64,000 nt of DNA from Marchantia polymorpha subsp. ruderalis. Taxonomy: Eukaryota; Streptophyta; Marchantiopsida; Marchantiales; Marchantiaceae. The position numbers and the translations under genes were made by a program. The DNA is taken from assembly GCA_037833965.1 (NCBI GenBank), contig AP031354.1, forward strand, positions 31,722,001-31,786,000, read 5' to 3'. The notes beneath the pieces are model-generated. The model ran no database searches, was not told the DNA's origin, and saw only the letters and a list, made by a program, of their open reading frames with translations. Positions 1-64,000 of the stretch are shown one piece after another (position 1 is the stretch's first letter; each line of letters begins with the position of its first letter).

Positions 1-1082
1 GGTGACAGCGTACAAAAATACCTGAAGCACAACAAGTCGAAGGAGAAAGACAGAAAGAGCCAGTCAGTCTTCACCAGCTAAAATCAAGAAGCATAATTTT
101 GAGTGAACACAAAATCTAATTGCAACTGCATATTGACTGTACTAGAAGGTGGTGGAAGTAGCGAGCAGTCGTTGCAATAAACACTTTGCTGTGGGAAGAG
201 ACCAGATGACAAGTATGAGGCTACCTTTTTGAAGCTGTCGTTGACTTTCTCGCCCTCTCTTTTTAGCTCGGCGTAGTTTCCATCAGGCAAATCTTGGCCC
301 AGGGTCAAGACGAGCAGTCCCATCATCACTTGCAGCACGCCGGGGACGAAGAAGGCGATCCTCCAAGCAGTGAACTTCTCTGACCCGATGTCTCGGCGGA
401 TGATGTCGAACACCAGGGGCATCACCAGCTGAACGATGCCTCCTCCCATGTTCCCCCATCCGGCTGCCGTGCCGTTAGCGATTCCCACGATTTTGCTGTT
501 GAACATGGAGCTCATCCAGAACTGACAAGACACGAAAGTCGCCAGGCAGAAACCGATGAAGAATCGCACCAGGATGAATCCCACCGGAGTGGACACCAGA
601 GGCATGCAGAAGATGGCAGGTGCCGTGATCATCATGAGAATGGCGCAGCCGTAGCGAGGCCCCACGAGATCGCAGATGGTGCCCATGAGAAGACGAGACA
701 CCACAGCTCCAGCAACTGAGGCGATGCCGGCGTTGCCAATGTCCACCTTGGTGAGTCCGAGGTTGTCCCGGATGACGGGCATGAGCGGCGGCGCAGCGAA
801 GGTGGAGAAGAAGCAGATCATGAAGGCGATCCACGACAGATGGAAAGTCCTCATGTGAGGAGCAGCCACGGAATAGAGCCTCACGGTCTTAGCCTTGTGC
901 TCGGAATCGACCGGAAGAGCAAACTTCCTTCCCCTGAGATCAGTGGCTTCTCGCTCGCCTTTGCCCTCGCCCACAGTCTCCATAGTCATCTGGAAAACAG
1001 GCTCCTTACCAGTCAATCCATGCAATGACGAGCCGGGCTCGCCCTTAGCATCCCCATCCTGCCAATTCCCGGTGCCAGCCAT
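1..1082 (-). CDS. NRT2: NRT2 high-affinity nitrate transporter, module 1 (3' part outside window)
   Basis: Proton-coupled nitrate importer of the plasma membrane, MFS family NNP/NRT2, working with NAR2. Two exons are seen: exon 1 is 1082 to 225 (286 codons, starting [10 protein letters not shown]) and exon 2 begins at 21 and runs off the left edge after seven codons (VFLYAVT). The intron (22-224, 203 nt) has GT and AG ends at the same codon as in the other five copies. Exon 1 holds the first six membrane segments, the MFS loop motif [12 protein letters not shown] and the nitrate signature AGWGNMGGG. The start context GAGCTATGGCT is shared by all six NRT2 copies. The N-terminus resembles module 2 (GEGKGE insertion, SSLHG block) rather than modules 3-6. 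It faces away from the NAR2 gene at 2206. Family assignment is certain; function of this copy cannot be judged without its last half. Confidence 0.95.
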
Positions 1083-2205
1083 AGCTCAAAACGATGTGCA
1101 CTTACAAGCGCAAATTTCTACTAAATTTCTAATCCTGCAAGTCTCTTCGACAGATTCGAATGTCGCTGGTCGACAGTCATACAGCCAGCAATCACTAGTT
1201 CCAGTCCTCCCGAAGAGTGTCAGGACTCCTCCACGTCACAACTCCGGCGAGCTCGTCTGTTTGTCTCGACTGACATTCAGTCTCCTTGACTCGAGGTCAG
1301 GGAACAAACTCTGAGGCTCGAGAGAGGGAGAGAGAGAGGATGAAGATTGGAGTGCGGGGGCATGGTGCATATAAACGGAGCCAAAAGCTGGCTGCCTGTT
1401 GCGAGGTTGACCTGAGCTAAAAGCGCACTTACGACAGAAGCGCAGAGCAGAAGCTGAGAGTGCAGAAGAGCAACTGAATCCGCTGGCCTGGGCTGTGGGG
1501 CCAGCGAGCGTTGACGGGGAGGCCTGACGATCAAAGCGCCGCATCTCGGTCTATTTTCGGGAATCCAACTCTCCTCGGTGGGCCTGGAGCTGCTTTTTGA
1601 TCCGGAGCGCCACATCCTCGACCCCACTGGGAGATTCCAACTATTCTGGTGAGGTAGTAAAGTGTCGGAAGTGCGGAAACATGCCGCATCACGTGAGCTG
1701 CGGCGACTGGTCCTTTGCTCTTGCAACCTCCAAGCGCTTTCCAGTTCATTCTCGTCGCTGTTGCTCGAATCGTTGGCTGGAAAACCATCCTTCGTACGGT
1801 CCCGCTCGTCGGGACCATCCATGCTCCATGAAGTTCGCTTTCTGTGCTAAAATTACATCATCCTCCCCAAATCTCGGCACCCCCGAGGTCCATCCCATGG
1901 ACAATCTGGCAGGCCACTCGCTGCTTTCCTTCCCGAGCCGAAGGAGTCTGCACATTCACAGCCTATAAGAACTGACAGAATCATGAAGTTATCCCAAACA
2001 CTAGCCTCGTTCTCTCAACATCTCTTCCACAGTCTGGAACTCTTTGCAGACATTTGGACACTCTCGAGCTTCTCCTGCAAAGAAAGTACAGATTCCCGGT
2101 GTGAAGATCAATCAATTCCCTTTCATTGCATGCTCTAGTCTAAATCTGTGCTATTTTGACTCCCCGAGCTGAAATTGGAGCTCTGAGCTTTCTACGACTG
2201 CAATC
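1083..2205. promoter_or_regulatory. Bidirectional promoter region, module 1
   Basis: A 1.1-kb gap between divergent NRT2 and NAR2 start codons. A TATA-like box for NRT2 reads on the minus strand at 1368-1373 (291 bp from the ATG); one for NAR2 is TATAAG at 1964-1969 (242 bp from the ATG). A near-palindrome TTGACTCGAGGTCAG at 1286-1300, conserved in most modules, lies downstream of the NRT2 TATA and so probably in its transcribed leader. The rest is diverged from the other modules. Promoter calls are inferred from position and conservation. Confidence 0.6.
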
Positions 2206-2850
2206 ATGGCAACGGTGGGAAAATCGATTGTTGCCGGAGCGCTCGTGCTGTTCGCTCTGCTGAGCTTCGTGGAGAGCACAGTCCTCTTCTCCTCACTGCA
2301 GAGGACATTGGTTGTGGATGCCGAGATTCAGAATCAAGTTCCCATGATGGGGATCGCCAAAGCTGGGGAAGACCACTTGGTGATCTCATGGGCATTGAAC
2401 AGCACTCTCCAAGAGGGACTTCCCGGCCTCGATGCAACTTACGAGACGGTGCAGTTGAAACTCTGCTACGCACCTGTGAGCCAAGTAGAACGAGGCTGGA
2501 GGAAGAAGAATGATGACCTCCACAAGGACAAGACCTGCACCAAGGGAATCGCCAAGCAGAAGTACACTTCGGCCGGAAATTCCACCAACTGGAGAATCAC
2601 CAAGGACGTCCCCGGCGCTGTGTACTTCGTCCGTGCGTACCTTTTGAACTCCAACGGGACACAAGTCGCTTACGGCCAGACCACCAACGCCGCCAGGACC
2701 ACCAACTTGTTCACCGTCGTGCCCATCTCCGGAAGGCACGCTTCTATCGACGTCGCTGCTGCCATCTTCTCTGCATTCTCCATCGGGTCGTTGGTCTTCT
2801 TCCTCGCTCTCGAGAACATGAGAAGCAAGCGCTCGAACGGCAGCAAGTGA
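2206..2850 (+). CDS. NAR2: NAR2/NRT3 nitrate transport accessory protein, module 1
   Basis: Partner protein of NRT2: in plants it binds NRT2 and is needed for its stability and plasma-membrane activity. The 214-aa single-exon product has a signal-peptide-like N-terminus (residues 1-25, hydrophobic GALVLFALLSF), a luminal/apoplastic domain with the family hallmarks KLCYAPVSQVERGWRKKNDDL, KDKTC, YFVRAYLLNS and ISGRHASIDVA, and one C-terminal membrane segment (about 180-202) followed by a basic tail. N-glycosylation sequons are NST, NGT and NSS-like sites. Compared with the other copies it keeps a longer TTNAARTTNLF segment, the form found in flowering-plant NRT3, so it is the most divergent and perhaps the most ancestral copy here. 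Length and start match the family. Confidence 0.95.
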   Translation: MATVGKSIVAGALVLFALLSFVESTVLFSSLQRTLVVDAEIQNQVPMMGIAKAGEDHLVISWALNSTLQEGLPGLDATYETVQLKLCYAPVSQVERGWRKKNDDLHKDKTCTKGIAKQKYTSAGNSTNWRITKDVPGAVYFVRAYLLNSNGTQVAYGQTTNAARTTNLFTVVPISGRHASIDVAAAIFSAFSIGSLVFFLALENMRSKRSNGSK

Positions 2851-5800
2851 GAAGCGGAGCAGACGGCAGCTGTCTCGGCTGCGAGCTGACTTCTCAATCA
2901 ATTCCACAGGATTAGAATGCGTCCCTGTGATGGGACGCATTCGAAATTTAGAGCGGAGGTGGTCAACCGTTGCCAATCTTTCTGGCGATGATCGAATGGG
3001 CGAGTGATGATCATTTCGAGCTTCCTGCATCTCCTTGTAGGCGTGTCGAGTTTAATGTCGACATTTGATTTATTTCCACTTTTAGAGAATGAGAACTGAG
3101 TGATTGTAATTAGTGTACCTGCCCTGATGTCCCTCTCGTGCACCAGAGGAGTGGCTTTGACTGGAAACGATGTTAAAAGCATCAAATTCAGCTCCTTTTC
3201 TTAGTCACAGTACATATTTGCAGTCGATAGATTAAACGTTCTCGTTCAATAACATGTAGATTTCCCATTCATGATGTGTACGTCACAAACTGAAATTGAA
3301 TCAAAATTGCTTCTATCCGATGGTAAAGGACAATTCGGCTCTGTGAGGATGTCTCCTCTTTTCTGTTCTGAGTCCGAACTGGCAGAGAGTGGATGTGTTT
3401 AAATTGGCCGCGAAACAGACTTGCTTCCCCGTGGATCTGGGGTCAGATTGTGAATTTGCGTAACTTCTATCGAACACTCATTGAGGGCAAGGTGTTTGGG
3501 CAGTAATGATATGTAGATCCCCCATGCATGATGTGTAAGTCACAAACTGCAATTGAATCAAAATTGCTTCTATCCGATGGTAAAGTACAATTCGGCTCTG
3601 TGAGGATGTCTCCTCTTTTCTGTTTTGAGTCCGAACTGGCAGAGAGTGGATGGGTTTAAATTGGCCGCGTAACAGACTTGCTTTGCCGTGGATCTGGGGT
3701 CAGATTGTGAAGATGCGTAACTTCTATCGAGCACTCATTGAGGGTAAGGTGTATGAGCAGTATTCTCTAGGTAGAGCGATCTAATCACAGCCTCCGAAGT
3801 GGAGACAAATTTGTATTCAATTTTCGTCCTACTCGTTGACCATATGTATATCTAAGATACGTCTGGATAGTTGAGATTCTAGGTTGACAAGCATGATACA
3901 AAATTCCACGGCTGTCCCTACGAACATCCTCACAACGACACTCGAAAAATGTTGCCGTCGCGAGCTACATTCCAGTATTTTGTCTATTATATGACAAACC
4001 CAGCTATAATCTTGATAGTAGACTAAATTGGAAACTAAGTTTCACTTCCAAGTTCTTACGTGTGAATTTAGTGGATCTTCATTATCACTCGTTCGATTTG
4101 TACAATATTTATATAACAGTGTTTCACAGTTTTATCTTTTCTGTTAACTTGAGTTATTATAAGTAATGAAAAATATCTATCCTCGTTGTTATGATCATAA
4201 ACAGGTGCTTTGACTTCGTCTATTGATATGCATTTTCATAAGCAAACATAAGCTTTGACTTCGTCTATTCAAATATATTTTCATTTCTCACAACGAGTTC
4301 GTTCACACCACATGATTTTAAGTCCATTTGGAGTACTGAAGATATGTCCATAATGACATAAGAGATAGTGTTTTTTTATTATGACTGAGAGTTTATGTGC
4401 ATCTAAGGCAACCAGGGCTATTTTATATCTATAGCTGTTTTACAAAGTCACATACATGGTGGCTGAAAGTACTTCGGGAGAGAAATTATAGAATACATAA
4501 TTCTAATTCTAAAAAATAGTGAAGTGGGTGTTTATTATAAGCTTTCATAATCACATGGCTTATTGCATCTGTTGAACCTGCTTGCTGGAATCCAGGAGCA
4601 TAACATAAATGCTTCGTAGATGTACTCTAACTCATCCTGATTAATCACCAGAAGGAAGAAGCATCATGCAAGATCCGATGAAACTAGGGAGTTTCATGTC
4701 TAGCACCAAAAGACATTTCCATAAAAAATAAAGAGAAAAGGCTTTCGGGCTCACGGAAATATGGTCATTGAATTCCTGTCTCTTTTTCATCGTTTTTTCA
4801 CTAAGCTGGGATGATGTTGTTTCGAAGAGCACATTCAGTGTTTGTAGAAAGGACGGAAATCCAACAATGAATACGCTAACCACAACGTTTGGAATAACAC
4901 CTTGTGAGTGCTACAAGTTCCCACTTTCCAGTAGTCTTAGAGTAGAGGCAATTTGAAGATAATGATAAAATGTCACCACTCTGCTTAGCGTCGTAGAAAA
5001 TATAGATTAGTGGGTGGCATGACTTTTCTACATGTCAGATTTTCATTTTCTGAATGAATTACTAACCATGAATGGGGAAGCGGGAGCCTTCATACACAAT
5101 GAAGGTTTGGCGTCTATTATGTTCAAAGATACCATGTCTCAAGGTGGAGTTTATATTCAAGACTGCATCCTAGATATTCGTGACAGCTGATCGTGTCACT
5201 TACTATTTTAAAAGAGATCGTGCAAAATCATCTACCTGGAACCCCTTGGCAAAGAATGGATGCACTGGAAATGATCCCCAAGGTTTGAGGATCCTAGGAT
5301 TTGGGACTGCCGCTGTCTTATTATCGGTCTTACTTTCGACACTAATCATCAGCCCAGGTTCGCTTTTTCAGATCACATCCTGCAAGTCTTCTCGACAATG
5401 CAAGACAACCTAGTGAACAAAAGTCACAGAATCTGAGCGTGATGATGAAGACGAAGAAAAATGTTTGTCTAGTCAAATATCTAGATACTTCTGTTTTTTC
5501 CCGTATGGAGGTTCGTAGGATGTCAAGTGAAGGCATAGGCCATAAGTAGCTCAATGTGCGACTTGAAGAACTTTGCTTCAAGTTGAATGCACTTCTATAG
5601 AGTAGCTCGAGGGCGCTATATTATGGCTATCCTACGAAATTTAGATCTTCGATTTGGGAGCTTGACACATATATATAAACAATTATTAACCTTTCCTGTC
5701 TCCTACACCCAGTTTTTTAGAATGATATAAAAACAAAAATTTTCATTAAGCTTTTTAGTTGTAACGGTAAGGTTTATTGGGTAAGGAAACACTACAGCAA

Positions 5801-8800
5801 GCAATGATTTCGTGCCTGACTGATATCCAACTTCCCTGTCGAGGAATGCTTGAATGCTCTACACGAATGATGGATATTCGTGACTACAAAGAAAATGATG
5901 TTCTAATTTCTTTGTCACAAGTTTTAAGGAGATAACTTGTGACAGAGATTTTAGAACTTATAATCTATTAATACCGGCTCAACTGACCAGTGAAAGGTGA
6001 CATACAAAAATGATTCTCTAGAGAGACTAAAGAAAAACTTATGCTTTTCAAAGCCACATGTCAACTGTTGGATTCTGACATCCAATATAAAAAGACGCAA
6101 AATACAAGATTCCAGAACTGAACATAAGTTGTACTGAAAGTACACGGCAGCTTACATTGCTGAAAAAAGCAACGCCAAACGTGTACAAAATTAAGTAAAT
6201 GGGCCCATGTCTGCGTCCCCTTACAGTGCTTAGTCTATAAGATAAAGACTGTGTTGCAATCGTGTATAGGACTGTCAACAGATACTTCATACTAAGATCC
6301 GTCCACAGAGCTTGTGCTCTTGGGAAAAACTGTTCCTTCTCCTGTGCTGAATCACAGTGCGTTCTCCCAGAATATGCAATATCAAAGGAATGCTGATAAT
6401 TGTATAATCCTCCACTCCAAAATTTAGCGATGTACAGCACGTTATATCTCTATTACAATCAGCTTGCAATACTCCAGTTCCGTCGCTCGTTCCGTGCTCC
6501 AGTGAGAATCATCGGGAGAATAAGCATCATCGATCAATCCCTGTTATATACAATGCAGCTCAGGGCTTATTCTACTCTAGAAATATCAGTGGGTGAGAGG
6601 GAATAATGGGGCTCAAGTAGGGGGCTAATATTTATGTCAGCTCGTCTACAGGGCCGACTAAGATCTCAAGCAGTGGAGTTTTTATAATTTTCCTTTCGTC
6701 GTCGTCGAGAAGCCGCGGATTGGACCATTCGAGCTCTATCTACGAGTAAATTGTGATCGAGAGGGTAAGTATATGTGTCGGAACGGAGGAGTTTGGCCGC
6801 TTAGCATCCACTGCAGAGGAGGGTCCAATTCCTGTTGGAAAAACGCATCGACCGACTTCAGATTCTTCTCTGCGTCACGCTAAGAGGAACGATGTGGTGT
6901 GGTGGGACGAGACAAATCTCGATGTTCTCCAGCTGTGGTGGTAGTGTGCGGAACTTGCTGCCGTGTGACGACTTCTTAACAGTCGAGGCTGAACCATTCT
7001 CTGAGATTTTCGTGTCACGCCCAACGTTGCACTGCTGTCTGTACATGTTGCACCGCTCATGCTCCTGGGCGCAAGGGGCAGAAGCGGAAACTAGAAATCG
7101 GCTTTTATCATTTCCTTGTCCTGCACCTATGGACGGTGGGCGGCTGTGATAGCCCCTACTGAGCTAATAGCAAGATCTATGAGCAAGTTAGCCATTCAAG
7201 TAGGGATACGTGCTTGAGAAAAGGAATATCAATCACTTCACGCGATTACTGTGATGAAGACAAAGAGTATTTTTTATAGTTTGTATACTACGAAAGAATT
7301 ACATGTCAGAAATTCATATTTATGACCGTTTCAACTTTTTGCTGGGGCATTTGGAGCAAGAAAGCGAATTCCATAGCAGACCATTGCCCAAAATGCTTTG
7401 GGTTCGAAACGACTCATGGTACAGACTATACAGTTGTACAAGTATGCGTGTGTGTTGAAGTTTCCAAAGCAGAATTTATACCTTCGAGCAGTGAAGCGGT
7501 TCATGTGCCTGAGTGTGAACCTTTGCTCAAAACTTGAGCCACCGGTTCCCTTTCATAAACGGGAAGACGTTGGTAGAGAGTAACAACTGAGCTCATGCAG
7601 ACCGATTTTGATACCATTCAAGTTGAAAAAAATATTTAAATCTAACGAGAGTGACTGGAAATAATTACCATGCAGTGCACAAAGGAATGCTCCCACTGAG
7701 CTTGAAATTGGGCGGCCGTCGTTATCCGTTATGTTTTTGTATAGAATCCTGTCACAGGCCTTCTCAGCCTCATGAGTACATCTTTAACATTTGCATACTC
7801 CATTGTTCATTTATCCTCCCTCTTACTCAGGCATAACATATTCAAGTCTGAGAAGATCTTATTATTTGAAAAACTTAATTGTCCATAACAAGCTTGGTTG
7901 GGATTGAGAACTCGTCAAAAGATTAATCAAATGGGGGACTGTGTCTCCAAAACGAGAGTCTGCATGGTGTCAATCTGGCTGGACACCATCTCATTGGAAT
8001 AAACTGATTGGTGATATATCGACCTGCATTATAGATTTTATTTCTTTTTCCACTTGAAGTTCATAACTGTCATGACCCTGAAGTACCGTTGAGCTCGAAG
8101 CGCATTATATTAAAAGCAGTCAGCTGGAACCAGTCTGAGTTCTGTTACTCCAGATTATCTGAAAACTGGTAATCTTTAAAAGAGTAAGCAGCAAATATGG
8201 ATTACCAAATATCACAGAACTGACATACAGATCCTAACTTCAGCTTCTATCTTGCCTTCAAAACAATATCCAGATGAACGCCAGGATACCTCATCCAGGT
8301 TTCTATTACATTGAACAATAGACGTGGTCCAGCAGCTATCACGACAGTCGGAGAGCGAGTAGAGATGAAGTCTACAGTAAATATTTTCCAGCAAAGACAG
8401 ATTCTCAAAATTTTACCCAGCAGCGTTTCACAAGTCGATAAATTCCTTGAATACATGTGATGATTATTTTTTTATTGCACAGAGAAGTAACTAAACCGTC
8501 AACAACATAGCAGAGCTCGAAGGAAGCTCCATCCAGTCTTAAGTCCTCCCCGTCATCGCGGGGCTGGAATGGGTGGGTCTAGCTATGCCTCCTACAAAAT
8601 TTTTAAAGTTCTATGATAAGAAATGGACATTCGTGGTGTATGATTTGAAAGAACCGATAACAGCAGACGCTTCTGACATATCATCTACATCAGAGAGCCG
8701 ACAAAATGTACAATCTCTTCTACAAAGTCGCAATAACTTTCAAATAAGTCCGTTTCATCCGTCCAGCGCAGTCAGACATTCTCCAGGATTTGGTGGGAGC

Positions 8801-9015
8801 TCTCCGAAGCACTCCAAATCGTATAAAAGCGTTGATGTTCATCTCAGTGGAAGAAGCAGCTTCATTCCAAGCTCCGGGGCACTCGAAGTAGTGTGGTGTT
8901 CGGTAATAAGAGCCTTGGAACAAAGGTGTCTGGATTCGAGATGTCGCTGCGACTGATCGACACTTCAGGCAATGGATTGTGATAAGTGGAAATATAGTAA
9001 AGTTGTCAATCGATC
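2851..9015. other. Intergenic stretch, modules 1 to 2
   Basis: About 6.2 kb with no gene that I can support. It holds the NAR2 3' flank, a 257-bp-period tandem duplication (3246-3757) and otherwise unique AT-rich sequence. Open frames here are short and lack recognisable domains; the longest (8573-8956) matches nothing that I know. Confidence 0.6.
3246..3757. repeat. Two-copy tandem repeat, period about 257 bp
   Basis: The segment starting near CAATAACATGTAGATTTCCC is repeated directly with about 90% or more identity; for example TGGTAAAG begins at 3321 and again at 3578. Both copies include GAGGATGTCTCCTC and GGATCTGGGGTCAGATTG. It lies about 400 bp downstream of the module 1 NAR2 stop and is non-coding. 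Confidence 0.85.
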
Positions 9016-10772
9016 TCAAAGTCGATCCACACCGATGGTTTCTTCTTTGGAAATCGGTGGCGACTGGCGACCTCTCTCGGACTTGGCATTTTCGGCGAAT
9101 TTCAAGCTAGCATGGTGGAGACCGTTGGATTGCTCTTCCTTGCTCCACTCAGAGATGTAATAATCTTCCTCCGTGGCCTTGGACGGAGGGCAGAACATGC
9201 TTCCCCACTGAGGGAAGTACACGAACAGAACCGGCAGAGTGCAGGCCACGATCATGATGCCCATCAGCATGATTCCGTTCTCCGTCGAGTACTTGGAGCT
9301 CATGAAGAAAATTCCTTGAGTGGTCACAGCTCCAATGTTTCCACCTGCTCCAGTGGCGCCAGAGATGATTCCGAGTGATCTTCTGGAGATGAATGGAATG
9401 ACACCGAAGGTGGCTCCGCAAGCTGCCTGGACGAAGAACGAGAAGATGAGCATGACGGCGATGGCAGGTCCTAGCTGACCCGTGAGTCCCAGAACGATGC
9501 ACAGAATTCCTCCCACGGTTTGGATGATCCACAGATTCCAGAGGCGACCTCTCATTCCCCACCTCGCGGCCACAACGTCAGACAGGACTCCTCCCAGAGG
9601 GCGAGAGAACAAGTTCATGAGCCCGAATGTGGATGCGATGATTCCCGCAGTTTGCAGGTTCAGGTCGAAGCGATCGTAGAAGTACTCGGCGATGATGTTG
9701 TCGACTGTGAGCTCCACTCCGAAGCAATAGCCGTAGGTTAAAGCAAAAATGTACGTGCGGTAGTTGGTGACAGCGTACAAAAACACCTGAGCGCACCAAA
9801 ATGAAGACAAAATGTCAGTTGAGTTCACCCGGAGTCATCACTAACAACTCAGAAATGAGGAGAATACAAGTGCGCTGGCGGAGACGAAAGGAAATTGAGT
9901 GTGTACAATCTCACCTTCTTGAAGCTGTCGTTGACTTTCTCGCCTTCTCTCTTGAGCTCGGCGAAGTTTCCGTCGGGCAAATCTTGGCCAAGGGTCAAGA
10001 CCAGCAATCCCATCATCACTTGCAGCACGCCGGGGACGAAGAAGGCGATCCTCCAAGCAGTGAATTTCTCTGATCCGATGTCTCGGCGGATGATGTCGAA
10101 CACCAAGGGCATCACCAGCTGAACGATGCCTCCTCCCATGTTCCCCCATCCGGCTGCCGTGCCGTTAGCGATTCCCACGATTTTGCTGTTGAACATGGAG
10201 CTCATCCAGAACTGACACGACACGAACGTCGCCAGGCAGAAACCGATGAAGAATCGCACCAGGATGAATCCCACCGGAGTGGACACCAGAGGCATGCAGA
10301 AGATGGCAGGCGCCGTGATCATCATGAGAATGGCGCAGCCGTAGCGAGGCCCCACGAGGTCGCAGATGGTGCCCATGAGCAGCCGAGACACCACAGCTCC
10401 AGCGACTGAGGCGATGCCGGCGTTGCCAATGTCCACCTTGGTGAGTCCGAGGTTGTCACGGATGACGGGCATGAGAGGTGGCGCAGCGAAGGTGGAGAAG
10501 AAGCAGATCATGAAGGCGATCCACGACAGATGGAAAGTCCTCATGTGAGGAGCAGCCACGGAGTAGAGCCTCACAGTTTTGGCCTTATGCTCGGAATCCA
10601 CCGGAAGAGCAAACTTTCTTCCCCTGAGATCAGTGGCTTCTTGCTCACCTTTGCCCTCGCCCACAGCGTCCATCGTCATCTGAAAAACAGGCTCCTTACC
10701 AGTCACTCCATGCAAAGACGAGCCGGGCTCGCCCTTGGCATTCCCGTCCTGCCAGTTGTTGTTGGCAGCCAT
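9016..10772 (-). CDS. NRT2: NRT2 high-affinity nitrate transporter, module 2
   Basis: Complete two-exon gene for a 542-aa proton/nitrate symporter of the plasma membrane. Exon 1 is 10772-9915 (286 codons), the intron 9914-9787 (128 nt, GT-AG), and exon 2 is 9786-9016 (256 codons plus stop). The product has 12 predicted membrane segments, the MFS motif DLVGPRYG, the first nitrate signature AGWGNMGGG and the second, [10 protein letters not shown], in the C-terminal half. The cytosolic tail ends in [14 protein letters not shown], the region aligned with the phosphorylated tail of Arabidopsis NRT2.1. This copy differs from modules 3-6 at several tail positions ([14 protein letters not shown]), and with module 1 forms a subfamily with the GEGKGE insertion near residue 40. 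Diverges from the NAR2 gene at 12083. Confidence 0.97.
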
Positions 10773-12082
10773 AGCTCAGGACTCCGAGTGTCAGAACGAA
10801 ATCCAAACGAGAAAGTCGTGAAGCTCAGCCCAGATACACTGTGGTGCAGAGTTCTAGGCTGGGTTTCACCAACTTTGTAAACCTATGACTCTCCTCTAAC
10901 GAAGCTGTGTCAGAAGCTCTCAACATTCAAGCTCTGTCCCCTGTGTTTGTCCTGAGGCAGCATGATATGAATCTTGTAAATCAAGTTCAGGGCACAAAAC
11001 ACTGACGGGGTGAACAGAGCGAGCAGAGGCAGGAGAACCTGACAAAGACACGAGAGAGAGACACTTGAGAGGATGAGTTTGGAATGGCAGAGTTGGGCTC
11101 TTATACACAGAGAGAGCCTCGCTCTAGACGAGAGCTCGAGCTAGCGATGTAAGGACTCAAGGCTGCTCACCGAGCTGCAGAATCCGAAGGCACAGGAGTA
11201 CAGCACCTGAATCGGTGGCGTGAAGCCGAGCCATGGCCGTGGGGACAGCAAACCAGAACGCCGCATTCCGGTCTAAACAGGGCTCAACTCTCTCCTTCAC
11301 CAGTGAAGGTTGGAGTCGTTTCCGACACAGATCGCCGCAGAATTGCATGCCGTTTGACTCCAGTCGGTACGGTTGCCCTTGTGAGTTGTGCGCTCGAATT
11401 ATTCGTGCTGATTCTGATCTGACAATGAGTCCACTTGTCGGAAATTTTAGAACAATTCAAATGCGCGTTTCACTATTTTGATTAAAATATTCAAAAACAA
11501 AATCATTTCCGTGTCGAGCCGAAGAGTTTTGAATGCACGAATGAGATATGGTGTGGTGCGGCGTCCAGTTTTCTCTCCAACGACCTTCGGAAGGTTTCAG
11601 AGTTCATCTGTGTCACTGGATCTCAATTTGATGGCTAAATTCTCTCCCTCGTACGTACGGCTTGTTGTTTGTTTGTGCTTACCGGGCAGTCAATCGGGCT
11701 TGGGAATAAGCATTTTCTTTCCTGGATTCGAGCAAATCGTAATCATGTACGCAGGAGAATCTGGGAGAGGCTGCCTGTCCCTCCACCCCTCGAGACTTGT
11801 CCGCACGCGGATGGGCTTATAAGGAGTAATTGAGTCTCGAGTTTCAATAGCAGTCTCTCGTTCTCCTTTTCCCCTGAAGTTTCCAGCGATTCTCTCCGCT
11901 CTGGGTCTAAGCTACTCGTCTGCAGTGAATCACGCCTTGATCTGCACAGAAAGAGCACACTCCGGAGCTGGGGAGTCGTCTGTCTGCTTCAGATACAACC
12001 TCGTCTTGAGTCCTCCAGTTTAAGCGCAATCCGGCACCACTCTGCTGCTGCTGCTGCCACTCGGTCTCAAGCTCTTTTTGCG
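10773..12082. promoter_or_regulatory. Bidirectional promoter region, module 2
   Basis: A 1.3-kb divergent spacer. The NRT2-side TATA-like box is on the minus strand at 11100-11105 (333 bp from the ATG); the NAR2-side TATAAG is at 11818-11823 (265 bp from the ATG). A block at about 11641-11840 beginning near CGTACGTACGGCTTGTTG is nearly identical in modules 3 and 4, pointing to a conserved NAR2 core promoter. Another shared block is GGTTGCCCTTGTGAGTTG near 11370. The NRT2-leader palindrome is degenerate here. A CTG triplet run lies in the NAR2 leader near 12040. Confidence 0.65.
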
Positions 12083-12715
12083 ATGGCCCCGGCAATGGGA
12101 CAGTCACTCCTTTGTGGAGCATGGGTTCTCTTTGCTCTATTGAGTTTCGTGGATGCGACGGTGCTCTTCTCTACACTGCCGAGGACTCTCGCGGTGGAAG
12201 ACGAGATTCAGAATCAGGTGCCCGCGATGGGACTGGCAAAAGCAGGCGACGACCACCTGGTGATCAGATGGGTTCTGAACGCTACTACCCAGGAACCAGC
12301 AGCTCCTGGCCTCGATGCATCGTACGAGAAGGTGAGCTTGAAGCTGTGCTACGCACCTGTGAGCCAAGTGGAACGAGGCTGGAGAAAGAAGAATGATGAC
12401 CTTCACAAGGACAAGACCTGCTCCAAGGCCATCGCCACACAGAAGTATACATCCTTGGGAAACAGCACCGTATGGAGAATCACCAAGGACGTTCCCGGAG
12501 CTGTGTACTTCGTTCGTGCATACGTGTTGAATTCAAACGGGACCCAAGTGGCTTATGGCCAGACCAGGAACTTGATCACAATCGAGCCCATCTCCGGGAG
12601 ACATGCATCGATCGACGTAGCTGCTGCCATCTTCTCTGCATTCTCTGTGGGGTCTTTGATCTTTTTCCTCGCTCTCGAGAACATGAGAGGCAAGCGCTCG
12701 AGCGGTAATAAGTAG
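12083..12715 (+). CDS. NAR2: NAR2/NRT3 nitrate transport accessory protein, module 2
   Basis: Complete single-exon gene for a 210-aa NRT2 partner. It has a hydrophobic N-terminal signal segment (LLCGAWVLFALLSF), the conserved CYAPVSQVERGWRKK and KDKTC motifs, sequons NAT, NST and NGT, a SGRHASIDVA stretch, and a C-terminal membrane segment near residues 178-200 with a basic tail. It lacks the TNAART segment of module 1 and is almost identical to the copies in modules 3 and 4 (differences include TTQEPAAPG for TAQEAAAPG). The start is chosen at MAPAMGQ, the position conserved across copies. Confidence 0.97.
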   Translation: MAPAMGQSLLCGAWVLFALLSFVDATVLFSTLPRTLAVEDEIQNQVPAMGLAKAGDDHLVIRWVLNATTQEPAAPGLDASYEKVSLKLCYAPVSQVERGWRKKNDDLHKDKTCSKAIATQKYTSLGNSTVWRITKDVPGAVYFVRAYVLNSNGTQVAYGQTRNLITIEPISGRHASIDVAAAIFSAFSVGSLIFFLALENMRGKRSSGNK

Positions 12716-13369
12716 TTTAGTTTAGCGCCGATTGAATAGATTTGCCAAGTTAATTAGATCAGGAACTGTTGAGACTCCTCCAGTGAAGAAGAATTTGCCG
12801 ATTATTCTGCAAAGAGACGGTAGATGATAGCGATTCTGTAGAGACGCTTCCATCCTTGGTGATTTCTTCTTGAATCATGTCAAATGGCACATTCAATAAT
12901 TTATTTATATTTAGCTTCTGTGCTTCGAAGTCAATTTTGGCACGATTGAGTATGTCTGATGAAATGTATGAAGTAATAATGTATGTACGTATCCTCATAC
13001 GTACCTACTTCAAGCATATACTGTAAGATTGTCTTTTCTGTACTTATTCATCTTCTTCACATAACATATACAATGCCGTTCATGAATACATCTTGAGAAT
13101 GAAAGCATTCTCTTAAGCTTCGATAGTTATTCTTCACAGGTTCAACTTGGACTTTAGTTACGAATATTAGTACGGGCCAATGGAGACCAAGTTTTCTGAA
13201 AGAATTGAAGCATCCATACAACTCGCTTATTGTGACTAGCTGCAGTGTTGTACTCTTGCGCGAAGAGAAGTCGTTCAAAGGGAAAATCGTTACTGTTGTC
13301 AAGTTGTACGGTAAGATTGTTAAAAGACAGCTTCTGCAGCGGTTTGCTGCTCACTTATCAATTAGGTTC

Positions 13370-14190
13370 ACAATGAAACTACTTATTTTCACTGCTTAAT
13401 AAGGTCTTCCCCACCGTTTTGTTACATCAATGAGTTTCTCTCTGGTTCTCACATTGAAAAGAAAATACATTTAAGGGTAAGACTAGTGCCACACCCGCCC
13501 GCTAATTACCATGCCCATGCTTGTCATTGGCCATTAGTTTCAGGAAACGAAGATGGAACACCTAGAGTGTCATGGGAATGCGAAATCGGCCAAGTAATCT
13601 TTCCTCGGATGAGAGAAGGCGACCCGTATTCAAGTCCCCCTCCTGCTACAAGGGGTGACATCGTCGTCCACCCATCTGGCTCCGGGGACGACTAGGGCCA
13701 TACCCGTTTTTGTTACGGCCAGGCCCGCTTTTGAACGGGCGGGTGTGGCCGTAGCAAAAACGGGTGTGGCCTTAGTGGCCCCTACGTTTTATGTTCCTGC
13801 AACATCTCCATTTAGATTAAATTCAAGTTTGCAATCTAAATAGATCAAGAAATATTGAAGCTATGTCCAGCAGTTTTAAGTTTCTTTCTGAGAATTCTCT
13901 TGCCCTCCTAGTAATCCTATTCCTACGTCATATGTTGCATAGGAAGGTCCTAGAACGCAGTTTGTTGTGCAGAATGTGGACTTTACGTGGGAAGGCGTTC
14001 AATTTTAGAAAAAGAAAATGGTTGACATGATCCATGAAAGCTTTGCTCCATATTTTAAGTTTAATATCAACTATTGAGCTATCAACCGTAAGCCACCTGG
14101 CCTGTATGAATGCTTATCGAAATTGAGATCTTTTTGAAGTTCGCCCAAAACACTTATGAGCTACATAAGTATGTTGCAAATTTTAAGCAG
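13370..14190. repeat. Dispersed segment, inverted copy at about 20020-20560
   Basis: The ends of this stretch recur in reverse complement downstream of the module 3 NAR2 gene: for instance ATGATCCATGAAAGCTTTG here against CAAAGCTTTCATGGATCAT at about 20150, and GGTTCTCACATTGAAAAG here against CTTTTCAATGTGAGAACC at about 20460. The hairpin element at 13.5-13.8 kb lies inside this copy and is absent from the other. It ties the flanks of modules 2 and 3 together. Confidence 0.7.
13482..13785. repeat. Hairpin/inverted-repeat element, MITE-like
   Basis: A GC-richer insert in AT-rich DNA. Its right part is a strong inverted repeat: AGGGCCATACCCGTTTTTG near 13694 pairs with CAAAAACGGGTGTGGCCTT near 13757. 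GTGCCACACCCGCCCG near its left edge pairs with CGGGCGGGTGTGGC near 13736. No coding capacity. It looks like a small non-autonomous DNA element, but I could not settle its exact termini or target duplication. Confidence 0.5.
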
Positions 14191-15883
14191 ATATTTATTC
14201 ATAATTGAAAAGAAAAAAATATTATCAAGAGATATTTATGAACCGTTAATTAATTGGATGGAACGTAAGTGCCGAGCAACATGAGAAAATAAAAAGTACT
14301 CTTCTTTCAGATCACTAGTAACATCGTAACGCATGATTGTAATTAAAAACGGGACGATTCAGACTTAAAATGGGGACTTCTCAGTTCTTTACAACTGAAT
14401 GATTCTACCTAATTCTGCAAATGAAAAGGAAAACTCAAATCCTCTTGCAAAGAATTCTGCTTCCTCGGGAAATTTCTTGGAACAAAAAACGGCCATCACG
14501 AAGTCTCGTCTTGAAAGGCTTTATTGCCGGCCTCATCCTCCAGCCAGTGGGAAGTGTCCATACGTGTTAGTATATGATGACTTTCTCTCTTCAAGTATCT
14601 AAATACAGAGTAGACCTTTGAAGATATGTAATCATGATTATAACCTCTGTAGATTAGGCATATGCCTATTTTTGACTAATCTTAGGATATTAGTCACATA
14701 TCCGCAATGAAATTAGGCATCATTTTAAAAAAAATCCAAAATTGAGATTTTATCGATTTATTAATTTTATCGATTTTAATTAAAATAGTTTACAGAGTGA
14801 TGATTCAATTTCAACAAGATGTTATAGGAAAAGTATCCTAAGCGAAACTTATTCTATTAGATTCAACCAAAAATTTTCACAAAAACAAGACATAAAAAAT
14901 TTCCGATCTAAATAAATATTTCTCAACCTCTTGTTCCTGATAGCTTCAGGCGAGTGTATCTATTTTTTCCTATTTGCCCAAATGCCAAATTCGGGGTCTC
15001 AGCTCAATCCACTACATGAACTTTTCAGTTCGATACACTACATAAACTCTTCTTATATGTATCTTGCCCATGTTCAATCACCATGATCTAAATGACTTTT
15101 GCTTTCTCGGTCTCTATGAGCCAACGTAACTTCTATTTGTTAAGTTAGAAGAGGCTAGGTTACATACAATTACGAGAATGATTATTGCGTGTATCTTAAC
15201 CAAGAGTTCTCTTAGAAAACATAATCTATCTGTTTTATTGGTTCATAATCTATCTGTTTTATTGGTTCAAGATGCCTAACATATCATGCTGATTACATCG
15301 TATAAATATTTATAGAGAAAAGTTAATTTTTTTTTTTTTTATTTCAACATTGAAAATTCACTATCGACACAATGAACCCAGTCTACGGACGAAATCTATC
15401 CGTACTTTTTGTTGTCAATTTTTTTCTTTATTTGATGAAGAGAGCAGCTATCAAATCATCTCACAGCAATTCGAGATCCATCAGGTTAGCCTTTAGGCAG
15501 TTCATTCGAGGTCTATAGTTCTCCATGTATACAATCGTTAGCGGCGGACATTGGATACTCCTAATACTACCAAATGAAGTCGAGGACTGCAGACACGTTC
15601 TATTCCATCAACACTCTACGACCTACGTGATGCACAGCTTCCTCCACGTAACTCTTATTCCTACTCAGCAATGTCTATTACCCATCTGAGATTGAAAAAC
15701 TCTGCAATAAACATCGCTATAATTTGGTCGATCTTAGACTAAATCTATGCCAGACAGCTATCCAGGACATATGAAATTGTTGTAGAGCTCAATTGGACGA
15801 ACACATGTCTGACATTCCTCCATCCTTACATATGCTGGCCAAGATTACAAATTAAATTGGCCACCGCCGTTCACCATCCACGA

Positions 15884-17653
15884 TCAAACTCCGTCAACAA
15901 CAACGGTTTCCTCTTTGGATCTTAGTGGCGACTGACGACCTCGTTCGGACTTGGAATTTTCGGCGAATTTCATGCTAGCATGGTGGAGACCGTTGGATTG
16001 CTCTTCCTTGCTCCACTCGGAGATGTAATAATCTTCCTCCGTGGCCTTGGACGGAGGGCAAAACATGCTTCCCCACTGCGGGAAGTGGACGAAGATAACC
16101 GGCAGAGTGCAGGCCACAATCATGATGCCCATCAGCATGATCCCGTCCTCCGTTGTGTACTTGGAGCTCATGAAGAAGATTCCCTGAGTGGTCACAGCTC
16201 CAATGTTTCCACCAGCCCCAGTGGCGCCAGAGATGATTCCGAGTGATCTTCTAGAGATGAATGGAATGACACCGAAGGTGGCACCGCAAGCTGCCTGGAC
16301 GAAGAACGAGAAGATGAGCATGACGGCAATGGCAGGTCCCAGCTGACCAGTGAGACCCAGAACTATGCACAGAATTCCTCCCACGGTCTGGATGATCCAC
16401 AGATTCCAGAGGCGACCTCTCATTCCCCACCTCGCAGCCACCACGTCAGACAGGACTCCTCCCAGAGGGCGAGAGAACAAGTTCATGAGCCCGAATGTGG
16501 ATGCGATGATTCCCGCAGTTTGCAGGTTCAGGTCGAAGCGATCGTAGAAGTACTCGGCAATGATGTTGTCGACTGTGAGCTCCACTCCGAAGCAATAACC
16601 ATATGTCAATGCAAAGATGTACGTGCGATAGTTGGTGACAGCGTACAGAAACACCTGCAAAGAATCATTTTCCATTCTCATCAGATCATGATCAGAGTGA
16701 GCCCATCAGTTTGATTCGTTTTAACTTCTTCAACTAGAGCTCAGAAGAAAGCCAACAGAAAGCAAACAAATGAAAGCAAGCAAACAAATGTCAACATCGC
16801 AAAGATTTTAGAATTTGGCGACGAAAGTAAGATTGGAGCTCACCTTCTGGAAGCTGTCGTTGACTTTCTCGCCCTCTCTCTTGAGCTCAGCATAGTTTCC
16901 GTCGGGCAAATCTTGGCCCAGGGTCAACACCAGCAATCCCATCATCACTTGCAGCACGCCGGGGACGAAGAAGGCGATCCTCCAGGCTGTGAACTTCTCG
17001 CTCCCGATGTCTCGGCGGATGATGTCGAACACCAGGGGCATCACCAGCTGAACGATGCCTCCTCCCATGTTCCCCCATCCGGCTGCTGTGCCGTTAGCGA
17101 TTCCCACGATTTTGCTGTTGAACATGGAGCTCATCCAGAACTGACACGACACGAACGTCGCCAGGCAGAAACCGATGAAGAATCGCACCAGGATGAATCC
17201 CACCGGAGTGGACACCAGAGGCATACAGAAGATGGCAGGCGCCGTGATCATCATGAGAATGGCGCAGCCGTAGCGAGGCCCCACGAGGTCGCAGATGGTG
17301 CCCATGAGCAGCCGAGACACCACAGCTCCAGCGACTGAGGCGATGCCGGCGTTGCCAATGTCCACCTTGGTGAGACCGAGGTTGTCCCGGATGACGGGCA
17401 TGAGAGGCGGCGCAGCGAAGGTGGAGAAGAAGCAGATCATGAAGGCGATCCAAGACAGATGGAAAGTCCTCATGTGAGGAGCAGCCACGGAGTAGAGCCT
17501 CACGGTTTTGGCCTTATGCTCGGAATCGACCGGAAGAGCGAACTTCCTCCCCTTAAGATCAGTGGCTTCTTTCTCGCCCACAGTCTCCATAGTCATCTGG
17601 AACACGGGCTCTCCCTTGGCGTTTCCCTCCTGAAAGTCGCTGTTGGCAGCCAT
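15884..17653 (-). CDS. NRT2: NRT2 high-affinity nitrate transporter, module 3
   Basis: Complete two-exon gene for a 526-aa nitrate importer. Exon 1 is 17653-16844 (270 codons), the intron 16843-16655 (189 nt, GT-AG), exon 2 16654-15884 (256 codons plus stop). It keeps 12 membrane segments, [17 protein letters not shown] and [10 protein letters not shown]. The N-terminus is 12 residues shorter than in modules 4 and 5: the [11 protein letters not shown] stretch is absent, as in module 6. The deletion is in frame and lies in the cytosolic N-terminal tail, so it should not disturb transport. Diverges from the NAR2 gene at 18859. Confidence 0.97.
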
Positions 17654-18858
17654 AGCTCAGAAATCCGACTGTCAGAAACGAAACTGAAACGCGTAACTCG
17701 TGAAGCATAGATTAACCCGTCACAAGCTGCTAAAAAGTGCGGGGAATTGGTGTCTGCTTTTACCAACTCCGTATAATGTTGATAATCGTACAATATTTTT
17801 ACGAATCGGATGAGTCAGAAGCTCTACACATTCAGTCTCTAACCCCTTTGAGTGTTTGTCCCGATTCAAGCAGTCGTAATTTCCTGACTCGAGATCAGGG
17901 ACAAACACTAAGGAAGTTGAAGAGACAGAATGGAGGCAGAGACACAACGAAAGGATGATTTTGATTGAGCAGAGAAGTGCCCTACATATACAGAGCGGAA
18001 AGCTCGGTATCATCTGTGGCAAGTTTGACTTCCAGTGGGCCATAGCTAGCGCAAAATTGCATGCCGTTTGATTCCACTCGCCGCAGATCGCCGCAGAATT
18101 GCATGCCGTTTGATTCCACTCGGTACGGGTGCCCTTGTGAGTTGTGCGCTCGAACTATTCGTGCTGATTCTGGTCTGACAATGAGTCCACTTGTCGGAAT
18201 CATCTGGAACAATCTAAATGCGTGTTTCACAATTTAATAAAATATTCCAAAAAAAAATCATTTCTGTGTCGAGCCGAAGAGTTTGGAATGGACGAATTCT
18301 GGCGAGAGATGTGCCGCATACGCTGAGATCGTTGTGGTGTGGCGTTCAGTTTGGCTCCAACGACCTTCGGAAACTTTCAGAGTTCATCTGTGTCACTGGA
18401 TCTCTGTTTGATTGCTAAATTCTCTCCATCGTACGTACGGCTTGTTGTTTGTTTGTGCTTACCGGGCAGTCAATCGGGCTTGGGAATAAGCATTTTCTTT
18501 ACTGGGTTCGAACAAATCGTACTCATGTACGGAGGAGAATCTGGGAGAGGCTGCCTCTCTCTCCACCCCTCGAGACTTGTCCGTAGCCGATGGACTTATA
18601 AGGAGTGATTGAGGCTCGAGTTTCAATAGCAGTCTCTCTTTCTCCTCTCCCACTGAAGCTTCCAGCGATTCTCTCCGCTCTGGGTCTAAGCTACTCGTCT
18701 GCAGTCATCGCATCTTGATCTGCACACTCCGGAGCTGGGGAGTCGTCTGTCTGCTTCAGATACAATCTCGTCTCGAGTCCTCCAGTTTAAGCGCAATCCG
18801 GCACCACTCTGCTGCTGCTGCTGCTGCTGCTGCCACTCGGTCTCAAGCTCTTTCTGCG
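17654..18858. promoter_or_regulatory. Bidirectional promoter region, module 3
   Basis: A 1.2-kb divergent spacer. NRT2-side TATATG on the minus strand at 17985-17990 (337 bp from the ATG); NAR2-side TATAAG at 18597-18602 (262 bp from the ATG). The palindrome CTGACTCGAGATCAG is at 17884-17898, 92 bp downstream of the NRT2 TATA. The block GGCAAGTTTGACTTCCAGTG near 18020, just upstream of the NRT2 TATA, recurs in modules 4-6. A 42-bp-period partial tandem repeat (AATTGCATGCCGTTTGATTC at 18055 and 18097) is specific to this copy. A CTG run in the NAR2 leader is near 18808. Confidence 0.65.
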
Positions 18859-19491
18859 ATGGCCCCGGCAATGGGACAATCACTCCTTTGTGGAGCATGG
18901 GTTCTCTTTGCTCTATTGAGCTTCGTGGATGCGACGGTGCTCTTCTCTACACTGCCGAGGACTCTCGCGGTGGAAGACGAGATTCAAGATCAGGTGCCCG
19001 CGATGGGACTGGCAAAAGCAGGCGACGACCACCTGGTGATCAGATGGGTTCTGAACGCTACTGCCCAGGAAGCAGCAGCTCCTGGCCTCGATGCATCGTA
19101 CGAGAAGGTGAGCTTGAAGCTGTGCTACGCACCTGTGAGCCAAGTGGAACGAGGCTGGAGAAAGAAGAATGATGACCTTCACAAGGACAAGACCTGCTCC
19201 AAGGCCATCGCCACACAGAAGTATACATCCTTGGGAAACAGCACCGTATGGAGAATCACCAAGGACGTTCCCGGAGCTGTGTACTTCGTTCGTGCATACG
19301 TGTTGAATTCGAACGGGACCCAAGTGGCTTATGGCCAGACCAGGAACTTGATCACAATCGAGCCCATCTCCGGGAGACATGCATCGATCGACGTGGCTGC
19401 TGCCATCTTCTCTGCATTCTCTGTGGGGTCTTTGATCTTTTTCCTCGCTCTCGAAAACATGAGAGGCAAGCGCTCGAGCGGTAATAAGTAG
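18859..19491 (+). CDS. NAR2: NAR2/NRT3 nitrate transport accessory protein, module 3
   Basis: Complete single-exon gene for a 210-aa NRT2 partner with signal-like N-terminus, CYAPVSQVERGWRKK, KDKTC, three sequons and a C-terminal membrane anchor. An in-frame ATG exists at 18715, which would add 48 residues including a poly-Ala run encoded by the CTG/GCT repeat. I reject it because MAPAMGQ is the conserved start in modules 2 and 4, and the extension would bury the signal segment. It is nearly identical to the modules 2 and 4 copies. Confidence 0.96.
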   Translation: MAPAMGQSLLCGAWVLFALLSFVDATVLFSTLPRTLAVEDEIQDQVPAMGLAKAGDDHLVIRWVLNATAQEAAAPGLDASYEKVSLKLCYAPVSQVERGWRKKNDDLHKDKTCSKAIATQKYTSLGNSTVWRITKDVPGAVYFVRAYVLNSNGTQVAYGQTRNLITIEPISGRHASIDVAAAIFSAFSVGSLIFFLALENMRGKRSSGNK

Positions 19492-19670
19492 TTTAGTTTA
19501 GCGCCGATTGAATAGATTTGCCAAGTTAATTAGCTCAGGAACTGTTGAGACTCCTTCAGTGAAGAAGAATTTGCCGATTATTCTGCAAAGAGACGGTAGA
19601 TGATAGCGATTCTGTAGAGACGCTTCCATCCTTCGTGATTTCTTCTTGAATCATGTCAAGTGGCACATTC

Positions 19671-19676
19671 AATAAA
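19671..19676 (+). terminator. Polyadenylation signal AATAAA, module 3 NAR2
   Basis: AATAAA sits 180 bp after the stop codon within a 3' flank conserved in three modules. The equivalent in module 4 is on the minus strand at 22391-22396; module 2 has AATAAT at the same place. Inferred from motif and conservation. Confidence 0.5.
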
Positions 19677-21049
19677 ACAAGGTCGATTATATCAGCTTCT
19701 GTGATTCGAAGTCAATTTTGGCACGATTGAGTCTGTCTGATGTAGGAAATGTATGAAGTAATAATGTACGTACGTATCTACTTCAAGCATATACTGTAAG
19801 ATTGTATTTCTGTATTTATTCATCTTCTTCACATAACATATATAATGCAGTTCATGAATACATCTCGAGAATGAAATTATTCTCTTAAGCATCGATAGTT
19901 ATTCTTCACAGATTAAATTGGGCTTCAGTTATGCATATTAGTAGGCCTCCATATCTGTTAACAGTGGTAATCAATGTCAGTTGGTAAATTTTCTCTTCCA
20001 TTATATATAATTTTCTGAATAAAATATGCAATATACTTATAGTAGCTCATAAGTGTATTGGGCAAGCTTCAAAAAGATCTCAGTTTCGATAAGTATTCAA
20101 ACACGCAAGGTGACTTACGTGTTGAAATTAAAGTAAAACAGTGGAGCAAAGCTTTCATGGATCATGTCAAGAGTTAAATTAGAACGCCTTCCCATGTAAA
20201 GCCCACATTATGCAGAACAAACTGCATTTCGTACCTTCCTGTGCAAAATATGACTCAGGAATATGATTACTAAGAGGGCAAGTGATTTCACAAAAAGAAA
20301 CTTAAAATTTTTGGACACAGCTTCAGGATTCGATTTAGATTGAATACTTGTATTTTATTCAACCTGGCCAATCCCGTAGATTGGCAAGAATTCCACCATA
20401 GGAGACGTCGCAGCCCCACGGGCCGAAATGGATATGTTTTAGTAGCATTAATGGGGTTTCCTTTTCAATGTGAGAACCATAAAGGAACCAATTGATATGA
20501 CAAAATGGTGGGAAAGAACTTCTTCAGTAATGAAAATAAGTAATTTTATTGTAAATCTAAGTAATGAGTGAGTAACAAATCGTTATAGAATTATGAGTCC
20601 AAAATGATTACTCGTATTTAATTTTATGTTATGAAGTTAGTAAAGTTAACATTAAACATTGAAATCAATCATTAAAAGAGTGTTACTTTTAGATTAATGT
20701 ACGTTTTCGTTTGAAATGTAAACGAGTAAAAAATACAAAACTGTGATGGTATTTAGAACATAAAAAAGAAACAAGTGAAAGGGGGTGAAGGTGGAGATGG
20801 ACCTGGATATTGTGGTGTGGTTTCGTAGGTGAAAGATAAGGGTATGATTGGGGTGAAAGAAAGAGAAGATTTGGTGGTAAATGGGTTTAGGGTTTTTGGC
20901 CACTAGAAGTAAACAACGAGGAACCACTCTCGGTGTGTGGAGAGGTGTTGATGGATGTCAAGAAGGGAGAGTAAACTACAATTGGATGCCGAAGGGGAAA
21001 GTGAATTTCTTTTTGAGTAAACTTTTGGAAGTGATATGCTAGAGAAGGA

Positions 21050-22140
21050 ATTGTATGAGTTGAAGAGAGAATAAAATAGAGTGAAATTTTGGAACTTTGA
21101 AGAGAGAATATTTTGGGAGTGAAAAGATTGGTGAATATCGGAACTATGAAAAATGGAAGTTTGGAAGTGAAAAGAATGGTTAATTTCGGAACTATGAAAA
21201 GTGGAATTTTGGAAGTGAAAAAAAGGTGAATTTCGGAACTATGAAAAGTGGAATTTTGGAAATGAGACGAGTGTGGAATTTGGAATTGTAAACCGTGTAA
21301 TTTTAGAAGTTACAAGAAAAGGATTTCAGATATGAAGAGAAAATAGAATTTTAAAACTTTGAAAAGAGTTGAATTTAGAACGTCATATAACACTAAGGTT
21401 TAGAAAAAAATTCATTCAAAGATAGAATCATAAATTCGGAATATGAAAGATACCAATAATGATTGAACTTTTTTTTATATAGCTCTCATTAACAAGAAAA
21501 TAAGATTTTATCTTCACCATCTAACCCACTTCTAGTGGATATATGACATGACGGATAATTCTAAAAAACACACCGATCGTTAACTTGACTCTCCCAATCT
21601 AATACACTCAATCTTTATCTAACAAACATTCGTATAGATAACATGACATTTTTAGTTAACACACCTACTCTTTACCTATAAAACGCGTGGATTGTTGATA
21701 TGTCAACTATTACTAGTGTACGCCTAAGTATATATATCAACATTTAGAATAACTTCTATTTTAACTCTAACCAACTAAAGATGATTACACGTCACAAAAC
21801 GATTTTGAATGTGTTAAAAATCATTGGAAATAGAAATTTTGAAACTATGAGGAAAAGTGAATTTCAAAACTATTTAGAAAGAGTAATTTTTGGAATTGCT
21901 AGAGATAGAATCTCATAGGTGTAAAATTTTGAAGTTACTAGAGAACGATTTTTGGAGATGAAAATAAATGAATTTCGGAAATGTAATTTCTGAGGTGACA
22001 GAAAATAAATTTTGAAGTTATGAGAGAATGGAATTTTTCGAATGAGAGAATAGTGATTTTCTGAGTTGCCAGATCTGCGTGAAAAAAATGCGATTCCGGA
22101 ATAAAAAAGGAATGCAACTTCTAACGTGACAATAGTTGAA
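21050..22140. repeat. Degenerate purine-rich tandem repeat field
   Basis: Many imperfect repeats of a unit like GTGAATTTCGGAACTATG followed by AAAAGTGGAATTTTGGAAG, spaced roughly 40-60 bp near 21120-21260 and more diverged beyond. The plus strand is strongly purine-rich. No coding potential. Confidence 0.6.
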
Positions 22141-22574
22141 CTTCGATAGTGATAGAGGAGGATTTGGGAAAATGACTTAAGTGGTTAGGTGCACCTTGTA
22201 TTACAATGATTATGAGGGGGAGATATTAAACTGACAAGAAACTCTCTCTTTACAATCATAACCTACAACTTGACAATAGTAGCGATTTTACTTGCGAAGG
22301 AATGTTCTTTGCGCAAGAGTACTAGACGGACATAGTCAATGGTGCCAAAATTGGGTTGGAAGCACATAACCTGATATAATCAACCTTGTTTTTATTGAAT
22401 GTGCCATTTGACATGATTCAAGAAGAAATCACGAAGGATGGAAGCGTCTCTACAGAATCGCTATCATCTACCGTCTCTTTGCAGAATAATCGGCAAATTC
22501 TTCTTCATTGGAGGAGCCTCAACAGTTTGTGAGCCAACTAACTTGGCAGTTCATTCAATCTGTGCTAAACTAAA

Positions 22575-23207
22575 CTACTTACTGCCGCTCGAGCGCCTGC
22601 CTCTCATGTTTTCCAGAGCGAGGAAAAAGATTAAAGACCCCACAGAGAATGCAGAGAAGATGGCAGCAGCTACGTCGATCGATGCATGTCTCCCGGATAT
22701 GGGCTCGATTGTGATCAAGTTCCTGGTCTGGCCATAAGCCACTTGGGTCCCGTTTGAATTCAACACGTATGCACGAACGAAGTACACAGCTCCGGGAACG
22801 TCCTTGGTGATTCTCCATACGGTGCTGTTTCCCTGGGATGTATACTTCTGTGTGGCGATGGCCTTGGAGCAGGTCTTGTCCTTGTGAAGGTCATCATTCT
22901 TCTTTCTCCAGCCTCGTTCCACTTGGCTCACAGGTGCGTAGCACAGCTTCAAGCTCACCTTCTCGTACGATGCATCGAGGCCAGGAGCTGCTGCTTCCTG
23001 GGCAGTAGCGTTCAGAACCCATCTGATTACCAGGTGGTCGTCGCCTGCTTTTGCCAGTCCCATCGCGGGCACCTGATTCTGAATCTCGTCTTCCACCGCG
23101 AGAGTCCTCGGCAGTGTAGAGAAGAGCACCGTCGCATCCACGAAGCTCAATAGAGCAAAGAGAACCCATGCTCCACAAAGGAGTGACTGTCCCATTGCCG
23201 CGGCCAT
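22575..23207 (-). CDS. NAR2: NAR2/NRT3 nitrate transport accessory protein, module 4
   Basis: Complete single-exon gene for a 210-aa NRT2 partner, starting MAAAMGQSLLCG. It has a signal-like N-terminus, CYAPVSQVERGWRKK, KDKTC, sequons NAT, NST and NGT, SGRHASIDVA and a C-terminal membrane anchor with tail MRGRRSSGSK. It differs from module 3 at only a few residues. It is the only NAR2 here on the minus strand, following the inversion of the module. A polyadenylation signal AATAAA lies on the minus strand at 22391-22396. Confidence 0.97.
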   Translation of the reverse strand: MAAAMGQSLLCGAWVLFALLSFVDATVLFSTLPRTLAVEDEIQNQVPAMGLAKAGDDHLVIRWVLNATAQEAAAPGLDASYEKVSLKLCYAPVSQVERGWRKKNDDLHKDKTCSKAIATQKYTSQGNSTVWRITKDVPGAVYFVRAYVLNSNGTQVAYGQTRNLITIEPISGRHASIDVAAAIFSAFSVGSLIFFLALENMRGRRSSGSK

Positions 23208-24383
23208 CGCAGAAAGAGCTTGAGACCGAGTGGCAGCAGCAGCAGCAGAGAGGTGCCGGATTGCGCTTCAACTGGAGGACTCGAGACGAGGTTGTATCTG
23301 AAGCAGACACACGACTCCCAGCTCCGGAGTGTGCTCTTTCTGTGCAGATCAAGGCGTGATTGACTGCAGACAAGTAGCTTAGATTGAGAGCGGAGAGAAT
23401 CGCTGGAAGCTTCAGTGGGAGAGGAGAGAGAGAGACTGCTATTGGAATTCGAACCTCAATTACTCCTTATAAGCCCATCCGCGTAAGTCTCGAGGGGTGG
23501 AGGGATAGGCAGCCTCTGCCAGATTCTCCTCCGTACATGGGTACGACTCGCTCGAATCCAGGAAAGAAAATGCTTATTCCCAAGCCCGATTGACTGCCCG
23601 GTATGCACAAACAAACAACAAGCCGTACGTACGATGGAGAGACTTTAGCAATCAAATAGAGATCCAGTGACACTGATGAACTCTAAAACTGGGGTGCTGG
23701 TGCTGGTTCGAAAACAATATGCAGAGACAACCAACAAGACGTGTACTTCTTCCTCGTATGGCCAACTGGAAATCAGGATTCTGGATCCAAGCGGAATTCA
23801 AAGACGCGGCGATCCTGGCAGACGGCAGGAACCTCCACAGGGTGAGGAGGAGACTTGTCAGCCCCAAATAGACAAAATGCGGCGTTTTGCTTCACTGGCC
23901 CCACCGCAACCGAATGCACTCAGAAGCCGTACTCCTGTACCTTCAGAATCTCTTCACTGCTACTGCTGATACTACTCCTGCAGCGCTAGCTCGAGCCCCA
24001 CTGGAAGTCAAACTTGCCACAGACGATAACGAGCTTCTCGCTCTGTATATATAGAGCACTTCTCTGCTCAATCAAAATCATCCTTTCGTAGTGTCTCTGC
24101 CTCCATTCTCTCTCTTCAACTTCCTCAGTGTTTTGTCCCTGACCTCGAGTCAGGAAATTACAACTGCTTGGATCGGGACAAACACTCAGAGGGGTTAGAG
24201 ACTGAATGTGTAGAGCTTCTGACACATCCGATTCGTTACAATTTTGTACGATTGTCATCATTATACGGAGTTGGTGAAGCCACACTCCAATTTCCCGCAT
24301 TCTTCAATAGCTTGTGACGGGTTATTCTATGCTTCACGAGTAACGCATTTCAGTTTCGTTTCTGAGACTCGGAATCCTGAGCT
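23208..24383. promoter_or_regulatory. Bidirectional promoter region, module 4
   Basis: A 1.2-kb divergent spacer. NAR2-side TATAAG on the minus strand at 23466-23471 (264 bp from the ATG); NRT2-side TATATATA at 24046-24053 (338 bp from the ATG). The palindrome CTGACCTCGAGTCAG is at 24139-24153, 93 bp after the NRT2 TATA. The NAR2 half resembles modules 2 and 3 (CGTACGTACG block near 23620); the NRT2 half resembles modules 5 and 6 (about 23690-24380), including TTCCAGTTGGCC-type sequence. It thus looks like a bridge between the two promoter types. Confidence 0.65.
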
Positions 24384-26163
24384 ATGGCTCCCAACAGCGA
24401 CTGGCAGGAGGGAAACGCCAAGGGCGAGCCCGGATCGTCCTTGCATGGAGTCACTGGTCGAGAGCCCGTGTTCCAGATGACTATGGAGACTGTGGGAGAG
24501 AAAGAAGCCACTGATCTTAAGGGGAGGAAGTTCGCTCTTCCGGTCGATTCCGAGCATAAGGCCAAGACCGTGAGGCTCTACTCCGTGGCTGCTCCGCACA
24601 TGAGGACTTTCCATTTATCGTGGATCGCGTTCATGATCTGCTTCTTCTCCACCTTCGCCGCACCTCCTCTCATGCCCGTCATCCGTGACAACCTCGGGCT
24701 CACCAAGGTGGACATTGGCAACGCCGGCATCGCCTCGGTGGCTGGAGCTGTCGTGTCTCGTCTTCTCATGGGCACCATCTGTGACCTCGTGGGGCCTCGC
24801 TACGGCTGTGCCATTCTCATGATGATCACGGCACCTGCCATCTTCTGCATGCCTTTGGTGTCCACTCCGGTGGGATTCATCCTGGTGCGATTCTTCATCG
24901 GCTTCTGCTTGGCGACTTTCGTGTCTTGTCAGTTCTGGATGAGCTCCATGTTCAACAGCAAAATCGTGGGAATCGCTAACGGCACGGCAGCCGGATGGGG
25001 GAACATGGGAGGAGGCATCGTTCAGCTGGTGATGCCCCTGGTGTTCGACATCATCCGCAGAGACATCGGGAGCGAGAAGTTCACAGCCTGGAGGATCGCC
25101 TTCTTCGTCCCCGGCGTGCTGCAAGTGATGATGGGATTGCTGGTCTTGACCCTGGGCCAAGATTTGCCCGACGGAAACTATGCTGAGCTCAAGAGAGAGG
25201 GCGAGAAAGTCAACGACAGTTTCCAGAAGGTGAGCTCCAATCTTACTGTCATCACCAAATTCTAAAATCTTTGCAATGTTGAGATTTACTGGTGGCTTTC
25301 ATCTGAGCTCGAGTTGAAGAAGTTGAAACGAGTCAAACTGATGGGCTCACTCTGATCATGATCTAATGAGAATTGCAAATGATTCCTTGCAGGTGTTTCT
25401 GTACGCTGTCACCAACTATCGCACGTACATTTTTGCATTGACATATGGTTATTGCTTCGGAGTGGAGCTCACAGTCGACAACATCATCGCCGAGTATTTC
25501 TACGATCGCTTCGACCTGAACCTGCAAACTGCGGGAATCATCGCATCCACATTCGGGCTCATGAACTTGTTTTCTCGCCCTCTGGGAGGAGTCCTGTCTG
25601 ACGTTGTGGCTGCGAGGTGGGGAATGAGGGGCCGCCTCTGGAATCTGTGGATCATCCAGACCGTGGGAGGAGTTCTGTGCATCGTTCTGGGTCTCACGGG
25701 TCAGCTGGGACCTGCCATTGCCGTCATGCTCATCTTCTCGTTCTTCGTCCAGGCAGCTTGCGGTGCCACCTTCGGTGTCATTCCATTCATCTCTAGAAGA
25801 TCACTCGGAATCATCTCTGGCGCCACTGGGGCTGGTGGAAACATTGGAGCTGTGACCACTCAGGGAATCTTCTTCATGAGCTCCAAGTACACAACGGAGG
25901 ACGGGATCATGCTGATGGGCATCATGATTGTGGCCTGCACTCTGCCGGTTATCTTCGTCCACTTCCCGCAGTGGGGAAGCATGTTCTGCCCTCCGTCCAA
26001 GGCCACGGAGGAAGATTATTACATCTCCGAGTGGAGCAAGGAAGAGCAATCCAACGGTCTCCACCATGCTAGCATGAAATTTGCCGAAAATTCCAAGTCC
26101 GAACGAGGTCGTCAGTCGCCACCAAGATCCAAAGAGGAAACCGTCGTTGTTGAGGGAGTTTGA
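24384..26163 (+). CDS. NRT2: NRT2 high-affinity nitrate transporter, module 4
   Basis: Complete two-exon gene for a 538-aa nitrate importer. Exon 1 is 24384-25229 (282 codons), the intron 25230-25392 (163 nt, GTGAGC...CAG), exon 2 25393-26163 (256 codons plus stop). Nitrate signatures are AGWGNMGGG (residues 203-211) and GATGAGGN (about 425-432); the MFS motif DLVGPRYG is near 134-141 and [10 protein letters not shown] near 343-352. The cytosolic tail of about 55 residues contains [15 protein letters not shown]. The product is almost identical to module 5. It is the only NRT2 of the window on the plus strand. Confidence 0.97.
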
Positions 26164-28289
26164 TTGTGGATGGTGCACGGCCGTGGCCAGTTTAATTTGT
26201 AATCCTGGCCATGATATGTAAAAATGGAGGACTGTCAGACATGTGTTCGTCCAATTGAGCTCTACAACAGTTTCATCTGTCCTGGGTAGCTGTCCTGGAT
26301 ATAGTCTTAGAAGGTCGACCAATTTAGAGCGATGTTGATTCCAGAGTTCTACAATCTCGGAGGTGATGCGCCAGATGGTTAATAGAAATTGTTGTGATTA
26401 GGAATAAGAGTTACGTGGAGGAGGTTGTGCATTACGTAGGTCGTAGGGTGTTGATGGATAGAACGTATCTGCAGTCCTCGAGTTGATTTGGTACTATTAG
26501 GTGTATCCAATGTCCGCTAACGATCGTATACATGTAGAACTATAGACCTAGAATGAACTACCTAACGGCTATGCTAATGGATCTGAAATTGCTGTGATGT
26601 GATTCGATAGCTGCTATGTTCATCAAATAAAAAAAACTGAGAAAAGTTTCATTCATAAATATCGAGAATTGTTTGAACGAGCCGAAATCTCTAGTTCTGT
26701 TTTTTGCGATTTCGTGCTCAAACCCCGAAGGCCATATCCAGCCGTCTTTGAAGGTGATTATTAGCAGGAATATGTTTCTGTTCTCTTTTGATTGTACATA
26801 CATATCTTGAAAGGTCTACTATGTACTCAGATACTTGAAGAGAGGAAGTCATCAGATCCTTACACGTATGGACACTTGCAACTGGGTGGAGGCTGAGGCG
26901 GGCAAAAAAGCCTATAAAGACCTGTATTGCAGACTTCGTGATGGCCGTTGTTTCTTCGAAGAAATTTCCCGGGGAAACAGATTTCTTTGCAAGAGAAGTT
27001 GATTTTTCCTTTTCGTTTGCGAAATTCGGTTGAATCATTCAATTGTAAAGAACTGAGAAGTTCCCCATTGAAGTCTGGATCGTCCCGTTTTTTATTTCAA
27101 TCATGTGTTACGAAGTTATTAGTGATCTCAAAGACAAGTAATTTTTTTTTCTAATGTTGCTCAGCACTCACATTCCATTCAATGTAGTGAATTGCAGTGA
27201 ATCCAAATTGCTGTGATTAGGAATAAGAGTTACGTGGAGGAGGTTGTAGACTACGTAGGTCGTAGTGTGTTGATGGAATAGAATGTTTTAGAATCTTAAG
27301 AAAAAATTTTAAAGTTAAAATGTTTAAGATTTTTAATTAAAATTTGATTTTAATTTCATTGCGATTTAATTATTTTATTTATATGTAATGATTCCTTGAG
27401 AAAAGATTTGATTTTGCGTAATAAATTATGGTGTTATGGTAGAGATAACATTTTTTCATTACTGTTAAATTTATTTGATTCATTCATTTACTTATTTAAT
27501 TTGAAAAAAATTTTAAATCAAAAAAATAATAAAAATAAGCTTTTTTTATAATAATAATATATTTATAAAGAAAAAATGGAAAAAAAATAAACATTGAGTT
27601 TCGGTTATTAAATGCAAAGTTTTTATTGAAAAGTGATTTTAATTTAAGAATTCTGATCATATTAAAATTAAAGCTTCATTTTTCAAAATTTATCGTATAT
27701 TAAATCGTATAATAAATAATTTTAAATTAATGTTTTTTTCAAAATAAAAGTCTAATCTTTTAGCTTTTATCCTTTTTAATCTATGTCAACTTCTCCTTAA
27801 AAATAAGGATTTTTTGTTTAAAAATCATATTTTTTAGAAATTAATTATTTTTTTCATGATCTAAATTTATATTGTCATAAAAAAATTTTCAATAAAATTA
27901 GAATTTTCAAAATAATCAAAAAGATGAATCAGATAATTTGCAGATTATATTTTCGATATTTATATAAATAAAAATCAACACATATAATTTATTAACCCAA
28001 GTAAAAATAATTTTTGAAAGATAGAATAAATTCAATTAAAAAATATAATAAAATTTTTTATATTAAAATCCAAATTTATAAAAATAGATTTATGTTTCCA
28101 TTTATAAAAAAAAATTAGATGAAAGTTTATATATATGTTAAAAAAAATAATGCTGTATTTAATTTGAATCAACTGAAAATGCATAAGCGAGTAATGTAAT
28201 CAACAATAGTGATTGCAATTTCATGGTGACTAAAGATGCAGATTCTCTAACAGATTTGTGCGGGCGAAATTCACACTCTATCAGGTGAA

Positions 28290-29160
28290 GTGAGTTGATC
28301 TGAATTGCAATGTGTTTGCTTTGAAATTATTAAAAGACAATGATTGACATATATTTTAGTATCACACTACAGTAAAATCACTTTAACTTCTCTCATCTTA
28401 CATCAATCATAATATTTTAAAATATCATTACAAATCATGGGTATTTTAATCTAATTTTTATTTAGATATTCACCAATCATTGTCACAGGTACATAATTTT
28501 GTCGATATAAATTATCAAATGTTTTTATTTTGCAATTTTGAAAGCTGAGTTTTTCCGCCCGATTTTTCATACCATGTGACAAACGGATTCTGAAATTAGT
28601 GATGTCTCTGCACTTAGACTGTTTCAAAACCGCAACCGATAAAAACAAGTATAAAAAATATGTACTTGTCGTGAATCATTGTCTCTTTGTATGTAACTGA
28701 GACATGAAGTGACTATTTCCTAATACTGATTTAATCCAAAGAATACAAAACCTTTTTCCTTCTTAAGCATTTGACTAGAAATATGGATCTGAAGTAGTTG
28801 AATCTGGATTGCGATTTTATGTTTGCTTTGAAATTATCAATCGAAAATGGTTGGCATAAATTTTAGTATCACTTTATTGTAAAATCAGATTAACTTCTCT
28901 CATCTTACATATCATAATCTTTTGAGATATCATTATTGGTCATGGGCTTTACTCTAATTTTTTACTCAGAATCACACCAATCATTGTCACAGTTACATAG
29001 CTTTGTCTATATGGTTTTTCAAATGTTTTTATTTTGTAATTTTGAATGCTCATACATTGGATTTTTTATATTTTGTCACAGACATATTCCTAAATTAATG
29101 ATGTCTCTGTCTATACACTAAGCCTGATTTTAAAAATCAAAACTAATAAAGACAAGTATC
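28290..29160. repeat. Diverged direct repeat pair, spacing about 505 bp
   Basis: 28290-28655 and 28795-29160 align along most of their length (for example TTAACTTCTCTCATCTTACAT, CACCAATCATTGTCACAG, ATGATGTCTCTG versus GTGATGTCTCTG in each). Identity is perhaps 75-80%. Non-coding; the nature of the unit is unknown. Confidence 0.65.
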
Positions 29161-29186
29161 AATGTAAAATTTAAAGTTAAAACTTT

Positions 29187-29229
29187 GGGCAGTACCAATG
29201 GTGAGAATTTCTCACCATTGATATTGCCC
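29187..29229. repeat. Perfect 12-bp-arm palindrome within a longer inverted repeat
   Basis: CAATGGTGAGAA (29196-29207) and TTCTCACCATTG (29209-29220) pair perfectly around one base. The flanks GGGCA and TGCCC extend the pairing. It could be the end or core of a small inverted-repeat element, in otherwise very AT-rich DNA. Confidence 0.65.
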
Positions 29230-31195
29230 AAAATTTCTAAAATCTGCATATGTACAATGGTGAATTAAGATTACTTTTAATTAAAAAGTTATTGTAAAAT
29301 TCAAGACAAGATTGAAATAAAATAAAATAAAAAATATCATTATAAAATAAATTATATTTTAAAAAATATATATTTGATAAATAAATAAATAAATATTTAT
29401 CTCTTTTTTCTATTTGAAAATTGAAATTACTTATTTACAAAATAAACTTTATGTTGTATTATCCTCTTACTAGCAATACCTTTGACCGATCCATAATTAA
29501 AATGCTATAATTATTTTAAATACACTTGACTTAGATTGAGCCGTTATCCAAGGTCTAAAATTACAAATAGAGAATTAATTGATGATCAAGTAAGTATCGA
29601 ACGCATCAATACACATTTTTTAAAACCTGTGATAAAACTTTAATTTTATAGTGAATTACATTACTATATATTTTAAATAATCAAATTAACAAGTTTATGA
29701 TTTTCAAAATTTTAAAACAGATTCAGTTTATTAAAATGAAATCAAATTGTTTTTAATTTTTTTTTAAATTAAATATTTACTTCAAAAAAGATTTTTCTAT
29801 CATAAATATTATGAGAAAAAAATATTTTTTATAATAAGTTCACAATTAAAATGAGATTCAAATTAAAAAATAAAAATTCAACAAAATGTAAATTTTTTTT
29901 CAATCTTAATAATATTAATCAAAATTGATTTAAATGAATAAATTTTTTATATAAAATATATAGAAAATAAGTATTGAGGTTTGGAAAATTAAAGCTTTAC
30001 CCAAATATGATAAATTTGTTTACAATCAAGTAAAAGAAAATTTAGAGAAAAAAAATAAGAAAAAATATCAAAAAAAATCAAATTTTAATGAAGAAATAAT
30101 TTTGTTATTAAGTTTTATAACAAAAAAATTCAAATAAATACAAAAATATTTTATTCTTGATGAATGATAAATCAATTCTTTAAATATTAAATAAAATTAA
30201 TGATGGATTGTGCATTAGAATTTATTAAATAATATTATACATGTTATTCCCACTATTAGAATCACATGTGCAACTTTTTATGCATGTGATTTCATTAAGA
30301 TTTTTATTTTATTTGAATGAATGTTGTTCATGGAGTTCTATTTTTCTATCTTGCACATTCTAGAATCAAATTTAATCTAAAATTATTTGCTATGATAACT
30401 TTTATTGAGATGAACTCTATATTTTGCATAAATAATTTAGATAAAAATTTTATATAACATATTCAATTATCTAATTCATTGTAAATCTAGCAATAGTGAA
30501 TCTCATCACTCTCCACTATGGTGAAGCGATGGGGTCAATCGGGGTCATGAGGGTAGAGAATTGAATTACTTCCAAGAATTTAAGTGAAATCAACAGCCAA
30601 AAATCACTGGATGTTGATTTGTATACAAAGTGATGATAGGATACAATGAAGAATACTTAGCATTGATTGGAATACTTGCTGTCCTATCCGAATCTTGCTT
30701 GATTGCAAGCAGTATTCGCCATTGGTCTAGCATGTTTTCCAAATCGAGATTGAAAATTGTTTATCACTCTATCCACACCGTATATAAATGTGCACAAGGT
30801 TAAAAAAATTTACACTTTATTCCATGCTCGTAATTAGAATAACAAGCAAAGTATTGAAATATTGCTTTTTTGAGGGAATTTTATTAATTTTTTTTTACAT
30901 AAAGAGTGTAAACCTCATTGTCTTCACAGTGTTTAGGATCAAAACTTTCTCCCGTGTAGCACAGCTCTGCTTCTATAATCTTCTTCTGCTTCTTCATTTT
31001 GGAGAGAATGAGTTGCTTTTCTGATCAACTGTCAGTATTGCAGTCTCGCAATAATTTTTTTGCTTTAAAAAGCAAAAAAGTTGAGCAGGAAATAAATGAA
31101 ATAGGTGTAAAATTTTTGGAGAGCAGTTAGTTTCAAACAGTAAGGACTGAAAGAGACAGGTAAAACCCGACTCATACCACATACGTTGATTCGTC

Positions 31196-31510
31196 GGAGG
31201 TGGTGTGACAGGTGTTCACGAGAGACCTTATATATCCAGCAGTAAGGGAAGAGGAGGCGGTGGCAGATATATTAAGAGTAGGAAGAGTGAAACAAATGAA
31301 ACTCATAACGATGTTGTTTCGTGTTTCCTGTGATGTTGAAAGTCTATAAGGGAAGAGGCGGAGGTGGTGTGACAGGTGTTCACGAGAGACCTTATATATC
31401 CAGCAGTAAGGGAAGAGGAGGCGGTGGCAGATATATTAAGAGTAGGAAGAGTGAAACAAATGAAACTCATAACGATGTTGTTTCGTGTTTCGTGTTTGAA
31501 AGTCTATAAG
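31196..31510. repeat. Two-copy tandem duplication, period 164 bp
   Basis: GGAGGTGGTGTGACAGGTG and the following 150 bases, including TTATATATCCAGCAGTAAGG and ATAACGATGTTGTTTCG, occur twice head to tail with almost no differences, so the duplication is recent. Non-coding. Confidence 0.85.
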
Positions 31511-32226
31511 TATCGCTCTCATTACCATATCTCCTTACATAGAAACACACTCAATTTTATTTTTATTTGACTAGCTTTTATATTATAAAATTTTATATTA
31601 GAATTTCTTTGAAAAAATCAGGTCATACAAAATAAATAAATTAATCCAAAATCTAATCAAAATTTATTAAATTTAGATTAAAATTTATTGAATCAAAGTT
31701 AAATTCGTTGTAATTTTTAAATTTTCTTTCAAAATTTATTAAGTTAATAAAAAATTTATTCCAAAAATGAATCAAAAGGAAAAAAAATATATTAATATGA
31801 TAAATAAGAAAAAAAACAAAAACAAAAACATTTCAAATAAAAGTTTGGATTAAGTTAAAAAAGATAAAAATTAAACAACTGTTCTTACAAAATAGTAGAC
31901 AAATCAACTCGAAGACTGCAGATACGTTCTATTCCATCTCACCACCTACGTAATGCACAACCTCCTCCGAGTAACTCTTATTCCTAATCACTGCAATTTC
32001 TATTAAACATCTGGCGCATCAACTCTAATATTGTAAAACTCTGGAATCAACATTGCTATAAATTGGTCGACCTTCTAAGACTATATCTATCCCAGACAGC
32101 TACCCAGGACAGATGAAACTATTGTAGAGCTCAATTGTACGAGCACATGTCTGATTTTCTTCCATCCTTACATATCCTGGCCAGGATTACAATATTAAAC
32201 TGGCCACGGCCGTGCACCGTCCACAA

Positions 32227-34006
32227 TCAAACTCCGTCAACAACGACGGTTTCCTCTTTGGATCTTGGTGGCGATTGACGACCTCGTTCGGACTTGGAGT
32301 TTTCGGCGAATTTCATGCTAGCATGGTGGAGACCGTTGGATTGCTCTTCCTTGCTCCACTCGGAGATGTAATAATCTTCCTCCGTGGCCTTGGACGGAGG
32401 GCAGAACATGCTTCCCCACTGCGGGAAGTGGACGAAGATAACAGGCAGAGTGCAGGCCACAATCATGATGCCCATCAGCATGATCCCGTCCTCCGTTGTG
32501 TACTTGGAGCTCATGAAGAAAATTCCCTGAGTGGTAACCGCTCCAATGTTTCCACCAGCCCCAGTGGCGCCAGAGATGATTCCAAGTGATCGTCTGGAGA
32601 TGAATGGAATGACACCGAAAGTGGCACCGCAAGCTGCCTGGACGAAGAACGAGAAGATGAGCATTACGGCGATGGCAGGTCCTAGTTGACCCGTGAGACC
32701 CAGAACGATGCACAGAACTCCTCCCACCGTCTGGATGATCCACAGATTCCACAGGCGGCCCCTCATTCCCCACCTCGCAGCCACAACGTCAGACAGGACT
32801 CCTCCCAGAGGGCGAGAGAACAAGTTCATGAGCCCGAATGTGGATGCGATGATTCCAGCAGTCTGCAGGTTCAGGTCGAAGCGATCGTAGAAATACTCTG
32901 CGATGATGTTGTCGACTGTGAGCTCCACTCCGAAGCAATAACCATATGTCAATGCAAAAATGTACGTGCGATAGTTGGTGACAGCGTACAGAAACACCTG
33001 CAAAGAATCATTTTCGATTCTCATCAGATCATGATCAGAGTGAGCCCATCAGTTCGTTTCATTTTAACTTCTTCAACTCGAGCTCAGAAGAAAGCCAACA
33101 GTAAATCTCAACATTGCAAAGATTTGAGAATTTGGCGATGAAAGTAAAATTGGAGCTCACCTTCTGGAAGCTGTCGTTCACTTTCTCGCCCTCTCTCTTC
33201 AGCTCAGCATAGTTTCCGTCGGGCAAATCTTGGCCCAGGGTCAACACCAGCAATCCCATCATTACTTGCAGCACGCCGGGGACGAAGAAGGCGATCCTCC
33301 AGGCTGTGAACTTCTCGCTCCCGATGTCTCGGCGGATGATGTCGAACACCAGGGGCATCACCAGCTGAACGATGCCTCCTCCCATGTTCCCCCATCCGGC
33401 TGCCGTTCCGTTAGCGATTCCCACGATTTTGCTGTTGAACATGGAGCTCATCCAGAACTGACACGACACAAACGTCGCCAGGCAGAAGCCGATGAAGAAT
33501 CGCACCAGGATGAATCCCACCGGAGTGGACACAAGAGGCATACAGAAGATGGCAGGCGCCGTGATCATCATGAGAATGGCGCAGCCGTAGCGAGGCCCCA
33601 CGAGGTCGCAGATGGTGCCCATGAGCAGCCGAGACACCACAGCTCCAGCGACCGAGGCGATGCCGGCGTTGCCAATGTCCACTTTGGTGAGACCGAGGTT
33701 GTCCCGGATGACGGGCATGAGAGGCGGTGCGGCGAAGGTGGAGAAGAAGCAGATCATGAACGCGATCCACGACAGATGGAAAGTCCTCATGTGAGGAGCA
33801 GCCACGGAGTAGAGCCTCACGGTCTTGGCCTTATGCTCGGAATCGACCGGAAGAGCGAACTTCCTCCCCTTAAGATCTGTGGCTTCTTTCTCGCCCACAG
33901 TCTCCATAGTCATCTGGAACACGGGCTCTCGACCAGTGACTCCATGCAAGGACGATCCGGGCTCGCCCTTGGCGTTTCCCTCCTGCCAGTCGCTGTTCGG
34001 AGCCAT
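32227..34006 (-). CDS. NRT2: NRT2 high-affinity nitrate transporter, module 5
   Basis: Complete two-exon gene for a 538-aa nitrate importer. Exon 1 is 34006-33161 (282 codons), the intron 33160-32998 (163 nt, GT-AG), exon 2 32997-32227 (256 codons plus stop). All family signatures are intact: [33 protein letters not shown], and a cytosolic tail with [15 protein letters not shown]. Protein differences from module 4 are minimal, and the intron lengths are identical, so these copies are young. The divergent partner at 35346 is a NAR2 pseudogene, so this transporter would need NAR2 from another module. Confidence 0.97.
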
Positions 34007-35345
34007 AGCTTAGGAATCCGAGTCTCAGAACTAAATTGAAACGCGTAACTCGTGAAGCATAAATTAACCCGTCACGAGCTACTGAAAAATGCAAGGAATT
34101 GGAGTGTGGCTTCACCAACTCCGTATAATGATGACAATTGTACAAAATTGTAACGAATCGGATGTGTCAGAAGCTCTACACATTCAGTCTCTAACCCCTT
34201 TGAGTGTTTGTCCCGATTCAAGGAGTCGTAATATCCTGACTCGAGGTCAGGGACAAAACACTAAGGAAGTTGAAGAGAGAGAATGGAGGCAGAGACACTA
34301 CGAGAGGATGATTTTGATTGAGCAGAGAAGTTCTCTATATATACAGAGCGAGAAGCTCGTTATCGACTGTGGCAAGTTTGACTTCCAGTGGGGCTCGAGC
34401 TAGCGCTGCAGGAGTAGTATCAGCAGCAGAAACAGCAGCAGTGAAGAGATTCTGAAGGTACAGGAGTACGGCTTCTGAGTACATTCGCTGGAGTGACACG
34501 TTTGCTTGCAGTGTGGCCAGTGAAAGCAGAACGCCGCATTTTGGTCTATTTGGGGCTTGCAAGTCTCCTCCTCACCCTGTGGAGGTTCCTGCCGTCTGCC
34601 CAGATCGCCGCATCTTTGCATTCAGCTTGGATCCAGAATCCTGATTTCCAGTTGGCCTTACGAGGGAGAAGTACACGTCTTGTTGGTTGTCTCTGCGTAT
34701 TAAATTCGAACCAGCACCAGCACCCCCGTGCTGCTGGTGGTTCGAGAGTATATACCGACGTGTTGGAAGCTATGGATCTTCGAATTCCGAGTACCAGGTA
34801 ATATGAAAATAAACTATTTCCGTGCCCGGCCATTAAAATATTAAAATAAAGTATTAAGAAATTTGCTTCAGACGGAAGATGGAATATACTCTGGTCTACC
34901 CCATCTCCTAAGGTTTTGTGGTGGGGCGTCCGGTCTTGTCTGTTGTTATCTTCCAACGCCTTCGCACTTCATTTATTTCACTGGATCTCAAGTAGAAAGC
35001 TGAATCTTCTCTCCTACGTACGGCCGGACTGTGCCCGAGTATCCCTGGGGAGGGGAAGATCCCAAAGTACAATTAAAATTTACCATCCTGAATCTGAGCA
35101 AGTTGTACTCATGTACGTCGATCAGATTCTGCTTGTCCCTCTCCCGCTAACTCGAGGTTTGTCTTCCAATGGATGGGCTTACGAAGAATGCTTGAGGCTG
35201 AAAGTCTCAATGCAGTGTCTTCACTCCTCCTTGTCCTCCTGGAGAGTTCGGTCATACAATATACAATATCGTCGTACCCAGTTCTCGAGCATAAAGGTGA
35301 ATCCAGCATTGCGGTGCTGCCCGCTACGCTTCTAGCTCCTCTCAT
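34007..35345. promoter_or_regulatory. Divergent promoter region, module 5
   Basis: A 1.3-kb spacer. The NRT2-side TATATATA on the minus strand is at 34336-34343 (337 bp from the ATG) and the palindrome CTGACTCGAGGTCAG at 34236-34250. The block upstream of the TATA (34360-34400) is shared with modules 3, 4 and 6. The NAR2 half keeps a recognisable but diverged form of the core block of modules 2-4 (about 35000-35200), yet it now drives only a pseudogene. A hairpin-forming sequence, CGAACCAGCACCAGCAC with its near complement, is at about 34708-34747. Confidence 0.6.
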
Positions 35346-35591
35346 GATAGCCCGGGTGATGAGAAAGTCACTCGTTGTTGCAACTTCGGTCCTTTATGCT
35401 CTGATTAGTTTCGTTGGGACGACTGTGCTTTCTCTAAATTGCAGAGGGCTCTTCTGATGGAAACCGAGATTCAGAATCAAGTCTCCGCGACAGGACTGGC
35501 CAAAGTAGGCGACGACCACTTGAGAATCAGATGGGCGGTCCGCTACTATCCAGGAAGCAGCAGCTGCAGACCTCGATGCGTCGTACGAGAA
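35346..35591 (+). pseudogene. NAR2/NRT3 pseudogene, module 5 (5' third only)
   Basis: Starts at a plausible ATG and encodes a signal-like segment (SVLYALISFVGTTVL) and then, in another frame, ETEIQNQV and GLAKVGDDHLRIRW, matching EDEIQNQV and GLAKAGDDHLVIRW of the intact genes. It is frameshifted near 35450 and again near 35550, and ends abruptly after the equivalent of LDASYE, about residue 85 of 210. The KLCYAP, KDKTC and membrane-anchor regions are missing. The following sequence (ATCTATTGTTCATAGAC) is unrelated to NAR2 but shared with module 6. Confidence 0.9.
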
Positions 35592-36061
35592 TATCTATTG
35601 TTCATAGACTAAAACTATATCGGTAACAAACAAGCCGAAAGTGTAGGCACTTGTTTTCAAAAGGCACAGTTTTGTTTTACACTTGACTTGGTTTGGCCCG
35701 TATTAGTTTTATAAGAGTGCCCACTTATACCAATTCTCAACAAGCAAAAGTTTCATGCATTGAAACTAGCTTGATATGGAAAGATCCACTGCAATACCAG
35801 CTGAACAAATTTTCTGCTAGGAAACTCGGTTGAGAGTTCTACATAATGTTTGCGAACAATGAGTCTATGAAACTTTCTGTTTCTCAATCTAAGATAGTAA
35901 CGCAATGAAGACAAAATTAAAGTACACTCAATCTTCACCATACTTGTCCCAAAACAAAACCTTCTAAAAATAAATATCAAAATTGAAACTCATATATTCA
36001 TGAAGGAGTAACTTGATTGTTTTTCTATTAAGTTAAAATAATTGTCAAACTATGTTCAATT
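35592..36061. other. Gap between NAR2 pseudogene and Copia element
   Basis: About 470 bp of AT-rich sequence with no gene. Its first 60 bp match the sequence after the module 6 pseudogene at the right window edge, so the shared duplication extends past the broken NAR2. Confidence 0.6.
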
Positions 36062-36295
36062 TGTTGAAACTATGTTCAAATTTAATTCGTTTAGAAGTAA
36101 CCTCAGATTCTATCTATCTATAGCTAGGTTGGTCGCCACTCGTATGTTCAATACAATTGTTGCTTTCAATTATTAGTAAACTCTCTCGTGTGTTCTAGCC
36201 ATGTACGTAGCGCTTTGAAGGATGAACCACAATATATGTTGTGTCTCTCGTCTACTCGTGTTTGTGTCTTTTGTCTTTAGGTTTACCTTTAACAA
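36062..36295 (+). repeat. Left LTR of the Copia element
   Basis: Begins TGTTGAAACTATG and matches 59475-59720 through ATCTATAGCTAGGTT, GTTGCTTTCA, AGGATGAACCACA and CTACTCGTGTTTGTGTCTTT, with clear divergence. It is followed directly by the tRNA-primer-like site typical of plant Copia elements. Confidence 0.75.
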
Positions 36296-38219
36296 ATTGT
36301 TATCAGAGCGTTGTTTTGATTCCATGTTTGTCACTTAACAATGTGTGTGGCAGGTATGTCAAAGATGAGTTTTTTTTATCGTTGGCGGATTTTCTATTTC
36401 TAATGGCTTTTTTTATGATGACGGTTTTTTGACGGATTTTAAGAGTTGACAATTGGACAAAGGTGACAAGAAACCAATTCAATAGGACAATTCAAGGTGA
36501 CAAAATTTTTTGACACTAGTTCTAGAGAGATGAAGTCGCCTCTGCAAGTGCGTCATGTCAACAAATTTGACATTATTCTGTCAAAATTCAAAGGAAGCGG
36601 TGATTACTTGCTTTGAAAAAATTTAGATAAAAGTCAAGTTCAGATCTATGAATCTCGCCAATGTTTTCCAAGAGAAACGTGTGCACATTAGCGACATTAA
36701 CTAGAAATTTTCACAAGATCATTCAGTCTACATTATGATGGGACAACTAGATCCTTCGGTTATAAAACACGGTGATGAGTATGTTGAGATCACACAACTC
36801 TTCGACGTCCTTCAGCGATGGTTCCATTAGAAGTAACTGTCACGTTGATAGATCTCCAAACTATGAAAAAGGAGACTTTTAACATGGAAAATGCTATGCA
36901 TCTTCTCCACTTGTTGACTATTCCTTACCAGATATTATAAAAAGTTTTACTTCATCGTGATAGCAAGGCTGTCACTTAAAACGAAGTTGTAAACGCTCTC
37001 TTGACGGACGAGGTAGAACATGAGATGTTGTCATTTTCTTATCCATTCAATTCGGATAATGCAATTATTGTGATTCAAGATCATTCACATTTGATGAGTA
37101 CAAAGGATTCTTGACGCACATGATTCAAGAGCCAGAGATCCAATTTTCTAGAGCGGAAGAACATCCAATCTAAGATTCAATCATTTGACACAAGGAACTT
37201 GATGTGTTGGAGATATCACAATGATGATCACATTAAGAAAGGCTGTCCTTCCTCAAACGGCATAGCATTTTGACTCTAAATACAGATGGTCTATGATGCC
37301 AAAGGTATTGTCTGCCGTTCATAAAAAATTGTTATAAACTAGATTATGCTCGTTCTTATCATATTTATTACATTAAAGAGTTTAATTGTACTTTCTTAGG
37401 ATCAAATGATTTGATTTTTATGAAAAACGATCAATCATATAGAATTGAAGGTGTTGGATCTATAATGATTTGCATGTTTGATGGTGTCACTCCCATGCTA
37501 ATCCAAGTTAAATTAATATCTAACATGAAAAAAAGCTAGATCTTTCCAAGAATGTTAGATTCACACGGCTTAGAATGAAACTCTACGCAAAATATGTTAG
37601 ATTTTTTGGATCCCATGATAAGAAGATTATGCTTCCAAGATACAAGCACAACAAATTGTAATTGCTAGAGGGCACAACTATTTGTGGAAAAATTAACTTT
37701 TCCCAATCTCGCGTTGAGATGTCTCATGTATGGCATTTCAGATTCAGCTATATGAGAGATCGTTAGATGTCTCTTCTTGATAAAAAAAAGTTATTACTGG
37801 ATTTGGATGAAGTTGACTAGGATTTTTGTGAGCATTGTATCATAGACAAACAACATAGATGAGCTTTTAATTTTGAAACTCATAGTTTTCTAAAGATATT
37901 GGAGTATGTACATAGTGACGTGTGGATATCATTTCAAATTCTCTTGGTCGTTGCAAAGAAATACTATGTATCTTTTATGGATGATTCTTCTTGTTATGTG
38001 TGGAAATATTTTCTTACCCACAAGTCTTAGTTATTTTTGATTTTCAAAATTTGGCACATACAAGTTGAAACTCAAATTGGATAGAGGATGAGATATTTGC
38101 AATCACATAATGGCGGCGAGTATACTTCTGAGTAATTTTAGAGTTATTGTACAAGGAGATATTGTATAGAGGAGTGGATTACTCGTCATTTCACGTGTCA
38201 TGTGTATGCTCGTTAGTGC

Positions 38220-38520
38220 AGTTGCAGATCGACGTTGGTGTCGATTTGAGTTTAGACACGTTGGATTCGAGTGTGAGTCGGGTGACGTTCGGAGTCGGCT
38301 AACGTTGAGACGTGTAGCGTAGGCTAGGTCGACTTTACAGGTTTATATTCGTGGCGAACTCGAAGAACTGTCAGTTCTTCGAGTTGAACCTTACGCGTCG
38401 GGGTTTTTCCCCTTAGCTTCGACTTTTAGTCTACCTACGAGTAGTGAGTTTGGCTCGACTCTTTGTGTATTTGTGTTTTGACATTTTTACTGAGATTTTT
38501 TTGTTGTATTGATTATCTTT
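38220..38520. repeat. Solo-LTR-like insert inside the Copia element
   Basis: GC-richer 300-bp block interrupting the Copia integrase region. It shares with the left end of the Gypsy element (39.94-40.2 kb) the hairpin CGAAGAACTGTCAGTTCTTC (38363 on), the following TCCCC stretch and the GTTTGGCTCGACT/GGGTTGGGCTTGACT end. Best read as a diverged terminal repeat of the same or a related family. Confidence 0.5.
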
Positions 38521-40273
38521 TCACATCAAAGAACCATAGTGCTAAGTTAGACTCTACATCTAAGAAATGTTGTTTTCTTTAATATCCTAATGGAGTGAAA
38601 AGTTATTGGTTATGAAATTTAGTAGTCCATGAGTTAATTGTCAGTAGTTTTTTTCAAAGAGCATGGCTTATTGAAAGAAAGGGAGATTTTTTAGACTTCT
38701 CGTATTGACAAGGAAAAATCTCCACTCATAGATATTGTTGTGAGAAAGTTTGACCATTATGTCACAAATAATGTGTCACAAGAAGGAGAACTTGTGCATG
38801 TGGAACAAAAAGTACACAAACAGGTTATTGTTAGTGAGCCTATTGCAACAATATCAGAAGATAGAGATCAACAAGAAGCGCCTACTAGGAGATCACATTG
38901 TGCTATTAGAGCTCCTAAGAGATTTGATGTATTGACTAATTCATCCATTTTTTAATATCGTGACCTTGATACAGAGGATAGAGATTGTATGAAGTTAATA
39001 TTAGAATAAGTTGAACCTTTTTCAAACATTGAAGCTTAAGCTTCAACAAGCTTGAGTGGAATGCTGCTATGGATCAAAAAATATAATCGCTGATTGAAAA
39101 CAAGACTTGGGATCTGGTTGAGCTTCTTAGAAATCAAGCACTATTGGCTTCAAGTGGATGAACAAACTAAAGTACAATTCAACAAGAGGCGAGACAAGAA
39201 TCTTCAAATCTATGCTGGTAGCTAGAGATTTCACACTTGAAAAAGATGTGCACTACAATAATTTATTTCACATGTAGCGAAGTATGCTACAATTTGTCAG
39301 GTATGTGCACAAGTCGCGATATTTAATCTTATTATGAATATGATGGATGTGTTTACAATTTTTCTCTACGTATATTTAGAAAAGAAGATATACATGAGAT
39401 AATCAATTGGCTTTGAGTTAAAAAGCTAAGAGAGTTAGGTTTGTAAATTATTGAAATCACTGTATGAATCAAAGCAAGCTTCTAAGTAGTGAAACACACG
39501 ATTTGATGAATGCATGAAGGCAGATGGTTTTTTAATGAGAGTGTTTGATACTTGTGTCTACATGAAAAAAAGAAATGATGAGACTTTCAATCTCATATTT
39601 TTAATATTCTACGTTGAAAGCATATTCATCTTGTCAAAAAATCAATGTGATGTTGATGAATGCAAGAGTCAGCTAAAGTTTGCATTTAAATTGAAAAATA
39701 TAGGTAGTTAAAGATAATATTAGACATAGATATTTATAAAAGTTTTGAACAGAAAAGATTATGGTCGAGTCAATGCAATTATATTCATTGTATATTTGAC
39801 AGTTTCAACATGGCCAATTTTTAAAAAGTATGGACTCCTTTTGTAACACATTTTAGACTCTTAGTAACTCAATTTCCTACTGATACTGTGGAGAAAGTTA
39901 GAATGTACTTCATTCTCAATGATGTCATGTAGTTACGAGTCGGCTCACGAAGTTCAGACACTTACTATATTTAGCCGTAAAGTTAGGATTCCGGTCACGA
40001 GGGGTATACAGTCGGGGACGGCTCGAAGAACGTCAGTTCTTCGAGTTGAGCCTGGAAGCGTTGGGAGCGTAGAGTGACTTTCCCCGTCGAGCCTGGAAGC
40101 GTTGGGAGCGTAGAGTGACTTTCCCCTTTGCGTCAACCTGGATTCTCCGAGTGTGGAGTGGGTTGGGCTTGACTCATGTTTGTGACGGTGACGGTTTGTT
40201 GTCAGTAGGGTAATTGACCGACGGGAATTCCAGTGGGGAATTTTCCGTACATTTCACTCGAAGAACTCTATTC

Positions 40274-40693
40274 GATATTCGTCATCCTTGGAGTTTATGG
40301 GACGTGACGAAAGGACTTGCCAGAGTTGCAGCCCATGCAGTTGGAGGGGATTCTCACGTGGAGGTGGCTACGAAGGAGGGTACGGAGAACCCTTCTTTGC
40401 AATGTGTGGCGTAGCAACCATTGACAGTGTCGCCTCCCTCTAGTGTGCCTATGGAGGAGGAATGGGAGCCATTGATTGGTTCCCAGATCACAGGAGGAGA
40501 GAGGCGACGATTGACACAATTCCTACGAGACTATAGGAGTTGTTTTGCCTTCAGTATGGAGGAGTTGGGTGCGTTGATTGAACCCGGTATACGGATAGAA
40601 CTGGCTAGTGATACGCCAATCTTCCGTCGTCCTTATCGATATAGTGAGATGGAGAGAAATTTGATTCGGAGTAGAACGTTGGACCTACTAGAG
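40274..40693 (+). repeat. 420-bp direct repeat, copy 1 (copy 2 at 44684-45103)
   Basis: The leader of the Gypsy element holds a 420-bp stretch that recurs at 44684-45103, at the start of the reverse-transcriptase region, offset by exactly 4410 bp. I count only about eight mismatches, roughly 98% identity. The sequence around each copy is unrelated. Confidence 0.9.
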
Positions 40694-43569
40694 ATCTGGC
40701 AGTGGTGCCAGTTGAGGTCTCGTCATCACGGAGCAATCTAGTGGTCCTGTTGAGGACCGCGGTGGATTTACGCGGAGCGGATTGAGGTATCGGCTACCTT
40801 CACCTATTTTGCCAGTTGTTGCGGAGCACGACCAGAGTGTTGCAGACACAGAGTCTTTGTTGGTGATATCGTCTAGTGTCCCCACCCCATTGATTTGGGA
40901 CATGGACGGGATGTACGGGGCCGCGAAGGGCCCTCGACGTTACTCTGGTGCAGTGGGCACCATCGAGCTTGATGATTTTATTCAGGAGTTCGACACGTGG
41001 TGTGATATGCAGTTTCTGCGTAACCCCACGTTGTTTACACCCTTCTTTGCATGGAAGGGATTATTCCAGCATTTGAAGGGGCCTCCCATGGACGATTATC
41101 ATGAGTTTGGGAGAGAGTATGCTGTAGAGATTGATGCATGGAGACGGCATTGGTCTCCGAACTACTCATCCATTACCCAGGGTGGTGTGGGTACCAGTGG
41201 AGCTGCGAGTATCGGCATCAGTGGAGGTGCGAGTAGTAGCATCAGCGAGGGTACCAGTGGAGTAGTTGGCGCAACTGGTACTAGTACCAGCAGCGGTACT
41301 GTTAGCATTGCCGGTGGCAGCACGAGGGGAGATGCTGGTGGCGTACCTTCGTTTAGCCCCATTCCTGAGTTCTTCCAGAGATTGAGGAAGAATTATCAAG
41401 GGGTGAAAACGGAGAAGTTGAGGAGCCTCCAGGAGTTTGAGCGGAAGACTGGTGAGAGTCTTCGTGAGGCATACACTCGTATGCGACGGCTCATCTCAGT
41501 TACTCACGGTGTAACTGAGGCACAGGCTGTCCAATACTGGTATCGGATCCTTGACAGAGAGTTGCGGAGGAGAGTGCGTGATGCTACTCTCATGAGCGAC
41601 TCATCACCCACATTAGCCCATGTGTTTGCTCTTTCTGAGAAGATTGAGCTTAACATGGTGGAGGAGAGGGTGGTGACGTCTACATTTGCGAGGAACACGA
41701 CCACTACCTCGCGTATCCCACATAGCCCAGCACAGTCTCGCCCCATAAGTGGGAGTCGTGGAGGTCATACACAACATCCTTCAGGTCACAGAGAGCCTAG
41801 TGCGCGGCCACCACTGCCTTCATTTTCGGGTCAGCCACAGGGACCGTCATGTTGGACATGCGGAGGTAGCCATATGAGGAAGGATTGTCCCCTAGAGCGA
41901 GAGGGACAAACTCCACAGGCTAGGCCTCAGCCGGCACAGGTGACCTGTGATCATTGTCATCGACCGGGTCACCCTCGAGAGCGTTGCTTTGAACTTCATC
42001 CTGAGTTGAGATCTGGAGGTAGAGGTCGTGGAGGTGATGCTCCGCGAGGCCGAGGTGGCAGAGGTGGTAGAGGTGGTAGAGGTACCGGGGCCATTGAGCG
42101 TACCGCAGCGAGTGCTACTTCTGCCACAGAGAGCGCTATGGCTGCTCGGATTGAGCAGTTGGAGCAGAGGCTTGCTGCTATGGCCGGTCTGGGGGCGAGC
42201 ACTTCCACATCTTACGAGGGAGAGGATTTCTCCTATTTGGCCAGTGCAGCACAGGTTGTGGCATCAGTTGCAGTGACCAGAGGTGGTGCTCGCACTTCAG
42301 AGCCACGTGGTGCGACTGTGGAGTTGGACCCTCAGAGGGGTGAGGGTGGACGTCAGTCTAGACTTCCCCAGTCCTTTTTGTTGTCAGAGGTGGGTAGCAG
42401 TTCATCTATGAGACCTGCACCGCCTACTGACACTAGAGTGAGAACTGAGGTTCTTACATCATCTGTTGTGGGCGTAGACGTGCCATCTAGTGCAGTGATG
42501 CGGATGGCCACTTTAGTCTTGCGATCTCCATTGTTCTCAGCCACGGAGTTGATAGACTCTGGTATTGATTTGGCTCGAGTATTTCGGGTAGCAGCCACGT
42601 CGTGTGAGCGTGGGAGAGTCGCTGCTACTAGTGCCGAGATAAGTGAGGATACAGTTGAGGACCCATCCTCAACGTCTATATTGTTCGAGGAGACGACTTG
42701 GCAGGCCGCAGCGGCGAGGATGGAGTTCTTACCAGCTCGCCCAGCCATTGATCGCGAGAGTATTGTCCCTGGTGTATGTATGGTGGACAACCGAAGTGGT
42801 CTATTTCGGTTAGTGAGTTCTACTGGATAGGTGTATGTCCCAGCCAGAGTTTTGTTGGATTCTGGTGCACAGCCCTTGATGTTGGGCAAGGCTGCATGCA
42901 TTAGTTTGGGCATTTGGAGGTCCGAGTTAGAACCTTGCCCATTCCAAATCCAGACATCCCTTGGTGGTGCCAGCAATAGGTCTTACTTTATGACCAGGGA
43001 GAGCATAGCGGTGCAGTTGAGGCATGATCACCCTCATGATAGCTCGCAGTTTGGAGTTCGTGCTGTGGTTACATCAGCAGAGTCATATGATGTGCTTGTT
43101 GGTGGAGTGATGTTATATCCGATGGGCTTCCGGATGGACTATTGGACGGAGACTGCCGCATATCGTCCTGGTTGGCAGTCCGGAGATGGACGTTTGAGCG
43201 AGCTGCCAGTGAGATTTATTTCTCGGGATCGACCTCTTGGATCTTCGTCAGCGGTCTTGGCATCTGTAGCAGGTTTTAGCGGAATGCTTACCTGGCCCGA
43301 TGACTTGTTGGAGGGGAACATGTCTGCCGACGATACCTCAGTCTACGAGGATGTGGAGGAGGTTGTGAGTTTCACAGCGGCGGTGACTTCACCCTTAGAT
43401 GTTCCACTGTGGAGTTCGTGCCAGGCACTACAGTTGGAAGCTGATAGGTTGGTAAAAAAGGCTTGGAGTGAAGCCTCTTTACCAGCAGAGCCAGAGAGGG
43501 CTTCAGCTGATCGGCTAGTTGGTGGTTCTAGCGCATTGTCTCCATTGGTTACTACACCTATTGCATGGG

Positions 43570-44540
43570 AGTATTCCTCAAAGGGCGTTTGTTTGCTGGA
43601 TCTTTTTGGTGGGATCAGCACCGGTTTGGCTGCGGTGTTGCAGTCAGGTATTCCCGTACGGAGATACTTATGTGTGGAGAAGGACGAGACTGCACGTCGA
43701 GTCTCTTCACGACATGTTGCACAGTTGATGCGGCGTTTTCCTTCGTTGTTGCCGCGATCAGCTGTCCGAGGATTCCAGAAGGCGTTGCCTTCAGACATTT
43801 CGTTGCTGGGGGCGCCAGACCTTGACCGCGTTGGCCATATTGATATGGTGATTGCGGGCTGGCCATGTCAGGGACACACACGCGCTGAACATGGGACAGG
43901 GTTGCATGATCCCAGATCTCGGATGTTTTGGGAGATGATGCGAGTGTTACGTCATCTCCAAGTGCAGCAGACACGTTCTCCAGCATACATTCTGGAGAAC
44001 GTACCATTGTTGGGTGACACTCGGGCCCAGTTGATGGCGAGTGTCCATCAAGTCCGAGCATGGATTGGATCAGCAGTACTGTTGGATGCTGCGAGGGTTG
44101 GATCACGGGCGCATCGTGCACGTTTGTGGTGGACCAACCTTTTGCCACGTGAGATATTGCGTCATGCCTATGATTCGGTGAAGCGTGATACTACACTCAC
44201 CGTTGACAGTATCTTGGATGTTTCCCGGCACTCTCAAGTAGTGAGAGTTGCTGACAGGTCACCTATGGCGTTGGTGAACCGCGTAGGCCAGCCTCGGATG
44301 GCTTTACCTACATTTGTCAGTTATCCGGCATCACATGCATATCGTGATGGGGGACCTGGACTACTATGGGACAGTACCCTACATCAGTTGGTGGAGCCCA
44401 ACGCTGATGAGAGAGAGCGTGCGATGGGGTTTCTTACTGGTGTGACCGCGGCTTCTTCGGTTTCAGAGGCGTCGCGTCGTCAGGTTTTAGGTCAGGCTAT
44501 GGACCTGAACTGCTTGACATGGATTGTGAGCTTGGGTTTG
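43570..44540 (+). mobile_element. Cytosine-5 DNA methyltransferase domain carried by the Gypsy element
   Basis: Seen in sequence: motif I LLDLFGGISTGLA with an acidic partner (CVEKDE) one strand later, motif IV GWPCQGHTRA with the PCQ catalytic loop, motif VI YILENVP, a motif VIII-like GSRAHRARLWW, and a C-terminal ERERAMGFLTG resembling motif X. The AHRARxxW signature and the motif spacing look closest to the DNMT3/DRM clade of de novo methyltransferases; that is inference without an alignment. The domain lies between protease and reverse transcriptase. An enzyme of this type would methylate cytosine in DNA using S-adenosylmethionine. Fossil-element part; no claim of activity. Confidence 0.85.
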
Positions 44541-44683
44541 GCCAAGCAACGTACGTAGTGAACGTAGTACTACGTTCACTAGTTCTGTCACCCCGTTTGC
44601 GCGCAGATTTGGTGGTTGTAACACCACTTATTAGCTCATTGCCTACCGGGACGGTAGTGGCAATGGCTGGGGGCGACAGGCAA

Positions 44684-45103
44684 GATATTCGTCATCCTTG
44701 GAGTTTATGGGACGTGACGAAAGGACTTGCCAGAGTTGCAGCCCATGCAGTTGGAGGGGATTCTCACGTGGAGGTGGCTACGAAGGAGGGTACGGAGAAC
44801 CCTTCTTTGCAATGTGTGGCGTATCAACCATTGACAGTGTCGCCTCCCTCTAGTGTGCCTATGGAGGAGGAATGGGAGCCATTGATTGGTTCCCAGATCA
44901 CAGGAGGAGAGAGGCGACGATTGACACAATTCCTACGACACTATAGGAGTTGTTTTGCCTTCGGTATGAAGGAGTTGGGTGCGTTGATTGGACCCGGTAT
45001 ACGGATAGAACTGGCTAGTGATACGCCAATCTTCCGTCGTCCTTATCGATATAGTGAGATGGAGAGAGATTTGATTCGGAGTAGGACGTTGGACCTACTA
45101 GAG
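44684..45103 (+). repeat. 420-bp direct repeat, copy 2
   Basis: Resident copy of the repeat described at 40274, at the beginning of the reverse-transcriptase coding region (encodes ATMEEEWEPLI-like and RRLTQFLR sequence). Being within coding sequence, it is more likely the source than the product of the duplication. Confidence 0.85.
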
Positions 45104-47797
45104 GCTGGACTAGTGGAGTTATCGCATGGTGAGTATGCGTCAGCCACTGTCATGCCGGTGAAGAAGGATGTACATGGCAACTACACGGATAGGCGCATGT
45201 GTGGAGACTACCGTCCTATCAATCGGCAGACGAAGTCCGATAAGTATGCCATGACTACATTTGAGGAGATCTTCGATGTGGTGGGACATGCGAGGATTTT
45301 TAGTACTTTGGATCTTCGGGCAGGATACCATCAGTTGCCAATTCGGGAGGAGGACAAAACCAAGACAACGTTTTGGGGCGTCAACTCCCACGGCAAGGAT
45401 TGTTTGTATCAGTGGCGATTCTTACCCTTTGGGTTGAAGAATGCACCTGCCGAGTTTCAGAGGGTTATGGACAGAATCCTGGCGGGGCTGGATTTTGTCA
45501 GATGTTACATTGATGATATCTTGGTGTTTAGTGACACTGTGGAGCAACACCAGATACACTTGCAGATTGTGTTTGAGCGATTGAGGGCTCATGGTTTGAG
45601 GTTACATCCTGGGAAGTGTAAGTTCTTCCAGGAGAAGGTTGAGTACTTGGGTCATGTGATATACCCAGGTGGTTTAGGAGTTCAGCAAGCAAAGGTGGAG
45701 GCTATTGCACGCATCCCTCGTCCCACGGATGTGAGTAGAGTTCGTGCATTTATGGGTTTAGCGAACTACTACCGGAGGTATGTGAAGGGGTTCAGTGCTA
45801 TAGCCAAGCCTTTGAACCAGTTGCTGAAGTCAGATCAGGAGTGGCAATGGAGAGATGAGCAGGAGAGAGCTTTTGTTGAGCTCAAGGCCAGGTTGGTGGC
45901 CGCTCCCATCTTGAGGAGACATATCAGAGGTCGTCCATACCAATTGCACACTTATTGGAGTATGTTGGGACTTGGAGCGGTGTTGACGCAGCGTGATGAT
46001 GAGGGCAAGGAGTTTGTGGTTGCGTACGCTAGTCGTTCGAACAATGCAGCGGAGTCGCGGTATAGTTCGTACGAGGGAGAGTGCTTGGTAGCGGTGTGGG
46101 CTGTGGCGCACTTCAGGTGTTACTTGTTTGGTACGCAGTTCACCCTTGTTACTGATCATCAACCGCTCAAGTGGTTGATGGAGTCCGACAAGCTTACAGG
46201 GAAGCTTGCACGGTGGGCTCTCATCTTACAGGAATACGACTTTCAGGTAGTGCATAGACCTGGAGTTGCGAACCTAGATGCCGATGGTTTGAGTTGAAAC
46301 CCATGCACTAGCCAGGAGGATGACACTAGAGCTAGATGGCATGGTGAGGTTGACGAGGAGATGGTGCCTGGTTGGCATGCATCTGCCTTCATGTGTTGGT
46401 TACGTGGGAACTCCAGCAGAGAGTATCATCTGACATCTTACTCTAGTCAGAGAGTAGATGGTCGATCTTCAGATCCTGAGGTTGAGGATGGTGGTGTGGA
46501 TCAGCGTGATGTACACGATGATGCATTGGTGTTGGAGTTCCTACGGACCAGCATGGTGCCAGGCACAGTGGGTGCCAAGGAGCGAGATCGTGTTCTCCAA
46601 CGGGCCAAGAGGTACCGATTGGAGGGATCACATGTTCTTCGAGTGTGGGAGGACGGTAGGGTACGAGTAGTACCACATCCAGCCCAGAGAGCACGCATTG
46701 TGAGGCATGCTCATGAGGAGTTGGGACATTTTGGAGTGAAGCGTACATACAGCTTACTCCTTGGTCAGTATTGGTGGCGTGGTATGCATACTCAGGTACA
46801 GCAGTTGGTATCACGTTGCATGGTTTGTGATCAAGTGAGGGCATCATTCAATGCCCCGACACCAGTGTTACATCCATTACCCATCATGGGGTTGGGTTAC
46901 CGTTGGAGTTTGGACTTTGCTGGACCACTACCTTTGACTGTACGACATCATCGGTATGTGTTGGTGATGGTGGAGCATTTCTCCAAGTGGATTGAGTTGG
47001 TGGCATTACCTGACAAGGCAAGTGAGGGAGTAGCGTATGCTTTTCTTGACAGAGTGCTTAGTCACTATGGTGCACCAGCTGAGGTGTTGACCGATCAGGG
47101 AACGGAGTTTCAGGTCTTGTGCGACAAGGCACTGATTGATCATCGGACCACGTCGCGAGATCATCCAGAGGCGGATGTTTTAGCTGAACGTGTTGTACAG
47201 ACGGTGAAGAGGGCGTTGCGCAAGTATGGCCTGCAGAAAGGTCATCTTGGGGACTGGGATATCCAGTTACCGTGGTTGGCCATGGGATATCGGTTCAGTC
47301 GGCATGCATCCTTGGCTTCCTTCTCACCATATTTTCTATTGTACGGCCGAGATCCAGACTTGCCAACATCGATTCATCGTGAGTCTAGCGAGGTGGTGAA
47401 CCTTGATGACCCGAATATGTGGGTGAGAGTATGTTCTCAACGTGCAGAGCTCTTTCGAAGAGTTATGCCTGCAGCGTTTGAGAATCTTGCGATTGCTCAA
47501 CATAGAGATACGTTGCGGTATGCAACCATTCGGGGAGGAGGTTATCGACCATCAATTCGTAGATTCCATGTGGGAGACTACGTCTATCTACAGCAGACTG
47601 CACCGACGACATTGGATGTGACGGCGGGACGCACCATCTTGCGGGTGCGGGAGGTGTTACCTTCTGGAGTTCTCCTGTTGGAGGGTCGTGACGGCGTTGT
47701 TTGGAAGGATCATGTGCGCAATTGTGCGCCATGCCACCTCCCAAACGTAGATGGCACTATGGACCCAAGCTTAGCGATCGTACGTGCTAGCTTGAGG

Positions 47798-47923
47798 TGC
47801 ATGCTGTGTGGGTCGGCTAGTAAGGCGGCCCGTATGTTGGTGTGTGATAGGTGCTCTAGGGGATGGCACATGTCGTGCCTAACTCCGCCTATCGATGTTA
47901 TTCCGGCTGGACGATGGGTTTGT
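47798..47923 (+). mobile_element. PHD-finger-like domain at the integrase C-terminus
   Basis: The residues CMLCGSASKAARMLVC, then DRCSRGWHMSC, then GRWVCP give the Cys/His spacing and the aromatic residues (RGWH, GRWVC) of a PHD finger. Many plant Gypsy elements end their integrase with a chromodomain that steers integration to histone marks; here a PHD-like reader sits in that place. Reading of methylated or unmodified histone H3 tails is known for the PHD family and is only inferred here. Confidence 0.75.
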
Positions 47924-47950
47924 CCTCGGGTGGTACCCCACTTTTGGTAA

Positions 47951-48940
47951 TTTTGAGGAAATTAAAACATTTTTGGAAAACTGTACCCTGGCAGCAATGT
48001 AAATAGCCTTCGGTGCATCAAAACAGAGTGAATTCGGAAGATCGCGGGGATTCTCGAGGGATCTCGTAGAATCTAGGAGTTGGGTGCAGCAGTAAGGACG
48101 GGCACCACCCTCCCTGCGAGCTCTGCAGTTAGGATCCCTACGGCGCAAGGCGCAAAACCCGCCTTCGGAGCTGCATCCGCGGCGGTAGGGAAATCCTTCA
48201 TATTTAGGTCAACCCCCGGACGCCTTTACCTAGCTAGGGTCTCGTTGGAAAGAGCTCGACGCACTGATTCCAACGAGCCCAAGAACGCCAACAGCGGATA
48301 AGGACTCCGGGAGTTATGAAGGTTGTAAGATACTCAGCTCTTCGCCTACGCACAGGCGGAGAAGTTTTGTCCTATGCGCGGACGAAGGAAGTTCGCATGT
48401 GCACAGGCGAAATAGGGTTTGAGGTAGGCGCGAAGTTCGCCTACGCACAGGCGTCCGCCTGTGCACAGGCGCTTCAGCGTCGGCGGGAAATCCGCCTTGG
48501 GCCCTAGAAATGCGCCTTGTGAGGTAGAAATTGTACGACGCCTTCTGCGCCATCGCAGCGCCGCGGGCGAGCAAGGAGCCGCCAGAATAGTCAAATCCGT
48601 ACGGACCATACGGACGGGACGGATGGATGCGCTCTTGGACGGACGGAGTTGCGGCGGCGGAAGCGCCGACGAAGAGACAAGGAACGGACAGTCTAGACGG
48701 AGACGGCTGACCGCGGTCAACGCCTTCCGCGCCAGCGCGTCGCCGCGGACGGAATTCGCCTGCGCACAGGCGAGCGCCTGTGCACAGGAGGATGAAGTTC
48801 CGCGCTGGTGGAAAATCCGCCGAGGAGTCTGCCCGCGCACAGGCGGGAGTTGAACTTTTGTCCGACATGCGGACACACGCGTCGAGGCAGAAGGGGATTG
48901 GCTGAGGAGCGGTACTGTGGTAACACACTTTTTGTTTTTT
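47951..48940 (+). mobile_element. Family X fossil LTR element, partial copy A (leader only)
   Basis: GC-rich sequence homologous to the leader of copy B: it shares TTTTGGAAAACTGTACC/TTTTAGAAAACTAGTACC, the GAAAGAGCTCGA...CGAGCCCAAGA segment and GGAGTTATGAA/GAAGTTATGAG. It contains several copies of the CGCCTGTGCACAGGCG palindrome family. No coding region of its own is recognised. It begins right after the Gypsy PHD-like domain. Confidence 0.6.
48390..48850. repeat. Cluster of 16-bp palindromes (CGCCTGTGCACAGGCG family)
   Basis: A perfect copy lies at 48456-48471, with variants nearby (ATGTGCACAGGCG near 48398, CCTACGCACAGGCG near 48440, CCTGCGCACAGGCG near 48758, CGCCTGTGCACAGG near 48776, GCGCACAGGCGG near 48834). 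Each is self-complementary or nearly so. The same motif recurs in copy C coding sequence (55454-55469 perfect; also near 55334, 55471, 55500 and 55840). Confidence 0.8.
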
Positions 48941-48944
48941 TTGC

Positions 48945-51900
48945 AGAATTTAAACAATTTTAGAAAACTAGTACCGAAGCAGTGTTTGTAGTTAGAAAAA
49001 GGTACGTTAAAAAGAGTGGATTGATGAGATCGTCACGAGGACACGAAGAATCACGTAGTCGGATGTACCAACGCCAATGTCTTCGGCGCCTTCGGCAAAA
49101 GCTCCTTTTCTGAGGTGTCTCTACTCACGCGCCTCCAGCGTATAAGGAAGCTACGCTTCCGGCGCAGACACCTCAGGAGGAGGTTTTGCTAAAGACGTCA
49201 GGAGAAGGGCCCGGACCTCTGAAGGCGTCCGACCATGAGTGCGCCTTCGGCGATGCGCCGCTAGCGCGGGAAGGGAAAACCTTCATAACGATCGGGATAC
49301 ACGGTAGATCCAGTTGGTTGAAGTCGCATTAGAAAGAGCTCGAGACGCTCGTTCTATCGAGCCCAAGAGCGTCGGAGATGGATCAGGGACGAAGAAGTTA
49401 TGAGCGTCGGAAAACTCGTAGCCGGACACGCGCCGTTTGCGCTAGGGTTCACAGCCGGAAAGGAATCCCGTACGCCCTCGGCGATGCGCCTTCGGCGGAA
49501 TCACGCGCTCATAGGAGGAAACCAACTCAGAGTCGGAAGCGCCTTTGGCGGCTGTTCATGGAAGGAAAGCGCCGGTCGGATGTACGTCTCCGACGTGGCG
49601 CTGACGGCTGGATGCGCTGGCATGAGTTGCGCTGGCGGATATGCGCCGGCAGCAATGGACGAGGCATAAAGGACAAAATAAGCGGTACGACTGCGCACTG
49701 GCGTAATTCGCTCCGACTAGATGTGCGCCTCCAGCAAGGCGCCGACGGATAAGGAACGCACCAACGGCGACACGCCTCCGGTGATGGACGGATTAGGAAA
49801 AGACAACATGGCCGACGTATACCCTGCGGCGGACTCGAGTCCGGAAGGTGGCGGCGGCGGGAGAATTCAACATTTACGCATGCGAATGCGCGCAATGCAA
49901 AGACGTGAATTCGCGCATGCAAAGGGCGAACCGTTAGGCCGTATAGCCGGCTGCGTACGTTGTAACCAGTAAGAACGTTGGACGTTCTTGAAATCGGAGA
50001 AGAAAAGACTGCGCTCCAGTCTCATTCTCTCATTCTTGATTTTGCGATTTCCAGTTTCCAAGATTACGCGCAAGAGCGGAGCGACCTGCAGTGAGAGGAG
50101 AGAGTGCGGAGACGAGTTGCGCAAGGATCTTGGCAGACCTTGGAGAGAATTGCGAGTAGCGATCTTGAGCTTGAGCGCAGAGAGAGCGAGCAGTCAGTGC
50201 TTGAGCGGCCGACGCGCAGTGGCGATTGTGAGAGAGCGAGCGAAAGGGAGAACGTTTGTGTGTGCAGGCAACGCAATGTCGAAGGTTCCCCAGCTGCGAG
50301 TGTCTCCACTCAGGGTGCCGCAGATCGGTCTACGCGCATTTCAAGATGTGCTGCTGAGGCTGAAGCTCGATTTTCTCCTGTGGGGGTGGAACTGGACATG
50401 TCCGGAGATGGTGCGCGAGTATCTGCAGGAGAGACACAAGCCCTCTCGCGGATTCCGTCCACATCCAGAAAGATGGGACATTTGCAACTGGGCGCAGGTG
50501 TTGGGCAGGTGTGCCGGCGAGGAAGGGGATCTCCTCTTCGAGGCCGATAGCGTGAAGGTGTCCCAGGAGGAAGAAGTCTCCTACAATGAGCTCTTTAAAG
50601 TTGCCAGGCATCCCAAGAACGGTTTCCGGACACGGGATTACAAAGATCGATTGCGGAGAAATGTCGCGACTGCATTGCTGCAGATATTGCAGCCGACCAA
50701 GACCGCTTACATGCATGGTTGGCAGGTAGAATTTGTGGAGCTAGTGTTGTCAGGAGCTCCAGTGCATTGGGCACGGCTCCTGTGGAAGGTGACGCGCCAA
50801 CATGCGCAAGAAGAGAAAGGAGGAACCCTCAATCATCTCTCGCCTTACTTGATCGTGTTTTATCGGGCGATGGGATGTTTGACAAATGCTGAGAAAACAC
50901 GGTTTCCGCAGCTGACCCGGAACTATCCAGGTAGATATTCGAGGGAGGCCGAAGTAGACACGGATCCGGACGAGGAACCTGCCAGTATGCCTCCGGCTCC
51001 GGCTCCAGCAAGAGCAGCAGAAGAACGTCGAAGTGAGCGCATTCCGCGAAAGCGGAAGTGGGATGAGAGACCTGAGGACAGGCAGCCGGAAGTGCCAGCT
51101 GCGCCGACTCGTGGTCGGCCCACCCCCGAGCCTCACAGTCGACCAAAACAGAGGGCACGCAAAATGCCAACTGGTACTGAGGAGACCGGGCGAACTCCGA
51201 CCCGGCGGAATCTCACACAGGAGGAGATAATCGCGCAGATTCTAGGGAAGACGACAGATACCTCTGCACAGAAGGCACCACGGCCTTCGGGAGGAGATGG
51301 ACGGACTGACAGTCGGCCGACTGCGAGTCGGATGACTGAAGGCCGACAAGCGGAAGGAAGGCCAACTGAACGGCGCGATGAACCGGACAGCAGGCCGGAA
51401 GCAGAAGAGAGTTTGGCTGACGAGCCAACAACCCTCAGAGGGTCGTCTTCGGCGGAAGGCACTTCTGGGAAAACGCCACCAGCAAGCAGGCCAAGTGGAG
51501 TCAAGACGCGCAGGGTGTATCCGACTCCCAGTCGGACAACTGCTGGTCGGCCGACTGCGAGTCGGACAACAGAGAGTCGGCCGGATTCGCCGACTGCGAG
51601 ACGGATGGGGCCGACGACCAGTGTGCGGACGCCTTCGGCGGACGCACCTTCAGCGAAGACACCTTCCGCGCAGATTGCGCCGGAAGGACAGACAGCAGAA
51701 GCGGGCGGTGCAAAAGTGACAAGAGTCACTGCGGCGTCGACCCCTTCGGAAACCGAAGATCGAGCCGGAACAGGGGCTCAAGCAGTGGGATCTCCCACTG
51801 CCCTGGATATTTTAGCAGGCAGTGGAGCAGCAGTCGCAGCGGAAGCCGCTGCGCGCCACAGTTCCAGGGAGTCGCCAAGGGATTCGGTGGCGACTGAAAT

Positions 51901-53793
51901 CCTCGAGACTGAGGATGAGACGAGCTCGGAAGAGCAAGAAGCGGATTCGGTGCAGAAAACGCCAACAGGGGTGCTGTGCGAATAGATAGTTCCACTCCTG
52001 CGATATCTGGATCGCAAGACATCCAAATACGCGAGTGCTTTAAAACCGCAGTCTTATGTGGAGACTATCAGGAGAAGGACGAGGAGCAAGGTGGCAAGGT
52101 GGGCCTCTAGGTGCGGAGTATATGTGGATAGCAACACCGCCCTCCGACAACACCTGGCGGTCACACAGAAGCTATACCAAGCCTTGCAGCAGCAGAGGGA
52201 GGATGCGGCGACGAAAAGTCAGGCGGATGCCGAGCTAATACGGGCAAAGATCGAGTCGGAATTGCAGGAGGAGCGGAGACAAAACCAAGTCCTAGCAGCC
52301 GAGCTTGCGCGCTAGACGCGCGCCTTAGAAGAAAGTCAAAGAGCCCGCAAAGAGGATGAGGAGTTGTTGCGCAACTTGCAATCCGAGTGCTCGGATTTGA
52401 GGGCACAACGTGCGGAAGCAGAAATGCAGCTGGCAGAGGTGGAGAGCAGCTGCAGGGCGCGAGGAGAGTTGGCGACACAGGTGACTCGTTGTCTAAAAGG
52501 ATACGCCCATTGGGAGGTGGCAGCTCAAGAGAGGATCACACTCATGGAGTTCGAGCTTCGGGCGGCGGCATTGACGGAGGGTGACAGTCGGAGTCGGCGG
52601 CGAGTGGCAAGGAAATTAGAAACCTTCTTGTCGGGTGCGCGCGACACTATGGCGCACTTACAGTCGGAGGTCACCACAGCGCTCCGACGCCTGGGGTTAC
52701 GCAGCCGGTCGGAAGACTGGCAAGGTAGAGACAGTGAGCGGAGCAGTCCGGCGCGCAGGAGGCGCAGCACCGGATCAGCCGAGTGCAGTAGAATAGTTTG
52801 GTTTCGCACAGATGCTGCGAGTTGTAGATAGGATAGCGTAGTGCTAGTTAGGATCTTTGAGGGTATAAAGTAGATCAAGGCGTTTTGCCTTGGGACTCTT
52901 CTAGTTTCGGAAGTGCAGATCAGGAACTCACTTTCTTGGCGTGTTTGTGCAGTTTGGTCCTGGCACCACGTAGAGAAGCTGCAGCATAGCGAAGTTACCG
53001 TATGTTGTAGTTGAAGGCCTTCGGCCGAATGTTCAGAGCTAGCACCCGGTTAGAGACTTGAGTAGTGCGGATTTGCACCTGCGGGTGATTTCTGATGCTC
53101 AGAGCCGGCTGCGAGTTAGATACTTGAACAGTTCCCCCTTACTCCTTCGAGTGACATATCCTGATTGTACTCCTACGGGAAGTTTCCCCTGAATGCCAAT
53201 GTGAAGTTTTATTACTTCGTGTAAACCTTGGTTTGTAATTCAGGTTGTGTGTGTGTTACTGGATCGTGTCTCAGTTAAGTTCTCAGTCGGGTCTGCACTC
53301 CCTGCGTTTGGTGTGATAGTCGAGGGTGACGTCCACGGCGTATGAAGAGGCTTCGTTCCGAAGTGGGAAGTCCAGTCCGGGTACCCTACGCTAGTTCCTG
53401 GCGGGAGGGCAGTAAAAGCCGGAGTGGGAGGCACTACCTGCAGAACCTCTGAGTGAACTTTTGAGACACTTTCCTCCTGAAATCCGAAGCGGAGGTCCTG
53501 ACCGACCTCCGAGTTGTGCTTTTTGCCAGTTTCAGGTGTGTGTGTGTGTGTGTGTTGAGTGACCACGCTGTACCGTGCATCCTCCGAGCATCCTCCGAGT
53601 CGAGATCCTCCTCCGAGTCGAGCCTCCGAGTCGAGCACTACAGTATTTCTGGGAGTGACAGTCGCCTAGAATTCAAACTCTACAAAAGTCTGTTAAAACG
53701 TGACATTTTTACTCTGTGTGTTGCCTCTGTCCCTGTGGGTTCGATCTTTTTACCACCATACTGCAGTTTTAGCCTTTGGTGGGTTATTACAGG
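48945..53793 (+). mobile_element. Family X fossil LTR element, copy B
   Basis: Leader (48.95-50.27 kb), a long coding region starting about 50276 (MSKVPQLRVSPLRVPQ) to 52.83 kb, and a terminal repeat (about 52830-53793). The product has a compact N-terminal domain (LDFLLWGW, GGTLNHLSP, RTRDYKDR conserved with copy C), a low-complexity charged middle, and a coiled-coil C-terminal part (LKGYAHWEVAAQE). I do not recognise the protein; position and layout suggest a gag-like structural protein of a non-autonomous element. No protease, RT or integrase is seen. Broken in about two places. The middle is rich in a CCGACTGCGAGTCGG-type motif. Confidence 0.65.
52830..53793 (+). repeat. Family X terminal repeat, middle
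   Basis: About 960 bp, roughly 80% identical to about 57150-58170. Both contain a TATAAA box (52864-52869 here, 57193-57198 there), GAAGGCCTTCGGCCGAATG, ACTTGAACAGTT, a (GT)n run, CAGTATTTCTGGGA and the end CCCTGTGGGTTCGA...GGGTTATTACA. The promoter near one end and the conserved terminus support an LTR, shared by copies B and C as in tandem LTR elements. Confidence 0.7.
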
Positions 53794-55329
53794 TACGAAC
53801 GAGTGTACCGCGCAAGGCGGAAAACTCGCCTTCGGCGCTGCGCACCCATGTCCGCGGTGTAGTACGTTCGCGGAGTTCAAATCCGCTAATTCGAGCGTGA
53901 GAGTTTAATCGGCGACGGCGGAGCGTGAAGCCGCGCGTGAGAGCGGAGACCGTTTCAGCGTAGAGCCGGCGCGGCCATCAATTGAGACGTCCTCCACGAG
54001 CAAGAGCCGACCATGACCTTCGACCGGGCGGCGGAGAGCGTCCCATTCTTGAATTCGCGATTCCATTCTCTTGTGCGAGCTGCGCGCGTCCATCTGCTGG
54101 CTGCTAAGCATTCTCGACATCGCCGCACAGAGGATTTCTTGGTGATTGAGGGAGAAGTGAGTGCGCGTGATTTGGAATTGAGGGCGATTAGAGTTTGCCG
54201 AGGAAGAAAGGAGCTCGAGCGGTGCGGAAGTAGAATGAGCGGGCGAGCGAACTCCAGGAACGCAATGACGAGACCGGGCCGATTGCGGATGCTGCCGCTT
54301 CGTCTACCACAGAACGGGCTGCGCGCTTTCGAGGAGCGCTTGATAGCAAGAAAGCTCGATTTCTTGCTATGGGGATGGAACTACATCTGTGCGGATATGG
54401 TGCGCGAGTGGCTAGAGCCACAGGGACCACCCTCGCGCGGATTGCGTCCGCATGTTGATCGGTGGACAGTCCAAGATTGGGCGCAGGCATTGGGAAGATG
54501 TGCCGGCATGCCAGGGCATCTCCTCTTCGACAGTGAGAGCATCAAGGTGACCAAGCAGGAAGAGGCGCAATTTGTGGAGTTGTTCAAGACCGGGAGGTCT
54601 ACCAAGAATGGGTACAGGACCCGCGATTACAAGGATCGATTCCGCCGGACTTTGTCCGCGGCGCTGATGCAATTACTGCAGCCACACCGCGCCTGCTACG
54701 TCACATTGTGGCAGGTCTCTTTTGTGGAGTGCGTCATCGAGGGAACTCCAATTCACAGGGCGAGCATCCTGCACAGGGTGATGCGACAGCACGCTTTTGA
54801 GGAGAAGGGGGGAACTCTAAACCATCTCTCTCCTTTCCTCATCAATTTTTATCGACAGCGGAATTGTTTGACAGAGGCGGAGCTTGAGCGTTTTCCGCCG
54901 TTGTCCGTCGACCATCCCGGGAAGTATGTGCGGGAGAATGAGGTCGACACTGATGCAGAGGAGTCACCGACTTCTACTCCGTCAAGGCGGAGGAACGAAG
55001 GGAGGAACACTCCTGCAGCACGAGCGCCGCGGAAGCGGCGATGGAGAGAGGAGTCCGAAGAGGAGCAGCATCAAGAACCCTCTGCTCCCATTCGACCGCG
55101 GCCGTTGTACGAGTCATACAGCCGACCGAAGCAGAAGGCACGCAGACTGGTGTTACCAGCCAACAGCGCGGACACGGCGACGATTGCGACGGAGAAAGGA
55201 AGTGCGTCGTCAGAGAAGAATGAGGAAGCGCGGACGTCCGCAGGAGCAACGGACCACGCTGCAGCCTCGACGGACGAGAGGCCGCCTACGGGCCAAGGGC
55301 CTCCGGAGTTACCACGTGCGTTGCGGACA

Positions 55330-55860
55330 GGTGTTCCGTTTGCGCACAGGCGAGCCTCCGCGGACGGACGAGACTCCGCGGACGGACGAGCCTCCGCGGA
55401 CAGACGACCACAAGTGGACGTAGACCTACGCCTACGCGTGGGAAGAAGCAGTCCGCCTGTGCACAGGCGCTCGCCTGTGCACAGGTCACCTCCACACGTG
55501 CCGCCTGTGCACAGGCAGGAATCACCCCCGTTCCAACGAAGGAAGGGGAAGGAGCCGGCGGAAGAGCCGCCTACGAGACACCGGCCTTCGGGGCCAGACC
55601 CTCCGGCGCACAACGCGCCGCGATTTGCGCCTTCGGCGCCAAGGCCTTCGAGCCAAGGAGATACGAGCAGGGAGCGTGCGGAGGCCGCACCATCGGCGGG
55701 TAATCCGCCGGTAGATGCGCCTTCGGCGGTAGGGCCTCAGGGCCAAGGTACATCGGGCGAGCGGCCCCCGGCCATGTCGCCTTTGGCGATGGACGTCCGC
55801 GGCGCTACGCCTGCGGCGGACAAGGCGCCGGCATTTGCGCCTGCGCACAGGCCAAGCACA
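55330..55860. repeat. Palindrome cluster inside copy C coding region
   Basis: The CGCCTGTGCACAGGCG motif and variants occur at least five times, encoding PVHRRSPVHR-type peptide repeats, interleaved with CGGACGGACGA and GCCTTCGGCG repeats. The same DNA motif is found in the non-coding leader of copies A and B, so selection or spread acts on DNA rather than on peptide. Confidence 0.7.
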
Positions 55861-57149
55861 GCCCCCGCGGACCGATCAAGGGAGCAGCAACAGGCGGAGG
55901 AGCGGAGTGACTGTCCGCGGGATGAAATTTTGATGCGCGATGCGCAATCAAACCCCGCGCAGCCACCCTCCGCTCGATCGCCTTCGGCGGCGGACGTCGG
56001 CGGCAGAGAGGATACGGTAGACGACCAACAAGCGGGCGGCGGGGATGCAGCACGGGCACATTCGCCTACCGCCTTAGACATTTTGGCGAAGAGCAGCGAG
56101 GCTGCAGCCGTGCCTTCGCAGGCAGCACACGTCGACGACGTGCAGCCCCACTCGGGTCAGTCGCCGACGCAATCAATGGCGACTGAAATTCTCCACTCGG
56201 ATGATGACGACGGAGGCTCCCCCGAAGAAATGTCAGGAGCAGGGGACACCGAGGAGGAGGAGGAGGAAATTGTTGGAGCGCCGGCGGCGGCGCTCTCTGA
56301 GCAGGTGATTCCGTTGCTGAGGTATTTGGATCGCAAAGTCGATAAATACACCGACCCACTTCAGCCGGGATCTTACATCGAGTTAGTGCGCAGGCGGACT
56401 CGCACTAAAGTCCACACCAGCAAGCTACTAGCTAGAGTGGACCAGGAGTTGAGGGAATTGAAGGAGAAGCATGAATGCTTGTGGGGTCACTATAAACTTA
56501 ATCAGAAATTCTACAAGTACTCCGAGAAGGTGAGGGATGGGAAACTGGAAGAGCTCACCAAGGAGCAGGTGAAGGTCACAGAAGCACTAATTTCTGAGCA
56601 GGCCCAGAATCGGATTTTGTCAGAGGAGCTCGTGCGACAGACGCGGTTGTTAGAACAGTGTCAGCTCGCACGACAGGCGGATGAGGATGTAATCCGCAGG
56701 CTACAGTCAGAGTGTGGCGAATTGAGAGCGCAACGTGCTGAGGCCGAATCGCAATTAGTGGTAATTGAAGAGGATCGCAGGAAGGAGGCAGATCGCACAA
56801 AGGAGGAGACGGCGAGGCGTGTCGCCCACTGTCTCAAGGGCTACGCCCACTGGGAAGTGGCGGCGCAGGAGAAACTCACACTGCGTGAGTTTGAACTTCG
56901 CGCGGCCGGGTTGTTCTCAGGCGACAGCAGGAGTCGGCGGAAGGTAGCAAAGAAGCTCGACGCTTTTCTGTCGAAGGCGCGGGATACCATGTCCGCCCTC
57001 GAAGTGGAGGTGTCCGCGGCGTTGCAGCGATTGGGACTGCGCAGTCGAGCGGAAGACTGGCAGGGTAGGGAGTTAGTGCGCGGCAGTCCGTCGCGCAGGA
57101 GACGTAGCACAGGTTCCGCGGAGTGTAGTGTAGCGTGGTTCCGTGCAGG

Positions 57150-58170
57150 CGTGTAGCGTAGTACAGTGTAGTGCTAGGTAGGACTTAGAAGGTATAAAAT
57201 AGTTCAAGGCGTTATGCCTGGGGTTCTTTCCCAAACTCAGAAGTGCAGATCAGGAATCCATTTCCTCTGCGTGTTTGTGCCCTTGAGTTCTGTCACCACG
57301 CATGAGGAGTTACAACTTAGCGTTCCGCATTTTGTAGCTGAAGGCCTTCGGCCGAATGTTCAGAGCTAGTACATTGGTTAGAGACTTGAGTCGTTCGGAT
57401 CTGCACCTGCGGGTGACTGCCGATGCTCAGAGCCAATGACTAGTTAGATACTTGAACAGTTTCGCCCCTACACCTTCGAGTGTTCCTTTCTGATTGTACT
57501 CCCTTGGGATTTTTCCCCTGAATGCCAAAGTGAAGTTTTGCTACTTCGTGTAAGCCTTGGTTGTAAATTCAGGTTACGCTGCAGCAGGTGCCTTGAGGGT
57601 AACCCCTGTAGTATTTCTGGGAATGACAAGTGCCTGAGAATTCAAACTCTTCAATAGACTGTTGTTGTGTTACTGGAATGTTTCTCCGTGAGTCCTTCAG
57701 TGCGGACCTTTGTTCTCTGCGCGTTTTGTGAGTTGAGAGTGTTGTTCACCGCGTCTGAGTGACTTCGATCCGAAGTAGGCAGTCCAAACCGGGTTTCCTA
57801 CGCTAGCAGCAAGCTAGCGGAAGTGTTGTAAAAGCCGGAGTTGGGAGTCACTACCCGCAGCTTCGCTGAGTGTACTCTCGAGAAACTTTCCCCCCCTGAA
57901 ATCTTGAGTAGAGGTCCTAACGGATCTCTGGGTTGTGTTTCTGTAGTTTCAGGTGTGTGTGTGTGTGTGTTACGCTGCACTGTGCGACCTCCGAGTGCGC
58001 TCCGAGTGGACACTTGCAGTATTTCTGGGAGTGACAGTTGCCTGAGAATTCAAACTCCTCAATAGTCTGTTAAAACGTGACACTTTGTACCCTGTGTGTT
58101 CCTCTGTCCCTGTGGGTTCGACCTTTCTACCACTATATTGCAGTTTTAGCCTTTAGTGGGTTATTACACC
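57150..58170 (+). repeat. Family X terminal repeat, right
   Basis: Counterpart of 52830-53793. It is slightly longer because the block CAGTATTTCTGGGAATGACA (57612) to CAATAGACTGTT is partly repeated at 58016. It ends in GGGTTATTACA at 58170, the same terminus as the middle repeat. Confidence 0.7.
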
Positions 58171-58480
58171 TCGATGTACTTCATAGGGGTAGATGACTTG
58201 ATCTTCACATGTTATGAATTGCAAATAGGAGACTAACGATGGGGCGACATAGCACCCGGCCTACTGGTTCGCGCACCCACGAAGGTGTATAGCATGTAGT
58301 TGTAGATGGGGCTACCTGGGAGTCAGAGGGACCTGACCGCCAGCTAGGGGGGCGAGTTGTGACATTTGAGTGTGTACTCTCTCGCGCCTTATATGTGTGT
58401 ATGTGTGTGCGTATGTGTATGTGAGTAGCATGTCAGCGATGTAGAGTGTATGGCGATATGTATTCGCACGACAATGAACA
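58171..58480. other. Junction sequence between family X and resumed Copia
   Basis: About 300 bp. The first 60 bp resemble a Copia RT fragment (VDDLIFTC-like), followed by unassigned GC-richer sequence and a TATGTGTG microsatellite (58390-58430). Recognisable Copia sequence resumes near 58480. The order suggests more than one rearrangement at this edge. Confidence 0.4.
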
Positions 58481-59474
58481 TCCCTAGACAGTCTCATGTA
58501 TTTGATAGTGTGCCCTAGATCGGATATTGCTTTTGCAATGCACAAGATGTATATGTACATGTTAAATTCAGGAAAAGTTCACTTGGAAGTAGTGAAAAGA
58601 ATTATAAGATATTTGAAAAGTATTGTGGATTATGATTTGATGTTTGATGATTTATAAAACAATACCTAATCCTTGTTTGACAATGTTGATGTTGACAACG
58701 GTCAGTATCTAGTCAAAAGTAGATCTACAACTGGCTTTGTTTACACTTGGTGGTGAAAGCATTTGTTGAAGATTTACCTTGCCAAACTGCATAGCTCAGT
58801 CAACCCGCAAGCTAAGTGTGTGACAGTAGAAGAAGCAATGAAGGAAGATATTTGGTTGGATAGACTTATCATGAAGATGAGATTGACATATGGCGTGATC
58901 AATCTTTATTGTGATCGTTAGAGTGCTTAAGTTTGGTTGCAAACCTGGTCATAGAAAATAAAATGAAGCACATTGACAGCACGTACCATTTTATTAGACA
59001 AGGAGTGTCTGATGAAATAACTGAGTTATTCAACATCAAAGGTAAACTCAAACTAGTTGATGCGTTGACCAAAATTATTTCTTTGGAGGGTTTAAGGCGA
59101 CACTGTGCTACCATGCAGGTTGTGCATGAGGAGCATAGATAAAATTTACTAGCATAAAACGTTCACTTATCTTTCTATATATATACTCTATCATGTAATA
59201 GCTTCGTCTTAGATCTAGTTAATTTTCGTGTAAAAAGGGGTATGGTATTAGGTTTCATTCTAAAACTTTTTGCGGAGTAATTATACAAGTTACCAACAGA
59301 TTGTTTAATTATCTCTTTATGTTATTATTTTATATTATTATGGTTACAATTTAGTTCTAGTTAATTTTTGTGTAAAGAGTAACCTTCTTTAAAATTGTTG
59401 TCTAGAATATTTTCCGAAACAATAATATAATTTTCAGAAGTTACTATTTACTTAACGCAAATTAAAATTTACAT

Positions 59475-59720
59475 TGTTGAGATTAATTTTGGTTAAAAGA
59501 TAATCTCAAGTTCTAGCTATCTATAACTAGGTTAGTTTTAGGTATTGGATATATATATACCCAAAGGTTTTCTGCTTTGTATGGTTGTTGCTTTCAGTTG
59601 TTAGCAAACCATCTCACGTATTTCAATTGTGTACATAGAACTCTGAAAGATGAACCACATTATATGTTATGTCTCTCTATCTACTCGTGCTTGTGTCTTT
59701 CGAATATCAATTTATTTGTA
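59475..59720 (+). repeat. Right LTR of the Copia element
   Basis: Begins TGTTGAGATTAA and aligns with 36062-36295 through ATCTATAACTAGGTT, GTTGCTTTCAGTTGTTAG, AAGATGAACCACA and CTACTCGTGCTTGTGTCTTT. Divergence between the two LTRs is considerable, which fits the great age of the element. Confidence 0.75.
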
Positions 59721-61223
59721 ACATAATTGTATCATATACATTTACCGTATTTAGATAATCGAAACGATGGTGGATGACTCATGAATTTAGCTGTGTGTTT
59801 TGTAATGTAAGATTTTGGAAAAAATTTATCAATGTAGCAAAGTTATATATACAGAAAACGACCTTGAAGAAAGTATTATTGTATTTTATGTGGCTATGAT
59901 GTGGCCGTGTGCAAAGTTGAACCAATCGAAATCACCTCTACTCGATATGTTTGTTCTTCTCTGGAGTACACATATATACGCAAGCTCACATCTCTGATTC
60001 ATGTGGGATAAAGGTTCAGTCCCAAGATTGCCGCAATCTTTTACATCTACGATCGATCATTTTTATGATTGCCAAAATGTGTATCAGCTGTTTCTTGTTA
60101 TGAAGTGTAAATTAAATCCAAGATAATCCGGTATTCACTTGCCACGGGTTGTGGGTGGTAAGAATCAACATCTGATTCATGAGTAAAAGATCACCGTGAA
60201 TTTTAACTTGGTATCATTGCTGAATCTGATGTGCAGAAACGACAGCATCTTAGCTTCCAACATAGTAAACTTAGCGTTCATGAAACTGATAATCGTCCCA
60301 AAAGTTACTCCAATCTAATAACCTTCATGTCACACGAGAGCAGCAGAAGAGTACAGAAGAAGTGCATTATAAAGCATTTTGATTTGGTGGAAGAAAGTAA
60401 AATATTAAAGGATCAGATGTTCAAAGAACCCTTTCCAGAGATACTGTTGATTACTTCCCTGCAGAAGCATTCACGCAACTATTATTCATATGTAGGTAAT
60501 CACTGTATTTTAACATGTTAATGGAGAATATACGCTGTTTATTGCCATCAAAAGGGTTGGGATTGGATAATTAGTTCAGAGTACATGCATGACATCTTAT
60601 CACAACATCTGAGTTGCCTTTCACCCTCTCATGGAAACCAAAAATATCATGAAACTTGTATGGACCTTTTTTATAACTGAGCACATCCGGCCTTATATTT
60701 CATCACAGCTCCATTCAGCTCTAAATTCCTGTCAGCCATGGCAAAAGCATTTGCTCACCTTCTTAGGCTAACAGATTACTGTCCTCTACTCGACATGCAT
60801 ATCACTGCTAATGTACGTTCTATGCAAAAAAATTAAAAGCTATGGTGTTAACACATGTTTAATTTCATCTGCCTCCTATGACCAACATAATCTACATCCT
60901 CCTTCTCGTAACTCTTACTACTTCAGTCGCTGCATTTCACCATCTGGTGCAACCCCTACAAAAAAGTTAAGTGATAACACATCTGTACGTAACTCAAACT
61001 ACGTTGAAATATATTACCGATTAGAAATATATCGATCATGCTACATCTCTGGGGTATAAACTAAATCTATTATTTGTACCTGAGACAGAACGCAAATTCC
61101 TCTAAGGGTGAAGAATACATTCGATTTCTCATAGGAGAGCTGATTGGGAACTGAGAAAAGCTCGTTAGCACAGATGCAGGGTGATTTGAGAATTATTACA
61201 TTGGTAATGCCTGTCCACAACTG
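59721..61223. other. Intergenic stretch before module 6
   Basis: 1.5 kb without a recognisable gene. The last 350 bp are a diverged form of the conserved NRT2 3' flank (for example CTCCTTCTCGTAACTCTTA near 60900). The rest is unique AT-rich sequence. Confidence 0.6.
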
Positions 61224-62967
61224 TCAGAGTCTATCCACTCCAACGGTTTCTTCTTTGGATCTTGGGGGCGACTGACGACCTCGTTCGGACTTGGAGTTTT
61301 CGGCGAATTTCATGCTAGCATGGTGGAGACCGTTGGATTGCTCTTCCTTGCTCCACTCGGAGATGTAATAATCTTCCTCCGTGGCCTTGGACGGAGGGCA
61401 GAACATGCTTCCCCACTGCGGGAAGTGGACGAAGATAACAGGCAGAGTGCAGGCCACGATCATGATGCCCATCAGCATGATCCCGTCCTCCGTTGTGTAC
61501 TTGGAGCTCATGAAGAAGATTCCCTGAGTCGTCACAGCTCCAATGTTTCCACCTGCTCCAGTGGCGCCAGAGATGATTCCGAGTGATCTTCTGGAGATGA
61601 ATGGAATGACACCGAAAGTGGCACCGCAAGCTGCCTGGACGAAGAACGAGAAGATGAGCATGACGGCGATGGCAGGTCCCAGCTGGCCTGTCAGGCCCAG
61701 AACGATGCACAGAACTCCTCCCACCGTCTGGATGATCCACAGGTTCCACAGCCGGCCTCTCATTCCCCACCTCGACGCCACAACGTCAGACAGGACTCCT
61801 CCCAGAGGGCGAGAGAACAAGTTCATGAGCCCGAATGTGGATGCGATGATTCCAGCAGTCTGCAGGTTCAGGTCGAAGCGATCGTAGAAGTACTCGGCGA
61901 TGATGTTGTCGACTGTGAGCTCCACTCCGAAGCAATAGCCGTATGTCAGAGCAAAAATGTACGTGCGATAGTTGGTGACTGCGTAGAGAAACACCTGCAA
62001 AGAAAAATTTTCAGATCTCATCAGATTATGATCAGAGTGAGCCCATCAGATCTCTTCGTAATAACTTCTTCGACTCGAGCTCAGAAGAACGCCAACACTC
62101 AATGTCAACATTGCAAGCATTTGAGAATTTGGGAATGACTGTCACATTGGAGCTCACCTTCTGGAAGCTGTCGTTCACTTTCTCGCCCTCTCTCTTCAGC
62201 TCAGCATAGTTTCCGTCGGGCAAATCTTGGCCCAGGGTCAAGACCAGCAATCCCATCATCACTTGCAGCACGCCGGGGACGAAGAAGGCGATCCTCCAGG
62301 CTGTGAACTTCTCTGACCCGATGTCTCGGCGGATGATGTCGAACACCAGGGGCATCACCAGCTGAACGATGCCTCCTCCCATGTTCCCCCATCCGGCTGC
62401 CGTGCCGTTAGCGATTCCCACGATTTTGCTGTTGAACATGGAGCTCATCCAGAACTGACACGACACGAACGTCGCCAGGCAGAAACCGATGAAGAATCGC
62501 ACCAGGATGAATCCCACCGGAGTGGACACCAGAGGCATGCAGAAGATGGCAGGCGCCGTGATCATCATGAGAATGGCGCAGCCGTAGCGAGGCCCCACGA
62601 GGTCGCAGATGGTGCCCATGAGCAGCCGAGACACCACAGCTCCAGCGACTGAGGCGATGCCGGAGTTGCCAATGTCCACCTTGGTGAGTCCGAGGTTGTC
62701 ACGGATGACGGGCATGAGAGGCGGTGCGGCGAAGGTGGAGAAGAAGCAGATCATGAAGGCGATCCACGACAGATGGAAAGTCCTCATGTGAGGAGCAGCC
62801 ACGGAATAGAGCCTCACGGTCTTAGCCTTGTGCTCGGAATCGACCGGGAGAGCGAACTTCCTCCCCTTAAGATCAGTGGCTTCTTTCTCTCCCACAGTCT
62901 CCATAGTCATCTGGAACACGGGCTCTCCCTTGGCGTTTCCCTCCTGCGAGTCGCTGTTGGCAGCCAT
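61224..62967 (-). CDS. NRT2: NRT2 high-affinity nitrate transporter, module 6
   Basis: Complete two-exon gene for a 526-aa nitrate importer. Exon 1 is 62967-62158 (270 codons), the intron 62157-61995 (163 nt, GT-AG), exon 2 61994-61224 (256 codons plus stop). The signatures [23 protein letters not shown] and [10 protein letters not shown] are intact. The N-terminus lacks the [11 protein letters not shown] stretch, as in module 3. The C-terminus ends ETVGVDRL, like module 2 (ETIGVDRL) rather than modules 3-5 (VVVDGV/VVVEGV), so this gene may be a mosaic. The partner NAR2 at 63711 is a pseudogene. One conservative change (GNSGIAS for GNAGIAS) marks this copy. Confidence 0.97.
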
Positions 62968-63710
62968 AGCTCAGGAATCCGACTCTCAGAAACTAAACTG
63001 AAACGCCTAACTCGTGAAGCATAGATTAACCCGTCACGAGCTCCTGAAAAGTGCGGGGAATTGGAGTGTGGCTTCACCAACTCCGTATAATGATGACAAT
63101 CGTACAAAATTGTAACGAATCGGATGTGTCAGAAGCTCTACACATTCAGTCTCTAACACCTTTGAGTGTTTGTCCCGATTCAAGCAGTCGTAATTTTCTG
63201 ACTCGAGGTCAGGGACAATACACTAAGGAAGTTGAAGAGACAGAATGGAGGCAAAGACACTACGAGAGGATGAATTTGATTGAGCAGAAGAGTGCTCTAA
63301 ATATACAGAGCGCGAAGCTCGCTATCGTCTGTGGCAAGTTTGACTTCCAGTGGGGCTCGAGCTAGCGCTGCAGGAGTAGTATCAGCAGCAGCAGTGAAGA
63401 GATTCTGAAAGTACAGGAGTACGGCTTCTGAGCACATTTGCTGGAGTGACACGTTTGCTTGCGGTGCGGCCAGTGAAGCAAAACGCCGCATTCTGGTCTA
63501 TTTGGGGCTTGCAAGTCTCCTCCTCACCCTGTGGAGGTTCCTGTCGTCTGCCCAGATCGCCGCATATTTGCATTCCGCTTGGATCCAGAATCCTGATTTC
63601 CAGTTGGCCATACGAGGAAGAAGTACACGTCTTGTTGGTTGTCTCTGCGTAAAAAATTCGAACCAGCACCAGCACCCCAGTGCTGGTTCAAGAGTATATA
63701 CCGACGTGTT
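62968..63710. promoter_or_regulatory. Divergent promoter region, module 6 (shortened)
   Basis: A 0.74-kb spacer. The NRT2-side TATATTTA on the minus strand is at 63298-63305 (338 bp from the ATG), with the palindrome CTGACTCGAGGTCAG at 63198-63212. The sequence matches module 5 up to ATATACCGACGTGTTGG (63696-63712 against 34750-34766), where about 0.6 kb present in module 5, including the NAR2 core promoter block, is absent. The NRT2 half is intact. Confidence 0.65.
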
Positions 63711-63941
63711 GGGAAAGTTACTCGTTCCTGCAACTTCGGTCCTTTCTGCTCTGATTGGTTCTGTTGAGACAACTGTGCTCTTTTTTACATTGTAGAGGAC
63801 TCTTCTGAAGGAAACCGAGATTCAGAATCAAGTGTCCGCACAGGACTGGCCAAAGTAGGCGACGACCACTTGAGAATCAGATGGGCGGGCCGCTACTATC
63901 CAGGAAGCAGCAGCTGCAGACCTCGATGAGTCGTACGAGAA
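63711..63941 (+). pseudogene. NAR2/NRT3 pseudogene, module 6 (5' third only)
   Basis: Matches the module 5 pseudogene nearly base for base: remains of the signal segment (VPATSVLSALIGSVETTVL), an EIQNQVS stretch and GDDHLRIRW in another frame, then the same abrupt end after TCGTACGAGAA and the same following sequence (ATCTATTGTT...CAAACAAGCCG). It lacks a start codon at the homologous place because of the upstream deletion, and has an early stop (TAG at about 63793) and frameshifts. The last 59 bp of the window continue the sequence shared with module 5. Confidence 0.88.
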
Positions 63942-64000
63942 TATCTATTGTTACTAGACTAAAAACTATATCGGTAACAAACAAGCCGCAAGTGTAGGCA

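Follow-up and report, generated by a model that had tools for sequence, protein, structure and literature searches.

A DNMT3-like cytosine methyltransferase in a multicopy Gypsy-type retroelement of the liverwort Marchantia polymorpha

Plants silence transposable elements by DNA methylation, and the locus described here raises the question of why a transposon would bring a silencing enzyme of its own. It lies in a 64,000-nucleotide stretch of Marchantia polymorpha subsp. ruderalis (contig AP031354.1), the whole of which we refer to as the window. Marchantia is a laboratory model with genetic tools, and an abundant, selected and recently mobile family in this model liverwort makes the question directly testable. 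PMC9516144 names published Marchantia methylomes, those of Schmid 2018 and Ikeda 2018.

Anatomy of the element

It is near certain that the locus is a Gypsy-type retroelement with a DNA methyltransferase (DNMT) domain between the protease (PR) and the reverse transcriptase (RT). The initial annotation had placed a methyltransferase between these two domains at 43570–44540; a protease-like DSGA motif does lie upstream and a Pfam-supported RT (5e-34) downstream, and the domain is real, with its boundaries refined to about 43578–44555. The features of the window copy are as follows.

39919–39922, forward: left target-site duplication ATGA, identical to the 4 bases at 58474–58477
39923–40256, forward: A1, the left terminal repeat unit, which begins TGTCATG and has an internal duplication of about 40 nt; 86% over 334 columns compared with A2 of the C4 copy
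40274–40693, forward: variable 5′ stretch that repeats the ORF1-end/RT-start region of the same element (300-nt repeat)
40782–42827, forward: Gag frame containing a pair of CCHC-type zinc knuckles (found in the C8 copy); an in-frame TAG at 42828 ends the frame in the window
42831–43150, forward: protease-like region with the motif LLDSGA, assigned by eye
43578–44555 (approximate), forward: DNMT3-like cytosine methyltransferase domain, from Pfam, PDB profile and motifs; motif IV cysteine codon at 43866–43868
44552–44592, forward: 41-nt insertion in the window copy, lacking in the C8 copy aligned to it; frame shifted downstream of the DNMT
44822–44824, forward: ORF1/ORF2 stop site, TAT in the window copy
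44825–46294, forward: RT and RNase H (RH) (Pfam RT 5e-34, RNaseH 1e-33)
46361–47797, forward: integrase (INT), H2C2 zinc finger and rve core (Pfam H2C2 4e-16, rve 6e-11)
47798–47929, forward: PHD finger at the integrase C terminus, interrupted by the nested insertion (Pfam 6e-10); whole in the C8 copy
47929–58168, no strand assigned: nested insertion, a different element with CCTCG on both sides, at 47924–47928 and 58169–58173 (5-base overlap of two alignments to the C8 copy)
58169–58473, forward: element 3′ end, with the B repeat unit at 58355–58473, single in the window copy and arranged as B1-A2-B2 in other copies
58474–58477, forward: right target-site duplication ATGA, matching the left one

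The frame at 42831–44558 encodes 575 amino acids, with the protease-like motif followed by the C5 methyltransferase. Pfam returned no protease match for 42831–43150, where the aspartic-protease-like DSGA was assigned by eye, and its Retrotrans_gag match to the Gag frame fell below the cut-off (E = 0.02). The 300-nt repeat in the variable 5′ stretch is 99% identical to 44684–44983 and 96–97% identical to the corresponding region of two other copies. A complete PHD finger is also present in L039/L040; its best relatives among PDB sequences are CHD4, KMT2D and PHF12, with PHF21A also among them. Chromoviruses have a chromodomain at the position where the integrase here has this finger.

The window copy is broken: its Gag frame is closed by the TAG at 42828, the 41-nt insertion follows the DNMT, the ORF1/ORF2 stop has become TAT, RT-RH and INT lie in separate frames, and the PHD finger is cut by the 10.2-kb insertion. 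A frameshift between DNMT and RT, which the window copy suggests, was rejected, since it is due to the 41-nt insertion and the C8 and C4 copies are in one frame with an in-frame UAG.

Identity of the methyltransferase

A search with Pfam models recovered the expected family, DNA_methylase, both for the whole frame (34.8 bits, E=1.7e-8) and for the domain alone (36.1 bits, E=6.4e-9). When a profile built from 17 copies was compared with PDB sequences, DNMT3A came out top (3e-11, 46 bits), followed by 4onj (26.6 bits), which is titled only 'DNA methyltransferase' and which we take to be tobacco DRM; further matches were a tRNA C38 methyltransferase (26.3 bits), HaeIII (22.0 bits), DNMT2 (19.5 bits) and HhaI (19.3 bits), and none of the 45 PDB sequences listed at E ≤ 0.01 was named DNMT1 or CMT. 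The motifs stand in canonical, unpermuted order, FGGISTG, GWPCQG, ENV, HRAR and RRQVLGQ, and we take them to be C5-methyltransferase motifs I, IV, VI, VIII and X, the set originally assigned to this domain. In the 30 copies nearest to the window protein, the PC, ENV and HRAR residues are present without exception (30 of 30); the alignment to DNMT3 is poor where the target-recognition part would be expected. By motif order and by its best likeness among solved structures, the domain is a DNMT3-like C5-cytosine methyltransferase. It had been described as 'DNMT3/DRM-like', a label that we narrow to its DNMT3 half because the motif order is unpermuted, unlike that of the permuted host DRM (L002). 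An AlphaFold2 prediction on 17 near-identical copies reached a mean pLDDT of 33 and was unusable.

Split repeats and recent mobility

The description of the locus as a Gypsy LTR element stands for its coding part and fails for its ends. The coding domains follow the Ty3/Gypsy order, with RT-RNaseH before a DDE integrase and a protease, by motif alone, upstream. Direct-repeat searches around the window copy found no ordinary LTRs; instead, DIRS-like A ... B-A-B split repeats occur together with 4-bp target duplications. The right end reads B1 (119 nt)-A2 (about 293 nt)-B2 (40 places scored out of 856 candidates), with B2 shortened to 85 nt in the C8 copy, and A1 at the left end was seen in three loci (the window, L050 and L054). 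The ends are TG...CA, and target duplications, ATGA and CATT, flank both copies in which both ends were read; a third attempt (L072) missed the end. A canonical LTR element, with an identical LTR at each end, is ruled out by the split repeats. A DIRS/PAT retrotransposon was likewise rejected, as the element has an rve integrase with H2C2 instead of a tyrosine recombinase, as well as 4-bp duplications.

Across the 119 nt of the B unit, B1 and B2 are identical in 8 of 14 loci and differ by 1 nt in the other 6, the 14 having been picked for similarity, which biases them towards young ones. This near-identity indicates that the element has been recently mobile. Recombination between B1 and B2 would explain the single B of the window copy. 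Between A1 and gag, copies carry stretches that fall into several unrelated kinds (window 40274–40693; the left flanks of L043–L056; L039:1–2448), possibly through template switching during reverse transcription.

The C4 copy has a small acidic ORF ahead of gag (L041:1796–2164), one of a set of about 120–130 codons with no Pfam match. Genome-wide, 134 matches were found among 144 candidates. For at least 30 of 40 left ends, the ORF is found no further than 1.5 kb upstream, a lower bound taken with 81 of the 134 ORF matches. Its pN/pS is 0.10–0.61 (uncorrected, 21 pairs). It is absent from the window copy and is probably an accessory gene of the element.

Copies across the genome

The genome searched comprises 9 contigs and 241,466,482 bases, including C1 of 5,591,195 bases. 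Merging Pfam and protein searches within 2 kb gave at least 141 distinct matching places, spread over all 9 contigs and with 7 on C1; both searches are lower bounds, with 123 of 290 candidates scored for Pfam and 76 of 822 for protein. Four Pfam loci, of which two were translated, were excluded because the section of the model that they matched marked them as host-gene-like. About 65 of the 141 places rest on the Pfam match alone; when six Pfam loci, three of them outside the protein-search list, were compared with the window protein, all six belonged to the family, at 90–98% identity in pieces. Half of the protein-search loci (38 of 76) have PR-DNMT without a stop, and 20 of the 76 additionally have a frame of 1351–1365 codons.

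Selection and mutation pattern

To what extent is the domain maintained? The DNMT domains of L073 and L074, stop-free members of another subfamily, were compared with those of 30 main copies (dN = 0.032 and 0.037, dS = 0.29), giving dN/dS between subfamilies of 0.110 and 0.124, with 9 nonsynonymous and 26 synonymous fixed differences. Within the main group, dN/dS is 0.25 (435 pairs). Among variants common to at least 3 of the 30 copies, pN/pS is 0.15 in the DNMT (8 nonsynonymous, 18 synonymous) and 0.09 in PR; by the same criterion it is 0.19 in gag, 0.23 in RT and 0.31 in the PR-DNMT spacer. For private variants, pN/pS is 0.64 in the DNMT and 0.32–1.01 overall. Because the 30 copies were ranked on how closely their protein matches that of the window, private counts in PR-DNMT are biased downwards, whereas the between-subfamily comparison is affected much less; singleton counts in gag and RT, which include badly aligned flanks, were not relied on by themselves. 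These substitution patterns show the DNMT domain to be under purifying selection.

Private C>T/G>A changes per site amount to 0.12 in CG, 0.135 in CHG and 0.097 in CHH, set against 0.022 for A>G/T>C and taken without a control sequence. The excess is consistent with methylated copies and would fit host methylation equally well. Strand-biased editing was considered and set aside, the private G>A (64) and C>T (36) counts being judged to match broadly what an excess of G on the strand would give. CpG observed/expected stands at 0.73 for the element, 0.86 for its DNMT and 0.83 for the remaining window, which shows no clear depletion.

Protein layout and a predicted leaky stop

In the C8 copy, ORF1 (1361 codons stop to stop) encodes Gag-PR-DNMT, and ORF2 (1042 codons), which encodes RT-RH-INT-PHD, comes next without a change of frame; ORF1 is the same in the C4 copy, in which ORF2 is split into two pieces. 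ORF1 thus terminates past the DNMT and ahead of the RT. In 28 of 30 copies the two ORFs are separated by a UAG codon with CAA CCA after it; the exceptions are the window copy (TAT) and L027 (unreadable). The tobamovirus readthrough motif is UAG CAR YYA (PMC3542737), and UAG CAA CCA fits this type of leaky stop, so readthrough is predicted from the sequence context. Because Gag, PR and DNMT form one frame ending at such a stop, the DNMT is expected at the level of Gag; if the stop leaks, it would be made alongside Gag and protease and in excess of RT and integrase.

Origin and known relatives

The host has a DNMT3 (L001) and a DRM (L002) of its own. In pairwise comparisons the element domain is 28% identical to human DNMT3A (57 bits, partial DNMT3A row), 27.5% to host DNMT3 (55 bits) and 27% to host DRM (37 bits), whereas host DNMT3 and human DNMT3A share 37% (92 bits). 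Recent capture from host DNMT3 was rejected, as the domain has no special similarity to it (27.5% versus 28% to human DNMT3A). The DNMT3 genes of host and animals agree with the element in motif order and in the residues of motifs VIII (AHRAR) and IX–X (ER..GF ... R..LG), but their identity to it is 25–28%, and host DNMT3 has an intron in the corresponding stretch and is nearer to human DNMT3A than to the element.

Phage C5 methyltransferases (phrog_116 and phrog_363) also resemble the domain, with tblastn scores of up to 80 bits among the 15 listed of 185 matching records and 58.5 bits for phrog_116; 80 bits exceeds the pairwise score of DNMT3A, but the search settings differ. They are, however, free-standing genes with 23–31% identity in the listed rows, and the match does not point specifically to phages, since host DNMT3 has a match to phrog_116 too (131 bits). 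In a 13-row tree, the element sits on a branch of 2.0–2.4 substitutions per site between eukaryotic DNMT3/DRM (support 75–77) and phage enzymes (89–92); so long a branch between the two groups indicates that acquisition was old or that the domain is fast-evolving. A single-sequence query of viral contigs, which reaches close relatives only, found no relative.

Methyltransferase-bearing retroelements had been cited at the outset from a charophyte and a dinoflagellate, and both are on record, as KnitGypsy-Dnmt3 of Klebsormidium nitens and SymbioDIRS-Dnmt3 of Symbiodinium (PMC5890265). Likened by its published description, KnitGypsy-Dnmt3 is the closest known system: it has Gypsy-type domains, a polyprotein that includes a Dnmt3-type domain, intronless and unpermuted, a DIRS-like repeat arrangement and purifying selection on the DNMT (Ka/Ks < 0.2, compared with 0.11–0.12 for the Marchantia element). 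It differs in that the Marchantia host is a land plant, with at least 141 copies. The leaky-stop layout and the integrase PHD finger are features of the Marchantia element, and the words gag and PHD are absent from the main text of PMC5890265. SymbioDIRS-Dnmt3 shares the Dnmt3 domain and A-coding-B-A-B repeats, but it has a tyrosine recombinase where the Marchantia element has a DDE-type integrase and 4-bp target duplications. De novo CG methylation by the SymbioDIRS DNMTs was shown in yeast and methylation of cDNA was proposed, whereas no methylation was obtained in yeast with the KnitGypsy-Dnmt3 enzyme, a result termed inconclusive by its authors (PMC5890265).

That survey used predicted proteomes, which may leave out transposon genes, and the word Marchantia is absent from the paper. 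Full-text searches of open literature gave no report of a land-plant element of this kind, and passages of PMC8616336, PMC9516144, PMC6453930 and PMC8566409 mention no land-plant DNMT retroelement. The extension of range anticipated for this locus is thus borne out within the open literature: what is new is a land-plant (liverwort) host for a kind of element reported in 2018, and the element is otherwise largely an ordinary transposon. The leaky-stop layout, the PHD-tipped integrase and the small upstream ORF are possible novelties beyond host range.

Possible roles of the enzyme

With a probability that we place somewhat short of even, the purpose of the enzyme is methylation of the element's own DNA around reverse transcription. 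Most translation would stop at the UAG, yielding DNMT in Gag-like amounts that would be packed with Gag into particles, and a minority of ribosomes would read through to give Pol. In the particle or pre-integration complex, the DNMT would methylate the element's own new double-stranded DNA, which is the less certain step; the new copy would reach chromatin already methylated, and so hidden or tamed, with the PHD finger helping to select the chromatin target. The leaky stop after the DNMT thus offers a concrete hypothesis, a particle-bound enzyme with its own DNA as substrate. It draws on the domain and the domain order, the at least 141 places, purifying selection, the UAG CAA CCA context in 28 of 30 copies and recent mobility, as well as on the proposal of cDNA methylation by de Mendoza et al. 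and the yeast CG activity of the SymbioDIRS enzymes (PMC5890265). It is weakened by the negative, although inconclusive, yeast result for KnitGypsy-Dnmt3 (PMC5890265), by the poor alignment of the target-recognition region to DNMT3, by readthrough being read from sequence context alone, by a private C>T excess that host methylation explains equally well and by the fact that other retrotransposons do without a DNMT.

Enzyme made at the level of Gag could also enter the nucleus, and the DNMT might act in trans on host chromatin or sister copies rather than on cDNA, for instance by marking integrated copies to limit transposition or by targeting host silencing genes for methylation. The Discussion of PMC5890265 considers both self-limitation and an influence on the host epigenome, and copies show methylation-like decay in their private C>T excess across CG, CHG and CHH. 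We consider this unlikely, in that single-lineage selection would in general favour action in cis, fusion to Gag and protease indicates the particle, and PMC5890265, in its text on Klebsormidium, describes no unusual methylome. That the domain acts on RNA, or serves within Gag for binding (RNA/DNA binding or dimerisation), with DNA methylation secondary or absent, seems quite improbable: RNA methylation was suggested for SymbioLINE (PMC5890265) and tRNA-methylating DNMT2-type chains are among the profile matches, but at 26 bits they score well under DNMT3A (46 bits), the family signal is that of DNMT3, and PC, ENV and HRAR, present in 30 of 30 copies, would be needless in a mere binding part. 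As the variable A1-gag stretch attests, the element takes up sequence, and the domain could in principle be a passenger, a captured fragment without use. That it is a chance host-gene fragment in a single copy is contradicted by its occurrence in at least 141 places with a dN/dS of 0.11–0.12 between subfamilies; together with the invariant motifs and the lack of special kinship to host DNMT3, this makes a passenger scarcely credible, the selection result refuting it unless the two subfamily copies are unrepresentative.

Methylation of the element's own DNA could also be part of a wider picture, which we offer as a tentative and rather doubtful one. DNMT-bearing split-repeat Gypsy elements would form one old streptophyte lineage, from charophyte algae to liverworts, in which the DNMT is a Gag-level particle component produced through a leaky UAG, copies are methylated before integration and placed by a PHD-tipped integrase, and the self-written silent mark is a survival strategy.

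Irregular copies and neighbouring repeats

In L027 (C8:3504418–3506139), gag-like sequence follows the DNMT at the expected position of the ORF1/ORF2 stop, which suggests a rearranged copy. The nested insertion in the window (10.2 kb, 5-bp duplication CCTCG) contains a 665-aa open frame at 49988–51985 with no Pfam match. On either side of the element's region, window positions 32227–35614 and 61224–63964 hold repeat families at 90–97% identity, about 28.35–29.0 kb apart, which are perhaps LTRs or copies of another element.
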